Part shown: positions 1-64,000 of the stretch, piece after piece
Position numbering within the stretch: position 1 is the stretch's first letter
Layout of the letters: the number at the start of each line of letters is the position of its first letter
Assembly: GCF_024171925.1 (NCBI RefSeq)
Contig: NZ_JAMTCO010000004.1
Coordinates: forward strand, 417,743-481,742
DNA from: Actinokineospora diospyrosa
Lineage (GTDB): Bacteria; Actinomycetota; Actinomycetes; Mycobacteriales; Pseudonocardiaceae
Direction of reading: 5' to 3'
DNA: 64,000 nt
Made by a program: the position numbers and the translations under genes
Notes under the pieces: generated by a model
The model's database searches: none
Told to the model about the DNA's origin: nothing
Seen by the model: the letters and a program-made list of their open reading frames with translations, nothing else

Positions 1-511
1 TCGGCGTGAGGGTGCCTGCGACGCGTAGGTGCATCCGGGCACCGAGGCGGCGGTCGACGGTGACACCGGACCCGGACTCCACGCGCAGCGAGGTGACCAC
101 GCCGCCGCTGTGGTCACCTGGGGTCGCGCTCGCGGGAACGCTGACGGTGAACGGCACCGCGACCGTCTGTCCGGCTTGGACGGTGATGGTCGGCGCGTCG
201 AAGCGCACCCAGGCGCCCGCGTCGGTCGAGGTCTCGCCAGCGGGCCTGAGGTCGAGCTGGCCGGAGGAGGTGGTGAAGGCGTCGGCGGCGTACACGGCGA
301 AAGTCAGCGCGCGCTGCTCGTGGTTGCTCACCAGCAGCGCGTCGGCCAACTCGGCGCCGGGCGCGACGGAGTAGGCGAAATTGGGCCGGTTCTGGCCCAT
401 AGCCGAGTCGGCGGGGCGCACGCCCCAGGTGACGTTCTGCGCCGCGGCCACCGCGGGCACACCCAGGACGAGCAGGACCGCGGCGACGACGGCGGCGAGG
501 ATGCGGTTCAT
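1..511 (-). CDS. Secreted DUF916-like (WxL-protein peptidoglycan-domain type) protein, C-terminus outside window
   Basis: The gene starts at ATG 511 and runs off the left edge, leaving 170 codons. Residues 1-24 form a signal peptide with an Ala-rich cleavage site. The mature part begins NVTWGVRPADS and is an all-beta extracellular domain. The segments TPGDHSGGVV and RLGARMHLRVAGTL resemble the DUF916/WxL-protein peptidoglycan-domain family, which in Gram-positives usually lies beside WxL-type surface proteins and ends in a C-terminal membrane helix (not visible here). It follows the HtaA/WxL-like gene on the same strand after 115 bp, so the two probably form one iron-regulated surface unit. 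Family call by motif resemblance only. Confidence 0.6.
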   Translation of the reverse strand, partial: MNRILAAVVAAVLLVLGVPAVAAAQNVTWGVRPADSAMGQNRPNFAYSVAPGAELADALLVSNHEQRALTFAVYAADAFTTSSGQLDLRPAGETSTDAGAWVRFDAPTITVQAGQTVAVPFTVSVPASATPGDHSGGVVTSLRVESGSGVTVDRRLGARMHLRVAGTLTP

Positions 512-571
512 GGTGGGGGATTCCAGTCCGAGCACGGGTGGGTGGGGACCCAGTCAGGGCGGAGCGGGGGC

Positions 572-610
572 GGTCGTGGGCGCCACCTCGCGGCGGCGGC
601 GCCCACGACC
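572..610 (-). terminator. Intergenic hairpin (attenuator or weak terminator)
   Basis: Two perfectly complementary 13-nt arms (GGTCGTGGGCGCC and its complement) are separated by 13 nt, between the stop of the HtaA-type gene and the start of the DUF916-like gene. There is no U-tract on the minus strand, so it may stabilise or attenuate the transcript rather than terminate it. Confidence 0.4.
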
Positions 611-626
611 CGGGGATCAGCTGGGG

Positions 627-1946
627 TCAGCTGAGGGCGGTGAGGGTGAGCGTGGCGTCGTAGGTCCCCGAACCCACGCTCGCCGGGACCTTCAGCGTGA
701 GGTCGGCGCCCAGCAGCACCGAGCCGGACGCGTGGTCGAGCGCCGCGCTGCCCAGCGTCGCGGGCTGCTTGAGGCCGGGGCCGCCGTCGAAGCCGGAGGC
801 GACGGTCGCACCGGCGACGGCGCCGCCGGTGTTCTCGGTGGCCTTGGGGGCCCAGCCGAGGTACTTGCCGTCGAACGAGGTCGCACCGGCGGTGAAGTCG
901 CTGACCTGCGCGGAGACCGACCACGTCGGGGCGCCCGCGCGGGTGTCGGTCACCCGGACCGGGTTGATCGAACCGGTGGCGAGGTAGTGGTCACCGGCCG
1001 CAGTAGCGGTGCCCAGGTTGACCAGTCCGTTGGTGCCGTCGATCGTCCAGACGAACTCGCCGGGCTCGACGACCGCGGGCACGGTCACGCGCACGTCCTG
1101 CTCCGTGGCCGAGGGCTCCGGGTCCGCGGTGGCGGTGTAGCCGATGTCGAAGGGCAGCGGCGCCTTGTAGTCTTGATTGCCGCCACAGCCGGTGGAGTAG
1201 AAATGCGGGCGGATCGAGGCGGGCACGGTGTTGACGAACTGCGGGGACCACGAGCCCCACCAACCGGTGCCGGACTCGCAGGTGCGCGTCTGCGCGGTGC
1301 CGCCGGTGACGTCGACCTGTACGCCCTGGTAGTCCGGCGCGACGCGGAAACCGTTGGCGGTCAAGCCGCTGAGCGAGCCCGCGTCGTAGGTGAGCAGCGT
1401 GAGCCGCCCGAAGTCCTGCGCCGGGGTGGGGTTGCCGGAGACGTCAACGCCCGCGCCGAGGCTGAACTCCACCGACACCGAGCCGGAACCGTTGGCGGCC
1501 ACGGTCACGACCGGGTTCTTGTAGACCTCGTTGGGGGCGTTGAACTGCGCCGGGTAGGCGTTGACGGTGTAGCTGCCGGTGAACGACAGCTGGCCCGCGC
1601 CGGTGGCCGGGTCGACCGTGCCGGTGCCCGCGGTGAACTTGACCGCGTTGGGCGTCTTCTGCGGGGACGACACCGGCATCGACGTCGCCGGGACGGGCGC
1701 GACGGCGTACTGGGTCTGGGAACCGCCGGAGACCGAACCCTGGAGCAGGGTGGCGTTGCCGGTCGCGTCCTTCAGGTTCCACGGGCCGAAGACGCCGACC
1801 TGGGCGTAGCCGCTCAGGCCCCAGACGAACGTGGCGTCGGTGACGGTCGCGGTCGCCGCCGCCGCGGGCGTGGCGCCGAGGCCGGTGGCGGCGAGCACCG
1901 CCGCCACCCCCACGGCGACCGCCTTGGCCGCGAGTGGTCTTGCCAT
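627..1946 (-). CDS. Secreted HtaA-domain haem-uptake-like protein with WxL-like C-terminus
   Basis: 439 residues. Residues 1-31 are a signal peptide ending ATPAAAA. The next part starts ATFVWGLSGYAQVG and continues through a beta-rich region with QLSFTGSY and KNPVVTV. This follows the HtaA domain pattern (opening W-G, later GxxxFxG and NP strands) known from corynebacterial haem-binding surface proteins. Two cysteines in the middle may form a disulphide. The last 140 residues (TWSVSAQVSDF ... LTLKVPASVGSGTYDATLTLTAL) resemble a WxL-type wall-binding domain. A perfect IdeR/DtxR box lies 49 bp upstream of the start, and haem oxygenase is next door, which supports haem acquisition. The haem-ligand residues cannot be assigned by eye. 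Confidence 0.65.
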   Translation of the reverse strand: MARPLAAKAVAVGVAAVLAATGLGATPAAAATATVTDATFVWGLSGYAQVGVFGPWNLKDATGNATLLQGSVSGGSQTQYAVAPVPATSMPVSSPQKTPNAVKFTAGTGTVDPATGAGQLSFTGSYTVNAYPAQFNAPNEVYKNPVVTVAANGSGSVSVEFSLGAGVDVSGNPTPAQDFGRLTLLTYDAGSLSGLTANGFRVAPDYQGVQVDVTGGTAQTRTCESGTGWWGSWSPQFVNTVPASIRPHFYSTGCGGNQDYKAPLPFDIGYTATADPEPSATEQDVRVTVPAVVEPGEFVWTIDGTNGLVNLGTATAAGDHYLATGSINPVRVTDTRAGAPTWSVSAQVSDFTAGATSFDGKYLGWAPKATENTGGAVAGATVASGFDGGPGLKQPATLGSAALDHASGSVLLGADLTLKVPASVGSGTYDATLTLTALS

Positions 1947-1994
1947 GTGCTGTTCCTCCTGCGTCGGACCGCGCGACCCCGAGCCCGGTCATAA

Positions 1995-2013
1995 TTAGGT
2001 AAGGCTAACCTAA
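1995..2013. promoter_or_regulatory. IdeR/DtxR iron box upstream of the HtaA-type gene
   Basis: The 19-mer TTAGGTAAGGCTAACCTAA matches the IdeR/DtxR consensus TWAGGTWAGSCTWACCTWA at every position. It lies upstream of the minus-strand HtaA-type gene, so that gene (and perhaps the DUF916-like gene after it) should be repressed in iron-replete cells. Confidence 0.92.
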
Positions 2014-2125
2014 CTACACGGTTCGGCGCTTGACAAGGGCGACGGCCGACACACTGTCCACAGAGGAGGTCCAGGTAGCCCGAAGCAGGGGTCCGTCGAG
2101 TGGACCCCTTGTCGGACAACGACTA

Positions 2126-2770
2126 TCAGCAGTACACAGTGGCTAGATCGTCGAACACGGCGCGGTTGAGCCGGAAGGCCACATTGGCCTCCTGGACCAG
2201 CGCCTCCCGCTCCCCCGCCCGCCACGGCGCCCCGTCGAGCAGGCCCCGGTAGTGGTCGCGGAACGGCTTGGGCTTGGCGACCTGGTCGAAAACGTAGAAG
2301 CGGACGCCGTCGTCGGCGAGCCCGTAGGTCTCCTGCATCCGGCGCCGGATGACCTGGCCGCCGGAGAGGTCGCCGAGGTAGCGGGTGTAGTGGTGCGCGA
2401 CGAAGGCGCCGCGGTCGGTGAAGCACACCTCGGTGAGGCGGTCCACATAGGACTGAGTGGCGGGCAGCGCGCGGACCTCATCGCGCCAGTGCGCGCCGAT
2501 CAGGTACGCCAGGTCCTGCTCGAGCGCGGCCCGCCTGGCCAACCCGTCGATCACGAACCCGCCGACGACCGGGTCACCGCGCCACGACTCGGTCGCGTCC
2601 TCGAGGACCCCGTAGAAGAGGTAGCTCTGCGCCAGCAGCCCGGCGTACGCTTCGCGCCCGAGCGCGCCGCCCAGCAGGGCTTCGACGAACGCGGACCGCT
2701 CGGCCCGCTCGTGCTCGGCCCGGGTGCCGGTCCGCAGCCGAGCCGCGAAACCCTCGTCCACCGCAGTCAT
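2126..2770 (-). CDS. hmuO: Haem oxygenase (biliverdin-producing)
   Basis: 214 residues, the usual length for bacterial HO-1-type haem oxygenases. The proximal haem ligand is His20 in TRAEHERAE. The distal-helix signature GDLSGGQ is at residues 133-139 within YTRYLGDLSGGQVI. YLFYGVLE at 50-57 and FYVFDQVAKPKPFRDHYR also match the family. The enzyme opens haem to biliverdin, CO and Fe2+ in the cytoplasm, releasing iron from imported haem. It is transcribed from its own IdeR-box promoter and lies just upstream of the HtaA-type gene on the same strand. Confidence 0.95.
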   Translation of the reverse strand: MTAVDEGFAARLRTGTRAEHERAERSAFVEALLGGALGREAYAGLLAQSYLFYGVLEDATESWRGDPVVGGFVIDGLARRAALEQDLAYLIGAHWRDEVRALPATQSYVDRLTEVCFTDRGAFVAHHYTRYLGDLSGGQVIRRRMQETYGLADDGVRFYVFDQVAKPKPFRDHYRGLLDGAPWRAGEREALVQEANVAFRLNRAVFDDLATVYC

Positions 2771-2785
2771 AGTCCACCATTCCGC

Positions 2786-2804
2786 TAAGGGTTGCCTAAC
2801 CTAA
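2786..2804. promoter_or_regulatory. IdeR/DtxR iron box upstream of haem oxygenase
   Basis: Read on the minus strand this is TTAGGTTAGGCAACCCTTA, matching the IdeR/DtxR consensus at 17 of 19 positions (one half-site is perfect). It sits 15 bp upstream of the haem oxygenase start codon, a repressing position. Confidence 0.82.
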
Positions 2805-2990
2805 TTTAGGCCAGGTTGCGGAATGGGACCAGCGCGATTTTCCGGACCGGATGACCACGGAGAGTGTGCACCACCGCGCCCACCCCGGCATTGTGCCCGA
2901 TGGCGGTACAACTTTCAACGACGACTGCGCGGCAGCTCGACGCGGCATTCGCCGTACCGGCGACACCCCACGCGGGCCACGACCGGTGAC

Positions 2991-3785
2991 CTACCGTAGC
3001 CGCGGCTCGCCCGGGAGTTGCACCAGCAGGCGGTCGCGAAGGCGGGCAACGGTGTCCTCGGTGATGCCGACGCGGTTGGTCAGGTAGGCGCGGGGCGAGC
3101 CGTAGCGGGTGGTGAGGTCGGCGAGGACGAGTTCCATGACCTTCGCGGGCGCCCGGCCGTAGTAGGGCCAGCGCATGATCTTGTCGGGATGCGCGGTGCG
3201 CCAGTCGGCCAACAGGCGGTCGGTCGCGAGTTCGGTGAGCGCGAAGTCGTCGAGGACTTGGTCCTGGGTGACGTCGAGGAGGGTGAGGAGGAAGGCGGCT
3301 ATGAGACCCGTGCGGTCCTTGCCCGAGGTGCAGTGAAAGACAACCGGCCCACGCGCGTCGGCGACGTGCTCGATGGCGCTGCGGATCTCGGTGGCACCGT
3401 CCTCGGTGACCTCAGCTGCGCGGTCGGCTAGGTAGCGCCAGGGGTCGATGTCGGGGCTGGTGGCGGCTTGGTCGTAAGGGCGGTGCTCGATGCTGAGGTT
3501 GACGTAGTCGAACCGCTCAACCTCAGGCACCGCCCCGTCGCGCTCGACCTCCCAGGGATAGCGCAGGTCGACGACGGAGCGGATCCCCAGCTCGAGGAAC
3601 CGGCTCCAGTCCTCACCCCGCAACTTCCCCAACGTGTCGGCCCGGTAGACCGCCTGCCAGCGAACAGCTCCACCGTCCGCGGTGACGTAGCCGCCCAGGT
3701 CGCGAAAGTTCCGGAGCCGCTCGAACCGGATGTGCCGCTCGGGCACGGAACCCTGATTCCCCACTCCCCCAACACCTTCCGCCAT
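2991..3785 (-). CDS. Tyrosine-protein phosphatase (PtpB/Y_phosphatase3-like)
   Basis: 264 residues, cytoplasmic. The N-terminal RNFRDLGGY (residues 25-33) and VYRADTLGKL are typical of the bacterial/mycobacterial PtpB-type family. The catalytic P-loop HCTSGKDRTG is at residues 151-160 with nucleophile Cys152 and Arg158. SVVDLRYPWEVERDG (70-84) is the conserved acid-loop region. The C-terminus keeps the family pattern GSPRAYLTNRVGIT. ATG 3785 has no strong ribosome-binding site, so a GTG slightly downstream cannot be excluded. There is no obvious functional link with the haem genes or the following protease. Confidence 0.88.
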   Translation of the reverse strand: MAEGVGGVGNQGSVPERHIRFERLRNFRDLGGYVTADGGAVRWQAVYRADTLGKLRGEDWSRFLELGIRSVVDLRYPWEVERDGAVPEVERFDYVNLSIEHRPYDQAATSPDIDPWRYLADRAAEVTEDGATEIRSAIEHVADARGPVVFHCTSGKDRTGLIAAFLLTLLDVTQDQVLDDFALTELATDRLLADWRTAHPDKIMRWPYYGRAPAKVMELVLADLTTRYGSPRAYLTNRVGITEDTVARLRDRLLVQLPGEPRLR

Positions 3786-3819
3786 GGATATCAGGGTATC
3801 GCGCTCACGAAACGCCAGC

Positions 3820-3855
3820 GGCGGGCCTCACCCGCGGAAATCGGTGAGGCCCGCC
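3820..3855 (-). terminator. Strong hairpin terminator after S8 protease
   Basis: Perfect 13-bp arms (GGCGGGCCTCACC and its complement) with a 10-nt loop lie directly after the stop codon of the S8 protease and before the phosphatase gene, consistent with transcript termination in a high-GC genome without a long U-run. Confidence 0.75.
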
Positions 3856-3873
3856 GTGCGGCTACCCGGTGGG

Positions 3874-5445
3874 TTAGACGGTGAGGGACCAGGTGTCGAT
3901 GGTGCCGCTGTCGAAGCGGTAGACGTCTCGGACGCTCAGGCGCCAGGTGCCGTTCTTGGCTTCGCTGGAGAGGTTGGCGGTGTAGGTGGCTCGGACGTCG
4001 GCGGCGGGGTCGCCTGCGGAGGATTCCTTGAGGCGGTAGGCGGTGCCGTCGGGGGCGATGAGTTCTACGGCGAGGTCGCCGCGGTAGGGGTGGGTGATGG
4101 CCACCTCGACGGCGGCCGTGCTGGAGGCGTTGCCGGTGCAGCCGCTGATGGTGATGGAGCTGGTGGCGGCGGCGCCCGCGTCGGGGACGGCCACGTCGTC
4201 GCCGTTGGTCTGCTTGGCGCAGGTGGGGTCCGGGCCGGGGCCGGGGGTGGCGGTGATCTCCTTGGTGTAGAGCAGCTTGTTCGGTGAGCCGCTGCCCGCG
4301 TCGGTGACCTTGTTGGGGGTGGACATCGAGATCAGCGCGTTGGCGACGTCAGCGGGGCTGGCGTTCGGGTGGCCCTGCAGGTACAGCGCGGCAGCGCCCG
4401 CGACGTGCGGGGTGGCCATGGAGGTACCGGAGTTGCCCGCGGTACCGGTGTCGCTGCTGTAGGACAGCGAGGTGATGTTGGCACCCGGCGCGAAGATGTC
4501 CACGCAGCTACCGATGTTGGAGAAGCTGGACCGGCGGTCGCCCTGGTCGATGGAGGCGACGGTGATCGCCTCCGGGACGCGGGCCGGGCTGTAGTTGCAC
4601 GCGCTGGCGGCGTTGTTGTTGCCCGCGGCCACCGCGTAGACGAAGCCCGCGCGGATGGACGCCTGGATCTGCTCGTCGCCGATGCCGGTCTCGAACTGGC
4701 CGATGCTGATGTTGACCACGGCGGGCTTCACGCCGTTGGCGGTGATCCACTCGACCGCGTCCGACAGCAGCGAGTCCGGGCCGTTGTTGTCGCAGCCCAG
4801 CACCCGCAGCGCGACCAGCTTCGCCTTCTTGGCCACGCCGTAGGTCTTGCTGACCGCGGTGCCCGAGGTGTGCGTGCCGTGCCCGTTGCAGTCGGAGGCG
4901 TCGTTGTCCTTGTCCAGGAAGTCGTAGCCGGACTTGGCGCGGCCCTCGAAGTCCTGGTGGGAGATCCGCACGCCGCTGTCGACGCTGTAGACGGTGACGC
5001 CCTCGCCGGTGGCGTTGTACTCGTACTTGCGGTCGAGGGTGGTGTCCTTCTGGTCGACCCGGTCCAGACCCCACGTCGGGTTGGTCTGCACGTCGGCGCC
5101 GCGCATCTTGCCGTCCTGGTAGACGGTGCGCACGGCCGGGTCGGCGGCCAACCGCTTGGCCTGCTCCTCGGTCATGCCGTGCACCGAGTAGCCGCGCGCG
5201 GTGAGCTTGTAGAGCGAGGCGACCGTGCCGCCGTACTTCGAGGTCAGCGACTGGGCGCTGGCCTCGACCGCGGCGCCGGAGGCGGACGCGTCGCGCAGGG
5301 CGACGATGTACTGACCGGTGTAGTGCTCCTTGGCCTGCACGACGGTGCCGACCGCGGGCGCGGCACCGGCCGGGATGGCGATGACCACCCCGGCGCAGAC
5401 GACGCCAGCCGCGAGCGCGGCGAGGCCTGCTTTCCGACTCAACAT
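3874..5445 (-). CDS. Secreted subtilisin-like serine protease (S8) with P domain
   Basis: 523 residues. The start at ATG 5445 is chosen because AGGAG lies 7 nt upstream and a signal peptide follows at once (residues 1-29). Inhibitor I9 propeptide is about 41-115. The S8 catalytic triad is Asp156 (VYSVDSGV), His189 ([10 protein letters not shown]) and Ser342 ([12 protein letters not shown]), with oxyanion Asn in AAGNNN. A proprotein-convertase P-type beta domain closes the protein (about 430-523, ending [14 protein letters not shown]). Two Cys in the catalytic domain (DASDC, LGCD) are shared with its paralogues. It is divergent from a LAL regulator whose start lies 203 bp away, a layout repeated at 11.2-15.5 kb. 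Confidence 0.95.
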
Positions 5446-5648
5446 TGGTGAACTCCTTCGCGCGCGGTGAAAAGGGGCAGGGAAAGGGACGCACCGCCGC
5501 GACACCACAATGCGGCCCGGGTGCCCGGTGGAGAACTGATGAGCGGATTGATGGGTACCCCTATTCAAAGTCCGGAAATGGCAATGGCCGTCGGAAGTGG
5601 CAATGGCGGCGCTTCGCCGGGGAACCGGTCGCCGAGTACCGTGCGCTG
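5446..5648. promoter_or_regulatory. Divergent promoter region of S8 protease and LAL regulator
   Basis: The 203-bp gap must hold both promoters. The only striking element is TTGATGGGTACCCCTATTCAA (5548-5568), a near-palindrome with the perfect core GGGTACCC (5553-5560) and TTGA/TCAA ends. It is a candidate operator. No standard -35/-10 pair was recognised. Confidence 0.3.
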
Positions 5649-8483
5649 GTGACCCCGTTGCCCCCGGTTCGGCTGCCGACCTCGTTGTTCGTCGGCCGCG
5701 CGACCGAGCTCGCGGAGCTGGCAGGCTGCGTGCGCCGCCCGCCCGCGGTCGCGCTGCTGGAGGGCGAGGCGGGCGTGGGCAAGACCCGGTTGGTCCGCGA
5801 GCTGCTGCGGCTGCCGCAGGTGGCGGCCCGCACGGTGCTCGTCGGCGCCTGCCAGCCGATGCGGACCCCGCTGCCCTACGGCCCGGTGGTCGACGTCCTG
5901 CGCGAGACCGGTCACCTGCTGGCGGGGGTCGCCGACCGGTTGCCGCCGGTCACCGGCGCGCTGCGGCCGCTGCTGCCGGAGCTGGCCGACCTGCTGCCCC
6001 CGGAGCTCGACCGCGGTGACATCGCCATCGAGCGGCACCGGGTGTTCCGCGCGGTCCGCGAGCTGCTCGCCGCCTACGGCCCGACCCTGCTCGTGCTGGA
6101 GGACCTGCACTGGGCCGACGAGGGCACCCAGGACCTGCTGCGGTTCCTGACCAGTCCCCCGCCGCCGGAGCTGTCCGCGGTGTTCAGCTACCGCAAGGAG
6201 GAGGGCGCGGCGCTGCCCGGGTCCGGCTACCGGCTGCTGGCCGACGCGCGCAACTCGCTGCTGCGGCTGCGCCCGCTGGAGCCGGGGCCGGTCGCCGCGC
6301 TCGCCGCGGACCTGCTGGGCACCGAGGTCCCCGAGGACTTCGCGCTCGCGCTGCACCACCGCACCGCCGGGATCCCGTTCGTGATCGAGGAGGTGCTGCG
6401 CGAGGTCCGCGAGACCGGCGACGCGCCGCGGCCCACCGTGCTCGACCTGGTCGACATCCCGGACCTGCTGCGCGACACCATGTCCGACCGGCTCGCCCGG
6501 CTCGGGCCCACCGTCGCCGCCGTGGTGCACGCCGCCGCGGTGCTCGACATGCCCGCCACCGAGCAGGAGATCGGCACCGTCGCAGGCCTGCCCGCCCGCC
6601 GCGTGGGCACCGCGCTGACCAGGGCGTTGGCCGCCGCGGTGCTGCACGAGACCGACACCGGCCGCTACGCGCTGCGGCACCCGCTGGCCCGGCAGGCCGC
6701 CTACATCTGCGTCCCCGGTCCGCAGCGCAGCCGCCTGCACGCCAGGGCCGCGCTGATGCTGGCCGCCGCCGCGGACCCGCCGGTGGTCCGCCTCGCGCAC
6801 CACCACCGGCGCGCGGGCGAGCTCACCGACTGGGTGCGCAAGACCCTCGCCGCGGTCGACCAGGCCACCGAGGTCGGCGACACCGCGTTGGCGCTGCAAC
6901 TGCTGGAGGACGCGCTCGTCGACGACGCGCTGCCCGCCCGCGCCCGCAACACCCTCGCGGTGCGGCTGAGCCGGGTCGCGCTCAACGCGATCGCCAACAG
7001 CAGCACAGTCGAGCGGCTGGGGGCGCTGCTGCGCGACGGGTCGCTCGTGCGGGCCGCGCGCGGGGAGGTGCGGTTGAACCTGGGCAGGCTGCTGATGAAC
7101 CAGGCCGGTCGGATGGAGCTGGGCCAGAACGAGATCGAGATCGCCATCCACGACCTGCGCGACCGCCCGCCGCTGGCCGCCAGGGGCATGGCGGCGCTAT
7201 CGATCCCCAGCTTCGGCACCCGCCCGGTCGAGTTCCACCTGCGCTGGCTCGACGAGGCGGTGCGGGTCCTCGACGGTGTCCGCGACCAGGAACTGGTGGC
7301 GTCGGTGCGGGCCAACGAGGTGACCGCGCTGGCCCAGCTCGGCGACCCGCGCATGTGGTCGGCCGCGGCGGCGTTGCCCGAGTCGGCCCGGTCCTCCCGG
7401 GTGCGGCGGCAGCTGAGCCGGGCGTACAACAACCTGGCGGACGCGGCGGCCTGGCTCGGCCACTACGGGGCGGCGCGGGAGTACCTGCGCACCGGCGGCT
7501 CCTTGCTCGCCGACGCGGACGTGCCGTTCCTGTCCATGCTGGCCACCGGCACCGGCCTGCGCCTGGACGTCGCCGCGGGCCGCTGGGACGGCCTCCCCAC
7601 CGCCGCGGCCGCCCTGATCGACCAGGCGGGCGACATGGGCTACCTCGCCGCCGACGCCCACCTCGCCCTGGCCTGGCTCGCCATCGCCCGCGACGACCGC
7701 GACCGCGCCTCCCGCCACCTGGACGACGCGCTGCTCGCCGCCCCGGAGAACGCCCCGGTGTCCCTGGCGGTCGCCACCGGCAGGCTGTCGATCGCGCTGG
7801 CCCGGGGCGACGTCGCGGCCGCGGCGGTGGGCGCGGAGCGGGCAGTCGGCGAGGTCCGCAACAAGGGAAACTGGGTCTGGGCAGCGGAACTGACACCGTG
7901 GGCGACCCGAGCCCTGGTCCGCAGCGGCCGTATCGCGGAGGCGGCGGACCTGGTGGCGGAGTACGTGGCGGGCATCGAGGGTCGGGACGCACCACTGGCC
8001 ACAGCCGGAGCCGAACTGGCCCGCGGAGTCCTGGCGGCCGCCCGGGGTTGCCAGGAAGAAGCCGTAACCCACTACGCGGCCGCGGGCGAGCACTACACAA
8101 CCCTCCCCCACCCCCACGCCGCCGCATCAGCCCTCGAAGCCGCCGCCCGCTGCGCCCTAGAACTCGGCGACACAGCCACGGCCACCCGCCACCTCACAAC
8201 AGCGACCACAGGCTTCGCCGACCTGGGAGCCACCCGCGACGAAGCCCGCTGCCGCCAGATCGCCCGCCGCTTCCGCCGGGGAACGCCTCGCGGGCGGAAG
8301 GGCTACGGGGACGACCTGTCACCACGGGAGCGAGAGGTGGTGGACCTGGTGGCGGCGGGGCGGACGAACCGCCAGATCGCACAGGAGCTGTACCTGTCGC
8401 CGCGCACAGTGGAACACCACGTAGCCAAGGCGATGCGGAAACTGGGCCTCAGCTCACGAGCGGCGTTTGAGGCAGGTCAGTAG
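5649..8483 (+). CDS. LAL-type LuxR-family transcriptional regulator with N-terminal ATPase
   Basis: 944 residues from GTG 5649. An upstream in-frame extension exists but lacks an ATG and is not family-like. SLFVGRATEL opens the AAA/STAND ATPase, with Walker A GEAGVGKT at 39-46 and Walker B-like TLLVLEDLHWAD. A helical TPR-like middle follows, and a LuxR HTH closes the protein (LSPREREVVDLVAAGRTNRQ ... LSPRTVEHHVAKAMRKLGLSS, about 880-940). Such proteins are cytoplasmic DNA-binding activators gated by ATP and a ligand. It is transcribed away from an S8 protease, and a second regulator/protease pair at 13 kb has the same arrangement, so it probably controls its neighbour. Confidence 0.9.
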   Translation: MTPLPPVRLPTSLFVGRATELAELAGCVRRPPAVALLEGEAGVGKTRLVRELLRLPQVAARTVLVGACQPMRTPLPYGPVVDVLRETGHLLAGVADRLPPVTGALRPLLPELADLLPPELDRGDIAIERHRVFRAVRELLAAYGPTLLVLEDLHWADEGTQDLLRFLTSPPPPELSAVFSYRKEEGAALPGSGYRLLADARNSLLRLRPLEPGPVAALAADLLGTEVPEDFALALHHRTAGIPFVIEEVLREVRETGDAPRPTVLDLVDIPDLLRDTMSDRLARLGPTVAAVVHAAAVLDMPATEQEIGTVAGLPARRVGTALTRALAAAVLHETDTGRYALRHPLARQAAYICVPGPQRSRLHARAALMLAAAADPPVVRLAHHHRRAGELTDWVRKTLAAVDQATEVGDTALALQLLEDALVDDALPARARNTLAVRLSRVALNAIANSSTVERLGALLRDGSLVRAARGEVRLNLGRLLMNQAGRMELGQNEIEIAIHDLRDRPPLAARGMAALSIPSFGTRPVEFHLRWLDEAVRVLDGVRDQELVASVRANEVTALAQLGDPRMWSAAAALPESARSSRVRRQLSRAYNNLADAAAWLGHYGAAREYLRTGGSLLADADVPFLSMLATGTGLRLDVAAGRWDGLPTAAAALIDQAGDMGYLAADAHLALAWLAIARDDRDRASRHLDDALLAAPENAPVSLAVATGRLSIALARGDVAAAAVGAERAVGEVRNKGNWVWAAELTPWATRALVRSGRIAEAADLVAEYVAGIEGRDAPLATAGAELARGVLAAARGCQEEAVTHYAAAGEHYTTLPHPHAAASALEAAARCALELGDTATATRHLTTATTGFADLGATRDEARCRQIARRFRRGTPRGRKGYGDDLSPREREVVDLVAAGRTNRQIAQELYLSPRTVEHHVAKAMRKLGLSSRAAFEAGQ

Positions 8484-8556
8484 CACCGCTGTGGCTGCGT
8501 GGGTCCGGGGGACAAATCGGTCTCGGGGTTCGGCTTCGCCGTTGAAGGGCCTGCTC

Positions 8557-8572
8557 GTTGCCTGGCGGCAAC
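8557..8572. repeat. Small palindrome GTTGCC-type, inverted copy
   Basis: GTTGCC-tggc-GGCAAC, the reverse complement of the palindrome seen at 9245, 57615 and elsewhere. It bounds the left end of the repeat-rich gap, while forward copies bound the right end. Confidence 0.7.
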
Positions 8573-8602
8573 CTCGCGGCCCGAGCGGGGTGGTCCGGTG
8601 GG

Positions 8603-8745
8603 CTCGATGGGGCGGACTTCCTTTGCGCGGGGCCCCTACAACACCCGTGGCAGGTCCGCAAAGCAGGGGCCGAAAAGACTGGCCCTGCCGCGAGGAAACG
8701 CTACGGGTGTCGTCCCCCCGCGCAAAGGAAGTCCGCCCCATCGAG
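8603..8745. repeat. 143-bp giant imperfect hairpin element, copy A1
   Basis: Begins CTCGATGGGGCGGACTTC and ends with the exact complement. The outer 30 bp pair perfectly. Inside are a second imperfect stem (ACAACACCCGT against ACGGGTGTCGT) and a terminal stem-loop with an AGGGGCC arm and a GAAAAG loop. Near-identical elements occur at 9072 (reverse orientation) and 57399. No coding frame is conserved across the copies. It could be a non-autonomous mobile palindrome or a structured RNA/DNA element. Confidence 0.85.
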
Positions 8746-8779
8746 CAGTTGGCAGGGAGGCTTCCGACTCGTCCCGTGC

Positions 8780-8891
8780 AAGATCATCTGCCGCAAGAGC
8801 CCCCGATATACAGCCTATTGACGGATCCCGACAGAACCGGGGCAGCGATCACGGCCTGTGGACAACAGAACACGTTGTGGACAACCACCCG
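8780..8891. repeat. DnaA-box repeat unit, copy A
   Basis: Unit of about 112 bp, from AAGATCATCTGCCGCAAGAG to about 8891. It carries two exact copies of TGTGGACAA (8857-8865 and 8876-8884), the reverse complement of the actinobacterial DnaA box TTGTCCACA, with starts 19 bp apart. Three further units with the same spacing lie at 56318, 56679 and 57035. It is followed here by CCTGGACA(C/G)TCGGA-type short repeats up to about 9070. Confidence 0.85.
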
Positions 8892-9071
8892 ACACCCCGC
8901 CCAAGCCCGGACCCTGGACGTTAGGAGCCGAGGTGCTACCTCCAGTCCCGTCAGGTCCGCCCCAACCCACCCACTCAGCGCCTGGACACTCGGAACGGCC
9001 GGTGCCATCCCAGCCCGCCCTCGTCAGCCCTGCCAACCCACCTGGACAGTCGGAGTCGCTGGTGCCAACTG

Positions 9072-9214
9072 CTCGATGGGGCGGACTTGTTTTGCGTGGG
9101 GGGACAACACCCGTAGCGTCGCCTCGCAGCAGGGCCATGCTTTTCGGCCCCTGCTGTGCGGTTCTGCCACGGGTGTTGTAGGGGCCCCGCGCAAAACAAG
9201 TTGGCCCCATCGAG
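9072..9214. repeat. 143-bp giant imperfect hairpin element, copy A2 (inverted relative to A1)
   Basis: Same length and ends as copy A1 (CTCGATGGGGCGGACTTG ... CATCGAG). Its central loop (GGCCATGCTTTTCGGCC) is the reverse complement of the A1 loop, so A1 and A2 face each other around the DnaA-box unit. The stem has compensating changes (for example TGTTTTGC paired with GCAAAACA where A1 has TCCTTTGC paired with GCAAAGGA), suggesting that pairing is maintained. Confidence 0.85.
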
Positions 9215-9244
9215 CCGACCGCATTGCCGCGGATCGGGCCCGAT

Positions 9245-9300
9245 GTTGCCGCCAGGCAACGAGGCGTCCGCTCCGGCACGCCGAGCTCGCCGCCAGGCGA
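9245..9300. repeat. Two small palindromes of the GTTGCC-gcca-GGCAAC family
   Basis: GTTGCCGCCAGGCAAC at 9245-9260 and TCGCCGCCAGGCGA at 9287-9300, each followed by CGAGGC. The second keeps base pairing while changing TT/AA to TC/GA, a compensatory change. They lie just before the trypsin-like gene's 3' end. Apart from the listed repeats the gap 8484-9403 contains no credible gene. Confidence 0.7.
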
Positions 9301-9403
9301 CGAGGCCGACCCCAAGGCCTGCCGCACCCGAGCACGCAGCAGGGCCGGGCGGGAGGTCCTGCAGCCTCCCACCCGGCCCGTCGAACGCGATCACCTCACG
9401 GCG

Positions 9404-11197
9404 TTACCGCACGGTCAGCGTGTAGTTCGCACTGCCCGTCTTGCCGCCGCCGGTGGCTGTGACCTTGATGGTGTAGGTCCCTGGGGCCGCGGAGAAGGAG
9501 GCGGTCAGGAACAGCATCGAGGTCTGGCCACCGCTGATGGTCGCGGGGACCAATTGCGCGGTGACGCCCGAGGGGACACCGCTGGTGGAGAGGGTTACCT
9601 GGCCGGTGCCGCCGGTGACGCGGATCTGCGGGAAGGCGGCGCCGCCCTTGGCCACTGTGCCCGAGGACGGGGACAGGGTCACCGTGAGGCCACCGGTGGG
9701 GGGTTCCTGGCCGCCGTCGCCGACGGTCAGGGTGAGGGTGGTTTGCTTGCTCACCGAGCCCGAGGTGCCGGTGATGGTGACCCGGTACTCGCCCTTCGGG
9801 GTGCTGGCGGTGGTGGTGACCGTCAGCTTGCCGGTCTGGCCCGAGGTGATGGACGTGGGCTGGAAGACCGCCTCGGCGCCCGAGGGCAGGCCGCTGGCGG
9901 ACAGGGCCACGTTCACCGAACCGCCGCCGCCGACCGTGCTCGTGATGTTCGTCGACGCGGACTTGCCCGGGTCGACCTTGAGCGCGGCAGGGCTGACACC
10001 GAGGCCGAACTCGCCGCCGGGGCCGCCTTGGCCGATGGTGAGGGTCAGGTTGGCCTGCTTAGTGCCCGAAGCCGTCTTACCGGTGACGGTCAGCGTGTGC
10101 GTCCCGTCCGGGGTGCCGGAAGCGACGCTAAGCGACAGCTTCGCGCCCTCGCCCGTCTTGATCGACCCCGGCTGGAACACCGCCTCGACCCCGGAGGGCT
10201 GGCCGGTCACCGACAGCGCCACGTCCTCCGGCGTCGACCCGGCGGTCGTGTTGACCGCGACCGACCCGCTGGAGCCCGCGTTGACCCGCACCGAGGAGGG
10301 GTTCACCGCGACGCCGAACTCGGTGGTCGGCGGGGTGGTCGAGCCGACCTTCTCCTTGACCCAGTCGCCCATCTCGTTGTCCAGGCGGGCCCAGATCCCG
10401 TACCACTTGAAGTCCGAGCGGCTCCACGACGCGACGCCGACGAGCTTGCCGTTGACCACCAGCGGGCCGCCGCTGTCGCCGGGCAGGATCGTCGAGCGGC
10501 CGTCGGGGTAGCCCGCGCAGATCATGTACGCGGACTTGAACCCGGCGCCGACGCCCTGGCAGACCGAGTCGCCGTTGACGATCGGGAAGTTCTGCTTGTC
10601 CAGCGAGACGTCGGCCGGGCTGTCGTCGTGGGTCTTCTTGCCGTAGCCGATGCTCAGCGCCGAGTCGCCGACCTTCCACACGTTGCCCGCGTCGGCGGAG
10701 GTGGCGAACTTGGCCCACTTGTCCGGCGAGAGCGGGATGTCCTCGTTGGTGGTCACGACGGCGACGTCGTAGCCCTGGTCGAAGTTGACGTACTTCGGGT
10801 GCTTCTCGTACGACTTGGCCGTCAGCGTGGTGCCGGTGCCCACGGCCAGGTCGTCGAGCCCGTAGAGGAACGTCTTGGTGCCCGCCAGGTCGTAGCAGTG
10901 CGCCGCGACGAGGATGCTGCGCTTGCCGACGACCGAGCCGGTGCACGACTGGCCCTTGGGCCGCGAGCCGCCCTCGCGCAGCGCGCCGATGACCGGCGGG
11001 TAGTCCGACAGGGTGGCGTCGACGCCCTTGTAGATCTGGGCGGTGGCGTCGGGGGCGGGCACCGGGGTGTCGCCCTCGAAGTTGGCCGCCTTGGCGTTGG
11101 CCGGGGCGGCGCTGGCGACCGCGACGACCGCGAGCGCGCTGACCGCGACACCCACCGCCACGGCGCCGATGCGCACGGAGCGCTTGGACCTCAACAT
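9404..11197 (-). CDS. Secreted trypsin-like serine protease with three Ig-like repeats
   Basis: 597 residues from ATG 11197 (AGGAGA upstream, signal peptide 1-36). The S1 domain has His100 (VAAHC), Asp144 (GYDVAVV) and Ser242 (PGDSGGPL), with family cysteines in SCTGS and AAHC. From about residue 290 three Ig/cadherin-like beta repeats of about 95 residues follow. Each opens like FGVAVNPSSVRVNAG and contains VTGxPSGVEAVFQP-type and GxxxLTVT-type segments. They probably bind polymer or the wall. The gene starts 23 bp after the stop of the S8 protease on the same strand, so the two are likely an operon and secreted together. Confidence 0.93.
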   Translation of the reverse strand: MLRSKRSVRIGAVAVGVAVSALAVVAVASAAPANAKAANFEGDTPVPAPDATAQIYKGVDATLSDYPPVIGALREGGSRPKGQSCTGSVVGKRSILVAAHCYDLAGTKTFLYGLDDLAVGTGTTLTAKSYEKHPKYVNFDQGYDVAVVTTNEDIPLSPDKWAKFATSADAGNVWKVGDSALSIGYGKKTHDDSPADVSLDKQNFPIVNGDSVCQGVGAGFKSAYMICAGYPDGRSTILPGDSGGPLVVNGKLVGVASWSRSDFKWYGIWARLDNEMGDWVKEKVGSTTPPTTEFGVAVNPSSVRVNAGSSGSVAVNTTAGSTPEDVALSVTGQPSGVEAVFQPGSIKTGEGAKLSLSVASGTPDGTHTLTVTGKTASGTKQANLTLTIGQGGPGGEFGLGVSPAALKVDPGKSASTNITSTVGGGGSVNVALSASGLPSGAEAVFQPTSITSGQTGKLTVTTTASTPKGEYRVTITGTSGSVSKQTTLTLTVGDGGQEPPTGGLTVTLSPSSGTVAKGGAAFPQIRVTGGTGQVTLSTSGVPSGVTAQLVPATISGGQTSMLFLTASFSAAPGTYTIKVTATGGGKTGSANYTLTVR

Positions 11198-11220
11198 CGT
11201 CTTCTCCTGCTCAGGGGCGG

Positions 11221-12792
11221 TCACGGGGTCAACGTCCACGAGGTGATGGAGCCGGTGTCGAAGCGGTAGACGTCGGTGACCCGCAGCTTCCAGGTCCCGT
11301 TCTTCGCCTGGCCGGAGGCGTTGACGGTGTAGGTGGTGTGGATGCCCGCGCTGTCGCCGAGGCCGCCGGAGGGGCGCAGGTTGAAGACGGCGCCGGACGG
11401 GCCGACGAGGTCGATGGCCAGGTCAGCGGTGAACGCGTGGTCGATGTCGACCTTGACCGTGGTGGACGCCGAGGCGTTGCCGGTGCAGTTGGCCATGGTC
11501 ACCGGGGAGTCCGCGGACCCGGCGTCGGGGATGGCGACGGCGCCGGAGCTGGTCTGCGGGTTGCAGGTGCCCGGGTTGGGCGGGGTGCCGCCGAGTTCCT
11601 TGACGTAGAGCAGCTTGTTCGGCGAGCCCTTCGGGTCGCTGATCTTGTCCGGCGTGGTCGCCGCGAGCAGCGCCTGGGTGACCTGCGACGGGGTGCTGCC
11701 CGGCTTGGCGGTCAGGTACAGCGCCGCGGCGCCCGCGACGTGCGGGGTGGCCATCGAGGTGCCCGACATCGTCCCGGACGAGCCGTTCTGCAGCGTCGAG
11801 AGGATGTTGGTGCCGGGGGCGAACAGGTCCACGCAGCTGCCGTAGTTCGAGCCCTGGCCGTTGGTCCACAGCGAGCGCTTGTCGGCGTTGTCCGAGGCGC
11901 CGACGGTGATCGCGCTGGGGGTGCGGGCGGGGCTGGTCTGGCAGGCGTCGCCGTTGTTGTTGCCCGCGGCGATGGTCGAGGTGATGCCCTTCTGCACGAC
12001 CTTGGCCACCGCGTCGTCGACCGAGGAGTTCGAGCTGCCGCCGAGGCTGGCGGTCATCACCGAGTTGGCGCCCGCGTTGGCCGCGACCCAGTCGAAGCCG
12101 CCGATGATCTGCGACCACTGGCCCGAGCTCTGGCAGTCGAGCACCCGGACGGCGACGATCTTGACCTTCTTCGCCACGCCGTAGGTGGCGCTGCCGACGG
12201 TGCCCGCGACGTGCGTGCCGTGGCCGTGGCAGTCGGAGGCGTCGGCGTCGTTGTCGATGAAGTCGCGCCCGGAGGTGACGCGGCCGCCGAAGTCGGAGTG
12301 GCCGCGGTAGACGCCGGTGTCCACGACGTAGACGGTCGCGCCCTCGCCGTCGTTGGGGTAGGCGTACTTGCTGTCCGCGGGCAGGTTGCGCTGGTCGATG
12401 CGGTCCAGGCCCCAGGTCGGGTTCGGCTGCTCGCCGAAGCCGTGCGCGGTGCCGTCCTGCTCGACGTAGGCCACCTTCGGGTCGGCGGCCAACCTGCGGG
12501 CCTGCTGCTCGGACATCGACACCGAGAACCCGCTCAGCGCGGCGGAGTAGGTCAGCTTGCGCTGGCCGCCGTACTGGGCCGTCAAGTCCGCGGACACGGT
12601 GTTGACCGACTGGGCGCCCACGACGTCCTTGAGCACCACGATGTAGCTGCCAGCGACGGAGCCGGGGACACCGGCGCTGCGGATCGGCCCCTCGGCCGGT
12701 GCGGCGAGCGCGGGGGCGACCGCGACGGCGAGCGCCGCGCCCGCCACCACGCCCGTCACGGCGATGAGCCGCGTCAAATGCCTGTAATTCAT
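11221..12792 (-). CDS. Secreted subtilisin-like serine protease (S8) with P domain
   Basis: 523 residues. Start ATG 12792 (GGAG 6 nt upstream) is preferred over GTG 12807. Signal peptide 1-31, I9-type propeptide about 48-115. The S8 triad is Asp158 (VYVVDTGV), His191 (CHGHGTHVAGT) and Ser346 ([13 protein letters not shown]). The P domain covers about 430-523 and ends RFDTGSITSWTLTP. It is a close paralogue of the S8 gene at 3.9 kb in length and architecture. It is first gene of a two-gene operon with the trypsin-like protease and divergent from a LAL regulator 219 bp away. Confidence 0.95.
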   Translation of the reverse strand: MNYRHLTRLIAVTGVVAGAALAVAVAPALAAPAEGPIRSAGVPGSVAGSYIVVLKDVVGAQSVNTVSADLTAQYGGQRKLTYSAALSGFSVSMSEQQARRLAADPKVAYVEQDGTAHGFGEQPNPTWGLDRIDQRNLPADSKYAYPNDGEGATVYVVDTGVYRGHSDFGGRVTSGRDFIDNDADASDCHGHGTHVAGTVGSATYGVAKKVKIVAVRVLDCQSSGQWSQIIGGFDWVAANAGANSVMTASLGGSSNSSVDDAVAKVVQKGITSTIAAGNNNGDACQTSPARTPSAITVGASDNADKRSLWTNGQGSNYGSCVDLFAPGTNILSTLQNGSSGTMSGTSMATPHVAGAAALYLTAKPGSTPSQVTQALLAATTPDKISDPKGSPNKLLYVKELGGTPPNPGTCNPQTSSGAVAIPDAGSADSPVTMANCTGNASASTTVKVDIDHAFTADLAIDLVGPSGAVFNLRPSGGLGDSAGIHTTYTVNASGQAKNGTWKLRVTDVYRFDTGSITSWTLTP

Positions 12793-13011
12793 GGAAACTC
12801 CATTCACCGCGCCCAGGGGCGAAGCCGCCTGTGGCGAGTGGTCGCGAGCAGGGTGTGGAACGGGCGACCACCGGCACCCACCTTCCCCGAACGCGCACCT
12901 CGACCAATCCGCACGCCATTAAGTGGAGATACCCATTTAATCGCCACGCGGACCGTTGTCGCGCTACCTACGTAGGCTCTTTTCGCACGAGAATCGCGGA
13001 AGGGGAATGCG
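12793..13011. promoter_or_regulatory. Divergent promoter region with candidate operator
   Basis: The shared gap contains an AT-rich inverted repeat at 12918-12941: ATTAAGTGG, a 6-nt spacer, then CCATTTAAT (8 of 9 bp pair). It stands out in otherwise GC-rich DNA and is positioned to control both the S8 protease and the regulator. Confidence 0.4.
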
Positions 13012-15525
13012 GTGAACGGTGTGCTGTTGGGTCGACGGGCCGAGGTCGCGGCCGCGGTCGAGACCCTGGGCGGTACCCGGGCCACGCTGCACGTGGTCGG
13101 CGGGGCGGGGTACGGCAAGACCCGGTTCGTCGACGAGGTCCTGGCCGACCCGGCGCTGCGCGGGCGGCGGGTGGTGCGCGGGGTCTGCCAACCGCCGTCG
13201 GTGGGGGCGTTCCCGTTCGGGCCGGTGGTCGACGGGCTGCGCGCGGCGGTGACCGGGCTCGGCGCCGCACCGGTGAACCCGATCGTCGGGGTGTTGCGCT
13301 CGTTGCTCCCGGAGGTCGCCGAACTGCTGCCGCCGGTGCCGGAATGCGTTGGCACACCCGCTGACCGGCACCTCGTGTTCCGCGCCGTGCGGGAGTTGCT
13401 CGCGGCACTGACACCGGTGGTCCTGGTGGTCGAGGACGCGCACTGGGCGGACGCGGACACCGTTGCCCTACTGCGGTTCCTGACCAGCACCGCCGCGGAT
13501 CTGGTCGCCGTGGTGCTCACGTACCGGCCGGGACCCTTCAGCGCGCCGGGGACACGGGTCGACCTCGGGCCGTTGACCCGGGAGGACCTGCTGGCGGCGG
13601 TCGCCGAGGAGGACGTCGACGACTTGTTGGCGCACACCGGCGGCGTGCCGTACCTGGTGGCGGCCGCACTGCGCGGTGGGGTGTCGGTCCCCGCGGCGGC
13701 GGGCGCGGACGTCGCGTCCCGACTCGCTGAAGCGGGGCCACAAGCACGGGCGGTCGCCGTGGCGGCCGCGGTGGTGGGTATCGCGACGTCGGCGCAGGTG
13801 CTGGCGCGGGTGGGCGGGGTGTCCGGCGGGCGGGACGCGGTGGTGGCGGCGTTGCGCTCGGGGGTGCTGGCCGAGCACGGGCCGGACGCGTTCCGGGTGG
13901 CGAACGGGGTGTTCCAGCGGGTCCTGCACGACGAGCTGACCGGGCCCGAGCGGGTGGAACTGCACCGGCGCGCGCTGCGGGCGCTGCGCGGGGTCCCGGG
14001 AACGGCCGCGGCGGTGCTGGCCGAACACGCGCGGTTGGCGGGGCGGCTGGGCGACTGGGTCGACCACGCGGAAGCGGTGGGGACCGTCGAGGTGTTGGCG
14101 GGCCCGCTGGGTGAGCCCGCGTTGCCCGCGCAAGACCTGTGCCGGTTGGCGATCCGGTACGCGCGGGAGATCGGCGCGGATGGACTACCGGTGTTGACGC
14201 GGCTGGTCGACGACGCGCGGCTGACGGACGTGGCCCGGGCGGAGGTGCGGCTCGGGCGGGGTCTGCTGCTGGTGCGCGGGGGTCACGCCGAGGGGGTCGC
14301 GGAGGTCGAGCGGGCGGTGGCGCGGTTGCCGGAAGGGTCGGCGGCCAGGGGCATGGTCGTGCTGGCCACACCGACGCTGGGGCGGCGGCCGGTGGCGGAG
14401 AACGCGGTGTGGATGGACCAGACCGAGCGGGTGCTGGCCGCGTTCCCGGACCTGCGCGCACCGCTGCTGCCCGCCGTCGCGGCCAACCGCCTGCACACCG
14501 CCGACCCGGTGGCGTGGGACATGATCGCGATGCTCCCCGGGCCCAGCCCGGAGGTCGCCGAGGCGGCCGCGTGGACCGGGCACCACGAGTTGGCGCGCGG
14601 CCATTGCCGCCCCGGGAGCGCGATCGAGCTAGTGCTGGACTTCCATAGTGGACAGTGGACGGGGTTGGCTGGGCGAGCGGCCGCGTCGGGCACCGCCGAG
14701 GGGTTCTTGGTGCTGGCGTGGCTGGCGCTGGCCACGGGCGACTGGGTCGCGGCGGAGCGGAACCTGGCCGAGATCCAGGAGGACGCGAGCACGCCCGTGG
14801 CCCTGGCCGCGCACGCCGCGGCGATCCGCATGTGGTCGCACCGCGATCGACCCGATGAGGTTGACGAGGCGGTCTCACACGGCTTGAGGCTGCTGCGGGA
14901 CAAGGGAAACTGGGCGTGGTCAGGCGAACTGGTCCCAGCCGTCGTCGCCGCCTACTGCCGCGAGGGCCTCTCGGATCAAGCCCGCGACCTGACCACCGAG
15001 TTCCTGCGGCACACAGCGTCGATGAACCTGCCGTCCACAGTGGCCGATGAGTGCCGGGGCATGGTGGCCGAGGTCGAAGGGGACCGGAAGGCGGCTGCCA
15101 CCTGGTACTCCCGCGCCCGGCGCGCCAGCCCCCGCCACAGCGCCACCCGGCACGCGGAGTCCGCCGCCCGCTGCGGGCTCCCGTCGTCGAACGCGAACGC
15201 CGACCTGCTCACCCTGGTCGACTACCTGGACCACCTCGGCGCCACCCTGGACGCCAACCGCTGCCGCCAACTACTGCGCGACAACGGCGCCATCCCGCAC
15301 CTGCGCCGGGGCCACCGCAGCTACGGCAACCAACTCTCCCCCCGAGAACGCGACGTCGTCCGGCTCTTGGCCCAGCACCGCACCAACCAGGACATCGCCG
15401 ACGTGCTCTTCCTCTCCCGCCGCACAGTCGAACAACACGTCGCCAACGTCCTGCGCAAACTCCACCTGGTCTCCCGCCACGACGTGGCCAAGACCCTCAC
15501 CGACGACACCGTGGCCGCCATCTAG
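13012..15525 (+). CDS. LAL-type LuxR-family transcriptional regulator with N-terminal ATPase
   Basis: 837 residues from GTG 13012 (GAAGGGGA upstream). LLGRRAEV opens the ATPase, and Walker A GGAGYGKT is at 30-37. VVLVVEDAHWADADT is the Walker B region. A long helical middle region follows, then a C-terminal LuxR HTH (LSPRERDVVRLLAQHRTNQD ... LSRRTVEQHVANVLRKLHLVS). It is shorter than, but organised like, the regulator at 5.6 kb, and like it is divergent from an S8 protease. The TAG stop codon lies inside the left end of a palindromic repeat element starting at 15522. Confidence 0.9.
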   Translation: MNGVLLGRRAEVAAAVETLGGTRATLHVVGGAGYGKTRFVDEVLADPALRGRRVVRGVCQPPSVGAFPFGPVVDGLRAAVTGLGAAPVNPIVGVLRSLLPEVAELLPPVPECVGTPADRHLVFRAVRELLAALTPVVLVVEDAHWADADTVALLRFLTSTAADLVAVVLTYRPGPFSAPGTRVDLGPLTREDLLAAVAEEDVDDLLAHTGGVPYLVAAALRGGVSVPAAAGADVASRLAEAGPQARAVAVAAAVVGIATSAQVLARVGGVSGGRDAVVAALRSGVLAEHGPDAFRVANGVFQRVLHDELTGPERVELHRRALRALRGVPGTAAAVLAEHARLAGRLGDWVDHAEAVGTVEVLAGPLGEPALPAQDLCRLAIRYAREIGADGLPVLTRLVDDARLTDVARAEVRLGRGLLLVRGGHAEGVAEVERAVARLPEGSAARGMVVLATPTLGRRPVAENAVWMDQTERVLAAFPDLRAPLLPAVAANRLHTADPVAWDMIAMLPGPSPEVAEAAAWTGHHELARGHCRPGSAIELVLDFHSGQWTGLAGRAAASGTAEGFLVLAWLALATGDWVAAERNLAEIQEDASTPVALAAHAAAIRMWSHRDRPDEVDEAVSHGLRLLRDKGNWAWSGELVPAVVAAYCREGLSDQARDLTTEFLRHTASMNLPSTVADECRGMVAEVEGDRKAAATWYSRARRASPRHSATRHAESAARCGLPSSNANADLLTLVDYLDHLGATLDANRCRQLLRDNGAIPHLRRGHRSYGNQLSPRERDVVRLLAQHRTNQDIADVLFLSRRTVEQHVANVLRKLHLVSRHDVAKTLTDDTVAAI

Positions 15526-15688
15526 TGGCTCGACTCAGAACGTTGGCCGTGTATCGGCGGGTCCACGGCGTGGCTGGCAAGGCGCCGGAACGTCCTCGTA
15601 CTGGGTGTACTTGGGCGGTTCCGGCAACGCCGCCAGGCGCGTCGTGGGCGGGTCGAGACATGGTCGACGTTCTGAGTCGCGCCACTAG
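15522..15688. repeat. MITE-like palindromic element, copy 1
   Basis: 167 bp with ends CTAGTGGC / GCCACTAG. The next 14 nt on each side (CGACTCAGAACGT-type) are also inverted repeats, and an inner stem pairs GCCGGAAC with GTTCCGGC. A second copy lies at 32431-32586 and differs mainly by lacking an 11-bp segment. No transposase is encoded. The left end supplies the TAG stop of the LAL regulator, so the element may also serve as its 3' hairpin. Confidence 0.85.
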
Positions 15689-15720
15689 TCCCAGGAGCGG
15701 AACCAGATGGCGGCCACGGG

Positions 15721-16152
15721 CTACTTGCCTTCGACGATCCGCAGCCGGTAGTCATCCGCCGTCTTGCGCACGGTCGCGGTCCGACCGTAGTGACCGGGGT
15801 CGAGGACGAAACCCCACACCACCACGGCGGTGACCGCCTCCTCGCCGGACATGAACACCATCAGGGTCCCGTCCTGGAAGAAGGTGTCCGGCATGTCGAC
15901 GTCACGACCGACCGCGGCCTCCACCTCGTCGCGGTCGGCCGCCTCGGTCGCGAACACGTGCACCGAGTCCCACCGGGACGCGACGATCCCCGACAGCGGC
16001 GCCGAGGTCCGGTCGCGGCTGATCCGCTGGAACTCGCGGTCCACCGCAGCGTCCTCCTTGACCTCCAGCGCGGAGGCGCCGCACGCCGTGCTCGCGAACA
16101 GGGTCAGCGCGATGGCGGCCAGGAGGAGAAAACGACCACCGAGTCCGCGCAT
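15721..16152 (-). CDS. Small lipoprotein, candidate immunity protein for the RHS toxin
   Basis: 143 residues. Signal sequence with lipobox FASTAC (Cys24), so exported and lipid-anchored. The mature part is about 120 residues with DRTSAPLSGIVASRWDSVHVF, a predicted alpha/beta domain, and no recognised family. It starts 27 bp after the RHS stop codon on the same strand behind a good GAGGGG ribosome-binding site. A small gene directly 3' of a polymorphic toxin is the usual immunity position. A surface-anchored immunity protein would imply a toxin acting outside the cytoplasm. Role inferred from position only. Confidence 0.55.
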   Translation of the reverse strand: MRGLGGRFLLLAAIALTLFASTACGASALEVKEDAAVDREFQRISRDRTSAPLSGIVASRWDSVHVFATEAADRDEVEAAVGRDVDMPDTFFQDGTLMVFMSGEEAVTAVVVWGFVLDPGHYGRTATVRKTADDYRLRIVEGK

Positions 16153-16178
16153 TGACGTCCCCCTCGATCTCCAGTGAG

Positions 16179-19100
16179 TCAGTTGCCATCGTACTCACCG
16201 CCGTACAACCCGGGGTACGGCCTGCTCGGTTCGGGGGCCGAGGTCTCCCCGGTGTACTCCAAGCGGCCCTTGTCGTTGATGACGACCATGTTCCCGGAGC
16301 GGATCGACTGGTCGACCAGTTCCCGGAGCTGGTCGCGGCGGATCCCCGGGTTGTCCCGAGCGATCTTGGCGCCAACCGCGTTGTTGTGCAGGTCCATCGC
16401 CTCCGGCATCTCGCTGTCCGGGTCGGGTGCCCGCTCGTGGGCGGTGGTGTACTCCAACGCCCAGTCAGCACCGAACTCCAAGGTCAGGTACCCGGTCCAG
16501 TAGGCGTGCCGGTAGGCGTCCGAGACACCGTCCACGTCGCCCTTGCCGCCGTACCAACTCCGCCCCATGGTGATGGCGTCCTCGTAGATCGCGAAGAAGA
16601 TCGCCTGCTTGCGGGGGGACAGGTTGGTTATCATGTCCTTCTCCGACCGGGTGAGGTCCCTGTTGAACCCAGGCAGCCAGTTGATCGTGGGATTCCAGGT
16701 GATCTTCATCGTCTTCTCGTCCGGGACGTGGTAGGTCCGCTCGATCTCCTCGAGCCTGCTCTTCTTGCGGCCCGCCAGCTCCCGCTGCCAGTCCGCCTTC
16801 TCCTCCGCCTCGGACTTGCACACCTTGCCCGTGGACAGGGCGCACCCGACGGTGCTCCCCGCCGCGGTGTTGGTCCCGCAGCCGTCGCAGAAGAGGCCCG
16901 ACGGGTCGGAATGGGTGGTGGGGTTGCCGTTGGCGTAGGTGTAGCCAGACCAGGAACCTGGATCCGCCGGGTTGAACACCGGGTCGACGGAGATGAAGTG
17001 GCCCAGTTCCGGGTCGTAGTTGCGGGCCCCGATGTCGACCAGGCCGGTGGCGGCGTTGGTCGGCATGTTCAGGAACCCGTGGTTGTCCGCCCACGGTCCA
17101 CCTTGGACAGCGCCGATCTGGTTGCCGTACGGGTCGACCTCGCGGCGGGTGACCGCGAACCCGACGGCCGAGACGGAGACCTGGGTCGTGCCGTGCTGGT
17201 CGGAGGACAGGTACGCGGGTGAGGCACCGCCGACCCGGCGGGCGACGACGGCGCCGTTGTGGGTGTAGTAGCGGGTGCCGGTGATGGTGCCGGTGGCGGT
17301 GTCACGGGTCCACTCCTGGCCGGGCAGGTAGAGCGTGACCTTGCCGGGCTCGCGGCGGACCAACTGCTTGCCGTCGGCGTCGTAGACGTACGCGGTCGTC
17401 CCCGCCGGGGACTGGACCTGGGCCAGCCTGCTGTCCTCGTTCCAGGTCAGCGTGTGCGAGCCGCCCGCCACGGTGCGCGTGGTCGTGTTGCCCGCGTTGT
17501 CGTGGGCGTAGCCGGTGGCACTGCTACCACCGGGTCCGGTCGTCGAGGTCGAGGTCGCCGCGTGCGGGCGGGCGGCCGTGGCTGCCGGGTAGGTGTAGCT
17601 CGTCGTCGTGTCGGCCTGCCCGATGCCGTGCTTGGTCTGGCCGGTGCGCAGTCCGGTGGTGTTGAACGCCCACGACGTCCAGTACGGGTCAGGACCGCCG
17701 ACGGTGGCACCGCTGGGCTGGGCCGCGCAGTCGTCGGTGGCGGTCCAGGCGTTGGTGAGCCGGTTGAGGGAGTCGTAGCCGAAGCACTGGGTCCGGGTGT
17801 TGGCCGGTCGGGCGTTGACGATCTTGGTGACGTTGCCCGCCGGGTCGTGGGTGTAGCGCAGGTCGTCCACCAGCGGTGTCGCGGCCTGCACGGACAGGTT
17901 GGTGTGGTTGACCAGGTGCGTGCGCGGATCGCGTTCGAACGTCAGCGTCCCGGCGTTGTTGCCCGAGCTGAGCTGGTACTGCGCCGCCTCGCCCGCCGCG
18001 GTGTACGTCGAGCCGGAGACGTAGTCCCAGACCCCGCTGCGGGTCTCGGTCTGGTTGCCATACTTGTCGACCACGAACGAGAGGGCCTCACCGGGCAGGC
18101 CGCCATTGGTCGGCAGGGTCATGCCGCTCATCTGGCCGGTGGTCGTGTAAGAGTAGGTCGTGGTGTGGTACCCGTTGAGCCCGGTTTCGGCCGCGGGGAC
18201 GGACACGACGTTGTTGGTCGGCAGACCAACCGCGTTGTACCCGGACACACCGATCTGGTAGTTGCCGGACCCGGTGTAGCGGGTCGAGGAGTGCAGCTTG
18301 CCCACACCCGCGGTCGCCGTGTCGAACACCCACGACGCCAAGGTCGTCCGGCCGACGCCGACGCCGCTGTACTGCGCGGTGCGCCGCCCGAGGACGTCGT
18401 AGTCGAAGCTGAGCACCTGGCCCCGGCCGTCGGTGCTCGAGGTGATCTGCCCGGCCGCGTCGAGGTTCAGCGTTGTGTGGCCCGCGTCCGGGTCGATGAC
18501 GCCGGTCTGCCTGCCGAGGAAGTCGTACTCGTACTCCCACTTGGTGCCCGCCGCGTCGGTGGTGCGCAGCGGCTTGTCCAGCGCCGTGTACTCGAAGGTC
18601 GAGTTCCGGCTGGTGCCACCGCTGACCACATTGCCGGTCACCGTCGGCGCGCTGGTGTACTCGCGGATCTCCGCGTTGCGACCGCGGGCATCGGTGAGCA
18701 CGGCCTTGGTGACGCCGCCGGTGGGCGCGATGGTGGTCACCCGGTCACCGCCGTAGACGGTGGTGGTCGCCTTCGCGGTCAAACCCTGGTGCGACACCGA
18801 GTTCACCGCACGACCGCTGCCGTCGAAGCCGGTCGTGGTCCGGTCGTCGACCGAGGCGTCCGGAACGGTTACCAGGGTCGTTCCCGGCGCGCCGGTGGTG
18901 AGGTAGCGGTTGTGCGATTCGACGGACCACCCGTGCGAGTCGTAGAACGTCTCGGACACGACCCGGTTGGTGACCGCGGCGGGGTTGCTGACATCGTCGG
19001 CCTGGCTCTGCCTGGCCCTGCCGAGCCCGTCGTAGAGGGTGACCGAGGTGACGTAGTTGGTTCCCGTGCCGTAGTCGACAAGGGTCTTCGTGGTCACCGC

Positions 19101-22100
19101 CAGCGGGCCGTCGTCACGCACCAGGTAGGCGTAGGTGGCGCTGGCGGCGTCGCCGTTGGCCTTGACGCGGCCGGGGTTCCAGACGGCGGTCAGGCGCCCG
19201 AAGCTGTCGTAGACGGCGTCCGTCGCCCGACCGCCGACATCGATCGACCGCGCCTTCTTGCCCCTGCTCGGCTCGAAGTGGACGGTGGCGACCTGGCTCT
19301 TCGGGTTGGTGGTGGCGATCTGCGCGACGATCCCCCCGTCGGCCGGGGTGTACGCGGTCGTCGTCTCCCGGTTGAGCGCGTCCTTTTCGGACACGATCCG
19401 GCCGGACGCGTCGAACGACGCGGTGCTCGTCGTGGCGAAGGTGAGCGTTCCAGCGCTGTTGGCGGTCGCCTTGTCGACCCGGGTGGAGTCACCCGGGCCG
19501 GAGAGCGCCCCGAGCGTGGTCTGCCCGTCGTAGTAGACGCGCTGGGCGCCGATCACGGGGCTCGGCGCGGTGGCCGGGCCGGTCGTGGGGCAGGTCGCCG
19601 TGGAGTGCTGGATCTCGGCCACCCGGTCGCGGATCCACGAGGTCGTGTTGTCCGCGTACGAGGAGGTGGTGCACTCGTCCGGCAGCCCGGTCGCGGTGTC
19701 GGTGGTCGACACCTTGCGGCCCACGCTGTCGTAGCGGTGGATGGAGGACGTGGTCCGGGTGCCGCCCGCGGCCAGGTCGGTGATGGTGCGGGTCCGGCTC
19801 ACCGCGGTCAGGTCGGCCGTGACCGCCGGGAGCCCGGTGCGGGCTCGGGTGGCGGTGGTGGCGAGCTTGACCCGGTCGGTGAGGGTCGAGGTGAGTCGAG
19901 CACCACCGGAGCCGAGGTAGGTCTGGGTCTCCAGTTCACCACCGGCGAAGAGGTTGTCGTCCACTATGGACTCACCGAGGGAGTTGGTGGTCGAGACCGT
20001 GCGCTGCTGGTTGCCGGGCAGGGTGTCGCCGTGCATGCCGCGCAGGTAGCTGGTCTTGGTGAGGGTTTGCTGGTCGGCGACACCGTCGGTGAGGTTGCCC
20101 GGGTTGCCGGTGCGGGTCTCGACCTGGGCGTAGCCGCGGAATTGGCCGTAGGTGCGGTTGGCGGGCTTGACGAGTTCGTTGTCGTCGAAGTGCCAGGCGG
20201 GGGTGCCCACGTAGGTGTAGTCGGTGCGACCGGTCGGCGAGACCCCGTTGGCGTCCTGGACCTCGACCCGGCTGACCGGGTGGATGTGGAAGAAGTCCAG
20301 GGTGGGGTTCTGGTTGAGCGGCAGCGTCCAGTAGACCGGGAAGCAGCGCTTGGTGTTGTTGGCCAGGTCGGTCGGGACCGTGGTCGAGGTGCACTCGGTC
20401 GGCAGGTAGGACACCTGGACGCGGCCACCGGTGCCGGTGCCGATGGTGGTCAACCGCCAGTGCGCCATGGCGGACTGGTTGTTGTAGCCGTTGACCCGGT
20501 TGTCCAGCAGCTGGCTGGCGAAGGTCACCGGCGGCACCGAGGTGCCCGTGCCCGCGGCGTCGTAGGCGGTGCGCACGATCTGGTCCAGCCGCAGCTCCGG
20601 GTCGCCGATCGACGGGAACGTCTGGGTCAGCGCGTGCGACTCGACCCGGACCGGGCCGGAGCCGGTGTTGTACTTGGTGGTGATGGTGGTCAACCGCTTG
20701 GTGGACCAGAACGTCGGCGAGTGGACGTTGCAGGTCGCGCCGGAGAGGCACTGCTGGTCCTGCGGGGTGTCCGGCCACGACGCGGCGTTGGCCGCGGTGA
20801 ACTGCGCCGGGGCGCAGGTGATGGCGCCGGCGGGGGTGCACCGCTCGGCGACGTCGAACACGACCTGGGCGGGGGCCACCGCGCCGTAGACGGACCCGGC
20901 GGTCTTGCGCAGGCCGTAGTCGATGCGGGCGAGCGTGCCGCCACGGGTGTAGCCGATACCGGTGGTGCCGTTGTTGGCGCCGTAGTGGTTGCTCTCCGGC
21001 GTGTAGTAGTAGAGGGCGGCGTTGCCGTGGGTGTCCTCGACGTAGTCGAGGTTCCAGCGCCACGCCTGGGCGCAGTGCGACTGCGCGAAACCGCTCGCGT
21101 TGTAGCAGGGGTCACCTGAGCGCGGACCGTAGACGCGGGTGGTCCAGGTGGAGTTCGTGGTGTCCTGTGTGGAGCGCCCGGGGCCGTCGTTGCGGCCGAA
21201 GTAGTACTGCGTGCCGTCGGTGGTGGTGATCCGCCAGTGCTCGCCGTTGCGGGCACCGTTGCTGACACCGGTCAACAGCTCGACCCGGGTGCCGTCGTCC
21301 TTGGCCGAGCGCCACGTCCCGTCGGCGTCGTTGCGCACCAGCGAGGTGGACCGGCCGTTGAGGTTCATCGAGACGACCTGACCCGCCCAGCACAGGTCAC
21401 CGGTCTGCTGCGCCTGCGGCAGGGCCGTGTCCTCGGCGCACTGCCGGTAGGTGCGCTCGACGTAGCCGGGTGCGTACTCCCAGCCCTGGCCGATCCACGA
21501 GCTCTGGTTGTTGGTCGCCCAGGTCCGCCCGTCCACGGTGGCGGAGTTGTAGGACAGCTCGACCGTGGGCTGCGCGCCCGGTCCCGCCCCGGTCGGCGGC
21601 AGCTCGACCGGGTAGTTCCAGGTGAAAGCCCCGGAGTTGCCGGAGACGCCCCAAGCGGCGGCCGGAGCGAGCGAGCTCGCGGTGAAGTCGCCGTTCGCGC
21701 CCGAGCCGCTCGCGGTGGCGGCCAGGACCGTCGTGCCGCGCACCGGGACGGCGGCGGACACCGTCTGGGCCGCGGAGTCGTTGCGCGCGGCGAGCGGGGT
21801 CTGCACCTGGCAGGTGGGCACGTCCGGAGTGGTCAACGCGCATTCGGGCAGGTGAACCAGGGTCAACCTGCTGCCCAGGTCGGCGCCACCGGCGTACCGG
21901 AAGGCCGAGTAGTCGACCGACACCGTGGCCGAGTCGATGGCGCCCGCGGAGCGCACGCCGACGAGCACACCGCGCACCCCGGCGCGGCGGGCGACGGCCT
22001 GGTCGGCCACCTCAACCCGCACCCGCTCAGCGGCACCCGACGCGATCGTGACGGGCAGCGCCCCGGCTCGGCGCACCGCGGGGACCCTGGCCGCGCGTTC

Positions 22101-22421
22101 GGCGGCGTTGCCCCGTTCGGCGGCCCCGGCCTGCCGGTCGGTACCCAGGAGCACCTCAGCGGACCCGGCCGATGGCCAGGCGGTCGCCGCGCGTGGACCG
22201 GTGTCGGTCGGCGCGGTGGCCGCCCGCGGCGGCGGCACGTGGACGGTGTGCGGGACCACCTTGCCCGGTGCCACCTTGGGCAGCCGCGACGGCGCCGAGG
22301 CGGCCTCGGGTGGCGCCACCGCGGTGAGCCCGGACAAGATCAAAATCAACACCAGCAGCGGTGCGAACACCGATCTACCGCGCCGGAAGTGGACAGCGTC
22401 ATACGACAGCCGTTCGACCAT
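16179..22421 (-). CDS. RHS-repeat polymorphic toxin protein with DUF6973-like C-terminal domain
   Basis: 2,080 residues from ATG 22421 (TTG 22442 is an alternative start). An N-terminal hydrophobic segment (VFAPLLVLILILSGLTAVA) directs export. A beta-rich N-terminal section has ELSYNSATVDGR and SWIGQGWEY, typical of actinobacterial RHS proteins. Many YD repeats (YDSVGR, YDGLGRAR, YDSLNRL) extend to about 1790. The RHS core motif lies near 1790-1840 (GARNYDPELGHFISVDPVF, GYTYANGNP, DPSGL). The variable tip after DPSGL is about 245 residues and contains SDAYRHAYW, TAHERAP, MDLHNNAVG, the H/E/N pattern I associate with DUF6973. A candidate immunity gene follows at once. Family of the tip is from memory of motif shape. 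Confidence 0.9.
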   Translation of the reverse strand: MVERLSYDAVHFRRGRSVFAPLLVLILILSGLTAVAPPEAASAPSRLPKVAPGKVVPHTVHVPPPRAATAPTDTGPRAATAWPSAGSAEVLLGTDRQAGAAERGNAAERAARVPAVRRAGALPVTIASGAAERVRVEVADQAVARRAGVRGVLVGVRSAGAIDSATVSVDYSAFRYAGGADLGSRLTLVHLPECALTTPDVPTCQVQTPLAARNDSAAQTVSAAVPVRGTTVLAATASGSGANGDFTASSLAPAAAWGVSGNSGAFTWNYPVELPPTGAGPGAQPTVELSYNSATVDGRTWATNNQSSWIGQGWEYAPGYVERTYRQCAEDTALPQAQQTGDLCWAGQVVSMNLNGRSTSLVRNDADGTWRSAKDDGTRVELLTGVSNGARNGEHWRITTTDGTQYYFGRNDGPGRSTQDTTNSTWTTRVYGPRSGDPCYNASGFAQSHCAQAWRWNLDYVEDTHGNAALYYYTPESNHYGANNGTTGIGYTRGGTLARIDYGLRKTAGSVYGAVAPAQVVFDVAERCTPAGAITCAPAQFTAANAASWPDTPQDQQCLSGATCNVHSPTFWSTKRLTTITTKYNTGSGPVRVESHALTQTFPSIGDPELRLDQIVRTAYDAAGTGTSVPPVTFASQLLDNRVNGYNNQSAMAHWRLTTIGTGTGGRVQVSYLPTECTSTTVPTDLANNTKRCFPVYWTLPLNQNPTLDFFHIHPVSRVEVQDANGVSPTGRTDYTYVGTPAWHFDDNELVKPANRTYGQFRGYAQVETRTGNPGNLTDGVADQQTLTKTSYLRGMHGDTLPGNQQRTVSTTNSLGESIVDDNLFAGGELETQTYLGSGGARLTSTLTDRVKLATTATRARTGLPAVTADLTAVSRTRTITDLAAGGTRTTSSIHRYDSVGRKVSTTDTATGLPDECTTSSYADNTTSWIRDRVAEIQHSTATCPTTGPATAPSPVIGAQRVYYDGQTTLGALSGPGDSTRVDKATANSAGTLTFATTSTASFDASGRIVSEKDALNRETTTAYTPADGGIVAQIATTNPKSQVATVHFEPSRGKKARSIDVGGRATDAVYDSFGRLTAVWNPGRVKANGDAASATYAYLVRDDGPLAVTTKTLVDYGTGTNYVTSVTLYDGLGRARQSQADDVSNPAAVTNRVVSETFYDSHGWSVESHNRYLTTGAPGTTLVTVPDASVDDRTTTGFDGSGRAVNSVSHQGLTAKATTTVYGGDRVTTIAPTGGVTKAVLTDARGRNAEIREYTSAPTVTGNVVSGGTSRNSTFEYTALDKPLRTTDAAGTKWEYEYDFLGRQTGVIDPDAGHTTLNLDAAGQITSSTDGRGQVLSFDYDVLGRRTAQYSGVGVGRTTLASWVFDTATAGVGKLHSSTRYTGSGNYQIGVSGYNAVGLPTNNVVSVPAAETGLNGYHTTTYSYTTTGQMSGMTLPTNGGLPGEALSFVVDKYGNQTETRSGVWDYVSGSTYTAAGEAAQYQLSSGNNAGTLTFERDPRTHLVNHTNLSVQAATPLVDDLRYTHDPAGNVTKIVNARPANTRTQCFGYDSLNRLTNAWTATDDCAAQPSGATVGGPDPYWTSWAFNTTGLRTGQTKHGIGQADTTTSYTYPAATAARPHAATSTSTTGPGGSSATGYAHDNAGNTTTRTVAGGSHTLTWNEDSRLAQVQSPAGTTAYVYDADGKQLVRREPGKVTLYLPGQEWTRDTATGTITGTRYYTHNGAVVARRVGGASPAYLSSDQHGTTQVSVSAVGFAVTRREVDPYGNQIGAVQGGPWADNHGFLNMPTNAATGLVDIGARNYDPELGHFISVDPVFNPADPGSWSGYTYANGNPTTHSDPSGLFCDGCGTNTAAGSTVGCALSTGKVCKSEAEEKADWQRELAGRKKSRLEEIERTYHVPDEKTMKITWNPTINWLPGFNRDLTRSEKDMITNLSPRKQAIFFAIYEDAITMGRSWYGGKGDVDGVSDAYRHAYWTGYLTLEFGADWALEYTTAHERAPDPDSEMPEAMDLHNNAVGAKIARDNPGIRRDQLRELVDQSIRSGNMVVINDKGRLEYTGETSAPEPSRPYPGLYGGEYDGN

Positions 22422-22643
22422 TTCACGCCCCAGTGAAATCAACGAGCCCCAGTGAGTACAACAGTCCAGGACTCAACCAGACCGGGGCGGCCAAGGGGAA
22501 TACATCCAAAGGCTTAACTAGCGGCAATTCGACAGCCGCCCCCGCGCCCCGTTGCGCCAGATAGCCCTAGCGGCGAGCCGCCGATCGCCGGACGCATGAA
22601 AATCGGTACGAGACAAGGAGCATAAGGGTGAACAGATTCTACT

Positions 22644-22940
22644 GTGGACGTAGTCAATCCGGACGACTTCAGGTTTCCAACAGCCGTTGCATCGCGTGAG
22701 AGTTCCACAGAGGCGAGGGGCTCGGCGTCTTGGAGGCGAAGGACTACCTCACCCGCCGCCCCCTGATCGCGCTCGCCGAGAAGGCCACCACCTGGCCACC
22801 GCGGGCACCACCCAGCTCCGACTGGAAGCCTCGCCACCGACCTGGACGACCCGGCACCGCACAACCTCCGAAAGGCGATCACCCGTCTCATCAGGACAAT
22901 GGTGGGTGACGAAGTCCCACCACCGCGCCCCATCTGGTAG
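22644..22940 (+). pseudogene. Decayed small gene of unknown family (frameshifted)
   Basis: Three protein-like stretches lie in different frames. VDVVNPDDFRFPTAVAS starts at GTG 22644, EAKDYLTRRPLIALAEKA is near 22733-22786, and DLDDPAPHNLRKAITRLIR runs from 22839 to the TAG at 22940. Each reads like native soluble protein, but at least two frameshifts separate them. The gap between the RHS gene and the small-protein trio is otherwise empty, so this may be a dead member of that accessory cluster. No family assigned. Confidence 0.35.
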
Positions 22941-22966
22941 CAGGCGACACGAGAGGCCCTCCGCCC

Positions 22967-23485
22967 ATGCGGTACGTCGAAGTCCGACCGGAGATGGCGC
23001 CGGGGGCCTACCTCGCGGCTCTGGGGGAGATCGCCCCCGCCCTACCCGAAGACGCGCGGGCGTTCGCCACCGATCCCGACCACTACGACTTCTCCAGCAT
23101 TCGGTGCGTGTCAGACCTGAAGTTCACCCGACTGGCGGTCTTCGAAACCGGTTACGGCAAAAGCGGGGCGTCGCTCTGGCTTGCCCCCAACCCGTTCAAG
23201 CACGACGACGGCCTCTACCTGCGCTACCACGACATCATCGCTGTCGAGGTGGACACACCTCGGGACCCCAAACTACGGAAGATCTGGCCGATCACCCCGC
23301 GCCTGCACGACCTCAAGCTCGACGAGATCCTCCCCCACCCCCACGGCTGCACCCACGAACTCGCCTTCCAGGCAGAGTCCACAGTGACAATCACCTGCGC
23401 CGACCTCACCGCCACCTGGACACTGAACCCACACACCGACGACGAATGCCCACCCGCTGACAACGGCGATGAAGACGAGGACTAA
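22967..23485 (+). CDS. Unknown acidic-tailed small protein, paralogue 1 of 3
   Basis: 172 residues, no signal peptide or membrane segment. It begins MRYVEVRPEM and contains RAFATDPDHYDF, FETGYGKSGASLWL, FKHDDGLYLRYHDII, PHPHGCTHELAF and ITCADLTATWTLNP, then an acidic tail (DDECPPADNGDEDED). These blocks are almost identical in the next two genes. I do not recognise the family. Position beside an RHS toxin and triplication suggest immunity or decoy-immunity function, but the genes are divergent from the toxin, so this is only a guess. Confidence 0.8.
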   Translation: MRYVEVRPEMAPGAYLAALGEIAPALPEDARAFATDPDHYDFSSIRCVSDLKFTRLAVFETGYGKSGASLWLAPNPFKHDDGLYLRYHDIIAVEVDTPRDPKLRKIWPITPRLHDLKLDEILPHPHGCTHELAFQAESTVTITCADLTATWTLNPHTDDECPPADNGDEDED

Positions 23486-23535
23486 GCGGCACTCCACCGA
23501 ACGGGCTAGCCTCGGTGGCGAGGAGGTGGCCGGTG

Positions 23536-24051
23536 ATGCGGTACATCGGGCTATACCCCGAAATGACGATCAGCGCCTACCTTGAGGCGCTACCGGAGGT
23601 CACCCCGACATTGCCGCGCGGTGCGCGGGCGTTCGCCACCGATCCCGACCACTACAACTTCCACGCGCTCCGGTGCGTGCACGACCTGAGGTTCACCCGC
23701 CTCACCGTCTTCGAAACCGGCTACGGCAAGAGCGGTGCGTCGCTCTGGCTCACCCCCAACCCGTTCAAGCACGACGACGGCCTCTACCTGCGCTACCACG
23801 ACATCGTCTCGATCACCGTGGACACACCGAACGACCCGGAGGTGTTCGGCACCCTCTGGCCGATCACACCTCGGATGTACGACCTCAAACTCGACGAGGT
23901 CCTCCCCCACCCGCACGGTTGCACTCACGAACTCGGGTTCCAGGAAGAGTCCACTGTGGTCATCACCTGTGCCGACCTCACGGCAACCTGGACACTGAAC
24001 CCACACACCGACGACGAATGCCCACCACCGGACAACGGCGAGGACGAGTGA
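23536..24051 (+). CDS. Unknown acidic-tailed small protein, paralogue 2 of 3
   Basis: 171 residues from ATG 23536, chosen over an upstream in-frame codon because AGGAGG lies 10 nt before it and the sequence MRYIGLYPEM aligns with its neighbours. Same conserved blocks as paralogue 1. It differs mainly in the first 25 residues and around the loop TPNDPEVFGTLWPIT. The acidic tail is shorter (PPPDNGEDE). It lies 50 bp after paralogue 1 and 7 bp before paralogue 3, so the three are probably one transcript. Confidence 0.8.
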   Translation: MRYIGLYPEMTISAYLEALPEVTPTLPRGARAFATDPDHYNFHALRCVHDLRFTRLTVFETGYGKSGASLWLTPNPFKHDDGLYLRYHDIVSITVDTPNDPEVFGTLWPITPRMYDLKLDEVLPHPHGCTHELGFQEESTVVITCADLTATWTLNPHTDDECPPPDNGEDE

Positions 24052-24058
24052 GCGGCCA

Positions 24059-24589
24059 ATGCGATACGTAGAGCTCTACCCGGAGATGTCGGCCATTGCC
24101 TACCTCGCCGAGCTTGGGGAGATCGCGCCCGCGTTGCCGGAGGGAGCGCGGGCGTTCGCAACGGATCCGGAGCACTACAACTTCTTCGGGCTCCGGTGCG
24201 TGCACGACCTGGAGTTCAACCGGCTGTCAGTCTTCGAGACCGGCTACGGCAAGACCGGGGCCTCGCTCTGGCTCATCCCCAACAGGTTCAAGCACGACGA
24301 CGGCCTCTACCTGCGCTACCACGACATCATCTCGATCACGGTCGACGTGCCGCACGATCCGGACCGGGAGAGCTACCGGTGGCCGGGCAGTTTGCGGCTG
24401 GATGACCTCAAGCTCGACGAGGTCCTGTCCCACCCGCACGGTTGCACTCACGAACTCGCCTTCCAGGCACGCTCCACCATGACCATCACCTGCGCCGACC
24501 TCACCGCCACCTGGACGCTGAACCCGAACACCGACGACGAATGCCCACCACCGGACAACGACGATGAAGACGAGGACGACGAGGACTGA
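24059..24589 (+). CDS. Unknown acidic-tailed small protein, paralogue 3 of 3
   Basis: 176 residues, starting 7 bp after the previous stop (translational coupling likely). It has the same FATDPEHYNF, FETGYGKTGASLWL, FKHDDGLYLRYHDII and HPHGCTHELAF blocks. It carries the longest acidic tail (DNDDEDEDDED) and a divergent loop (HDPDRESYRWPG) where the other two have WPITPR. A strong hairpin terminator follows. Confidence 0.8.
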   Translation: MRYVELYPEMSAIAYLAELGEIAPALPEGARAFATDPEHYNFFGLRCVHDLEFNRLSVFETGYGKTGASLWLIPNRFKHDDGLYLRYHDIISITVDVPHDPDRESYRWPGSLRLDDLKLDEVLSHPHGCTHELAFQARSTMTITCADLTATWTLNPNTDDECPPPDNDDEDEDDED

Positions 24590-24611
24590 GTGGCCGCCAG
24601 GACGCGGTGAA

Positions 24612-24638
24612 GCGCCCGGCGGGAGTCCCGCCGGGCGC
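24612..24638. terminator. Bidirectional hairpin terminator
   Basis: Perfect 12-bp stem (GCGCCCGGCGGG) with a 3-nt loop between the convergent stops of the small-protein trio (+) and the S8 protease (-). It can serve both strands. Confidence 0.8.
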
Positions 24639-24652
24639 CGCACGTCAGGTCA

Positions 24653-26491
24653 TCAGACCGTCAGGGTCCAGGTGTCGATCTTGCCCGTGTCGTTGACGTA
24701 AGCGTCGGCGACGCGGAGCTTCCAGGTGCCGTTCTTGGCCTCGGAGGACAGGTTGACGGTGTAGGTCTTGTTGATGTTGTCGGCGGAGCCGCCCGCGCGG
24801 TTGTGCAGGACGTAGGTGCTGCCGTCGGGGGCGACGAGGGTGACGACGAGGTCACCGATGTAGGTGTGGGCGATGTTCACCGCGACGGAGGCCGTGGCGG
24901 AGGCGTTGCCGGTGCAGCCGGAGACGGTGACCGGGCTCTCCACGGTGGCGTTGTCGCGGATCGCGACGTCGGTGTCGTTGGTGACCGGGCCGCAACCGCC
25001 GGTGGTGGAGACCGTGATGGTGAAGCTCGCCGAGCCGGACTTGTTGGCCGCGTCGGTGGCGGTCACGGTGACGTTCGCGGTGGCCGCGGCGGTCGGGGTG
25101 CCGGAGATGCGGCCGGTCGAGGCGGCGATGGACAGGCCAGCGGGCAGCCCGGTCGCGGTCCAGGTGTACGGCGCGGTGCCGCCGGTGGCCGAGTTGTCCA
25201 GGGTGAACGCCTGGCCGACGGTGGCGGTCTTGTTGCCCGGGTTGGCCACGGTGACCGAGCCGGGGGTGTCGGTGTTGAGGAAACCGGTGTACAGCAGCAC
25301 GTTCGGCGAGCCGGTGTTGATGCCGGTCAGCTTGCCGGTGGAGCCGTTGGTGACCAGGGCGTCGCGCACCTGCGCCGGGGTGGCCGAGGTGTTCTTCGCC
25401 AGGTACACCGCCGCGGCGCCCGCGACGTGCGGGGAGGCCATCGAGGTGCCGGACATGGTGGCGCTGCCGGTGTTGCTGCTGTAGGACGCGGACACGATGT
25501 TGTCGCCCGGCGCCCAGATGTCCAGGCAGGAGCCGTAGTTGCTGTCACTGCGGCGGGTGTCGGTCTTGGTGCTGTTGCCGACGGTGATCGCGGCGCCGTA
25601 GCGCTGCGGGCTGTAGTAACAGGCGTCGTCGTTGGAGTTGCCCGCCGCCTGGACCCACTGGACGCCGCTGTCGATCAGCGACTTGACCGCGTTGTCCAGG
25701 GTCTGGTTGGTGCAGCGCGAGCGGCAACCGATGCTGTAGTTGACCACCGCGGGCTTGACGGCGTTGGTCTTGACCCAGTTGATGCCGGCGAGCAGGTCGT
25801 CGTCGGTGGCGCTGCCGGAGCAGTCCAGCACCCGGACGGCCACGATGGTCGCCTTCTTCGCCACGCCGTACGTGGTGCCGGCGGCGGTGCCCGCGACGTG
25901 CGTGCCGTGGCCGTGGCAGTCCTGCGGGGTGGAGTCGTTGTCGACGATGTCCACGCCCTGGGCGATGCGCCCGGTGAAGTCGGTGTGGCTGGCGTTGATG
26001 CCCGAGTCCATCACGTACACGCGCGCGCCCTGGCCGGGGTTGGTCGGGTACGTGTAGGCGCTGTTGAGCGGCAGGTCGCGCTGGTCGATCCGGTCGTCGC
26101 CCCAGTTCGGCGGGTTGTTCTGGGTGTCGGCGACGGTGTAGCGGGTCACCTGCTGCACGTAGCCGACCCGCGGGTCGGCCGCGACCTTCGCCGCCTGCTC
26201 GGCCGACATCGCCGCGGAGTAGCCGTCGAGCACGGCGCCGTAGGTGTGCCGGACGGTGCCGCCGTACTGCCCGGCCACCGCCGAGGCGGTCGACCCGGTC
26301 GCCTGGGCGCCCTGGCCCTGGTTCTTGAACACCACGATGTAGCGCCCGGGCACCGCGTCGGCCGAGCTCGCGTTCACGATCGCCGCTGGCTGGGCGGCCT
26401 GCTCGGCCGAGAACGCGGGCGTCACGAAGTACGCGACCATTCCTGAGACGACGGCCGCACCCGCGACCACCTTCAACGTTGTTTTCCTCAT
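24653..26491 (-). CDS. Secreted subtilisin-like serine protease (S8) with Ig-like and P domains
   Basis: 612 residues. Signal peptide 1-28, I9 propeptide about 49-120. The S8 triad is Asp162 (VYVMDSGI), His195 (CHGHGTHVAGT) and Ser350 (MSGTSMASPHVAG). A putative-Ig (He_PIG) domain at about 413-497 (FTLDNSATGGTAPYTWTATG, LPAGLSIAASTGRISGTP) is inserted before the C-terminal P domain (about 505-612, ending NDTGKIDTWTLTV). It is the third S8-P paralogue of the window, but the only one with the Ig insert, four extra cysteines (CRSRC, CYY), and no LAL regulator beside it. Confidence 0.95.
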   Translation of the reverse strand: MRKTTLKVVAGAAVVSGMVAYFVTPAFSAEQAAQPAAIVNASSADAVPGRYIVVFKNQGQGAQATGSTASAVAGQYGGTVRHTYGAVLDGYSAAMSAEQAAKVAADPRVGYVQQVTRYTVADTQNNPPNWGDDRIDQRDLPLNSAYTYPTNPGQGARVYVMDSGINASHTDFTGRIAQGVDIVDNDSTPQDCHGHGTHVAGTAAGTTYGVAKKATIVAVRVLDCSGSATDDDLLAGINWVKTNAVKPAVVNYSIGCRSRCTNQTLDNAVKSLIDSGVQWVQAAGNSNDDACYYSPQRYGAAITVGNSTKTDTRRSDSNYGSCLDIWAPGDNIVSASYSSNTGSATMSGTSMASPHVAGAAAVYLAKNTSATPAQVRDALVTNGSTGKLTGINTGSPNVLLYTGFLNTDTPGSVTVANPGNKTATVGQAFTLDNSATGGTAPYTWTATGLPAGLSIAASTGRISGTPTAAATANVTVTATDAANKSGSASFTITVSTTGGCGPVTNDTDVAIRDNATVESPVTVSGCTGNASATASVAVNIAHTYIGDLVVTLVAPDGSTYVLHNRAGGSADNINKTYTVNLSSEAKNGTWKLRVADAYVNDTGKIDTWTLTV

Positions 26492-27207
26492 GGGTTGCCG
26501 AATTCCTCACTTCGCAGGGAGCGGAGTCGAACACAGGGGGACGGCCGACTCCGCGCAAACCGTACGAGGTATTCCCCGGGAGAAGCAAGACGTTTCACGC
26601 AAATCGCATCTCCGCAGGTAGAGGCCCTTCGAGCGCCTTCTACGGATAGCACTACGTACCGCTACAGCACCACGTACGCGACGAACCCCTGATCTGTTTC
26701 CCAGTATTCACAGCATTCTCCCCCGGAAACGGCGGGCTGACGGTCCGGATGTCGGCGGCAGCGAGTCCGCCACGCTGCTGGGCGCCTGATTAACTGTTCA
26801 CAATTGTGGCGGGCAACCGCGACCGGCCCGGTGCCGCAGCGGCCAACCGCCCGCCGCGCAGGCGACCGACAGGCGCGGGCGCGCCCTCGACGTTGTCCAC
26901 CAGGCGGCTCGCCACACGCGCACCCGAGCGGACAGTTCCCCAACAAGCCCAAACTCTCGCGGCGGACACCCACCGAGAAGCATCGACACCCATTCTCGGC
27001 GAGTACCAAACGGACCACAGCTGGTCTTAAAGATTGACCGGAGCCCTATAGACTCCGCCATCAGAGTCCGCCTCACCGCCCAGCCGGAGTATTGTTGGTC
27101 GCACATTTCTCCGCCTACGCTCGTGACTGCCGAGCGATCCGTCGAATCTTCGAAGAATCGAGCACGAATCACTTTTCTCGGCAACAACCACACTTACTGG
27201 AGAATGC
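26492..27207. other. 716-bp intergenic region without a recognisable gene
   Basis: Separates divergent secreted-protein genes (S8 protease, minus; ricin-type lectin, plus). Open frames here look like chance frames with unnatural composition. It must carry both promoters. No clear operator or terminator was seen. Confidence 0.5.
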
Positions 27208-27795
27208 ATGCGGAAAAGGCTGAAGCTCGCTGTCGCCATCGCGGCGGTCGCGCTGCCACTGCTCACGACGACCCCCGGCAGCGCATCCCCGACGACCGGG
27301 TCGGCCGAGCGCCTCCCGGTCGGGGCCACGCTCGCGTCCGGCAAGTCGACCTCGGCACCAGCGGCGAGCGCGTGGGTGCGCATCCGCAGTCTGTACGGCA
27401 ACAAGGACCAGTGCCTCGACGCCGACGCCAACGCGGGTGGCAACGGCACCCGCGTGCAGGTGTGGACGTGCAACGGCAGCAGCCAGCAAGCTTGGCTCAC
27501 CTACAGCGATTCTTACCGGCTCGTGAACGGCAGGTTCGGCAGGTGCTTGGACGCCGACCTCAACGGCGGCGGCGCCAACGGCACGAAGCTGCAACTGTGG
27601 GACTGCAACGGTTCCACTCAGCAGTCCTGGTACCGGCGCGGCGGCGGCGATGTGGCCCTCTACAACATCCGGTTCAGCAACAACGACAACACCGTGGTCG
27701 ACCGGGACGCCAACCAGCCGGGCAACGGCGCCCGGGCGCAGTTGTGGGTCAAGAACTTCCAGCCGCAGCAGTGGTGGGTGATCGAAGCGCTGTAG
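27208..27795 (+). CDS. Secreted ricin-type beta-trefoil lectin
   Basis: 195 residues. Signal peptide about 1-27 (ends TTTPGSASP). The rest is one beta-trefoil built from ricin-B repeats: QCLDADANAGGNGTRVQVWTC, RCLDADLNGGGANGTKLQLW with DCNGSTQQSWY, and a third degenerate repeat ending NFQPQQWWVIEAL. The QxW motifs and the aspartates of the CLDAD loops suggest sugar binding. No catalytic domain is attached, so it is a free carbohydrate-binding protein. A paralogue with the same layout lies 241 bp downstream. Confidence 0.9.
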   Translation: MRKRLKLAVAIAAVALPLLTTTPGSASPTTGSAERLPVGATLASGKSTSAPAASAWVRIRSLYGNKDQCLDADANAGGNGTRVQVWTCNGSSQQAWLTYSDSYRLVNGRFGRCLDADLNGGGANGTKLQLWDCNGSTQQSWYRRGGGDVALYNIRFSNNDNTVVDRDANQPGNGARAQLWVKNFQPQQWWVIEAL

Positions 27796-27800
27796 CACCT

Positions 27801-27845
27801 CGGTCGGGGTGGGGCAGGCGCCGGGGAGCGGCCCCACCTCGACCG
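27801..27845 (+). terminator. Hairpin terminator after first lectin gene
   Basis: 15-nt arms (CGGTCGGGGTGGGGC against its complement with one mismatch), loop 15 nt, starting 6 bp after the lectin stop codon. It suggests that the two lectin genes are transcribed separately. Confidence 0.65.
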
Positions 27846-28036
27846 CGAACGCACGGATGGGCGGCGCTCAGGAAACCGGCGGAAATGCGCGTTGGACGTT
27901 GACCCACGATGATTTTCCCGCTTACGGTCGAATCGGGTCGAGCGAGCCCGCCGACCCTCTGGGGAAAGGGCCGCCGGGGTGAGCGGGCGCTTGGGGGCGT
28001 CCCGCTCCGCGCGGCCGATGACGACGGGAGTCACCC

Positions 28037-28585
28037 ATGCGGAAATCCCTGAGAACCACCCTGGCCTCAGCCGCGGCGGTGCTGTCGCTGCTGGCGATCG
28101 CCCCGGCCGCCGCGGCGGCCCCACCCGCGCGTCGACCGGTGAACCCGGTGTCGGTCGCCTCGGCGCAGTGGGTCCAGATCCGCAGCGAGTACGGCAACGG
28201 GGGCCAGTGCCTCGACGCCGACCTCAACGGGGGCGGCGCCAACGGCTCCAAGGTCCAGTTGTGGGACTGCAACGGCACCGACCAACAGAAATGGCTTCTC
28301 GACTGGGACAACCCCCGTTTGGTCAACAAGAAGTTCTCGGCATGCCTCGACGCCGACCTCAACGGCGGCGGCGCCAACGGGACCAAGCTGCAGCTGTGGG
28401 ACTGCAACGGCACCGACCAGCAGAAGTGGTACCGGTTCACCGAGGACAGCGCCCTCTACAACGGACGCTTCTCCTACGGCAGGACCATCGTCGTCGACCG
28501 GGACGTGACGCACAGTGGCAACGGCGCGAAGGCGCAGCTGTGGACCAAGAACTTCCAGCCGCAGCAGTGGTGGTCGTTCGAGTAA
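28037..28585 (+). CDS. Secreted ricin-type beta-trefoil lectin (paralogue)
   Basis: 182 residues with a signal peptide (about 1-30, ALA-rich, ending APAAAAAPP) and a single ricin-type trefoil. Two near-identical repeats (QCLDADLNGGGANGSKVQLW and ACLDADLNGGGANGTKLQLW, each followed by DCNGTDQQKW) precede a third ending NFQPQQWWSFE. Strong similarity to the lectin at 27.2 kb in both sequence and order of repeats points to tandem duplication. Confidence 0.9.
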   Translation: MRKSLRTTLASAAAVLSLLAIAPAAAAAPPARRPVNPVSVASAQWVQIRSEYGNGGQCLDADLNGGGANGSKVQLWDCNGTDQQKWLLDWDNPRLVNKKFSACLDADLNGGGANGTKLQLWDCNGTDQQKWYRFTEDSALYNGRFSYGRTIVVDRDVTHSGNGAKAQLWTKNFQPQQWWSFE

Positions 28586-28592
28586 CCACCCC

Positions 28593-28642
28593 GCCCGACG
28601 ACGAGGCCGGTTCCCGCGCGGGGACCGGCCTCGTCGTCGGGC
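28593..28642 (+). terminator. Very strong hairpin terminator after second lectin gene
   Basis: 19-bp perfect stem (GCCCGACGACGAGGCCGGT and its complement) with a 12-nt loop, 8 bp after the lectin stop. Confidence 0.85.
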
Positions 28643-28705
28643 AGGATGGGCAGATGTGGATCATGGACGCAGGGGCCACGACCGGGTGGCGACCACTGCT
28701 GTTAA

Positions 28706-28722
28706 CTTGACTGATTCCAGAA
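28706..28722 (+). promoter_or_regulatory. FurA box overlapping the furA promoter
   Basis: CTTGACTGATTCCAGAA matches the conserved FurA operator/promoter of mycobacterial and streptomycete furA-katG loci, where TTGACT is also the -35 element. Placing the -10 about 17 nt downstream (TGAGACT near 28729-28735) puts transcription start next to GTG 28742, so furA is probably leaderless and self-repressed. Confidence 0.8.
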
Positions 28723-28741
28723 CATGCGTGAGACTCGGCGG

Positions 28742-31415
<2,674 letters not shown>

Positions 31416-31428
31416 TCGGATCGACCCC

Positions 31429-31464
31429 GCGTCCGGGCCCGCCGACTTCGGTGGGCCCGGACGT
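31429..31464 (+). terminator. Terminator of the furA-katG operon
   Basis: Stem GTCCGGGCCC / GGGCCCGGAC extended by flanking pairs, 6-nt loop, followed by TCTTTA, one of the few hairpins here with a short T-run. Confidence 0.8.
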
Positions 31465-31479
31465 CTTTACCCTGCCCCC

Positions 31480-32382
31480 ATGCGGATCGTGTCGTTGTTG
31501 CCCGCCGCGACCGATATCGTCGCGGTTCTTGGCCGGGCGGGTGACCTGGTCGGGCGGACGCACGAGTGCGACTGGCCTGCGGCGGTGGCGGAGGTTCCGG
31601 TGGTCACCGCGACCGGGGTGGATCCTGGGCGGTTGTCCAGCCGGGAGATCTCGGCGGTGGTTGAGGGGCATGAGGGGTCGTCGCTGTACACGTTGGATGT
31701 GGAGCGGCTCGCTGAGTTGGCGCCGGATCTGGTGTTGACGCAGGACTTGTGTGATGTGTGCGCGGTGTCTTACCGCAGGGTCGCCGATGCGGTGCGGGTC
31801 ATGGATGTTGGGCCGCGGGTGGTGAGCCTTGAGCCGCGCACCATGGCGCAGGTGCTGGACTGCGTCAGTCTTGTCGGCGACCTGTTGGGTGTCGGGGACG
31901 TCCAGGAGCGGGTCGCCGGGCTGTGGGAGCGCTGGGCGGCGGTCGAGGCGGCCGTCGCTGGGCGAGCGCGTCCTCGGGTGGTGGCGATCGAGTGGCTTGA
32001 CCCGGTGTGGCCAGCCGGGCACTGGGTGCCGGAGCAGGTCGCGGTGGCGGGTGGCGCACCACTGCTGGCGTCGGCGGGCGAGCACACGTCGCCGGTGGCG
32101 TGGACAACCGTGGTCGAGGCGTGTCCGGACGTGGTCCTGTTGCTGCCGTGCGGGTTGGCGCCTGGGCGGACGGTGGCGGAATTGGGGGCGTTGACCGGTC
32201 TCGAGGGCTGGGCGGACCTGCCTGCCGTGCGGTCCGGTGAGGTGTGGGTGCTCGACGGTCCAGCGTACTTCAACCGGCCGGGGCCGCGGGTGGTGCGTGG
32301 GGCGGAGGTCTTGGCCCAGGTGCTGCACGGGGTGACCGTGGGCGAACCCGTCACACCCGGCGAAGCTCGACGGATCTCCTAG
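31480..32382 (+). CDS. BtuF-like cobalamin-binding protein without signal peptide
   Basis: 300 residues. Starts [18 protein letters not shown], the usual fold of class III ABC substrate-binding proteins (COG0614), and has [13 protein letters not shown], typical of the cobalamin-binding subgroup. [15 protein letters not shown] and [15 protein letters not shown] continue the pattern. There is no signal peptide or lipobox, so it is predicted cytoplasmic, and no transporter genes are adjacent. It may be a cytoplasmic corrinoid-binding protein, or it may have lost export. Independent transcript after the katG terminator. Confidence 0.8.
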
Positions 32383-32430
32383 CGGACAACGAGTCCGACG
32401 CGTGGACCGGGAAACCGGGGCAAGAACGAC

Positions 32431-32586
32431 CTACTGGCTCGACTCAGGGCGTTGGCCGTGTATCGGCGTGGCTGGCAAGACGCCGGAACGTCCTCGTACC
32501 GGGTGTACTTGGGCGTTTCCGGCAACGCCGCCAGGCGCGTCGTGGGCGGGTCGAGACATGGTCGACGTTCTGGGTCGCGCCACTAG
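32431..32586. repeat. MITE-like palindromic element, copy 2
   Basis: 156 bp, nearly identical to 15522-15688 except for an 11-bp deletion and scattered changes. The right end GCCACTAG is intact; the left end reads CTACTGGC. The CTAG end gives the TAG stop codon (32583-32585, minus strand) of the NB-ARC/TPR gene, just as copy 1 does for a LAL regulator. Confidence 0.85.
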
Positions 32587-34637
32587 CCACCCGCTAGCAG
32601 ACGCGCGGCCTTGGGGCTGCCCATCCGCTCGTAGACGGCCGCCGCAGCCTGGCGGTGGGCTTCGGCGGCGGCGTGGTCGTCTCGGGTGGTGGCCGTGGCG
32701 GCTCGGAGGAGGTGGATCTCGGCCAGCAGCGCGGTGTTGTCGAGTTGGTGGGCGATCTGCTCGGCGTCGGCGAGGTAGTGATCGGCTTCGGTGTGGTCGC
32801 GGGCCGTGGAGTGGACCGCCGCGGTGGTCAGGAGGGCTTTGGCCACGACGCTGTGGGCTTTGGCCTCGCGGGCCAGGTGGGCGGCTTCGGCGAAGGTGGT
32901 GAGGGCTCCGGTGGTGCGACCGAGACCAGCGAGGGCTCGGCCGACGAACAGGGTTTGCATGGCGGTGCCGCGAGCACGACCGAGTTGGACATTGATGTCG
33001 CGGGCCATGGTGAACCAGTGCAGCGCGTCCTTGAAATCCCCGGTGCGCAGGGCGAGGTTGCCGGTGAAGTCGTAGGTGGAGGCGCGGAGGCGGTCGCCGA
33101 CCGGAAGGGCTCGGGCTCTGTCCAATTCGGACGCGGCGAGGTCGTAGCGCTCCAACTCCTGGTACGCCTTGGCGAGCAGGCACCGACACCGGGCCTGGGC
33201 GGCGACATCACCGTCCACAACGGACGATTCGACGGCGAGCGTGCCGGTCTCGACCCACGACGCGAGGGGCCTGCGGGCGTCGTAGTAGGCGAAGGTGGCC
33301 TCGAACAGCTGCCACACGAGCGCGTGCCACCCCTTCTCGGCGCACGCCCGCATAGCGGCCGCGATGTTGGTGTGCTCGCGGTCGAACCAGGCCAGCGCGG
33401 CGTGGGGGCTCATCGTGAGTTCGACGCCGCCGAGGAGGCGGTCGGGGTCGGCCACGCGCAGGCGCTGGCGGCCGGTGGCGGCGACATCGGCGGCGGTGGC
33501 ACCGAAGAGCCACCAGTCGACGGCGCGCAGCAGCAGGTGCTCGCGGTCGCCCTCGGTGGTGTGCTCGTCGGCGACCCGCAGCGCGTGCGCCCGGACCAAG
33601 CGGTGCACGGCGTAGCGGTCGTCGGCGCGCTCCTCGACCAGCGCGGCCGCGGCGAGCTGGTCGAGCAGCTCGCGCACCTCGGCGACCGGTTCGCCGACGA
33701 CCGCGGCCACCACCTCGACGCAGAAGTCCCGGCCCACCAGCAAGCCGAGCGCGCGGTAGACCGCGCCCGCGCGTGGCGGCAGGTCGGCGTAGACGGTGTC
33801 GAACACGGTGTTGACCCGGTCGAGCACGCGGTCGGCGTCGGCGCCGCGCAGTTCCCCGACCAGGCGCGCGAGCGCCCACCGGGGGCGCACGGCCAGCCGC
33901 GCGCCCGCCGCCCTGATGGCCAGCGGCAACCGCCCGCACAGGTCGACCAACTCGGCGGCCGCCCCGGCGTCGCGGTCGACCCGCCCGTCGGCGCAGACCC
34001 GGCGCAGCAGGTCGAGCGCGTCGTGGATCTCCAGCGGCTCCACCACGAGCGGCACCGCGCCGTCGGCGTGCAGGTCCTCCAGGGCCGTGTTGCTCGCGAC
34101 CAGGACAAGACCCGCGGCCGAGTTGGGCAGCAGCGCCTCGACCTGTCCCGCGTCGGTGACGTCGTCGAGCACGGTGATGAGCCGGGTCCGCGCGGTGAGC
34201 GAGCGGTAGAGGTCGCGTCGGCGCCGGAAGTCGGTCGGCACCGACGCGTCGGGCACGCCCAATGCCTTGAGCAGCCTGCCAAGCGCCTCCGACGGCGACT
34301 CGCCGCCGACGCCGAAGGAGGCGTGCAGCGCGCCGTCGGGGAAGTCCGCGGCCAGCACGGTGGCCACCTGCCGCACCAGCGCGGTCTTGCCCACACCCGG
34401 CATGCCCCGGACGGCGACCACCACAGGCCGCCCCGGCGTCGGCTCGGCCCCGATCAGCGAGCGGACGGCGGCGAGGTGCTCGACGCGGTCGACGAAAGCG
34501 GCCGGGCCGGGCGGCACGAGCGCGGGAATCGACGGCGGGGTCTGTGGCGGCAAGAAGGTGACGGTTCCGATGTCGCGGGCCTGCACCACCTGCGCCGCGA
34601 CACCGGCCTGCACGTTGTGCGCTCCGTCGGTACCCAC
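32583..34637 (-). CDS. NB-ARC/TPR signalling ATPase (NLR-like) with N-terminal RHIM-like motif
   Basis: 684 residues from GTG 34637 (GGGGGG upstream). The open frame continues further 5' but there overlaps the divergent gene. The N-terminus GAHNVQAGVAAQVVQARDIG resembles the Gly/Gln-rich VQAG motifs found at the ends of actinobacterial NLR-like proteins, some of which are reported as amyloid-signalling sequences. NB-ARC ATPase: Walker A GMPGVGKT (78-85), RLITVLDDV (Walker B), GRLPLAIRAAGARL (GLPL motif). A winged helix and about eight TPR-like repeats follow. No catalytic effector domain is visible. Possible role: phage-defence sensor or transcription-linked switch. Confidence 0.8.
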   Translation of the reverse strand: MGTDGAHNVQAGVAAQVVQARDIGTVTFLPPQTPPSIPALVPPGPAAFVDRVEHLAAVRSLIGAEPTPGRPVVVAVRGMPGVGKTALVRQVATVLAADFPDGALHASFGVGGESPSEALGRLLKALGVPDASVPTDFRRRRDLYRSLTARTRLITVLDDVTDAGQVEALLPNSAAGLVLVASNTALEDLHADGAVPLVVEPLEIHDALDLLRRVCADGRVDRDAGAAAELVDLCGRLPLAIRAAGARLAVRPRWALARLVGELRGADADRVLDRVNTVFDTVYADLPPRAGAVYRALGLLVGRDFCVEVVAAVVGEPVAEVRELLDQLAAAALVEERADDRYAVHRLVRAHALRVADEHTTEGDREHLLLRAVDWWLFGATAADVAATGRQRLRVADPDRLLGGVELTMSPHAALAWFDREHTNIAAAMRACAEKGWHALVWQLFEATFAYYDARRPLASWVETGTLAVESSVVDGDVAAQARCRCLLAKAYQELERYDLAASELDRARALPVGDRLRASTYDFTGNLALRTGDFKDALHWFTMARDINVQLGRARGTAMQTLFVGRALAGLGRTTGALTTFAEAAHLAREAKAHSVVAKALLTTAAVHSTARDHTEADHYLADAEQIAHQLDNTALLAEIHLLRAATATTRDDHAAAEAHRQAAAAVYERMGSPKAARLLAGG

Positions 34638-34748
34638 TCGGCCCCCCGTGATGATCCGTGTGCAGCACGGTACTGCACGGGCCCACCCCGCGCGGCGCCT
34701 TGCTACGGTGCCCGCTGCGGGGGTTCGGGGCGGAGATCGCGGGGGACG

Positions 34749-36329
34749 GTGGGCACACCGGCACGAGCGGGGCGGTGGGACACCATCGCGCCGCAGCGCA
34801 GGGTGTTGGTGGTGGTGCGGACACCCGCGGCGCTGCTGCGGTTGCAGGACGCGCTCGGCGCGGTGGTCGGTGATCCCCGGGTCGAGGTGGTGTTCACCGT
34901 CGACACCGGGTCGGTGTTCTCCGCGGGGCTCACCGAGCGGCTGGTCGACTCGGGGGCGCTGGTCGTGCCGTGGGCGCGGGCGGGCCGCGACGAGTTCGAC
35001 CTGGCCGTCGCCGCCAGCGACAACAGCGACCTGCGCCGGTTCGCCGCCCCCGTGGTCCTCATGCCGCACGGGGCGGGCTACCACCGCCGCTCCACCAGCG
35101 ATCCCGCGGCCATCTCCGGGTTGCGCGCGTCGGCCCTGGTCGCGGGCGGCCGGGTCCTGCCGCGCGCCGTGGTCGTGGCGCACGAGCGCCAGATCACGGC
35201 GCTGAGGTCGGTCGACCCGCGCCTGGCCGGGCACGCGGTGGTGGCGACCGACCCGTGCCTGGACCGGATCACCGCCAGTGAGCCGCACCGCCCGCACCAC
35301 CGCCGCCGCTTCGACGCCGAGGGCAGGCGGGTGGTGCTGCTGTGCTCGACCTGGGGCAGGCACTCGCTGCTGGGCACGAACCCGGGACTGGCCGAGGAAC
35401 TGGTGACCACCCTGCCCGTCGACGAGTACCGGGTGGCCATGACCCTGCACCCCAACATCTGGCAACGCCACGGCCCGCTGCAGGTCCGCGCGTGGTTGCG
35501 GCCCGCGGTCGAGGCGGGCCTGGTGCTGATCCCCCCGGCGCAGGACTGGCGCCCCGGGCTGCTCGCCGCCGACGTCGTCGTCTCCGACCACGGTTCGGTG
35601 ACCGCCTACGCCGCGGCCGCGGGCCGTCCCGTGCTGCTCGCCGCCGACGGCGGTCCCGAGGTCGTCCCGCACTCGCCGCTGGCGGACCTGCTGTCGGCCC
35701 TGCCCCGGCTCTCCCCCGACGGGGTCCCCACCGACCTGCCCGCGCCTGCGCCCCGGTCGGTCACCGAAGCCATCTTCCACCCGGGGCCGACGACGGTGGA
35801 CCAGGTGCTCTACGAGGTCATGGGGCTCGCCGGGGCGCCGCCCGCGGTCACCCCGGTCCCCCGCCCGCGCCTGGAGCTCCCCGACCCGTCGCACTACCGG
35901 ACGACGGTCACCCACGCCCACCTGGACGGGGGCCGCGCACGGCTGGCGATCGCGCGGACCACCGGCCGCTGGTCCCCCGGCTGGCTCAGCGCCGCCGACA
36001 CCAGCACCGACATCGCCCTCCTGGAAGCGGCCGCGGTCGTCTGGACCACCATCGCGGCAGGCGGCAGCACCCACGCGCGGGACCTGCTCACCAGGTACCC
36101 GGCCGCCCGGCTGGTCACCGCCGCCGGCGCGGACGGCACCACCCGGGCCTGGCCGCGCGTGGGCCCGGCCATCGCGGCCACCTCCACCACCACCGCCTCG
36201 GCCACGGCGGCGGCCCTGCACTGGTGGACGACCCTGCCCCCGGCCCAGCGGCCGCACCGCATCGACCTGGTGGCGGGCGCGGCCTCCGGCGTGATCGATG
36301 TCCACATCGGAGACAGCGGTCGCGAATAG
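34749..36329 (+). CDS. GT-B-fold / CDP-glycerol glycerophosphotransferase-like protein
   Basis: 526 residues from GTG 34749 (GGGGGA upstream), cytoplasmic. The N-terminal RVLVVVRTPAALLRLQDALG and VEVVFTVDTGSVF form a Rossmann-like half. In the second half, VVLLCSTWGRHSLLG, YRVAMTLHPNIWQRHG and AADVVVSDHGSVTAYAAAAGRPVLL match the pattern of TagB/TagF-type CDP-glycerol glycerophosphotransferases, with the DHGS motif where those enzymes have D(Y/H)SS. The last 150 residues are Ala/Thr-rich and unassigned. It is divergent from the NB-ARC gene across 111 bp. Wall-polymer synthesis is possible, but a precise substrate cannot be given. Confidence 0.6.
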   Translation: MGTPARAGRWDTIAPQRRVLVVVRTPAALLRLQDALGAVVGDPRVEVVFTVDTGSVFSAGLTERLVDSGALVVPWARAGRDEFDLAVAASDNSDLRRFAAPVVLMPHGAGYHRRSTSDPAAISGLRASALVAGGRVLPRAVVVAHERQITALRSVDPRLAGHAVVATDPCLDRITASEPHRPHHRRRFDAEGRRVVLLCSTWGRHSLLGTNPGLAEELVTTLPVDEYRVAMTLHPNIWQRHGPLQVRAWLRPAVEAGLVLIPPAQDWRPGLLAADVVVSDHGSVTAYAAAAGRPVLLAADGGPEVVPHSPLADLLSALPRLSPDGVPTDLPAPAPRSVTEAIFHPGPTTVDQVLYEVMGLAGAPPAVTPVPRPRLELPDPSHYRTTVTHAHLDGGRARLAIARTTGRWSPGWLSAADTSTDIALLEAAAVVWTTIAAGGSTHARDLLTRYPAARLVTAAGADGTTRAWPRVGPAIAATSTTTASATAAALHWWTTLPPAQRPHRIDLVAGAASGVIDVHIGDSGRE

Positions 36330-36532
36330 TCACCTCCTTTGTGGACAGACATTTCAGGCTTACGACAAATTGGTAAGGACCATTCATGCCAGCCGCTTCA
36401 ACCTGCCGGTGAAACCGGCCGGGTATCGCAGCCGCGCGCTTTCGAGCAATAGACCGGTCGGGTGCGCGATCGGGTTTGTTGGCTATGTCTCAGCATCCAA
36501 GAACCCAGGTGATCTTGGTCGAGCAGCCACCT
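36330..36532. promoter_or_regulatory. Promoter region of the small biosynthetic cluster
   Basis: About 200 bp of less GC-rich sequence (TTTCAGGCTTACGACAAATT, TTGGTAAGGACCATT) precede the aminotransferase gene. A small GCCGGT-gaaa-CCGGC stem lies near 36409. No IdeR box or other known operator was seen. Confidence 0.35.
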
Positions 36533-37867
36533 ATGCTTGCTCGTGAGTCACAGCGAAACCTTGGGGGTTCAGCTTTGTTCACTTTTCACAATAGTACACG
36601 TGCGCGCCCTTTTTCAGCCGATTCGGATGCTGAGCGCAGAAGGTACGTCGCGGCTGCCGTGCAAACATCCCCGCTGGTCGTGGCCAGTGCCGAAGGTGCG
36701 CGCATCCGCGATGTCGACGGCAACGAGTACATCGACTTCGCCGGTGGCGTCGGCGCGCTCAACGGCGGGCACACCCCGCCCGCCGTCGTGGCCGCCATAC
36801 GGCAACAACTCGAAGCACACCTACACGTAGGCTATTCGGCCGCACAATACGACGGCTATTCGCAGGTGTGCAAGCGGCTGGTGGCCTGCCACCCCGGCGA
36901 AGGGCCGTACAAAGCCCTGCTGGTGGGATCGGGCGCGGAAGCCGTGGAGAACGCCGTGCGAATCGCGCGGGTGGCGACCGGGCGAAGCGCGGTCATCGCG
37001 TTCGACCGCGCTTTCCACGGCCGAACCCTGCTCACCGCCGCGCTGACCGACCGGCCGGGCGCCTTCCCCGTGCCGGACATCCACCGCGCGATGGCCCCCT
37101 ACCCGTACCGCGGGGTGAGCGCCGAGGACGCCCTGGCCTCGGTGCGCGCGCTGCTGGCGCGGGAGGTGGACCCGGCCGACGTCGCCGCTGTCGTGTTCGA
37201 GCCGGTGCAGGGCGAGGGCGGCTTCCTCCCCGCGCCACCGGAGTTCTTGGTGGGGTTGCGGGAGATCTGCACCGAGCACGGCATCGCGCTGGTGTTCGAC
37301 GAGATCCAGTCCGGGATGTGCCGCACCGGCCCGCCCGCGGCCTGCGCCCACGTTCCCGGCGCCGTCCCCGACCTCATCGCGTGGGGCAAGTCCCTCGGCG
37401 GCGGGCTGCCACTGGCCGGGGTCACCGGGCGGGCGGAACTGGTGGACGCGGTACCGCCGGGCGGCATCGCCAGCGGGACGATGGGGGGCAACCCGTTGTC
37501 CTGCGCGGCGGCCGGGGTCACCCTCGAGCAGGTGCTCGACCCGGTGTTCCAGCGCGCGGCCGCCGACCTCGGCGCGGACCTGCGGTCGCGGCTCGACGCG
37601 CTCGCCGCCGAGATCCCGCTGATCGGCGAGGTGCGCGGGCTCGGCGCGATGCAGGCCATCGAGCTGGTGACCGACCGCGACACCCGCGAACCCGCGCCGA
37701 AGGCGACCGCCGCGGTGGTCGAGGCGGCGCGCGGGGCGGGCCTGCTGGTCAAGAGCTGCGGTGCGCACGGCAACGTCATCCGCGTCCTGGTCCCGCTGGT
37801 GGCGACCACGACCGACCTCGACCTCGGTTTCGGCGTCCTGCGCCACGCCCTGCGCGAAGCCGCCTGA
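36533..37867 (+). CDS. Class III aminotransferase, GabT-like (omega-amino acid type)
   Basis: 444 residues from ATG 36533. Starts at ATG 36485 or TTG 36575 (which follows GGGGG) are equally possible, and the first 40 residues are unusually AT-rich. Fold type I PLP enzyme: VGSGAEAVENAVRIAR, FHGRTLLTAALT, VVFEPVQGEGGF, LVFDEIQSGMCRTG, and PLP lysine Lys286 in IAWGKSLGGG. RGLGAMQAIEL and CGAHGNVIR match 4-aminobutyrate aminotransferases closely. It should interconvert a terminal amine and an aldehyde or semialdehyde. First gene of a five-gene same-strand cluster; the next gene starts 27 bp on. Confidence 0.88.
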   Translation: MLARESQRNLGGSALFTFHNSTRARPFSADSDAERRRYVAAAVQTSPLVVASAEGARIRDVDGNEYIDFAGGVGALNGGHTPPAVVAAIRQQLEAHLHVGYSAAQYDGYSQVCKRLVACHPGEGPYKALLVGSGAEAVENAVRIARVATGRSAVIAFDRAFHGRTLLTAALTDRPGAFPVPDIHRAMAPYPYRGVSAEDALASVRALLAREVDPADVAAVVFEPVQGEGGFLPAPPEFLVGLREICTEHGIALVFDEIQSGMCRTGPPAACAHVPGAVPDLIAWGKSLGGGLPLAGVTGRAELVDAVPPGGIASGTMGGNPLSCAAAGVTLEQVLDPVFQRAAADLGADLRSRLDALAAEIPLIGEVRGLGAMQAIELVTDRDTREPAPKATAAVVEAARGAGLLVKSCGAHGNVIRVLVPLVATTTDLDLGFGVLRHALREAA

Positions 37868-37894
37868 AACCCCCACCACACAAGGGACTCCAGC

Positions 37895-39190
37895 ATGTCT
37901 GTCCACTTGGGCCGAGCACTGCTGCTCGGCCCGCACCCCCACCTGCGCGCGGCCGCCGCACACCGCGGCCTGCGCCCCATCACCTGTGCCACCGGCACCG
38001 ATCCCGCCCTCCCGGGCGAAACCCTCGTCGAGGTGGCCGACCACGCCAACGCCGATGAGCTCCTCGGTGCGCTCGCCCGCGCGGGCGTGCCGCTGACGGA
38101 CATCGGGTGCGTGCTCTCGGCCAAGGAAACCGGCGTCGTCGCGGCCGCGCTGCTCGGTGCCGCGCTCGGGGTCGCCGCTCTGCCGGTCGACACGGCCGTC
38201 GCGTGCCGGGACAAGGTCGTCCAGAAACAGCGGGTCCGCGCCGCAGGGATACCGACCGCGACCGTGCGCGCCGTGGCCGGGTTGGCCGAGTTCGCGCACC
38301 TGGACCTGCCCGGCTTCACCGGCGGTGTGCTGAAACCGACCAGCGGGGTGGCCTGCCAGGCGACCCGGTTGGTCACCGGCGCCCCGGCCGTGCGCGAGAC
38401 GGCCGCCGCGCTGCTCGCCGACGGGGTCACCGGCCAGTTCGTGCTGGAGGACCTGGTCTCCTTCGACGAGGAGTGGTTCGTCGACGGCGTCGTGGGCGAC
38501 GGTGTGCTCCGGTTCGCCTCGGTCGGCCGGTACGTGGCCCCTCCCCTGGCCGTGACCGGCGGCGGACTGCCGCAGAAGTACGTGTTCGACCCCGACGCGC
38601 ACGCCGACCGGTACGCCTTGGCCCTGGCCACCACGCGCCCCGCGCTGGCCGCCCTCGGCCTGCGCGACGGCGTTTTCCACATGGAACTGTTCCACAGCGC
38701 GGGAACCGTGTCCTTCGGCGAGTGCGCGGCCCGGCCGGGTGGCGGGGCCGCGATCGAGCTGGTGGCCAACAAGTTCGGCGTCGACCTCGTCGGGTTGGCG
38801 GTGGACGCGGTGCTCGGGGCCCCGACCGCGCCGCCACCGACCCCGCAGCCGGGGATCTTCGGCAAGACAGCGCTACCCGTGGTCCCCGGGTACGTCGAGT
38901 CCGCGCCCGGGGTGGACGAACTGTTGGCCCTGCCCGGTGCCGTGGCGGCGCACACCGCGACCCTGCCCGGTGCCACGATGCCCGACCTGCGCCAGGCCAA
39001 CCGCGACCACGGCGGCTGGCTCATCCTGCGCGCCGACGACGAGCCGACCCTGCGCGCCAGGATGGCGCACGCGGTCGACTGGACCGCCCGCGCCACGACC
39101 ACCCGCACGGCGGCCGGGCAGGTGCGCACGCTGCTCGACGCGGGTGCGGACCTCGGTCTGGCCTTCGCCGGGGGTGCTGGCCGTGGCTGA
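37895..39190 (+). CDS. ATP-grasp carboxylate-amine ligase-like protein
   Basis: 431 residues, cytoplasmic. ATP-grasp signatures: CRDKVVQKQRVRAAGIPT (entry to the ATP lid), FTGGVLKPTSGVACQ, FVLEDLVSFDEEW, and the metal-binding strand FHMELFHSAGTVSFGECAARPGGG. These are typical of enzymes that activate a carboxylate as acyl phosphate and join it to an amine, as in dipeptide antibiotics. The C-terminal 120 residues form the usual extra domain. Its last 8 bp overlap the start of the next gene, so expression is coupled. Confidence 0.85.
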   Translation: MSVHLGRALLLGPHPHLRAAAAHRGLRPITCATGTDPALPGETLVEVADHANADELLGALARAGVPLTDIGCVLSAKETGVVAAALLGAALGVAALPVDTAVACRDKVVQKQRVRAAGIPTATVRAVAGLAEFAHLDLPGFTGGVLKPTSGVACQATRLVTGAPAVRETAAALLADGVTGQFVLEDLVSFDEEWFVDGVVGDGVLRFASVGRYVAPPLAVTGGGLPQKYVFDPDAHADRYALALATTRPALAALGLRDGVFHMELFHSAGTVSFGECAARPGGGAAIELVANKFGVDLVGLAVDAVLGAPTAPPPTPQPGIFGKTALPVVPGYVESAPGVDELLALPGAVAAHTATLPGATMPDLRQANRDHGGWLILRADDEPTLRARMAHAVDWTARATTTRTAAGQVRTLLDAGADLGLAFAGGAGRG

Positions 39191-40295
39191 GCGCGCGCTG
39201 CTGCTCGGGTTCGGCGCCGACATCGGCAGCAACCTCATCGCCCGCAACGACCCCGACCGCGACGGCTTCCTGATCGGCGACGTGGTCACCCACGCCGTCC
39301 GCCCGGGCCCCGGGGTCACCGCGCTCGGCCAACTGGTCGCGCGGATGCTGCTGGCAGATCCCGCGATGCTCGGCCGGGTGGAACCGGTCGAGGGCGAACA
39401 GGCGCTGCTGGTCGACGGCAGGCTGGTGCGGGTGCACTTCCTCGACGCGGAGGACCCGGAAGTGCTGGCGCTGGGCCGGTTCGGCCTGGCGATCGTGGCG
39501 ACCACCCGCGTGCACGTGCGCGACGCCGCGCTGATGGGGCGGTTCCGCCAGGTCGCCAAGCACGTCGTGGGGGTGGCCGAGAACGCCGGGCTGCCGGGGT
39601 TCTACGCGCCGCTCGCCGGGGCAGACCTCTCGCGCATCGGGCGGGTGCCGCGGCCGTTCGACCCGGAGGGGGGCGTGTACGCGCTGGGCAGTTGCCAGTG
39701 CGTCGGCTGGGCGGTCCCGCTGCGCGGGCTGCTCGAGGCCGCGGTGCTCGCCGGGGTCGACGACCTCGGGCTGGTGCGCGTCGAGGTGGAGATCGTGCAC
39801 CCCGACACCGCGTCCAGCCGGTTCGGGACCGCCGGTGTCGGGGCGCGCGCCGAGGACGCCAGGGACAACCTGCGGCCGGGGCACTCGCAGCTGAGCGCGT
39901 CCATGGCGCGCCTGGCGCCGGTGTCGTCGGTGAACACGGTGTCGCTGCGGGTGCTCACCCAGCCGCCGGGGTACCAGGTGTGCCGGTTCTTCGTGCGCGC
40001 GCCGCTGGACCACGAGACGGTGCGGGCTGGCATGCTCGCCGCCGCGGCGGCGCTGCCCGGGGTCATCGGCACCACCGACGTCGCCATCGGGTCGCGCGCG
40101 TTCTCGCTCAGCCCGGCCGCCGCGACCGTGCTCACCACCCCACAACACCTGCTGGTCACCCGCGATCCCTTCCCCGGGTCGGGGATCGTCGAGGTGATCA
40201 CCCAGTCCTTCGTGCACAACACCACCGGCTACTGCGGCGCGGTGCTCGACGCGGGCGCCCGGCTGCTCGGCCGGGGCCCGGTGACGCTGCTGTGA
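39183..40295 (+). CDS. GAPDH-like NAD(P)-dependent dehydrogenase, divergent
   Basis: 370 residues from GTG 39183 (GTG 39174 is an alternative); overlaps the ATP-grasp gene by 8 bp. The N-terminal LLLGFGADIGSNL replaces the GFGRIG dinucleotide-binding loop of GAPDH. LALGRFGLAIVAT parallels the TGxF segment. The catalytic Cys171 lies in GSCQCVGW, at the place of SCTTN. Further on, HPDTASSRFGTAGVGARAED and RDNLRPGHSQLSAS parallel the RRAR...NIxP substrate loops. Too divergent to be housekeeping GAPDH. It probably makes or reduces an acyl-phosphate or aldehyde intermediate in the cluster's pathway. Confidence 0.7.
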   Translation: MAERALLLGFGADIGSNLIARNDPDRDGFLIGDVVTHAVRPGPGVTALGQLVARMLLADPAMLGRVEPVEGEQALLVDGRLVRVHFLDAEDPEVLALGRFGLAIVATTRVHVRDAALMGRFRQVAKHVVGVAENAGLPGFYAPLAGADLSRIGRVPRPFDPEGGVYALGSCQCVGWAVPLRGLLEAAVLAGVDDLGLVRVEVEIVHPDTASSRFGTAGVGARAEDARDNLRPGHSQLSASMARLAPVSSVNTVSLRVLTQPPGYQVCRFFVRAPLDHETVRAGMLAAAAALPGVIGTTDVAIGSRAFSLSPAAATVLTTPQHLLVTRDPFPGSGIVEVITQSFVHNTTGYCGAVLDAGARLLGRGPVTLL

Positions 40296-40317
40296 GCACC
40301 GACGAGGGGACACTGAC

Positions 40318-41511
40318 ATGACACTGGCCACGCCCGAGCGCACCGACCCGATCAGCGGGTCGGCCACGATCGCCGCCAAGACCGTCGTCCGACCCGACCT
40401 GCCGTTCGCCGCGACGGCGTTCCACGGCACGGCGCCCGCCGACCACGACGGCCCCATCGTCCTGGTGGCACCCGAGCTCACCTTCCACATCACCGGGGCG
40501 GCGTTGCGCGATCCCCGGGTGCGCGGGGTGGTCGTCGGATCCAGCCGGATCGCCGACCACGCGCGCAAGATGCTGCAGGAGGGCCGGGTCGCGCTGGTCA
40601 CCTGCCACGAGCCGCTGGCGCGCATCGCCGACGGCGACCGGCTGCAGGTCGACGCCGAGGGCATCGTCGACCTCGGCGCCCTGTCGGTGCCGGTGACCGC
40701 CATCTGCTCCACGATGACCCGTGCCAACGTCGAGCTGTACCGGTCGTGGAACGTCACCGACATCGGCTACTTCCGGCTCAAGTTCTGCCTGTTCGAGCTG
40801 CTGGCCGGGGACAGGTCGGCCTACGGCGACCCGGCGGCGGTCGAGGCGCACCTGAGCGCGACCCTGGTGGCGCTGGCCGAGCACGGCTGGCGGCGGATCC
40901 GGGTCGTGCTCTCCGACCCGACCTCGGCCGAGCTGCGCGAGCTCGGGGTCGAGGTGCCGGTCGAGGACAACCCCGAACTGGGGGTGCGCGGGCCGCGCGC
41001 GCCGGGCAGGTGGGCGGTCGAGGTCCGCGCGATCGAGCACGTGGTGACCCGGTTCCCCGACACCGAGTTCCAGGTCAGCGTGCCGTTCGTGTCCACGGTG
41101 GCGGAGTTCGACGTGGTGTCGGCGATGTTCGCCGACGCGGGTGTCCTGGACCGGATCGGGCTGGGCATCACGCTGGAGGTGCCCGCGATGGTCTACGCGC
41201 TGTCGGACCTGCTCGCCGAGCGCAGGCCCGCGTTCATCGGCATCGGTACCTCCGACCTGTTCGCGCTGATCAACGGGGTGGACCGCAACCACCCCGAGCT
41301 CGCGGTCGACCCGTTCAGCGCGGTCAACCGCTCGGTGGTCGCGCAGATCCGGCGCGTGGCCGCCGAGCACGGGACGCCGGTGTTCGTCTGCGGCGAGGTG
41401 CGCAAGGACCCGGAGACCGCGCGGAGCCTGGTGGAAACCGGCTGCGGTGAGCTGATCGCGTCCACCTCGGTGCTCGAACTGGCCGCGATGTCGCGCGCCG
41501 CCGCGATCTGA
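40318..41511 (+). CDS. PEP-utilising-enzyme-like TIM barrel with altered phosphohistidine domain
   Basis: 397 residues. Residues about 1-125 resemble the swivelling phosphohistidine domain of PEP-utilising enzymes (GPIVLVAPELTF, DGDRLQVDAEGIVDLG), but where those have a TSH phosphohistidine motif this has VVGSSRIADHARKM, so the catalytic His appears displaced or lost. The remainder is a PEP-utiliser C-terminal barrel: FQVSVPFVSTVAEFD, LGITLEVPAMVYALSDLL, FIGIGTSDLFALINGVDRN, PVFVCGEVRKDPE. No ATP-grasp nucleotide domain is fused. It may condense or transfer a PEP/pyruvate unit to the cluster's substrate. Starts 22 bp after the GAPDH-like gene. Confidence 0.75.
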   Translation: MTLATPERTDPISGSATIAAKTVVRPDLPFAATAFHGTAPADHDGPIVLVAPELTFHITGAALRDPRVRGVVVGSSRIADHARKMLQEGRVALVTCHEPLARIADGDRLQVDAEGIVDLGALSVPVTAICSTMTRANVELYRSWNVTDIGYFRLKFCLFELLAGDRSAYGDPAAVEAHLSATLVALAEHGWRRIRVVLSDPTSAELRELGVEVPVEDNPELGVRGPRAPGRWAVEVRAIEHVVTRFPDTEFQVSVPFVSTVAEFDVVSAMFADAGVLDRIGLGITLEVPAMVYALSDLLAERRPAFIGIGTSDLFALINGVDRNHPELAVDPFSAVNRSVVAQIRRVAAEHGTPVFVCGEVRKDPETARSLVETGCGELIASTSVLELAAMSRAAAI

Positions 41512-41561
41512 GACCACAACGCCGACCGGGGCGGGTGAACCGCCCCCGACTTGGAGCGACC

Positions 41562-42791
41562 ATGACCACGACCACCACCCGCCCCGGCGTCCGACGGGCG
41601 CTGACCGACCGCGGCGCGACCGGTCGGCTCGTGCGGGCCGCGCTGGTGGACGCGGTCGGGACGGGCCTGTTCCGGTCGGCGTTCGTGGTGTACCTGCTCA
41701 CCCACACCGGGCTCAGCTCGGGCGAGGTCCTGCTCGGGCTGAGCGTCGCGGCGGTCTGCGGTCTGGTGTGCTCGGTCCCGATCAGCGCGCTCGGCGACCG
41801 GTACCCCCCGGTCCGGCTGCTGGGGGTGTTGCACGCGTGGCGCGCGCTGTGGTTCTGCGCGTACCCGTTCGTCACGGGTTTCGGCGGCTACCTGGCGGTC
41901 GCGGTGCTCACCGGTATCGCCGACCGGGTGGCCTCGCCGGTGCTGCAGAGCGCGATCGGGTCGGTCGCCCCGGCGGGCGACCGGGTCGTGGTGATGGGTG
42001 TGGTGCGGGCGGTCCGCAACGTCGGGTTCACCGTCGGCGCGCTGACCGCGACGGGGGCGCTCGCGCTCGGCTGGGACCAGGTGGTCCCGCTGGGCAACAG
42101 CGCCTCCTTCGCGGCGGCGGCGGTGTTGGTGTGGCTGGTCCCGATCGTCCGATGTGGACAACCGGAGCGCGGGCGGGTGTCCAGGACCGCGGTGTTGCGG
42201 GACCGGCGTTACCTGCTGCTCGCCGCCGTCAACGGGGTGCTGGCGATGTACCTGACGGTGCTCTCGGTCGGTCTCCCGCTGTGGGTCACCACGCACACGG
42301 CGGTGGACGGGGCGTACGTACCGCTGCTGATCTCCGGCAACATGGTGCTGGCCGTGCTGTTCCAGCCGGTCGTGGCCAGCCGGGTGCGCAGCTTGCGGCA
42401 CGCGGCCAACTGCTGCCTGGGGTCTGGCCTCGCGCTCGCCGCCACCTGCGCCTGCTTGGCGGTCAGCGCCACCCCCGCGCTGTGGCTGGCGATCACGGCC
42501 CTCGTGCTCGCCGTGGCCACCCACACCCTCGGCGAACTCCTGCACTCGGCTGGCGCGTGGGAGATCTCCTACGACCTCGCCCCGCCTGCCCGCCGCAGCG
42601 TCTACCTCGGCGTGTTCAACCTCGGCGTGGTCGGCCAGGACATCGTCGGGCCCAGCGCCATGGCCCTGTGCGTCACCGCGGGCACCCTCGGCTGGCTCAC
42701 CCTGGGCGGGGTGTTCGCGCTGGCGGGCGCGGCGGTGGTGGGACTGACCCGGCCTCTTGCGCGCGCGCCCGCCCGGCGCAACGAGGACTAG
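41562..42791 (+). CDS. MFS exporter
   Basis: 409 residues from ATG 41562 (TTGGAG upstream). About 12 hydrophobic helices; the loop ALGDRYPPVRLLG between helices 2 and 3 is the MFS motif A region. No binding-protein or sugar-transporter signature, so drug/metabolite efflux is the best guess. It is last gene of the aminotransferase/ATP-grasp cluster and probably exports or confers resistance to its product. Its stop codon overlaps the stop of the convergent small secreted-protein gene. Confidence 0.85.
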   Translation: MTTTTTRPGVRRALTDRGATGRLVRAALVDAVGTGLFRSAFVVYLLTHTGLSSGEVLLGLSVAAVCGLVCSVPISALGDRYPPVRLLGVLHAWRALWFCAYPFVTGFGGYLAVAVLTGIADRVASPVLQSAIGSVAPAGDRVVVMGVVRAVRNVGFTVGALTATGALALGWDQVVPLGNSASFAAAAVLVWLVPIVRCGQPERGRVSRTAVLRDRRYLLLAAVNGVLAMYLTVLSVGLPLWVTTHTAVDGAYVPLLISGNMVLAVLFQPVVASRVRSLRHAANCCLGSGLALAATCACLAVSATPALWLAITALVLAVATHTLGELLHSAGAWEISYDLAPPARRSVYLGVFNLGVVGQDIVGPSAMALCVTAGTLGWLTLGGVFALAGAAVVGLTRPLARAPARRNED

Positions 42792-43018
42792 GCGTACCAG
42801 GCGCGGAAGTACCAGCCGGAGGTGCCGCCAGGGCCGCCGGGGAGGAGTCGGTACTCGCAGAGCTTCGCCGGGTGGTATTCCAGGAACTCCTCGCGGGTCT
42901 GCTCGCAGGTGGACTGCTGGCTGAACGGGCCGACCCATTCCCAGGCCGCCGACGCCGTGGGGGCCATGGTCGACATCGCGACGACGACCAAGCCCGTGAT
43001 GATCCCCATCCGCTTCAT
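42788..43018 (-). CDS. Small secreted protein of unknown function
   Basis: 76 residues from ATG 43018, with a signal peptide (1-24, MSTMAPTASA) and a mature part of about 52 residues containing two Cys (STCEQTREEF, AKLCEYRLL) that could form a disulphide, plus a Gly-rich turn and the end GWYFRAWYA. Aromatic-rich small secreted proteins of this size are common in actinomycetes. No family recognised. Confidence 0.65.
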   Translation of the reverse strand: MKRMGIITGLVVVAMSTMAPTASAAWEWVGPFSQQSTCEQTREEFLEYHPAKLCEYRLLPGGPGGTSGWYFRAWYA

Positions 43019-43117
43019 GTGATCATCCTCGACGGGGGCCGGTTCGATGGGCAATCCACCGAGCGGCGCACCCGGCCCGACCCGCGGCACCCCGGCGGGT
43101 GTCGCGGGTCGGTCGGC

Positions 43118-44146
43118 TCAGAAGTCCTCGTCGAAGGTGACGGTGCCGGAAACCGCTACCTGGTAGGCCGAGACGCGGCGTTCGAAGAAGTTCGAGAGTT
43201 CTTGGACGTCTTGGAGTTCCATGAAGGCGAAGGGGTTCTTGCTGCCGTAGATGGGTTCCAGGCCCAGGACCTGCAGCCTGCGGTCGGCCACGTGTTCCAG
43301 GTACGAGCGCATGTCGGCCACGGACATGCCCGCCACGCCCTGGTCCAGCAGGTCCTCGGCGAACTGGGTCTCCGCGTCGACCGCCTCGCGCATCATCTGG
43401 CGGACCTGGTCGTGCAGCTCGTCGTCGAACAGGTCCGGTTCCTCGCGGCGGACGGTGTCGACCACGTCGAAGGCGAAGGCCATGTGCATCGACTCGTCGC
43501 GGAAGACCCAGTTGGTGCCGGAGGCCAGGCCGTTGAGCAGGCCACGGGAGCGCAGGAAGTACACGTAGGCGAAGGCGCCGTAGAAGAACAAGCCCTCGAT
43601 GCAGGCGGCGAAGCAGATCAGGTTGAGCAGGAAGCCGCGGCGGTCTTCGCGGGTGTCCAACCGGGACAGTGCCGAGATCGAGTCGATCCACTTGTAGCAG
43701 AACTCGGCCTTGGCCCGGATCGACGGGATGGTCTCCACGGCGGCGAAGGCCTCGACGCGGTCGTTCTCGTCGGGCAGGTAGGTGTCGAGCAGGGTCAGGT
43801 AGAACTGGACGTGCACGGCCTCCTCGAACAGCTGCCGCGACAGGTAGAGCCGGGCCTCCGGGGCGTTCACGTGCTGGTACAGGTTGAGCACCAGGTTGTT
43901 GGCGACGATCGTGTCACCGGTGGCGAAGAACGCGACCAGCCGGTTGACCAGATGCCGTTCGGCCGCGGAGAGCTTGGCGAGGTCGGCGAGGTCGGAGTGC
44001 AGGTCGACCTCCTCGACGGTCCAGGTGTTCTTGATGGCGTCGCGGAAGCGGTCATAGAACAACGGGTACCGCATGGGCCGCAGCGTCAGGTCCATGCCGG
44101 GGTCGAGCAGGGCGAGCTTGCGGGCGGTCTTCTCTAGCGTGGTCAC
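43118..44146 (-). CDS. nrdB: Ribonucleotide reductase class Ia, beta subunit
   Basis: 342 residues from GTG 44146, which forms a GTGA overlap with the alpha-subunit stop and has GCGAGG at good spacing (ATG 44152 is too close to it). Diiron ligands lie in the expected helices: HLVNRLVAFFATGD, QLFEEAVHVQFY (E..H), IEGLFFYGAF, FRDESMHMAF (E..H). The radical Tyr region follows. C-terminus TVTFDEDF binds the alpha subunit. It supplies the tyrosyl radical for NDP reduction. Confidence 0.95.
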   Translation of the reverse strand: MTTLEKTARKLALLDPGMDLTLRPMRYPLFYDRFRDAIKNTWTVEEVDLHSDLADLAKLSAAERHLVNRLVAFFATGDTIVANNLVLNLYQHVNAPEARLYLSRQLFEEAVHVQFYLTLLDTYLPDENDRVEAFAAVETIPSIRAKAEFCYKWIDSISALSRLDTREDRRGFLLNLICFAACIEGLFFYGAFAYVYFLRSRGLLNGLASGTNWVFRDESMHMAFAFDVVDTVRREEPDLFDDELHDQVRQMMREAVDAETQFAEDLLDQGVAGMSVADMRSYLEHVADRRLQVLGLEPIYGSKNPFAFMELQDVQELSNFFERRVSAYQVAVSGTVTFDEDF

Positions 44147-46482
44147 TGGCATGCCTCGCAGGACTCGGGGTTCTCCAGGGAGCAGGCGATGGCCTCGGCC
44201 GAGGGCACCGCGGCCGTCGGGACGGTCGCCTGCTGGATGCGCGTCGCCGGGCGGGAGCGCAGGTAGTAGGTGGTCTTGAGCCCGGTTTGCCAGGCGTAGC
44301 GGTACATCGAGGACAGCTTGCCGATCGTCGGCGCCGCCACGAACAGGTTCAGCGACTGGCTCTGGTCGATGTACGGGCCGCGCGCGGCGGCCAGGTCGAT
44401 CAGCGCCTTCTGCGGCAGTTCCCACGCGGTGCGGAACAGCTCGCGCACCTCGGCGGGCAGTTCGGTGAGCCCCTGCACGGAACCCTCGTCGCGCTTGAGC
44501 CGGGCCCGGACCTGCTCTGTCCACATGCCACGCGACTTCAGCTCGCGCACCAGGTAGGAGTTGATCTGCAGGAACTCCCCGGACAACGTTTCGCGCTTGA
44601 AGGTGTTCGACACCTGCGGCTCGATGCACTCGAAGCAGCCCGCGATGGAGGCGATGGTCGCGGTGGGCGCGATCGCCACCAGCAGCGAGTTGCGCAGGCC
44701 GTGCTCGGCGACGCGCTCGCGCACCGCGGCCCACCGCTCGGTCTGCGTCGGCGTGACACCCCACAGGTCCGGCTGCAACTGGCCGCGGGCCGAGCGGGTC
44801 TGCGGGTACGCCGGGTGCGCGCCAGCGGCGGCGGCCAGCCCGGCGGAGGTCTCCAGCGCGGTGAGGTAGATCTCCTCCGCGATGCGGGTGGAGAGCTCCC
44901 GCGCGGCCTCCGAGTCGAAAGCCAGGCGGAGCTTGAAGAACACGTCCTGCAGGCCCATGACACCGAGGCCGACCGGGCGCCAGCGCGGGTTGCCGCGCCC
45001 GGCCTGCTCGGTCGGGTAGTAGTTGATGTCGATCACCCGGTCGAGGAAGACGACCGCGGTGCGCACCGTCGAGCGCAGCCGCTCCCAGTCCATCCCGTCG
45101 CCGAGCACGTGCGCGCCGAGGTTGACCGAGCCGAGGTTGCACACCGCGGTCTCGTCGTCGCTGGTGACCTGCAGGATCTCGGTGCACAGGTTGGACAGGT
45201 GCACGACGTTGCCCGGTTCGGCGGTCTGGTTGCAGGTCCGGTTCGCGGTGTCCTTGAAGGTCATCCACCCGTTGCCGGTCTGCGCCAGCGTGCGGATCAT
45301 CTTGCCGTAGAGCTCGCGCGCCTTGACCGTGCGCACCGCGCGGCCCGCGTCCTCGGCGGCCCGGTAGGCGCGGTCGAACGCCTCGCCCCACAGGTCGACC
45401 AGCTCGGGCAGTTCGTCGGGGTCGAACAGCGACCAGTCGGTGTCCGCCTCGACCCGGCGCATGAACTCGTCGGGGATCCAGTTGGCCAGGTTGAGGTTGT
45501 GCGTGCGCCTGGCGTCCTCGCCGGTGTTGTCGCGCAGCTCCAGGAACTCCTCGATGTCGGGGTGCCAGGTCTCCAGGTACACGCACGCCGCGCCCTTGCG
45601 CCGCCCGCCCTGGTTGACCGCCGCGACCGAGGCGTCCAGGGTGCGCAGCCACGGCACGATCCCGTTGGAGTGCCCGTTGGTGCCGCGGATCAGCGCGCCG
45701 CGCGAGCGGACCCGCGACCACTGCACGCCGATGCCGCCCGCGAACTTCGACAGCCGGGCGATCTGGGCGTACCGCTCGTAGATCGACTCCAGCTCGTCGC
45801 GCGGGGAGTCCAGCAGGTAGCAGGAGGACATCTGGGTGTGCACGGTGCCGGAGTTGAACAGCGTCGGCGAGCTGGGCAGGTACGCCAGCGAGGACATCAG
45901 CCGGTAGAAGTCGATCGCCTCGGCCGCGGTGTGCGACAGGCCGCAGGCGACCCGCAGCAGCCAGTACTGCGGCAGTTCGACGACATCGCGGCGGACCGGG
46001 TGGCGCAACAGGTAGCGGTCGTAGACGGTGCGCAGGCCGAAGTACTCGAACCGCCGGTAGGCGGTGGGGTCGACCGCGTCGTCGAGCTTGCGCGCGTTGG
46101 CCGCGACCAGCCGGGCGGTGGCGTCGCCGATCAGGCCCTCGGCGTGCCCGAGGGCGATGCTCTGGCTGAACGAGTGCACGCCCTGGCCGCGGACCTCCTT
46201 GTCGATGTAGGCGCTGAGCAGCCCGGCGGCGAGCCGGGAGTACTCGGGTTCCTCGGCGACGAGTTCGGCGGCGGTCTGGATGGACAGCCGGTCCAGCTCG
46301 GCGGTGGTGGCGCCGTCGTAGAGGCCGCTGATCGTCTTGGTGGCGACCCGCAGCGGGTCGATCTCGCTGAGCCCCTCGGCGCAGCGCCGCACGGCGCGCA
46401 CGATCTTGTCGACGTCGACGGGCTCGAGCGCCCCGTCGCGTTTGCGCACCCGCATCGTCGTGACCGTGTCGACGGTCGTCAC
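44143..46482 (-). CDS. nrdA: Ribonucleotide reductase class Ia, alpha subunit
   Basis: 779 residues. N-terminal ATP-cone (MRVRKRDGALEPVDVDKIVRAV) for allosteric activity control. Active site motifs: QMSSCYLLD, HLSNLCTEI, AVCNLGSVNLGAHV, PTATIASIAGCFECIEP. The C-terminal redox pair is SCEACQ. It reduces ribonucleotides to deoxyribonucleotides with NrdB, whose gene overlaps its stop codon by 4 bp. The long leader carries a cobalamin riboswitch, so the oxygen-dependent enzyme should be made when B12 is scarce and the class II enzyme cannot work. Confidence 0.96.
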   Translation of the reverse strand: MTTVDTVTTMRVRKRDGALEPVDVDKIVRAVRRCAEGLSEIDPLRVATKTISGLYDGATTAELDRLSIQTAAELVAEEPEYSRLAAGLLSAYIDKEVRGQGVHSFSQSIALGHAEGLIGDATARLVAANARKLDDAVDPTAYRRFEYFGLRTVYDRYLLRHPVRRDVVELPQYWLLRVACGLSHTAAEAIDFYRLMSSLAYLPSSPTLFNSGTVHTQMSSCYLLDSPRDELESIYERYAQIARLSKFAGGIGVQWSRVRSRGALIRGTNGHSNGIVPWLRTLDASVAAVNQGGRRKGAACVYLETWHPDIEEFLELRDNTGEDARRTHNLNLANWIPDEFMRRVEADTDWSLFDPDELPELVDLWGEAFDRAYRAAEDAGRAVRTVKARELYGKMIRTLAQTGNGWMTFKDTANRTCNQTAEPGNVVHLSNLCTEILQVTSDDETAVCNLGSVNLGAHVLGDGMDWERLRSTVRTAVVFLDRVIDINYYPTEQAGRGNPRWRPVGLGVMGLQDVFFKLRLAFDSEAARELSTRIAEEIYLTALETSAGLAAAAGAHPAYPQTRSARGQLQPDLWGVTPTQTERWAAVRERVAEHGLRNSLLVAIAPTATIASIAGCFECIEPQVSNTFKRETLSGEFLQINSYLVRELKSRGMWTEQVRARLKRDEGSVQGLTELPAEVRELFRTAWELPQKALIDLAAARGPYIDQSQSLNLFVAAPTIGKLSSMYRYAWQTGLKTTYYLRSRPATRIQQATVPTAAVPSAEAIACSLENPESCEACQ

Positions 46483-46573
46483 AGCTGTCTCCTCGCGAGC
46501 CTGGGCCCCGGGGGCGAGGAGGAACGGGCGCGCGCGACCGCCACGTCCTCACGCCCTCCCTCGGGGCCGCGGA

Positions 46574-46598
46574 CCCCCGCCCACGGCCGCGGGCGGGG
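46574..46598 (-). terminator. GC hairpin in the nrdA leader, possible riboswitch expression platform
   Basis: CCCCGCCC and GGGCGGGG pair around a short loop, immediately downstream of the riboswitch on the minus strand and 92 bp before the nrdA start. No U-run, so termination would be atypical. Confidence 0.45.
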
Positions 46599-46599
46599 T

Positions 46600-46755
46600 G
46601 CTGGCAGGTCTTCGGACTCACGGGCGTGCCTTGGCTCAAGGCGCCTACCGGCCGTCGCTTCCCAGACGCGGGCGTCCAGTGCTTCGTTGACGGCTTTCGT
46701 TCCCGTTCACCGCTGCGGGGCAGTCCCGGAATCACACCGGGTTCCCTCTTGCGAC
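46600..46755 (-). ncRNA. Cobalamin (adenosylcobalamin) riboswitch upstream of nrdAB
   Basis: Read on the minus strand: GGGAACCCGGTGTGATTCCGG, split here as GGGAACCCGG and TGTGATTCCGG, then CTGCCCCGCAGCGGT, the B12-box-like GAAGCACTGG, GGGAAG, and the closing AGTCCGAAGACCTGCC. Order and spacing match the cobalamin riboswitch core. B12-riboswitch control of nrdAB is known from Streptomyces. Confidence 0.92.
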
Positions 46756-46927
46756 GACCGCTCTGGCTGAGCGGCCGAACCAGCTAGTCGGCACAATACA
46801 TGGATGTCCCAGGGCTTCTGGGACCCCACATGTAGTGGGGGTGTCGCCGCGGATCCGGCTGTCACCCGGTGGGTCGGATCGGGTCGGCGCAGCACCACCG
46901 GCGGTCACGCGGTGGGATGCTCTGGCG

Positions 46928-49900
46928 ATGGCGAGCACGGGCGACGAGCGGATCGGGTACACCGACGACGAACTCGTCGAGCACCTGCTCGCCGAGCTCG
47001 ACACGGTGGTCGCCGCGCCGACCTGGGCGCGGCTGCACAGCTACCTGGAGACCAGCACCTGGTTGGTCACCCCCCAGGTGCGCGGCGCGGTCCGGCGGCT
47101 GACCGCGCGGGCGGAGCGGACCCAGCCCGCGGCGGCCCGCGGTTTGGCGCACGCGGGCGCCCGGCTCGACCGGGCGACGACGGTCGTGGTCCCCGCGGCG
47201 CCGGACGCGCGGACCGCCGTGGTGCTGCGGCTGATCGACGACCGGGGGCGGGTGGAGCTCACCCGGTTCCTGCTGGTGCACACCGAGCTGCACCAGGGCC
47301 CGGGGTTGGCGGCGACCCTGGCGGTGATCGACGGGATGCTGCCGATCAACAACGACACCGTCGGCGGCCGGTTGCGCGACATCCGCGCGCTGCTCCTGCG
47401 GTGCGCCGAAGTCGGGCCCGCCGCCGCGGCCGCCGAGGTGGACTTCGAGGTCGCCTTCCCGCACCTGGGGTTCCCGCCCGACGCCGTCGAGTTCATCGAC
47501 CTGGTGTGGCCGCGAGCGCTGGCGGGCGGCGGCGACCGGCTCGACGCGCTCCTGCGGCTGCACGCGCTCGTCGAGCCGGACATGGTCTCGGTCCTGGACC
47601 CGGACTCGCTCGCCGACGTCCGCATCGGCATCGGCATCGCCCACCGCCGCCGCTACCAACGCGCGGAACACCGGGCGGACATCGACCGCGCGATCGGCTG
47701 CTTCGAGCAGGCGGCAGCCGGGTACACCGACGACCTGTCCCGGGCGCGGGCCATGCTCAACCTGGCGACCTGCCTGGACGACCGGTACTCCGACTGGGGC
47801 GAGCCCGCCGACCTGGACCGCAAGGCCGCCACCTGCCGGGAGCTGGTCGAGCTGAGCGAACCAGCGTCCCCCGAGTGGCTGGCGGCGACCGGGGGCCTGG
47901 GCACCTCGCTCAAGGACCGCTTCCGGCTCACCGGCGACCCCGACGACCTGGCCGAGTCGCGCGACCGGCTCACCGCCGCGGTCGAGGTCGCCGCCGAGCG
48001 GTACCCCGACGAGCTGCCCCGGGTCCAGCACAACCTCGGGCTGGCGCTGCTGGAGAGCTACCTGTTCACCGGCGTGCTGGCGTTCTTGCGCGGGTCGGCC
48101 GACCTGCACCGGCGCAGCGTCGCGGTCACCGCGGGGTCGCACCCGTCGTGGCCGGTGCGGGTGATGTCGCTGGGCAACACCCTGCGCCAGCTGCACGACA
48201 CCGCCGACGACGAGGCGGCGCTGCAGGAGTCGGTCACCGTGCTGCGCGAGCTGGTCGAGTCCGGCGCAGGCGGGCCCTCCATCCAGTACCGGGCGAGCAA
48301 CAACCTCGCGCTGTCGCTGGCGCAACGGCACAGCCTGCACCGCGACGCCGCGGACATCGATGAGGCGATCCGGTTGCTGGAGGACCTCTTGGCGGTGGAG
48401 CCCAAGAGCAGCCCGGTCCGGGCGGGACACGTGGTGAGCCTGGCGACCTGCCTGCTGCAACGGCACCGCGAGAGCGGCGACCCCGACGACCTCGACCGCT
48501 CGGTCACGCTCTACGACGAGACCGGCGGGGACACGGTGGCGCCGGGGTGGTTCGGCATCGTGCGCGACCAGAACCGTGCTGCCGCGCTCGCCGCCAGGTA
48601 CGACCGGTCCGGGTCGGCCGCCGACCGCGACCGGGCGATCACCCTGTACCGAGACCTCTGCGCGACCGCCGCGGCGGCCGGGGCCACCGAGGCGGGCTGG
48701 CGCTGCGCCGAGGCGTGGGCGCGGTGGGCCCGCAAGCGCGGGGCGTGGGCCGAGTCGGCGGAGGCGCACGGGTACGCGTTGCCGCTGATGGACCAGTGGT
48801 ACCGGGACCAGCACACCGCCGAGGGCCGCCGCAACGTGGCCGAGCAGATCCGCAACTACGCCTGGTACATGGCATACGCCTGCGGGAAGGCCGGGGACGG
48901 TGGCGCGGCCGTCACGGTGCTGGAGCAGGCGCGGTGCCTGTGGTTGACCGACGTGATGGACTGGGACGCCGCCGATCTGGCGTTGCTGGCCGAGGTCGAT
49001 CCGGAGTCGCACCGGGCCTGGCTCGCCTGCCAGGAGAGGTCGGCGCAGCTGCAGGCCACCCTGGCCGGATCGCCGGAGGTCGGACCGGCCGCGGCCACGG
49101 CGATGCACGCACTGCGGGGCGAACTGGCGGCGCTGCGCGACGAGGTGCGGCGACTCCCCGGCCTGGCGGGGTTCCTGGAACGGCCGGGAGGTGACGAGGT
49201 GTTCGCGAAGGCGTCGCCGCGCCCGATCGTCTACCTGATCACCGTCGACGTCGGCGGGTTCGCGTTCATCGTGACCGCGGACCGCGTCCAGGTCATTGAG
49301 CTGTCCGCGCTCACCGAAAGCGCTTTCCACGAGCGGCTGCAGCCGTACATGAACGCCGAGAGCAACCGCGACGCCAACGTGCGCGAGTACGTCGAGGAAC
49401 TGGACCGGGTGACCGGCTGGCTGTGGGACGAGGTGGTGTCCGAGCTCGTCGCGCACCTGTCCGGAGTGGACTCCTTGACCCTGATCCCGGTGGGGATCCT
49501 CACGTTCGCGCCGTGGCACGCCGCGTGGACCGCCGTGGACGGCGAACGGCGGTACTGGTCGGACACCTGCTTGATCACCTACGCCCCGACCGCCCGGGTG
49601 CTGGCCGAGGAGCCGGACGAGTCCGCGCCGAGGACCGTGCTCGCCGTCGGGGACCCGGTGGGTGCCGGGTTGCCGTGGTCGGAGCGGGAACTGCGGGTGG
49701 CGGCCGCGACGGCGGGGTCGCGGTTGCTGCTGGGAGCCGAGGCGACCCCCGACGAGGTCTTCCGACTGCTGCCCGAGCACGACGTGCTGCACCTGTCCTG
49801 CCACGGCTCGCTGCAAGCCGATCCGATGAACAGTTCGCTGGTCCTGGCCGGGGGCTCCCGCCTGGCCGTGCGGGACCTCACCCGCAGACGGCTGGCGCAC

Positions 49901-50194
49901 CTGCGGTTGGCCGTGCTGTCCGCGTGCGACTCGGCGTTCCCCGGTATGGACCTCGCGCAGGAGGCCGTCGGGTTCCCCGCGATGCTGCTGTCAGCGGGCG
50001 CGACGGGCGTGATCGGCGCGCTGTGGCCGGTCAGCGACCTGAGCACCGCGGTGTTGGTGGAGCGGTTCTACGAGCACTGGCGGGCGGGTGAGCCACCGGC
50101 GGAGGCCCTGCGGTTGGCGCAGCGGTGGATGCGCGGGACCGAGCGGTACTCCCAGCCGTTCCACTGGGCCGGGTTCGTCTACTTCGGACGATAG
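46928..50194 (+). CDS. TPR-CHAT protease (CATRA/caspase-like conflict protein)
   Basis: 1,088 residues from ATG 46928; a longer start at 46835 lacks support. The N-terminal 700 residues are TPR-like helices (repeated AR.ML.NLATCL, DPDDLAESRDRL, DPDDLDRSVTLYDE blocks). The C-terminal 250 residues are a CHAT/caspase-like peptidase: catalytic His959 in LHLSCHGSL and Cys1000 in LSACDSAF, with FPAMLLSAGATGVIGALWPV and AEALRLAQRWMRG. CHAT proteases act as effectors cutting a protein when a partner senses infection or stress. It is convergent with the CATRA-type membrane protein, the two overlapping by 16 bp at their 3' ends. Confidence 0.9.
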   Translation: MASTGDERIGYTDDELVEHLLAELDTVVAAPTWARLHSYLETSTWLVTPQVRGAVRRLTARAERTQPAAARGLAHAGARLDRATTVVVPAAPDARTAVVLRLIDDRGRVELTRFLLVHTELHQGPGLAATLAVIDGMLPINNDTVGGRLRDIRALLLRCAEVGPAAAAAEVDFEVAFPHLGFPPDAVEFIDLVWPRALAGGGDRLDALLRLHALVEPDMVSVLDPDSLADVRIGIGIAHRRRYQRAEHRADIDRAIGCFEQAAAGYTDDLSRARAMLNLATCLDDRYSDWGEPADLDRKAATCRELVELSEPASPEWLAATGGLGTSLKDRFRLTGDPDDLAESRDRLTAAVEVAAERYPDELPRVQHNLGLALLESYLFTGVLAFLRGSADLHRRSVAVTAGSHPSWPVRVMSLGNTLRQLHDTADDEAALQESVTVLRELVESGAGGPSIQYRASNNLALSLAQRHSLHRDAADIDEAIRLLEDLLAVEPKSSPVRAGHVVSLATCLLQRHRESGDPDDLDRSVTLYDETGGDTVAPGWFGIVRDQNRAAALAARYDRSGSAADRDRAITLYRDLCATAAAAGATEAGWRCAEAWARWARKRGAWAESAEAHGYALPLMDQWYRDQHTAEGRRNVAEQIRNYAWYMAYACGKAGDGGAAVTVLEQARCLWLTDVMDWDAADLALLAEVDPESHRAWLACQERSAQLQATLAGSPEVGPAAATAMHALRGELAALRDEVRRLPGLAGFLERPGGDEVFAKASPRPIVYLITVDVGGFAFIVTADRVQVIELSALTESAFHERLQPYMNAESNRDANVREYVEELDRVTGWLWDEVVSELVAHLSGVDSLTLIPVGILTFAPWHAAWTAVDGERRYWSDTCLITYAPTARVLAEEPDESAPRTVLAVGDPVGAGLPWSERELRVAAATAGSRLLLGAEATPDEVFRLLPEHDVLHLSCHGSLQADPMNSSLVLAGGSRLAVRDLTRRRLAHLRLAVLSACDSAFPGMDLAQEAVGFPAMLLSAGATGVIGALWPVSDLSTAVLVERFYEHWRAGEPPAEALRLAQRWMRGTERYSQPFHWAGFVYFGR

Positions 50195-51534
50195 GCCCGG
50201 CGGCCGAGTACGGCCGCCACCGCGGTGCCCGCGACGAAGGCAGCGCCGCTGAACAACACCGTCCACTCGGGAAACACGATCCACGCCGCCATCGCGGCGA
50301 CGACCCCGCAGCCGAGGTGCACCGGCACGAGTGACCACCGCCGGTCTGGCACGACGACCCGCAAGACCACCAGGGAAGCCAGCAAGGCCAGGGAGCCCAG
50401 CACGGCGATGACGGCCGGTTTGGCGTGCGCGGACAACGGCACCGTGTACTGCAGTGACTGGATCGCGGCGAGGCTCATCAGGATCGCGCCCACGACCCCG
50501 GTCAGCGCCAGGTTCACGCTCTCCTGCCGCCGTTGCCTGGCGCGCTGCAGGATCTGGTCCACCAACGCGCTCACGTGCGCGCACCGCTGCAGGGCCGCTT
50601 CGAGGTAGGTCGCGTCGTCGTCGAGTTGGCCCGCGAACCACTCGGCGAGGCCGCGGTCGTCCTCGAACAGGCCGCCGAGGTGGGGGTCACCGGCGAAGGC
50701 GGCGAGATTGGCGGTCGCGATGTCCACCGTCCGGCCCATCTCGCGCAGGCGGGTGGACCGGTCGATCAAGCCGAGTTCGCGTGCCTGCAAAGAGGTCAAT
50801 CGCCGCGCGGCGTCGAGGAGTTCGCCGTGGGCGGGGTCGCGTCCCGGCCGCACCGCGGCCAGCAGGGTGCGGATGGTCGAGTCGGCCTCGGCGCGCAGGT
50901 CCCGCGAGTCCGGCGCGGCCTGCCACACCCGCACCTGGTAGCGCAGCTTCGCCGCGTGCAGCAGGTACTTGGCCAGCGGCGGCAGCGCCAGGCCCGCGCC
51001 GATCCAGGCCCAGGAGCTCAACTCCGCGTCCTGCTCCTCCCCCGCGAGCACCACCAGCCGCCGCTGCGCGCGGGACTCGTCGGGAGCGGACGCCTCCCAC
51101 ACCGCAAACCCTTGCGGCACGGTGATTCCCCGGTCTGGCCAGGTGGCCGGGGCGCTGGGATCGGCGGGGACACCCGACGGCGGCGCACCGGGTTCGGGCA
51201 GGCACGCGAGGAACAGCCGCGCCACGCCCAGCACCCCCGGTGTCGGTGGCGCCATCACGGCGGACCACTGAGCGTCGAGGTCGGCCCAGAGCAAGCCGTC
51301 CGCGGGATCGGGTTCCACCACGACCGACAGGCAGAACACGTCGTGCTCGCGGCGCAGCACCGCTTGGTGGATCCCGGAACCGGGGCGGGTCCTGGCGGCG
51401 AGCACCCCGTCGGCGGCCCAGTCCGGCTCGATCGCGACACCGGGAACCGCGTCGGTCATGGCGAGTTCCGCACCGCACGCCCGCCAGACATCGAGCAACC
51501 ACGCCCGGTCGGTCGCGTACAGGTGGACGACCAG
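50179..51534 (-). CDS. CATRA-type (caspase/TPR-associated) protein with C-terminal membrane hairpins
   Basis: About 451 residues. The family-like sequence begins LVVHLYATDRAWLL, but no ATG, GTG or TTG is in frame there. CTG 51534 lies 4 nt after the stop codon of the preceding small gene; the next in-frame ATG (51699) would overlap that gene by 160 bp. The N-terminal alpha/beta domain has FCLSVVVEPD and GVARLFLACLPEPG. A helical middle follows (AAKLRYQVRVWQAA, LDDDATYLEAALQRC). Four hydrophobic helices close the protein, so it is membrane-bound. I associate this layout with CATRA conflict systems next to CHAT proteins. Family from memory. Confidence 0.7.
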   Translation of the reverse strand: MVVHLYATDRAWLLDVWRACGAELAMTDAVPGVAIEPDWAADGVLAARTRPGSGIHQAVLRREHDVFCLSVVVEPDPADGLLWADLDAQWSAVMAPPTPGVLGVARLFLACLPEPGAPPSGVPADPSAPATWPDRGITVPQGFAVWEASAPDESRAQRRLVVLAGEEQDAELSSWAWIGAGLALPPLAKYLLHAAKLRYQVRVWQAAPDSRDLRAEADSTIRTLLAAVRPGRDPAHGELLDAARRLTSLQARELGLIDRSTRLREMGRTVDIATANLAAFAGDPHLGGLFEDDRGLAEWFAGQLDDDATYLEAALQRCAHVSALVDQILQRARQRRQESVNLALTGVVGAILMSLAAIQSLQYTVPLSAHAKPAVIAVLGSLALLASLVVLRVVVPDRRWSLVPVHLGCGVVAAMAAWIVFPEWTVLFSGAAFVAGTAVAAVLGRRAYRPK

Positions 51535-51538
51535 AGCC

Positions 51539-51844
51539 TCACCGCGGGGCGGGTGGTTCCTCGCGCTCGGGGGTCGGTCGCTCGGCGTCGAGGGTGTGGA
51601 CCAACTGGTTGACCCGTTCCCGGACGGCCTCCGGAACACCGACCGCCAGCGCGTCCTCGATCCGCAGGACCCGCGTCGGGGCCGCCATGTCCAGCTCATG
51701 CAGCACCCTCCGGACCTCCTCGACGTCGTCGTCGGCCACCGCGGCCGCGAGCTCGTCGAGCGCAGCGGCCACGGCGCGCCACCGGGTCCCGACCATTCGC
51801 CAGGTCAGGACCTCGTGGAGGACGGCCGCGCTGTCGATTCGCAC
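51539..51844 (-). CDS. CATRA-associated small helical protein
   Basis: 101 residues from GTG 51844 (AGGA upstream). All-helical and acidic, with HEVLTWRMVGTRWRAVAAALDEL, split here as HEVLTWRMV and GTRWRAVAAALDEL, then VEEVRRVLHELD and EAVRERVNQLVHTLD, ending in a Pro/Glu-rich tail. Size and position match the small protein that accompanies CATRA-type proteins. Its stop lies 4 nt before the next protein-like frame, so the two are translationally coupled or possibly joined by a +1 frameshift. Confidence 0.7.
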   Translation of the reverse strand: MRIDSAAVLHEVLTWRMVGTRWRAVAAALDELAAAVADDDVEEVRRVLHELDMAAPTRVLRIEDALAVGVPEAVRERVNQLVHTLDAERPTPEREEPPAPR

Positions 51845-52038
51845 AAGGACACATCCTATTGACCGCACCGCACCGGGGCGACCCGGACTTGCATGACGAA
51901 AGCTGGACACGCGAGGACCGGACGGGTGGCGGGGTGCAGCCGAACGGGCGACTTCGGTGCCGGATCGCGCACATCCCGCGACCGCGTACCGGTACAACGG
52001 GAAGACCCGGCGTGCCGGGGCCGGTCGGGGAGGTCGCC

Positions 52039-52812
52039 ATGGTGGAACTGAGCGGGCACGCGGTGCACCGCACGATGGTTGTCGTTGACATAGCGGGATT
52101 CGGCTCACCGTCTCGGACGCTGCCGCACCAGATCGGGGCCAGGGAAGGGTTGTACGCGGTGGTGGCCGAGGCGCTGCGGTTCGCCGGGATCCCGTGGGAG
52201 TCGTGCTACCACGAAGATCGCGGGGACGGCGTTGTCGTGTTGGTGCCGCCTGAGTTCCCGAAAGCGCCGCTCGTGGAGTTGGTGCCCGAGGCGTTGGTGC
52301 GCGGGGTGCGCCGCCACAACAACACCAGCCACGAGGCGGCGCGCTTCCGACTGCGGCTGGCGGTGCACGCGGGTGAGGTCGCCACCGATCGGCACGGGAT
52401 GACCTCGACGTCGCTGACCACGGCGTTCCGGCTGCTCGACGCGCCGCCGCTGAAGGAGGCGCTCGCCGGTTCACCCGGGGTGCTCGCCATGATCGTGTCC
52501 GGCACGGTGTTCGACGAGGTCGTGCGGCACTCCGCGGTGCTCGACACCGCCGACTTCCGCGCGGCGGAGATCGCGGTGAAGGAGGTCCGCGAGACAGCGT
52601 GGATCACTCTGCCCGACCACCACCTGCCCGGACATCCCTCACCTGACGACCACCGGCAGGCTGACACCACTGGGCCGCGGCAAAACCTGAACGCCTCCGG
52701 CAACGAGACCACCGCCACCACGTACCACCAGCACATCTCGGGCGGCGGTGGGGGCGCGCAGGGACCAGGGGCGAGCGTGGTCGTCAACCACAACCACGCG
52801 CCGGGCTCCTGA
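52039..52812 (+). CDS. Nucleotide-cyclase-like (class III) protein of a conflict operon
   Basis: 257 residues from ATG 52039 (GGGAGG upstream). The fold follows minimal class III adenylate/guanylate cyclase domains: TMVVVDIAGFG with Asp17, and HEDRGDGVVVLVP with Asp63, where the two metal-binding aspartates belong; RLRLAVHAGEV and LTTAFRLLDAPPLKEAL follow the family. After residue 195 the tail is low-complexity (NASGNETTATTYHQHISGG, GGGGAQGPGASVVVNHNHAP). Predicted to make a nucleotide second messenger or to be an inactive sensor. First gene of a three-gene operon; the STAND gene starts 12 bp after it. Confidence 0.75.
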   Translation: MVELSGHAVHRTMVVVDIAGFGSPSRTLPHQIGAREGLYAVVAEALRFAGIPWESCYHEDRGDGVVVLVPPEFPKAPLVELVPEALVRGVRRHNNTSHEAARFRLRLAVHAGEVATDRHGMTSTSLTTAFRLLDAPPLKEALAGSPGVLAMIVSGTVFDEVVRHSAVLDTADFRAAEIAVKEVRETAWITLPDHHLPGHPSPDDHRQADTTGPRQNLNASGNETTATTYHQHISGGGGGAQGPGASVVVNHNHAPGS

Positions 52813-52824
52813 CCGGGGGTCACT

Positions 52825-55503
52825 GTGGTTGAAGACAGCTATCGGCAATACATCGAGCCCGGCGCCGCGGGTGCCGCCGGGCCGTACTCGACCGCCACCG
52901 TGCACAACCACTACGGGCGGCGCGGGTACGGGCTCGAGGAGTTCCCGCGTCCCAGCAGTCCCGGGAACGCATGGCTGATGGCGCAACCGAGCCGCTTGCT
53001 GGACGCCCGAGCCCAGGTCGTGGGTTTCCTCGGCAGGCAAACGGAATTGGCCCAGCTGGCGGACTGGCGCGATGCCCGGGACGCCAACCGCTCCGTCCTG
53101 TTGTTGCACGCGCCAGGCGGGCAGGGGAAGTCCCGGCTCGCAGCCGAGTTCGCCGAACGGTCGCGTGATCCGCGATTGCCCAACGCAGAGCGGTGGCGGG
53201 TCTCGCAGGCGCGGTTGGACGGTGGCGCGGTGCGGCGAGTGTCCGAAAAGGACGAACCGGTCGGCGCGGGCGCGATGCTGATCGTCGACTACGCGGACCG
53301 CTGGGCGCACGACGAACTGGCCGCACTGCTGGCCGAGCCCGCGCTCAACCGGGCCGGACCCACCCGGATCCTGCTGATCGGGCGCACGGTGCGGTGGTTC
53401 GCCGCCATGCGAGCGGCCCTGGCGGAGCAGCGGACCTGGGCCGGCGACCTGCTGCTGCCACCGCTGCGGGACGAGCGCCAGGCGATGTTCGCGGCCGCGC
53501 TCGACCGGTTCAGCGCGCCGGACCTGTACGACCTCGACACGGTGCCCGCAACGGTTCCGTTGACCCACCCCGACTTCGGACTGGCCCTGACCGTGCAGAT
53601 GGCCGCCCTCGTCGCTGTCGACGCCCAGCACAGGGGCACGCGAGCGCCGACCACGCCGCACGAGCTGTCCGCCTATCTGCTCGACCGCGAATACCAGGCG
53701 TGGCAACGGTTGTTCGACGCCGGGGGCCAGGGTCAGGACTACACCACCCGACCCGCGGTCATGGCCAAAGCCGTCTTCACGGCCGTGCTGACCGGCGCGG
53801 TCAGCCACAAGACCGGGGCCTCGGCGGTGCGGGAACTCGACTTGCCTGGCCACCCGCAGGAACTCCTATTGGACCACCGTTTCTGCTATCCGCCGACCGA
53901 CCGTTCGTTGGTGCTGGAACCCCTCTACCCCGACCGACTAGCCGAGGACTTCCTCGCCTTGCTGACCCCCGGGCACGACATCAGCGCCTACGACCCCGAC
54001 CCGTGGACGCTCGACGTCCCTGCCTCTCTCCTGCGCGAATCCACCGGCCTGCGCACGACCATCGTGAGCCGAGCCATGACTTTCCTCGCCGCAGCGGCGG
54101 AACGATGGCCGCACATCGGTGAGAAGACGCTGTACCCGTTGCTGCGCCACGACCCGCACCTCGCGGTCGAGGCAGGCAATGCCGCACTCGTCGCGTTGGC
54201 CTCGATTCCGGACCTGCCTTTCGAAGTCCTCCAGCAGGTTGACAAGGAGTTGCCGCTGGACCACCACATAGACCTCGACGTGGGAGCGGCCGCGATCACG
54301 GACGTCCTCGCACCGCTCTTGCTCGACCAAGCGCAGGACCCGGCGGTACGCGTGTCCCTGCACGGCTACTACAGCAGCAGACTCGCCGCCGCCGGACGAC
54401 ACCATGAAGCCCTCGAACAGTCGCTGCTGGCTGCGCCGCTAGTCGAGGAACTGCTCGCGGCGGATCGTGCGACTCATCTTCCGATCATCGCAATACAACT
54501 GGGAAATCACGCGATCCGGCTGGCTCAAGCAGGGCGGAACCAGGAGGCTGCCACGACCTCCCGTCGCTCTGTCGACTACTACGGCGAGCTGGCGGCCACC
54601 GACAACACCTGGCTACCCGAGGCTGTCCGGGTGATGAGCAACCACGCGGCTCGCCTCGCCACTCTCTCACAGCATGAAGAAGCAGCGCGGTTCTCGCTCC
54701 GCGCTGTCCACCTTCGCGAGGAGCTCGTCAGGCAAGACCGTGCTGCCCATCTCCCCGGGCTGGCCGTGTCCGTGCTCAGCCATGCGCGCAGGCTGGCGGA
54801 ACTGCGGCGTTTGGCGGAAGCACTGGTCTACTCAGGACTCGCGGTGGACCACCTCACGGAGCTGGTCGACGCTGATCGCGCCACCCACCTGCCCGAGCTC
54901 ATCATCGCGCTCGGGATCCACGGTGAGCGACTCGGCGAACTCGGACGCCGAGAAGAGGCGCTGGCCCTGTCACGGCGCGCCTTCGACCTGGCCGAGTCTT
55001 TGGTCGAGGCGAACCACGACGCCTACCTGCCCCTCCTGTTGGCCGCAGCCGACCGCCACGCAAGCGATCTGACACTGCTGGGGCGCGTGCACGAGGCTAT
55101 CCCGGTATCTCAACGAAACGTCGAGCTCGCCGAGGAATTGGTGGGCATCAACCGTTCCGGCGAGCTCCACCGGGTGGTGAGAGCCTTCACCACCCACGCC
55201 ACGCGGCTGGCGTTGACCGGGCACCGCGAGCCCGCGTTGGAACACGCACAACGCGCGGTCGCCGTGAGCGAGGAGATCTCCCCGCTCGAGTTGGCCGGAG
55301 CGTTGCTGGGCCACACCGCGGTGCGAATCCTGTTGACCACGGACTTGGCACAAGCCGAGAGTGACGCGACCCGGGCGCTCACCATCTACCGCAAGCTGGG
55401 CTCGTCTGAACCCGCCGCGTTCGCCGACCACGTGCGCATGGCGGAGACCTTCCTCGCCAAGACCCGCGCCTTGCTCAACCGCGACCAAAGGGGAGAAAGA
55501 TGA
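52825..55503 (+). CDS. STAND-like ATPase with TPR repeats
   Basis: 892 residues from GTG 52825. The N-terminus GAAGAAGPYSTATVHNHYG resembles the tail motif of the preceding cyclase-like protein. FLGRQTELAQLADW opens the ATPase, Walker A is APGGQGKS (96-103), and MLIVDY (151-156) the Walker B. A long helical linker and about 10 TPR-like repeats follow (EALEQSLLAAPLVEELLAAD, EEALALSRRAFDLAESLVEA), the repeats being near-identical in layout. No effector domain is fused. The gene overlaps the lipoprotein gene by ATGA. Probable sensor/scaffold of a defence-like system. Confidence 0.85.
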   Translation: MVEDSYRQYIEPGAAGAAGPYSTATVHNHYGRRGYGLEEFPRPSSPGNAWLMAQPSRLLDARAQVVGFLGRQTELAQLADWRDARDANRSVLLLHAPGGQGKSRLAAEFAERSRDPRLPNAERWRVSQARLDGGAVRRVSEKDEPVGAGAMLIVDYADRWAHDELAALLAEPALNRAGPTRILLIGRTVRWFAAMRAALAEQRTWAGDLLLPPLRDERQAMFAAALDRFSAPDLYDLDTVPATVPLTHPDFGLALTVQMAALVAVDAQHRGTRAPTTPHELSAYLLDREYQAWQRLFDAGGQGQDYTTRPAVMAKAVFTAVLTGAVSHKTGASAVRELDLPGHPQELLLDHRFCYPPTDRSLVLEPLYPDRLAEDFLALLTPGHDISAYDPDPWTLDVPASLLRESTGLRTTIVSRAMTFLAAAAERWPHIGEKTLYPLLRHDPHLAVEAGNAALVALASIPDLPFEVLQQVDKELPLDHHIDLDVGAAAITDVLAPLLLDQAQDPAVRVSLHGYYSSRLAAAGRHHEALEQSLLAAPLVEELLAADRATHLPIIAIQLGNHAIRLAQAGRNQEAATTSRRSVDYYGELAATDNTWLPEAVRVMSNHAARLATLSQHEEAARFSLRAVHLREELVRQDRAAHLPGLAVSVLSHARRLAELRRLAEALVYSGLAVDHLTELVDADRATHLPELIIALGIHGERLGELGRREEALALSRRAFDLAESLVEANHDAYLPLLLAAADRHASDLTLLGRVHEAIPVSQRNVELAEELVGINRSGELHRVVRAFTTHATRLALTGHREPALEHAQRAVAVSEEISPLELAGALLGHTAVRILLTTDLAQAESDATRALTIYRKLGSSEPAAFADHVRMAETFLAKTRALLNRDQRGER

Positions 55504-56213
55504 GGACCCGACTGCTGTGGCTGCTACTCCCCCTACTCCTGGTGAGCTGCGCCCGCCGCGGGCATACCGACCACCACGACTCATCAACACCCCACCGCTC
55601 CGCATCACACCCCTCCGCCGAAGTAGACGGCGGCGCGGCAGTGGAGCTACCAGTACCCGAGATCGACCTCGGCGCACCGGCCGCGGTGCCTACTACGACA
55701 CCACCGAAGCCCACCGACACAACAGAAGAGGAACTACAGGCGATCCCCGCCGGAACCTGCTTGCCCCTATACCGAGACGGCCGCGAATGGAGCGTGTCCA
55801 CCCTCCCCGCCGCCATCTCCTGCGAAAGCGACCGGGCAGGAGTCTTCCTGGTCACACAAACCGGCGCCACGTCCTGCCCCAACGGCGTCGGACAGGACGT
55901 GTGGTCGTACTACTCAAGGATCACCGGCAACACCACAACCCTGTGCCTCAACCGGGTATGGACAAAGAACTACTGCGTCCTGGCCGAACAGGTCGGCGAC
56001 ACCGTCAAGGCCATCGGCTCATCCACCGCCGTGGACTGCCGAGCGACCACTGCACCCAACCCCTACAACCAAGTACTCATCATCTCGGGCGCCTACAAAG
56101 CCCCGGCTGGCGCCAACCCCAGACACTGCATGCTGAACGCCAGAGACACACGCCCCTACTGGACCCTCCTCGCCAACGACGGCAACACCCTAGTGTGCTT
56201 CACCACCCGCTGA
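55500..56213 (+). CDS. Lipoprotein of unknown function, third gene of the cyclase/STAND operon
   Basis: 237 residues. Signal peptide with lipobox LLVSC (Cys17). A Pro/Thr-rich linker (about 20-80) is followed by a 150-residue domain with about eight cysteines (AGTCLPLY, AISCESD, ATSCPNGV, TTLCLNRVW, NYCVLAE, AVDCRAT, RHCMLNA, LVCFTTR), probably disulphide-bonded outside the membrane. No known family. It overlaps the STAND gene by 4 bp (ATGA), so the cytoplasmic ATPase and this surface protein are made together. It may be the extracellular sensor. Confidence 0.8.
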   Translation: MRTRLLWLLLPLLLVSCARRGHTDHHDSSTPHRSASHPSAEVDGGAAVELPVPEIDLGAPAAVPTTTPPKPTDTTEEELQAIPAGTCLPLYRDGREWSVSTLPAAISCESDRAGVFLVTQTGATSCPNGVGQDVWSYYSRITGNTTTLCLNRVWTKNYCVLAEQVGDTVKAIGSSTAVDCRATTAPNPYNQVLIISGAYKAPAGANPRHCMLNARDTRPYWTLLANDGNTLVCFTTR

Positions 56214-56317
56214 ACCCACCCCGGTCACCCGACTGCAGAAAACTCCGGCACCACCCCGCCCCCACCTGAGTCGGCCCCTGGACACCCGGAACTAGCTGGC
56301 TCCTACCCACCCCACGC

Positions 56318-56430
56318 AAGATCATCTGCCACAAGAGCCCCCGACATACAGCCTAACGAGAGGGTCCGACAGAACCGGGCCAGCAATTGCGGCCTGTGGA
56401 CAACAAACCACGTTGTGGACAACCACCCGC
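56318..56430. repeat. DnaA-box repeat unit, copy B1
   Basis: Carries TGTGGACAA at 56395-56403 and 56414-56422. It is first of three units in a tandem array with a period of about 360 bp; between units lie degenerate 60-bp repeats built on CCTGGACAC(C/T)CGGA and GTCAGGTCCGCCCCA. The gap 56214-57714 holds no credible gene. Confidence 0.85.
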
Positions 56431-56678
56431 GAACCCAACCCCAGGACCCACAAACCTGCCAGCGCCACCCAACCCAGCGAGCTGACCCACCCAAACCCGG
56501 ACCCTGGACACTCAGAAGCCGCCGGCGCCACCCCAACCCCCGCCAGGACCGCCCCAACCCGGCCAGCCCCTGGACACCCGGACCCAGCGGTGCCAGCCCG
56601 GCTGCCGTCAGATCCGCCCCAGCGCACCTACCCAGCACCTGGACACCCGGAACTCGCTGGCTCCAACCCGCCCAACAC

Positions 56679-56790
56679 AAGATCATCTGCCACAAGAGCC
56701 CCCGATACACAGCCTAACGAGGAAGCCCGACAAAACCGGGCCAGCGATCGAGGGCTGTGGACACCAGAGCACGTTGTGGACAACCGCCAG
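56679..56790. repeat. DnaA-box repeat unit, copy B2
   Basis: TGTGGACAC (one mismatch) at 56756-56764 and an exact TGTGGACAA at 56775-56783, again with starts 19 bp apart. Unit starts 361 bp after copy B1. Confidence 0.85.
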
Positions 56791-57034
56791 CCCACCCAGC
56801 CCCCGGGACACTCAGAAGCCAAGGCGCCACCCAGCACCCGCCAAGACCACCCCACCCGGCCAGCCACCGGACACCCGAACCCGGCGGTACCACCCCAGCT
56901 GCCGCCGAATCCACCCCAGCCCACTTGGCCGACCATTGGACACTCGAACCCAGCGGTGCCAGCTGGACTTCCGTCAGGTCCGCCCCAGCCGACCCCTGGA
57001 CGCACCGGAAGTCGCTGGGTTCTGCTCGCCCCGC

Positions 57035-57147
57035 AAGATCATCTGCCGCAAGAGCCCCCGATATACAGCCTAACGAGGAAGCCCGACAGAACCGGGGCAG
57101 CCATCGAGGCCTGTGGACAACAGAATACGTTGTGGACAACCACCCGC
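57035..57147. repeat. DnaA-box repeat unit, copy B3
   Basis: Two exact TGTGGACAA boxes at 57112-57120 and 57131-57139. Unit starts 356 bp after copy B2. It is followed by further short repeats and then hairpin element B. Confidence 0.85.
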
Positions 57148-57398
57148 CAGTCCACCCAAACCTGGCCCCTGGATCCTCGGACCCAGCGGTGCCAACTCAG
57201 CGCCCGTCAGGTCCGCCCAACCCACCTAGCCGACCACTGGACGCTAGGAAGATCCGGTGCCACCCCAGCCCGCCCTCGTCGACCTTGCCAGCCCAGCCCC
57301 TGGACACTCGGACCCTGCGGTGCCATCCCGGCTGCCGTCAGGTCCGCCCCAGCCCACCTTCCCAGCGCCTGGACAGTCGGACTCGCTGGTGCCAGGTG

Positions 57399-57540
57399 CT
57401 CGATGGGTGGACCTGTTTTGTGTGGGGGGACGGCAGCCGTAGCGTCGGTAGCGGACAGGGCCATGCTTTTCGGCCCCTGCTGTGCGGTCCTGCCACGGGT
57501 GTCGTAGGGGCCCCGCACAAAACAGGTCCACCGCATCGAG
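57399..57540. repeat. 142-bp giant imperfect hairpin element, copy B
   Basis: Same organisation as copies at 8603 and 9072: ends CTCGATG / CATCGAG, T-rich inner stem (TGTTTTGTG with CACAAAACA), ACGGCAGCCGT/ACGGGTGTCGT stem, and the loop GGCCATGCTTTTCGGCC shared with copy A2. The stem sequence differs from A1/A2 at several pairs, mostly with compensating changes. Confidence 0.85.
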
Positions 57541-57573
57541 CAAAGCTCGAAAAGTCGCGGATCGGGCGCCGAG

Positions 57574-57673
57574 GTCGCCGCTAGGCGACGAGGCCGTCCG
57601 ATCCGGTGGCCGAGGTTGCCGCCAGGCAACGAGGCGTCCGATCCCGGGTCGCCGAGGTCGCCGCCAGGCAACG
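57574..57673. repeat. Three small palindromes of the GTTGCC-gcca-GGCAAC family
   Basis: GTCGCCGCTAGGCGAC (57574-57589), GTTGCCGCCAGGCAAC (57615-57630) and GTCGCCGCCAGGCAAC (57658-57673), each flanked by CGAGG. The same palindromes flank the 8.5-9.4 kb repeat block. Confidence 0.75.
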
Positions 57674-57714
57674 AGGCCGACCCCGGAGCCGAAGGTGGAG
57701 GCAAGCCGCCGCAC

Positions 57715-58161
57715 TCAATCGTCGTGCAGGGAACGGATCATGCTTCGCAAGATCCGAAACGCATCCGCCCGCTCAGCCTCACTCATCCCCGCCAGCATCC
57801 TGACCTCAACTGCACGAACCGCCGCCGTAGCCTTCTCCAGCTTTCGCCTGCCGAGGGGCGTGAGCCGCGCGGGTAAGACCTTCCCGACCGACGCCTCCGC
57901 GGGCCTGCTCACCTGTCCCTCCCGCTCCAGCGCCTGGAGCAGAACGTTCATCGTCTGCCGGGTCACGAAAGCGCCTCGAGCGAGTTCGGAGTTCGACAAG
58001 CCCGGGCGTTGGGCCAGCAGCTCGAGGCAGGAGTAGTGCGTCACGCTCATCCCGAGTGGCCGCAGGACCTCGTCCATGGCGGCACGCAGGGCGCTGGACG
58101 CCTCTTTCAGCAGGTAGCCCAGTGACGTGTCCAGGTCGACACCAGCTCCGCGTTGCGTCAT
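57715..58161 (-). CDS. MarR-family repressor
   Basis: 148 residues, winged helix with MSVTHYSCLELLAQRPGLSN, FVTRQTMNVLLQALE (recognition helix) and GKVLPARLTPLGRRKLEK (wing). The N- and C-terminal helices form the dimer. It is divergent from a VOC protein gene, with two operator-like inverted repeats between them, one beginning at its own start codon, so it likely represses both genes and releases on binding a small phenolic-type ligand or on oxidation. Confidence 0.93.
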   Translation of the reverse strand: MTQRGAGVDLDTSLGYLLKEASSALRAAMDEVLRPLGMSVTHYSCLELLAQRPGLSNSELARGAFVTRQTMNVLLQALEREGQVSRPAEASVGKVLPARLTPLGRRKLEKATAAVRAVEVRMLAGMSEAERADAFRILRSMIRSLHDD

Positions 58162-58176
58162 GTCAGTATCCTGACA
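58161..58176. promoter_or_regulatory. MarR operator 1
   Basis: Perfect inverted repeat TGTCAG-tatc-CTGACA, overlapping the MarR start codon. Confidence 0.8.
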
Positions 58177-58187
58177 TACAGTGAGCC

Positions 58188-58205
58188 GTGTCAGAAGACT
58201 GACAC
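58188..58205. promoter_or_regulatory. MarR operator 2
   Basis: Perfect inverted repeat GTGTCAG-aaga-CTGACAC with the same half-site and 4-bp spacer as operator 1; the two centres are 28 bp apart. It lies 19 bp upstream of the VOC gene start. Confidence 0.8.
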
Positions 58206-58223
58206 AGTGGAAAGGACCTCGCC

Positions 58224-58592
58224 ATGCCCGTCACCGGACCGGACTTCATCTCACTCCAAGCGCGCGACCTCGGCGCTTCGCAGGCGTTCTACGAGCGGTA
58301 CCTCGGTCTTGTCCGCTCCCCGGCAGGACCTCCGCACGCCGTCGTCTTCGAGACGAAACCGATCGCGTTCGCGCTCCGCGACATCGTTCCCGGCACCGAT
58401 CTCGCGTCCGCCGCCCGGCCCGGCATCGGTGCCGCGATCTGGCTGCACGCCACGGACGTCCAGGCCATCCACGATGCTCTAGTCGCCGACGGCCACTCCA
58501 TCGTCTCCGCGCCGATCGACGGCCCTTTCGGACGGACCTTCACCCTCGCCGACCCCGACGGCTACCACATCACGCTCCACGACCGCGCCTGA
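58224..58592 (+). CDS. VOC-family (glyoxalase/bleomycin-resistance-type) protein
   Basis: 122 residues, two beta-alpha-beta-beta-beta modules: DFISLQARDLGASQAFYERYLGLVRS at the N-terminus (split DFISLQARDLGAS / QAFYERYLGL) and PFGRTFTLADPDGYHITLHD at the C-terminus. The expected C-terminal metal-ligand Glu is replaced (YHITLHD), and the N-terminal position is Ser/Leu, so a metal-free sequestering role is as likely as catalysis. Controlled by the divergent MarR. Confidence 0.88.
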   Translation: MPVTGPDFISLQARDLGASQAFYERYLGLVRSPAGPPHAVVFETKPIAFALRDIVPGTDLASAARPGIGAAIWLHATDVQAIHDALVADGHSIVSAPIDGPFGRTFTLADPDGYHITLHDRA

Positions 58593-58602
58593 CACCCGAG
58601 CG

Positions 58603-59673
58603 TCACCGCGAGCACACGGCCGCCTCCACGGCCGCCATCGTGTGATCAACCTCCACCATCTCGTTGACCGTCACGTTCACCGCCACCCCCTCCGCCGTGA
58701 CACCCCCGCGGGTCCGGAACCCCGGCAACGACCCGCCATGCCCCCAGATCTCCTTCCCGCAAGACAACATGATCCGCATCAACCCCAACCCGTACTCGGC
58801 ATTCGGCAACGCCGCGGCAGGCACTGTCCGCTTCATCTCCGTGAGTTGGGTATCAGGCAACACCCGCCCGCCCAGCAGCGCTATGTAGAACCGGTTCAGA
58901 TCCGCGCCGGTGCTCACCATCGCCCCGGCTGCCCCAGCCATCGTCGTGTTCTGGTCGGTGTAGTCGACCAGCACACCGTCAACCTCCTGATACCCGCGGG
59001 GATGCCGACCGCGGATCCCCGTCTCGGACGGCCGAGGGAAGTACGTCGCGCCAAGGCCAAGCGGCACGATCAGCCTGCGCGTGATCTCATCGCCAACCGA
59101 GCGGCCCGTGACCTGCTCGATGACCATCCCGGCCAGTGCGTAGTTCGTGTTCGAGTACGCCCAGTCGGTACCTGGCGCGAAATGCGGCCGCAGGGTCATC
59201 GCGGCGTCCACTTGTTGGCGTGGAGTTGTTGCGCTCCAACGGTTGTCGTAGAGATCCAACAGATCCAGGTAGTCCACCAACCCGCTCGTGTGCTGGAGCA
59301 GCTGCCGGATCGTCACCGCGTGGAGGACGCCGGGGAGGTAGTGCTCGGCGGGGGCGTCCAGCACAATTCTGCCCTCGGCTACCAGTTGGAGCATGACCGT
59401 TGCGACGAAAGCCTTGGTGTTGCTGCCGATGCGGATCTGGGCTTGGTGCGGGAAGGGACCGCCGGTGCGCAGGTCGCCCACGCCGCGGGTGATCTCGTGG
59501 CTGCGGCCCCGTTCGGTGATCACGGCCTGCGCGCCGGGCACCCCGTCGGCCTTGATCAGGTCGTCCAGGGCCCGGGTGACCGGTGAGCGGTCCGGTGTGC
59601 GGCCCGGGCTGGTCGCGGCGACCACCCCGAGGCCTGCGGTGAGCGCGACCGCGACGAACCTGTTGGTGAACAA
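58603..59673 (-). CDS. Serine hydrolase (beta-lactamase/D-Ala-D-Ala carboxypeptidase family)
   Basis: 356 residues from TTG 59673 (GAGGAG upstream). Signal sequence 1-22. Catalytic Ser84-x-x-Lys87 in GSNTKAF, Tyr173-Ser-Asn175 (YSNTNYALAG), and the third box WGHGGSLPGF. It belongs to the class C/DD-peptidase (serine hydrolase) family, secreted. It lies 26 bp downstream of an ABC permease, suggesting a shared transcript and a role in cell-wall stress or resistance. Confidence 0.9.
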   Translation of the reverse strand: MFTNRFVAVALTAGLGVVAATSPGRTPDRSPVTRALDDLIKADGVPGAQAVITERGRSHEITRGVGDLRTGGPFPHQAQIRIGSNTKAFVATVMLQLVAEGRIVLDAPAEHYLPGVLHAVTIRQLLQHTSGLVDYLDLLDLYDNRWSATTPRQQVDAAMTLRPHFAPGTDWAYSNTNYALAGMVIEQVTGRSVGDEITRRLIVPLGLGATYFPRPSETGIRGRHPRGYQEVDGVLVDYTDQNTTMAGAAGAMVSTGADLNRFYIALLGGRVLPDTQLTEMKRTVPAAALPNAEYGLGLMRIMLSCGKEIWGHGGSLPGFRTRGGVTAEGVAVNVTVNEMVEVDHTMAAVEAAVCSR

Positions 59674-59698
59674 GGGACTCTCCTCAGGTGGTGCGCGC

Positions 59699-62221
59699 TC
59701 AGTCGCGCAGGCCGATGGCGTCGATCGGTCGGTTGCGCAGGCTGAGCCGGGTGGGGACGGTGATCGCGAGCAGGCCGAGCAGCACGGCGGAGCCGATGAT
59801 GCCGAGGTACACCAGCACCGGACCGGAGGGCACCGGGTCGCCGGTGAGGCCGAGGCCGAGGAAGGTCAGCGGCAGCAGCGGGATGAGGCTGCCGACCACG
59901 ACCGCGATGCCGCCGACCATCAGCGCCTCGGTGCGCATCATGCGCTTGACCTGCCGTCTGGTGCCGCCGATGAGGCGGAGGAGGGCGAACTCGCGGACCC
60001 GTTGCGCCGTGGTCATCACCAGGGTGTTGGCGACCGAGATGACGATGTAGCCGAGGACGACACCGAACGCGACAACGTTGACCCAGAACTGTTGTTGTTG
60101 CACCGCTGTGCCTGCCGCCTTCATCGCGGTGCGGTCGCCGACAACGAGGCTGGGGAACTGCGTGCTGAGGCCCTGCAGTGCCTGAGTGACCGCAACGTTG
60201 TCCGCGGTGGGCGCCAGCCTGACCAGGATGGAGCTGTCGACCTGGTCGGTGCTGTGCGCGCGGGCGGTCGCGGCGGGGAGCAGGAAGTCGCCGAACGCGA
60301 GGTCGTGGGTGTAGGTCGCGACCAAGCGCAACTCGGTCGAGCTGCCGTCGCCGAGGTGGAGCGGGACGGGGTCGCCCAGGTTCTTGTCCATCCAGCTCGC
60401 CTGTGCCTTGCTCAGCGCAATGGTGTCGCCGGTCAGTGCGGTGATGTCTCCGGTCACCGAACCGAGGTCAACGGTGCCGCGCACCTGGTCGCCGTCCACA
60501 CCGAGGGCGGCTCCCTGGTGAAGTTCCAGGTCCTCGCCCATCTTTGTCGTGGTGAACACCTGGGTGCGCACCATAGGGGTCGCGGCCGCAACGCCGGGGA
60601 TTTGTCGCACCGCGTGCGCGGCGGCGGGCGGCAGGCCACCGGCCTGGCTGGTGATGACGTAGTCCGCGACGGTGCTCAGCTCGGTCTGCCGCTGCACGGC
60701 CGCAGTGTGCGTGGTCTGGCTGAAGAACTGGGCGACCGCGAAGCCGACCGCGAGCATGAGCGGGGTGATCGCCGCGGCCAGCCGCCGGGTGTTGGCGCGG
60801 CTGTTGGCCGCCGCCAGGTAGCCGCCGACCCGCGAGACCCGGCCGAGCGGACCGGCGAGCAGGCGGATCGCCGCACCGACCACCCGCGGCCCGAGCGCGC
60901 CCACGCCGATCACGATCACCAGCGCGGACAGCACGCTGAGCCCGGCCACGATCGGGCCGTGCAGGAACAGCGGCAGGGTCGACCCGACCACGCCCGCGAC
61001 CAGCGCGACCACCCCGACCGCGGTCCGCACCCGGCCCAGCTCGCGCCGCTGCACCGAGGCCTCACCCAGCGCCTCGACCGGCGAGATCCGCGACGGTCCG
61101 CGCCCGGCGGTGTACGCGGCGAGCCTGGCCGCGCCCACCCCCAGCAGCAGGGCCCCCACCAGCGGGAACGGCCCGAGCGCGAGCTCGAAGTCCGCGGGGA
61201 TGATGCCGATCCGGGCGAAGGCGTCGCGCAGCAGCCACGCGACCGGGATCCCACCGACCGCGCCGAGCAGGCCAGCGACTCCGGTCACCAGCAGAGTCTC
61301 GGCGCCGATCAGCGACCGGATCTGCCTCGGCGTCGCCGCGATGGCCCGCAGCAGGGCGAACTCCCGGCGCCGTTGCGCCACCGACAGCGCGAGGGTGCTG
61401 CTCACCACGAACACCATGACCAGCACGACCACGCCCCCGAAGGAGGCCGCCAGCGCGGTGAGGATCGCCCGCGCCTGGCTGACGTCGGCGAACTCGACCG
61501 TGCCCCGGTCGTTGCCCGTCGCCACCTCCAGACCGGCCCCGGCCAGCGCCCGCTCGACCCCCGCGGCGTCGCCGAGCACCCCGATCGCGTGCACCCGCCC
61601 CGGCCTGCCGAACAACGCGCTCGCCTGCTCCTCGGCGAACCACAGCGCCGACTGCCGGGTCAGCCCGTCCGCCGCCGCGATGCCGCTCACCTGGTACTCC
61701 CGGGTGCCCAGCGGCGTCTCCACCCGCACCCGCTGCCCGGGCGTCACCCCGGCCCGCCCCGCCAGGTTCGCGTCCAGCACGACCTGGTCGGACCCGGTCG
61801 GGGCGCCACCCGCGGTGAGCGGGAACGGCCCGAGCACGGCCGCGGCCCAGTTGTGCCCGCGCGTGCCCGCCAGCACCGGACCGGCCTCGGTGACCAGCGT
61901 GGCGGGGAAGTCCACCTCGCCGACCGCCGCGCGCACCCCCGGCACCGCCGCGATCCGCCCGGCCAACCCGGCGTCGACCGTCGCCTGTTCCGCCGCGGGC
62001 AGCGCCCCCATCGCCTGGACCCCCTCGGGCCGCACCGACTGGTTGGCGCCCACAACGGCCGCCGCGGCCGCGTAGCGCTGCGTGGGCACCCCGGCGCGGA
62101 TGCCGGACTCGATCAGCACCCCGCAGGCGCCGACCAGCGCGGTCCCGCACAACACGGCCAGGAACGCGCCCACGAACCCGCTCAGCCGGGTCCTGATCGT
62201 CTGCAACGAGAGACTCAGCAC
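59699..62221 (-). CDS. FtsX-like ABC transporter permease
   Basis: 840 residues from GTG 62221. Architecture of the FtsX/MacB-type (type VII) permeases: TM1, large extracellular domain, TM2-4, a second duplicated half (TM5, extracellular domain about 500-700, TM6-8). Conserved SxxxALLRAIGATPRQIRSLIGAE-type loop (SLIGAETLL) and its C-terminal copy RVREFALLRLIGGTRRQVKR. The start follows the ATPase stop by 3 bp. It works mechanically rather than as a channel; likely in peptide efflux or lipoprotein/peptide release. Confidence 0.93.
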   Translation of the reverse strand: MLSLSLQTIRTRLSGFVGAFLAVLCGTALVGACGVLIESGIRAGVPTQRYAAAAAVVGANQSVRPEGVQAMGALPAAEQATVDAGLAGRIAAVPGVRAAVGEVDFPATLVTEAGPVLAGTRGHNWAAAVLGPFPLTAGGAPTGSDQVVLDANLAGRAGVTPGQRVRVETPLGTREYQVSGIAAADGLTRQSALWFAEEQASALFGRPGRVHAIGVLGDAAGVERALAGAGLEVATGNDRGTVEFADVSQARAILTALAASFGGVVVLVMVFVVSSTLALSVAQRRREFALLRAIAATPRQIRSLIGAETLLVTGVAGLLGAVGGIPVAWLLRDAFARIGIIPADFELALGPFPLVGALLLGVGAARLAAYTAGRGPSRISPVEALGEASVQRRELGRVRTAVGVVALVAGVVGSTLPLFLHGPIVAGLSVLSALVIVIGVGALGPRVVGAAIRLLAGPLGRVSRVGGYLAAANSRANTRRLAAAITPLMLAVGFAVAQFFSQTTHTAAVQRQTELSTVADYVITSQAGGLPPAAAHAVRQIPGVAAATPMVRTQVFTTTKMGEDLELHQGAALGVDGDQVRGTVDLGSVTGDITALTGDTIALSKAQASWMDKNLGDPVPLHLGDGSSTELRLVATYTHDLAFGDFLLPAATARAHSTDQVDSSILVRLAPTADNVAVTQALQGLSTQFPSLVVGDRTAMKAAGTAVQQQQFWVNVVAFGVVLGYIVISVANTLVMTTAQRVREFALLRLIGGTRRQVKRMMRTEALMVGGIAVVVGSLIPLLPLTFLGLGLTGDPVPSGPVLVYLGIIGSAVLLGLLAITVPTRLSLRNRPIDAIGLRD

Positions 62222-62224
62222 GGC

Positions 62225-62956
62225 TCACCACTCCCCGAGGTGCGTCATGCGCTCGGCGACCGCGGCGGCAGTCGGCCGCTCAAGCGAGCCTGCCAGCCGA
62301 CCGTCCGCGAGGAACAGGGCTCGGTGGGAGTAAGAGGCGGCAACTGGGTCGTGGGTCACCATCAGCACGGTCTGGCCCAAGGTGTCGACCAGGGTGCGCA
62401 GCAGCTCTAGCACCTGCCTGCCCGTGCGAGTGTCCAGAGCACCGGTGGGCTCATCAGCCAGCAGCACCTCCGGCCGGGACACGAGTGCGCGGGCAATCGC
62501 TACCCGCTGCTGCTGACCGCCAGAGAGCTCAGCAGGCCGGTGACCCAACCGGTTGGCGATGCCCACCTGGTCCACTACCTGCCGCAGCCATGCCCGGTCT
62601 GCCTGCTCACCGGCCAGTCGCAGGGGGAGCGTGATGTTCTGCACCACCGTGAGCGAGGGCAGCAGGTTGTACGCCTGGAAGACGAACCCGATCCTGCCGC
62701 GTCGCAGCCGGGTCAGCTCGTTCTCGCCAAGACGCGCTAGGTCGGTGTCGCCGAGCATTACGCGCCCCGTCGTCGGCCTATCCAGCCCGGCCGCGCAGTG
62801 CAGGAAGGTGCTCTTACCGGACCCTGACGGCCCCATCACGGCGGTGAAGCTGCCCTTGGGTAGTCCTACCGTGACACCGTCCAACGCGGTGACCGCGCCG
62901 TCCCCCTTGCCGTACACCTTGCGTACGGCCTCCATCGTCAGCGCCTGCATCCCCAT
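62225..62956 (-). CDS. ABC transporter ATP-binding protein (LolD/MacB type)
   Basis: 243 residues. Walker A GPSGSGKST (42-50), Q-loop VFQAYNLLP, signature LSGGQQQR (144-151), Walker B VLLADEP with the usual TGALD, and H-loop VTHDP. It pairs with the FtsX-like permease that starts 3 bp after its stop. The sensor kinase encoded on the opposite strand from 63096 suggests Bce-like regulation by a two-component system. Confidence 0.95.
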   Translation of the reverse strand: MGMQALTMEAVRKVYGKGDGAVTALDGVTVGLPKGSFTAVMGPSGSGKSTFLHCAAGLDRPTTGRVMLGDTDLARLGENELTRLRRGRIGFVFQAYNLLPSLTVVQNITLPLRLAGEQADRAWLRQVVDQVGIANRLGHRPAELSGGQQQRVAIARALVSRPEVLLADEPTGALDTRTGRQVLELLRTLVDTLGQTVLMVTHDPVAASYSHRALFLADGRLAGSLERPTAAAVAERMTHLGEW

Positions 62957-63095
62957 GTCCTTCGCCCAGTGGTCTGATCTGGGAAAAGTCTGCTTCGCCT
63001 GCGCCTATAGCTCGATCCCGTGAGCAGGCGAATCGATGGTGGTGCCTGCACTACCGCCTGACTGCTGCAGGCAGCACTACCGCACAATCGGCGGT
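62957..63095. promoter_or_regulatory. Divergent promoter region of ABC operon and sensor kinase
   Basis: 139 bp of shared upstream DNA with inverted elements such as CTGACTGCTGCAGGCAG near 63058-63074. No certain operator. A response-regulator site would be expected here if the kinase controls the transporter. Confidence 0.3.
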
Positions 63096-64000
63096 ATGAG
63101 CGCCACGTCCACGTTCGGCCGCCTCGACGCAGTGTTCGCTCGGGGCTGGCCCGCGTTGCGCTACCTGCTGCTCGGCGGACTCACCGCGGTGCTGGCGCTG
63201 ATCGCGGTCAGCGGCCTCTTGGTGGTGACCATCATGTGCCTCATCTTCGGCCTAGGCCTACCTGCCGTCCCCGAGGCCCTGCGCATGGTCCGCAGGCTGG
63301 CCAACCTGGAACGGCGAAGGATCGGGCGCGAGCTGGACCTGGTCATCCGCGAGCCCTATCAACCGCTGTCGGGGTCGCTGCGCACCCAGTTGCGGACCCT
63401 AGCGTTCGACCCCGCTACCCGCCGCGACCTCGCCTGGGTCGTGTGGCACAGCATCACGGGGTTGGCACTCGGCCTGGTCGCCCTGGGCTTGGCTTCGGAG
63501 TCAATCAACGAGGCGCTGCTCATGGCCTACTGGTGGTGGGTGCCGGAGGTGGTCGTGACCTCGTTCGGCATCGCGGTCACGTCGTGGGGCATCGCGTGGC
63601 TCTGCCTGGGCATCTCGCTCGGCTGCATCGTCGTCGCGCTCATCGTGCTGCCGCCCGCGGCGCGCTGGCAGGCCAACTTCGGCCACCTCCTGCTCCGCCC
63701 CGCCAAGGGCGTCGCCCTGTCCGACCAGGTCGCCGAGCTGACCGCCTCCCGAGCCGCCGCGCTGGACGCGCACGGTGTCGAACTCCGCCGCATCGAACGC
63801 GACCTGCATGACGGCACCCAGGCACGCATCGCCGCGGTCATCATGCAACTGGGCATCGTCGGCCAACTCCGCACCCGCGACCTCGACGCCGCCTTCGCCA
63901 TGGTCGAGAAGGCCCAGGACACCGCCCTCTCCGCCCTGACCGAACTCCGCGACGTCGTGCGCAGCATCTACCCGCCGATCCTCTCCGACCGCGGCCTTGA
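63096..64000 (+). CDS. Sensor histidine kinase (HisKA_3 type), 3' end outside window
   Basis: 301 codons visible, open to the right edge. N-terminal membrane part with two hydrophobic hairpins (LLLGGLTAVLALIAVSGLLV, split LLLGGLTAVLA / LIAVSGLLV; WVVWHSITGLALGLVALGL; LGCIVVALIVLPP). Then the dimerisation/phosphoacceptor helix RRIERDLHDGTQARIAAVIM, with His238 as phospho-acceptor, and QDTALSALTELRDVVRSIYPP, the usual helix before the ATPase domain. NarL-type response regulator expected beyond the edge. Start ATG 63096 gives the full family N-terminus. Confidence 0.9.
   Translation, partial: MSATSTFGRLDAVFARGWPALRYLLLGGLTAVLALIAVSGLLVVTIMCLIFGLGLPAVPEALRMVRRLANLERRRIGRELDLVIREPYQPLSGSLRTQLRTLAFDPATRRDLAWVVWHSITGLALGLVALGLASESINEALLMAYWWWVPEVVVTSFGIAVTSWGIAWLCLGISLGCIVVALIVLPPAARWQANFGHLLLRPAKGVALSDQVAELTASRAAALDAHGVELRRIERDLHDGTQARIAAVIMQLGIVGQLRTRDLDAAFAMVEKAQDTALSALTELRDVVRSIYPPILSDRGL

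Follow-up and report, generated by a model that had tools for sequence, protein, structure and literature searches.

Paired DnaA boxes phased to a -10-like hexamer in dispersed intergenic repeats of Actinokineospora diospyrosa: a possible DnaA-linked promoter module

Short, dispersed, non-coding repeats of the REP, ERIC and BIME kinds lie at gene ends. A cluster of DnaA boxes outside oriC was reportedly described in Streptomyces by Smulczyk-Krawczyszyn in 2006, and a PafBC-type consensus of TTGTCRGTG, 8 nt and TAnnnT is said to go back to Gamulin in 2004. According to excerpts of the papers cited here by PMC number, PafBC works through a -26 element and makes contact with SigA (PMC11804915), and mycobacterial promoters of this kind are named RecA-NDp (PMC6789036). 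Excerpts likewise state that DnaA is able to activate or repress transcription (PMC8203912), that domain I of actinomycete DnaA dimerises (PMC13270200), and that E. coli DnaA favours box pairs 2-3 bp apart and has a regulon which includes repair genes (PMC11317965).

Here we describe pairs of DnaA boxes in a 64,000-nucleotide stretch of the A. diospyrosa genome, the whole of which we refer to as the window, and follow them through this genome and those of its relatives. Literature searches on DnaA box plus Actinokineospora and on DnaA box plus PafBC found no papers. Among the matches listed for the wider literature, titles and the beginnings of abstracts mention no such repeats, most subscription journals lying outside this search; in the literature searched we found no earlier description of the arrangement.

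Box pairs in the window and the identity of the motif

The window contains four units, each with two minus-strand TTGTCCACA boxes spaced 19 bp from start to start. Seven of the eight boxes are exact, and the box at 56756 reads GTGTCCACA, with one mismatch. This recount agrees with a sequence-only reading of the same DNA, whose positions are correct as unit starts but not as box positions, the first box lying 77 bp further on. The tandem period of about 360 bp given there was measured as 361 and 356 bp between successive units, and Tandem Repeats Finder reports a 361-bp period across 56280-57149. At up to one mismatch, the window holds 22 box matches against 7.87 expected, a number reached by none of 100 shuffles. 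Two things had been overlooked: a -10-like hexamer about 39 nt downstream of the boxes, and the nesting of the units in larger intergenic repeats. The features are as follows.

56414..56422, minus strand: DnaA box 1 (distal), tandem copy 1, exact TTGTCCACA
56395..56403, minus strand: DnaA box 2 (proximal), tandem copy 1, exact, 19 bp off box 1
56366..56371, minus strand: TGTCGG, a -26-like (PafBC-like) element by its sequence, tandem copy 1, 0.90-1.00 conserved in 67 aligned copies
56350..56355, minus strand: TAGGCT, -10-like hexamer, tandem copy 1, 39 nt past box 2
56775..56783, minus strand: DnaA box 1, tandem copy 2, exact match
56756..56764, minus strand: DnaA box 2, tandem copy 2, GTGTCCACA, one mismatch
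56711..56716, minus strand: TAGGCT, -10-like hexamer, tandem copy 2, 39 nt past box 2
57131..57139, minus strand: DnaA box 1, tandem copy 3, exact match
57112..57120, minus strand: DnaA box 2, tandem copy 3, exact match
57067..57072, minus strand: TAGGCT, -10-like hexamer, tandem copy 3, 39 nt past box 2
8876..8884, minus strand: DnaA box 1, isolated copy, exact match
8857..8865, minus strand: DnaA box 2, isolated copy, exact match
8812..8817, minus strand: TAGGCT, -10-like hexamer, isolated copy, 39 nt past box 2
56280..57149, no strand: three units in tandem, repeating every 356-361 bp, in a gap between convergent ORFs
8554..9263, no strand: isolated copy between two inverted arms, each holding a 145-bp near-palindrome

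The array gap is flanked by ORFs 55500-56213 (+) and 57715-58161 (-), the isolated-copy gap by ORFs 5445-8483 (+) and 9404-11239 (-). Both gaps are therefore convergent, having a (+) ORF on one side and a (-) ORF on the other. Pfam searches with the neighbouring ORFs identified an AAA-LuxR regulator, a trypsin-like protein and a MarR regulator, and matched no family to a 237-aa neighbour.

The motif had been taken for the actinobacterial DnaA box, and two observations bear this out. An excerpt of PMC4285127 tabulates TTGTCCACA as the DnaA box of S. coelicolor and M. tuberculosis, and the gap between dnaA and dnaN of A. diospyrosa itself (dnaA in L235, contig C7) contains six boxes in 223 bp, on both strands and with at most one mismatch to TTGTCCACA or TTATCCACA. 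DnaA likely binds to the pairs. This does not make the units origins. As the earlier reading had stated, dnaA is not nearby: a DnaA protein query (tblastn) had no match in the window. An oriC identity was rejected on this ground and because each unit has only two boxes on the same strand. The units also lack oriC anatomy, that is, a mixed-orientation cluster with an unwinding region, unlike the strain's own oriC, which additionally carries a TACTACTACTG stretch. Of the origin-like mobile element suggested earlier, the origin-like half thus falls away.

Copies across genomes and the box-hexamer geometry

The genome scan for pairs at 19-bp spacing that had been proposed returned 317 pairs at up to two mismatches in the 8.11-Mb genome (29 contigs), against one for the reversed pattern. 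At up to one mismatch, there are 253 pairs at 19 bp and one at a spacing of 22 bp. The window holds 4 pairs where the genome mean predicts 2.5 (64000/8110824 x 317). Because copies occur genome-wide, the window is average and not a local cluster. The claim of a special cluster, with pairs commoner here than elsewhere, therefore fails; a regulatory or titration role stays plausible.

In the family, the pair is present in 144 of 200 genomes at up to one mismatch, and 23 of the 200 have at least 10 pairs; the 22-bp control spacing occurs in 66 of the 200, with a maximum of 4. A further tally found the pair in 39 of 61 genomes, A. diospyrosa included. In a phylum sample it was present in just three of 396 genomes, A. 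diospyrosa and two of the same order, and 80 named loci (1.06 Mb, from actinobacteria and a few others) yielded a single pair, in A. globicatena. The comparison with relatives recommended earlier also revealed that the copy number spans 253 down to 0 among congeners (at most one mismatch). The 19-bp spacing makes up most exact pairs (gaps 0-30) in A. globicatena (G005; 44/47), G009 (28/34), G028 (13/16) and G010 (9/11), but is not dominant in G002 (8/15), G012 (2/5) and G013 (3/15); G034 and G016 were left out of this tally.

Among 158 pairs, mostly from loci chosen for having exact pairs, TANNNT follows 38-40 nt past the second box in 131 (68 at 39, 38 at 40 and 25 at 38 nt), with a mean of 0.01-0.05 at the remaining offsets. 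In 27 pairs there is no TANNNT at 38-40 nt. When pairs are required to be less than 60% alike in the next 36 nt, 71 non-redundant pairs remain, 47 of which carry the hexamer at 38-40 nt (22 at 39, 11 at 40, 14 at 38); outside the genus the count is 22 of 39. In stretches sampled blind to the boxes and taken together with the window, TANNNT accompanies 6/7 paired boxes, four of the seven being the window's own, versus 2/232 single boxes; without the window, the figures are 2/3 and 2/218. Conversely, of 76 A. diospyrosa copies picked by the hexamer region, many of them from loci chosen earlier for their boxes, 66 are preceded at a distance of 39 or 40 nt by a pair whose two boxes together have no more than two mismatches. 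The boxes thus keep a set distance from a promoter-like hexamer, as expected of a DnaA-regulated promoter, only weakly so in G028 (1/10), G010 (3/8) and G070 (3/8).

We aligned 67 of the 76 A. diospyrosa copies, keeping those in which both boxes together have at most three mismatches and leaving out nine. Conservation is 0.90-1.00 across the boxes apart from the first base of box 2, at 0.58. Within the spacer, positions 1-3 and 10 are conserved at 0.88-1.00 and positions 4-9 at 0.43-0.79; a fixed 19-bp spacing with a partly variable spacer argues for a promoter module. TGTCGG (0.90-1.00) sits 10 nt before the hexamer. The motif TGTCRG-N10, allowing one mismatch, is present in 33/33 copies of A. 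diospyrosa, 4/6 of G006, 3/9 of G151 and 0/27 of G016. In G009 the middle of the hexamer varies while TA...T is kept, TTGAC occurs in that region in 14/18 copies, and most loci read TTGACA-N15-TANNNT-CAGGAATGGG. G016, G151, G070 and some Actinokineospora share TAGRCTGG, then a GC-rich stretch ending in GGGTGGGGG. We considered this GC-rich type as a possible terminator of the facing gene; 5/26 facing genes end less than 50 nt away, the others 71 to about 1,050 nt. In the box-blind sample, a second element type of A. diospyrosa has TTATCCACA 50 nt before TAGACT, with TGTCGG between them (six cases; L225, L226, L232, L240); an inverted half site often comes after the TTATCCACA. Among the elements with a box pair, types that differ in their flanks have the same box-hexamer geometry.

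A known structured RNA was rejected as the product of the units: in Rfam, no match reached the gathering score for window positions 54000-60000 and 20 loci, and four folds of the stretch that would be transcribed first show no more structure than usual (z 0.4 to 1.3).

Gene context, surrounding repeats and turnover

Gene contexts were called with a rough gene finder that uses GC by codon position. At 33 of 157 pairs, a plausible co-directional ORF begins 45-450 nt past the first box. Pfam searches with 20 of these 33 ORFs identified DNA-related proteins (RecA, SSB, a ComEA-like HHH protein, uracil-DNA glycosylase, a ComM-like Mg-chelatase family) and others including malic enzyme, alanine racemase, a Tex protein and an immunity protein; two had no family. 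One common downstream gene family was rejected in view of this diversity. Five ORFs of 80 codons or more start no further than 15 nt from the hexamer; all five have their start codon 6 or 7 nt beyond it, a distance that fits leaderless transcripts. The recA copy in G151 reads TTGTCCACA-N10-TTGTCCACA, 39 nt, TTGTCGGTG-N8-TAGCGT and carries the full PafBC-type motif. A recA query over all loci examined matched only L279. Many pairs lie between convergent genes: 17/30 in A. diospyrosa (19/30 with an earlier version of the gene finder) and 18/35 for one element type in three genomes of other genera.

The units are nested in composite intergenic repeats that include a palindrome of 145 bp and a repeat of 59-65 bp. 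Inverted arms at 8554-8769 and 9048-9263, 216 nt each and complementary at 180/216 positions, flank the isolated copy. The 145-bp near-palindromes (GCTCGATGGGGCG...) occur at 8602-8746, 9071-9215 and about 57397-57542, and the first of these folds with a z of -12.9 as RNA and -11.1 as DNA. Near-palindromes of a similar kind are found close to box units in A. globicatena and G006 loci, and the 145-bp near-palindrome looks like a separate dispersed element. The tandem array has one palindrome, on one side, and no terminal repeats bounding the box unit. A 59-nt repeat occurs in six copies at 56501-57354, between and past the box units; at other places in the genome, too, units have repeats of this kind downstream. 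In the convergent gap, a 42-bp sequence (GCCGAGGTCGCCGCCAGGCAACGAGGC...) is also repeated in tandem about 2.8 times at 57563-57679, and similar units occur at 9240-9306.

A conserved position was rejected at the two sites tested, the isolated copy and the MarR gene. At the isolated-copy site, A. globicatena carries a different type of element, twice and in opposite orientation, with an intact box, a degraded box 19 bp on, TTGACA, and TAGTGT or TAGTCT. No exact box lies between the same two genes in NBRC 105648, nor at this site in A. spheciospongiae, where only about 75 bp separate the aligned parts. The NBRC 105648 site (L122, 8980-10300) contains a different palindrome, GGCGGTTGTCAAGGC...GCCTTGACAACCGC. 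Within 1.5 kb of the MarR gene that adjoins the array, neither A. globicatena nor G010 has the array; the G010 site carries one box with TGTCGG-N10-TAGCAT, and in A. globicatena the opposite flank of the gene has a pair at 19-bp spacing that contains a single mismatch. G013 was not counted as an orthologous site, its match stopping short of the MarR gene. The repeats are thus gained and lost while the box-hexamer geometry is kept. The unconserved sites and the inverted arms would suit the mobile half of the earlier suggestion. A phage or plasmid origin was rejected, as a 131-bp unit had no match in phage and plasmid records and the exact module pattern none in viral contigs.

A candidate promoter module, its alternatives and known systems

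The arrangement is real, genus- and family-wide. The reading we prefer, tentatively and at a shade below an even chance, is that of a promoter module linked to DnaA which has multiplied in the form of an intergenic repeat, often located between convergent genes. Copy number, spacings, hexamer position and the roughly called gene context are observed; DnaA binding, activation, use of PafBC and titration are inferred, in the following way. A unit would be a promoter read on the TTGTCCACA-bearing strand, and its boxes, 19 bp apart, would hold two neighbouring DnaA molecules. With its inner edge 39 (38-40) nt before TANNNT, the pair would cover roughly -80 to -52 from the start point, from where DnaA may contact RNA polymerase as an activator and not as a blocker. 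TGTCGG, 10 nt before the hexamer in A. diospyrosa, resembles a PafBC DNA-damage promoter; TTGAC occupies this region in G009, a congener. A few copies in the family directly head genes (recA, SSB, the ComEA-like HHH protein and others). Most of the A. diospyrosa copies looked at are intergenic, with convergent genes on either side in more than half; there they would make short transcripts or none, and their several hundred boxes may also titrate DnaA.

Several observations argue against a promoter module: a position between convergent genes in 17/30 A. diospyrosa pairs, which is odd for promoters; the 27/158 pairs in which the hexamer is missing and the ordinary structure of the would-be transcripts; a PafBC-like TGTCRG-N10 that is general only in A. 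diospyrosa and G006; and a 19-bp spacing that is not dominant in G002, G012 and G013, together with a K. albida oriC which an excerpt of PMC4210621 reports to be without classic DnaA boxes. This last report would also suit a different regulator that reads a DnaA-like site, a reading we regard as very improbable. The approximately 1-kb 3' flanks of dnaA in six genomes (G006, G028, G073, G107, G125, G204) have only 2-8 boxes at up to one mismatch, with no 19-bp spacing among the boxes listed there or in the A. diospyrosa oriC, where one pair is 20 bp apart. Yet all six flanks exceed the background density of 0.11-0.25 boxes per kb (three genomes), and the repeat copies use TTATCCACA as well as TTGTCCACA, matching the variation in the classic box TT(G/A)TCCACA (PMC4210621, excerpt).

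Titration is likely either a side effect of the promoter module or its rival. As a rival, it holds that the main role of the pairs is to soak up DnaA on the chromosome, in an amount that doubles shortly after initiation, and that transcription from the hexamer is unimportant; we consider this unlikely. The several hundred pairs in one genome favour it, as does their position: relative to a uniform distribution, pairs are shifted towards the origin in four of the five genomes examined, and many origin-proximal boxes are what titration sites call for (KS test on distance to dnaA, raw p values: G006, 0.067, n=47; G028, 0.0024, n=31; G073, 0.0006, n=17; G125, 0.00045, n=9; G204, 0.0017, n=7, its length being rounded). 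These genomes were chosen for having the listed places on one contig and at least seven pairs, G107 (6 contigs) and A. diospyrosa (29 contigs) being left out. Evenly spaced samples of single boxes show no origin bias in G125 (20 against 24) and G073 (46 against 43). The E. coli chromosome titrates DnaA, and its boxes build up in the vicinity of oriC (PMC12371093, excerpt). The lean is compatible with titration, but K. albida, of the same family, has a conserved core region around oriC (PMC4210621, excerpt), and such a core could also produce it, so that the bias may merely mark the core. Titration also leaves unexplained the hexamer in 47/71 non-redundant pairs and sits poorly with a copy number that falls from 253 to 0 among congeners; a strand bias against the fork was rejected, with 20/47 in G006.

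A serious rival, albeit quite unlikely in our view, is a selfish or passively spread MITE- or REP-like intergenic repeat, in which the pair is kept for spread or maintenance and has no use for the host. The composite repeats around the units, the inverted arms of the isolated copy, the lack of conservation at the isolated-copy gap and the MarR gene, and the frequency of copies between convergent genes all point this way. The tandem array, with its single palindrome and missing terminal repeats, does not, nor does the lack of matches in phage and plasmid records and viral contigs; moreover, element types with unlike flanks share one geometry, and ordinary genes follow some of the pairs. Since the window makes up so much of the sampled paired boxes, and in view of the inverted arms, we gave less weight to the promoter module and more to the selfish repeat.

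The promoter module can be extended to a broader proposal that we consider doubtful: in Pseudonocardiaceae, DnaA bound in pairs would generally activate, from upstream, a distinct class of promoters, coupled to the PafBC DNA-damage switch in some species, that covers recA and other repair genes, and the hundreds of convergent-gap copies would sense and buffer DnaA. The module suggests that replication and gene expression may be wired together in this soil bacterium. If so, the amount of free DnaA would be tied to the transcription of repair genes and to many intergenic start sites in one family, and the positional rule of box pair, 39 nt and -10 would predict DnaA-linked promoters from sequence. 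Strains that span 0 to more than 250 copies in one genus offer a ready comparison for the DnaA titration model.

Compared with known systems, the repeats are short, dispersed, non-coding and located at gene ends, as REP, ERIC and BIME repeats are, but unlike these they contain paired DnaA boxes together with a -10-like hexamer. They share with the cluster reported in Streptomyces TTGTCCACA boxes outside oriC; the boxes there are reportedly clustered, whereas here they sit in dispersed repeats with a phased hexamer. PafBC or RecA-NDp promoters likewise have a -26 element before a -10 hexamer and a recA-type gene (PMC6789036, PMC11804915, excerpts), but here a DnaA box pair lies upstream and most copies are without a gene. 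Chromosomal titration in E. coli is similar in its many boxes, denser towards oriC (PMC12371093, excerpt); the difference is that here it is pairs in repeats that lean towards oriC, single boxes showing no such lean in the two genomes where they were sampled. The double DnaA boxes of E. coli resemble the present units in having two boxes, a favoured pairing and a replication and repair regulon, but they lie 2-3 bp apart in 16 bound regions (PMC11317965, excerpt), whereas the boxes described here are separated by 10 bp, occur in up to hundreds of pairs and are phased to a hexamer.
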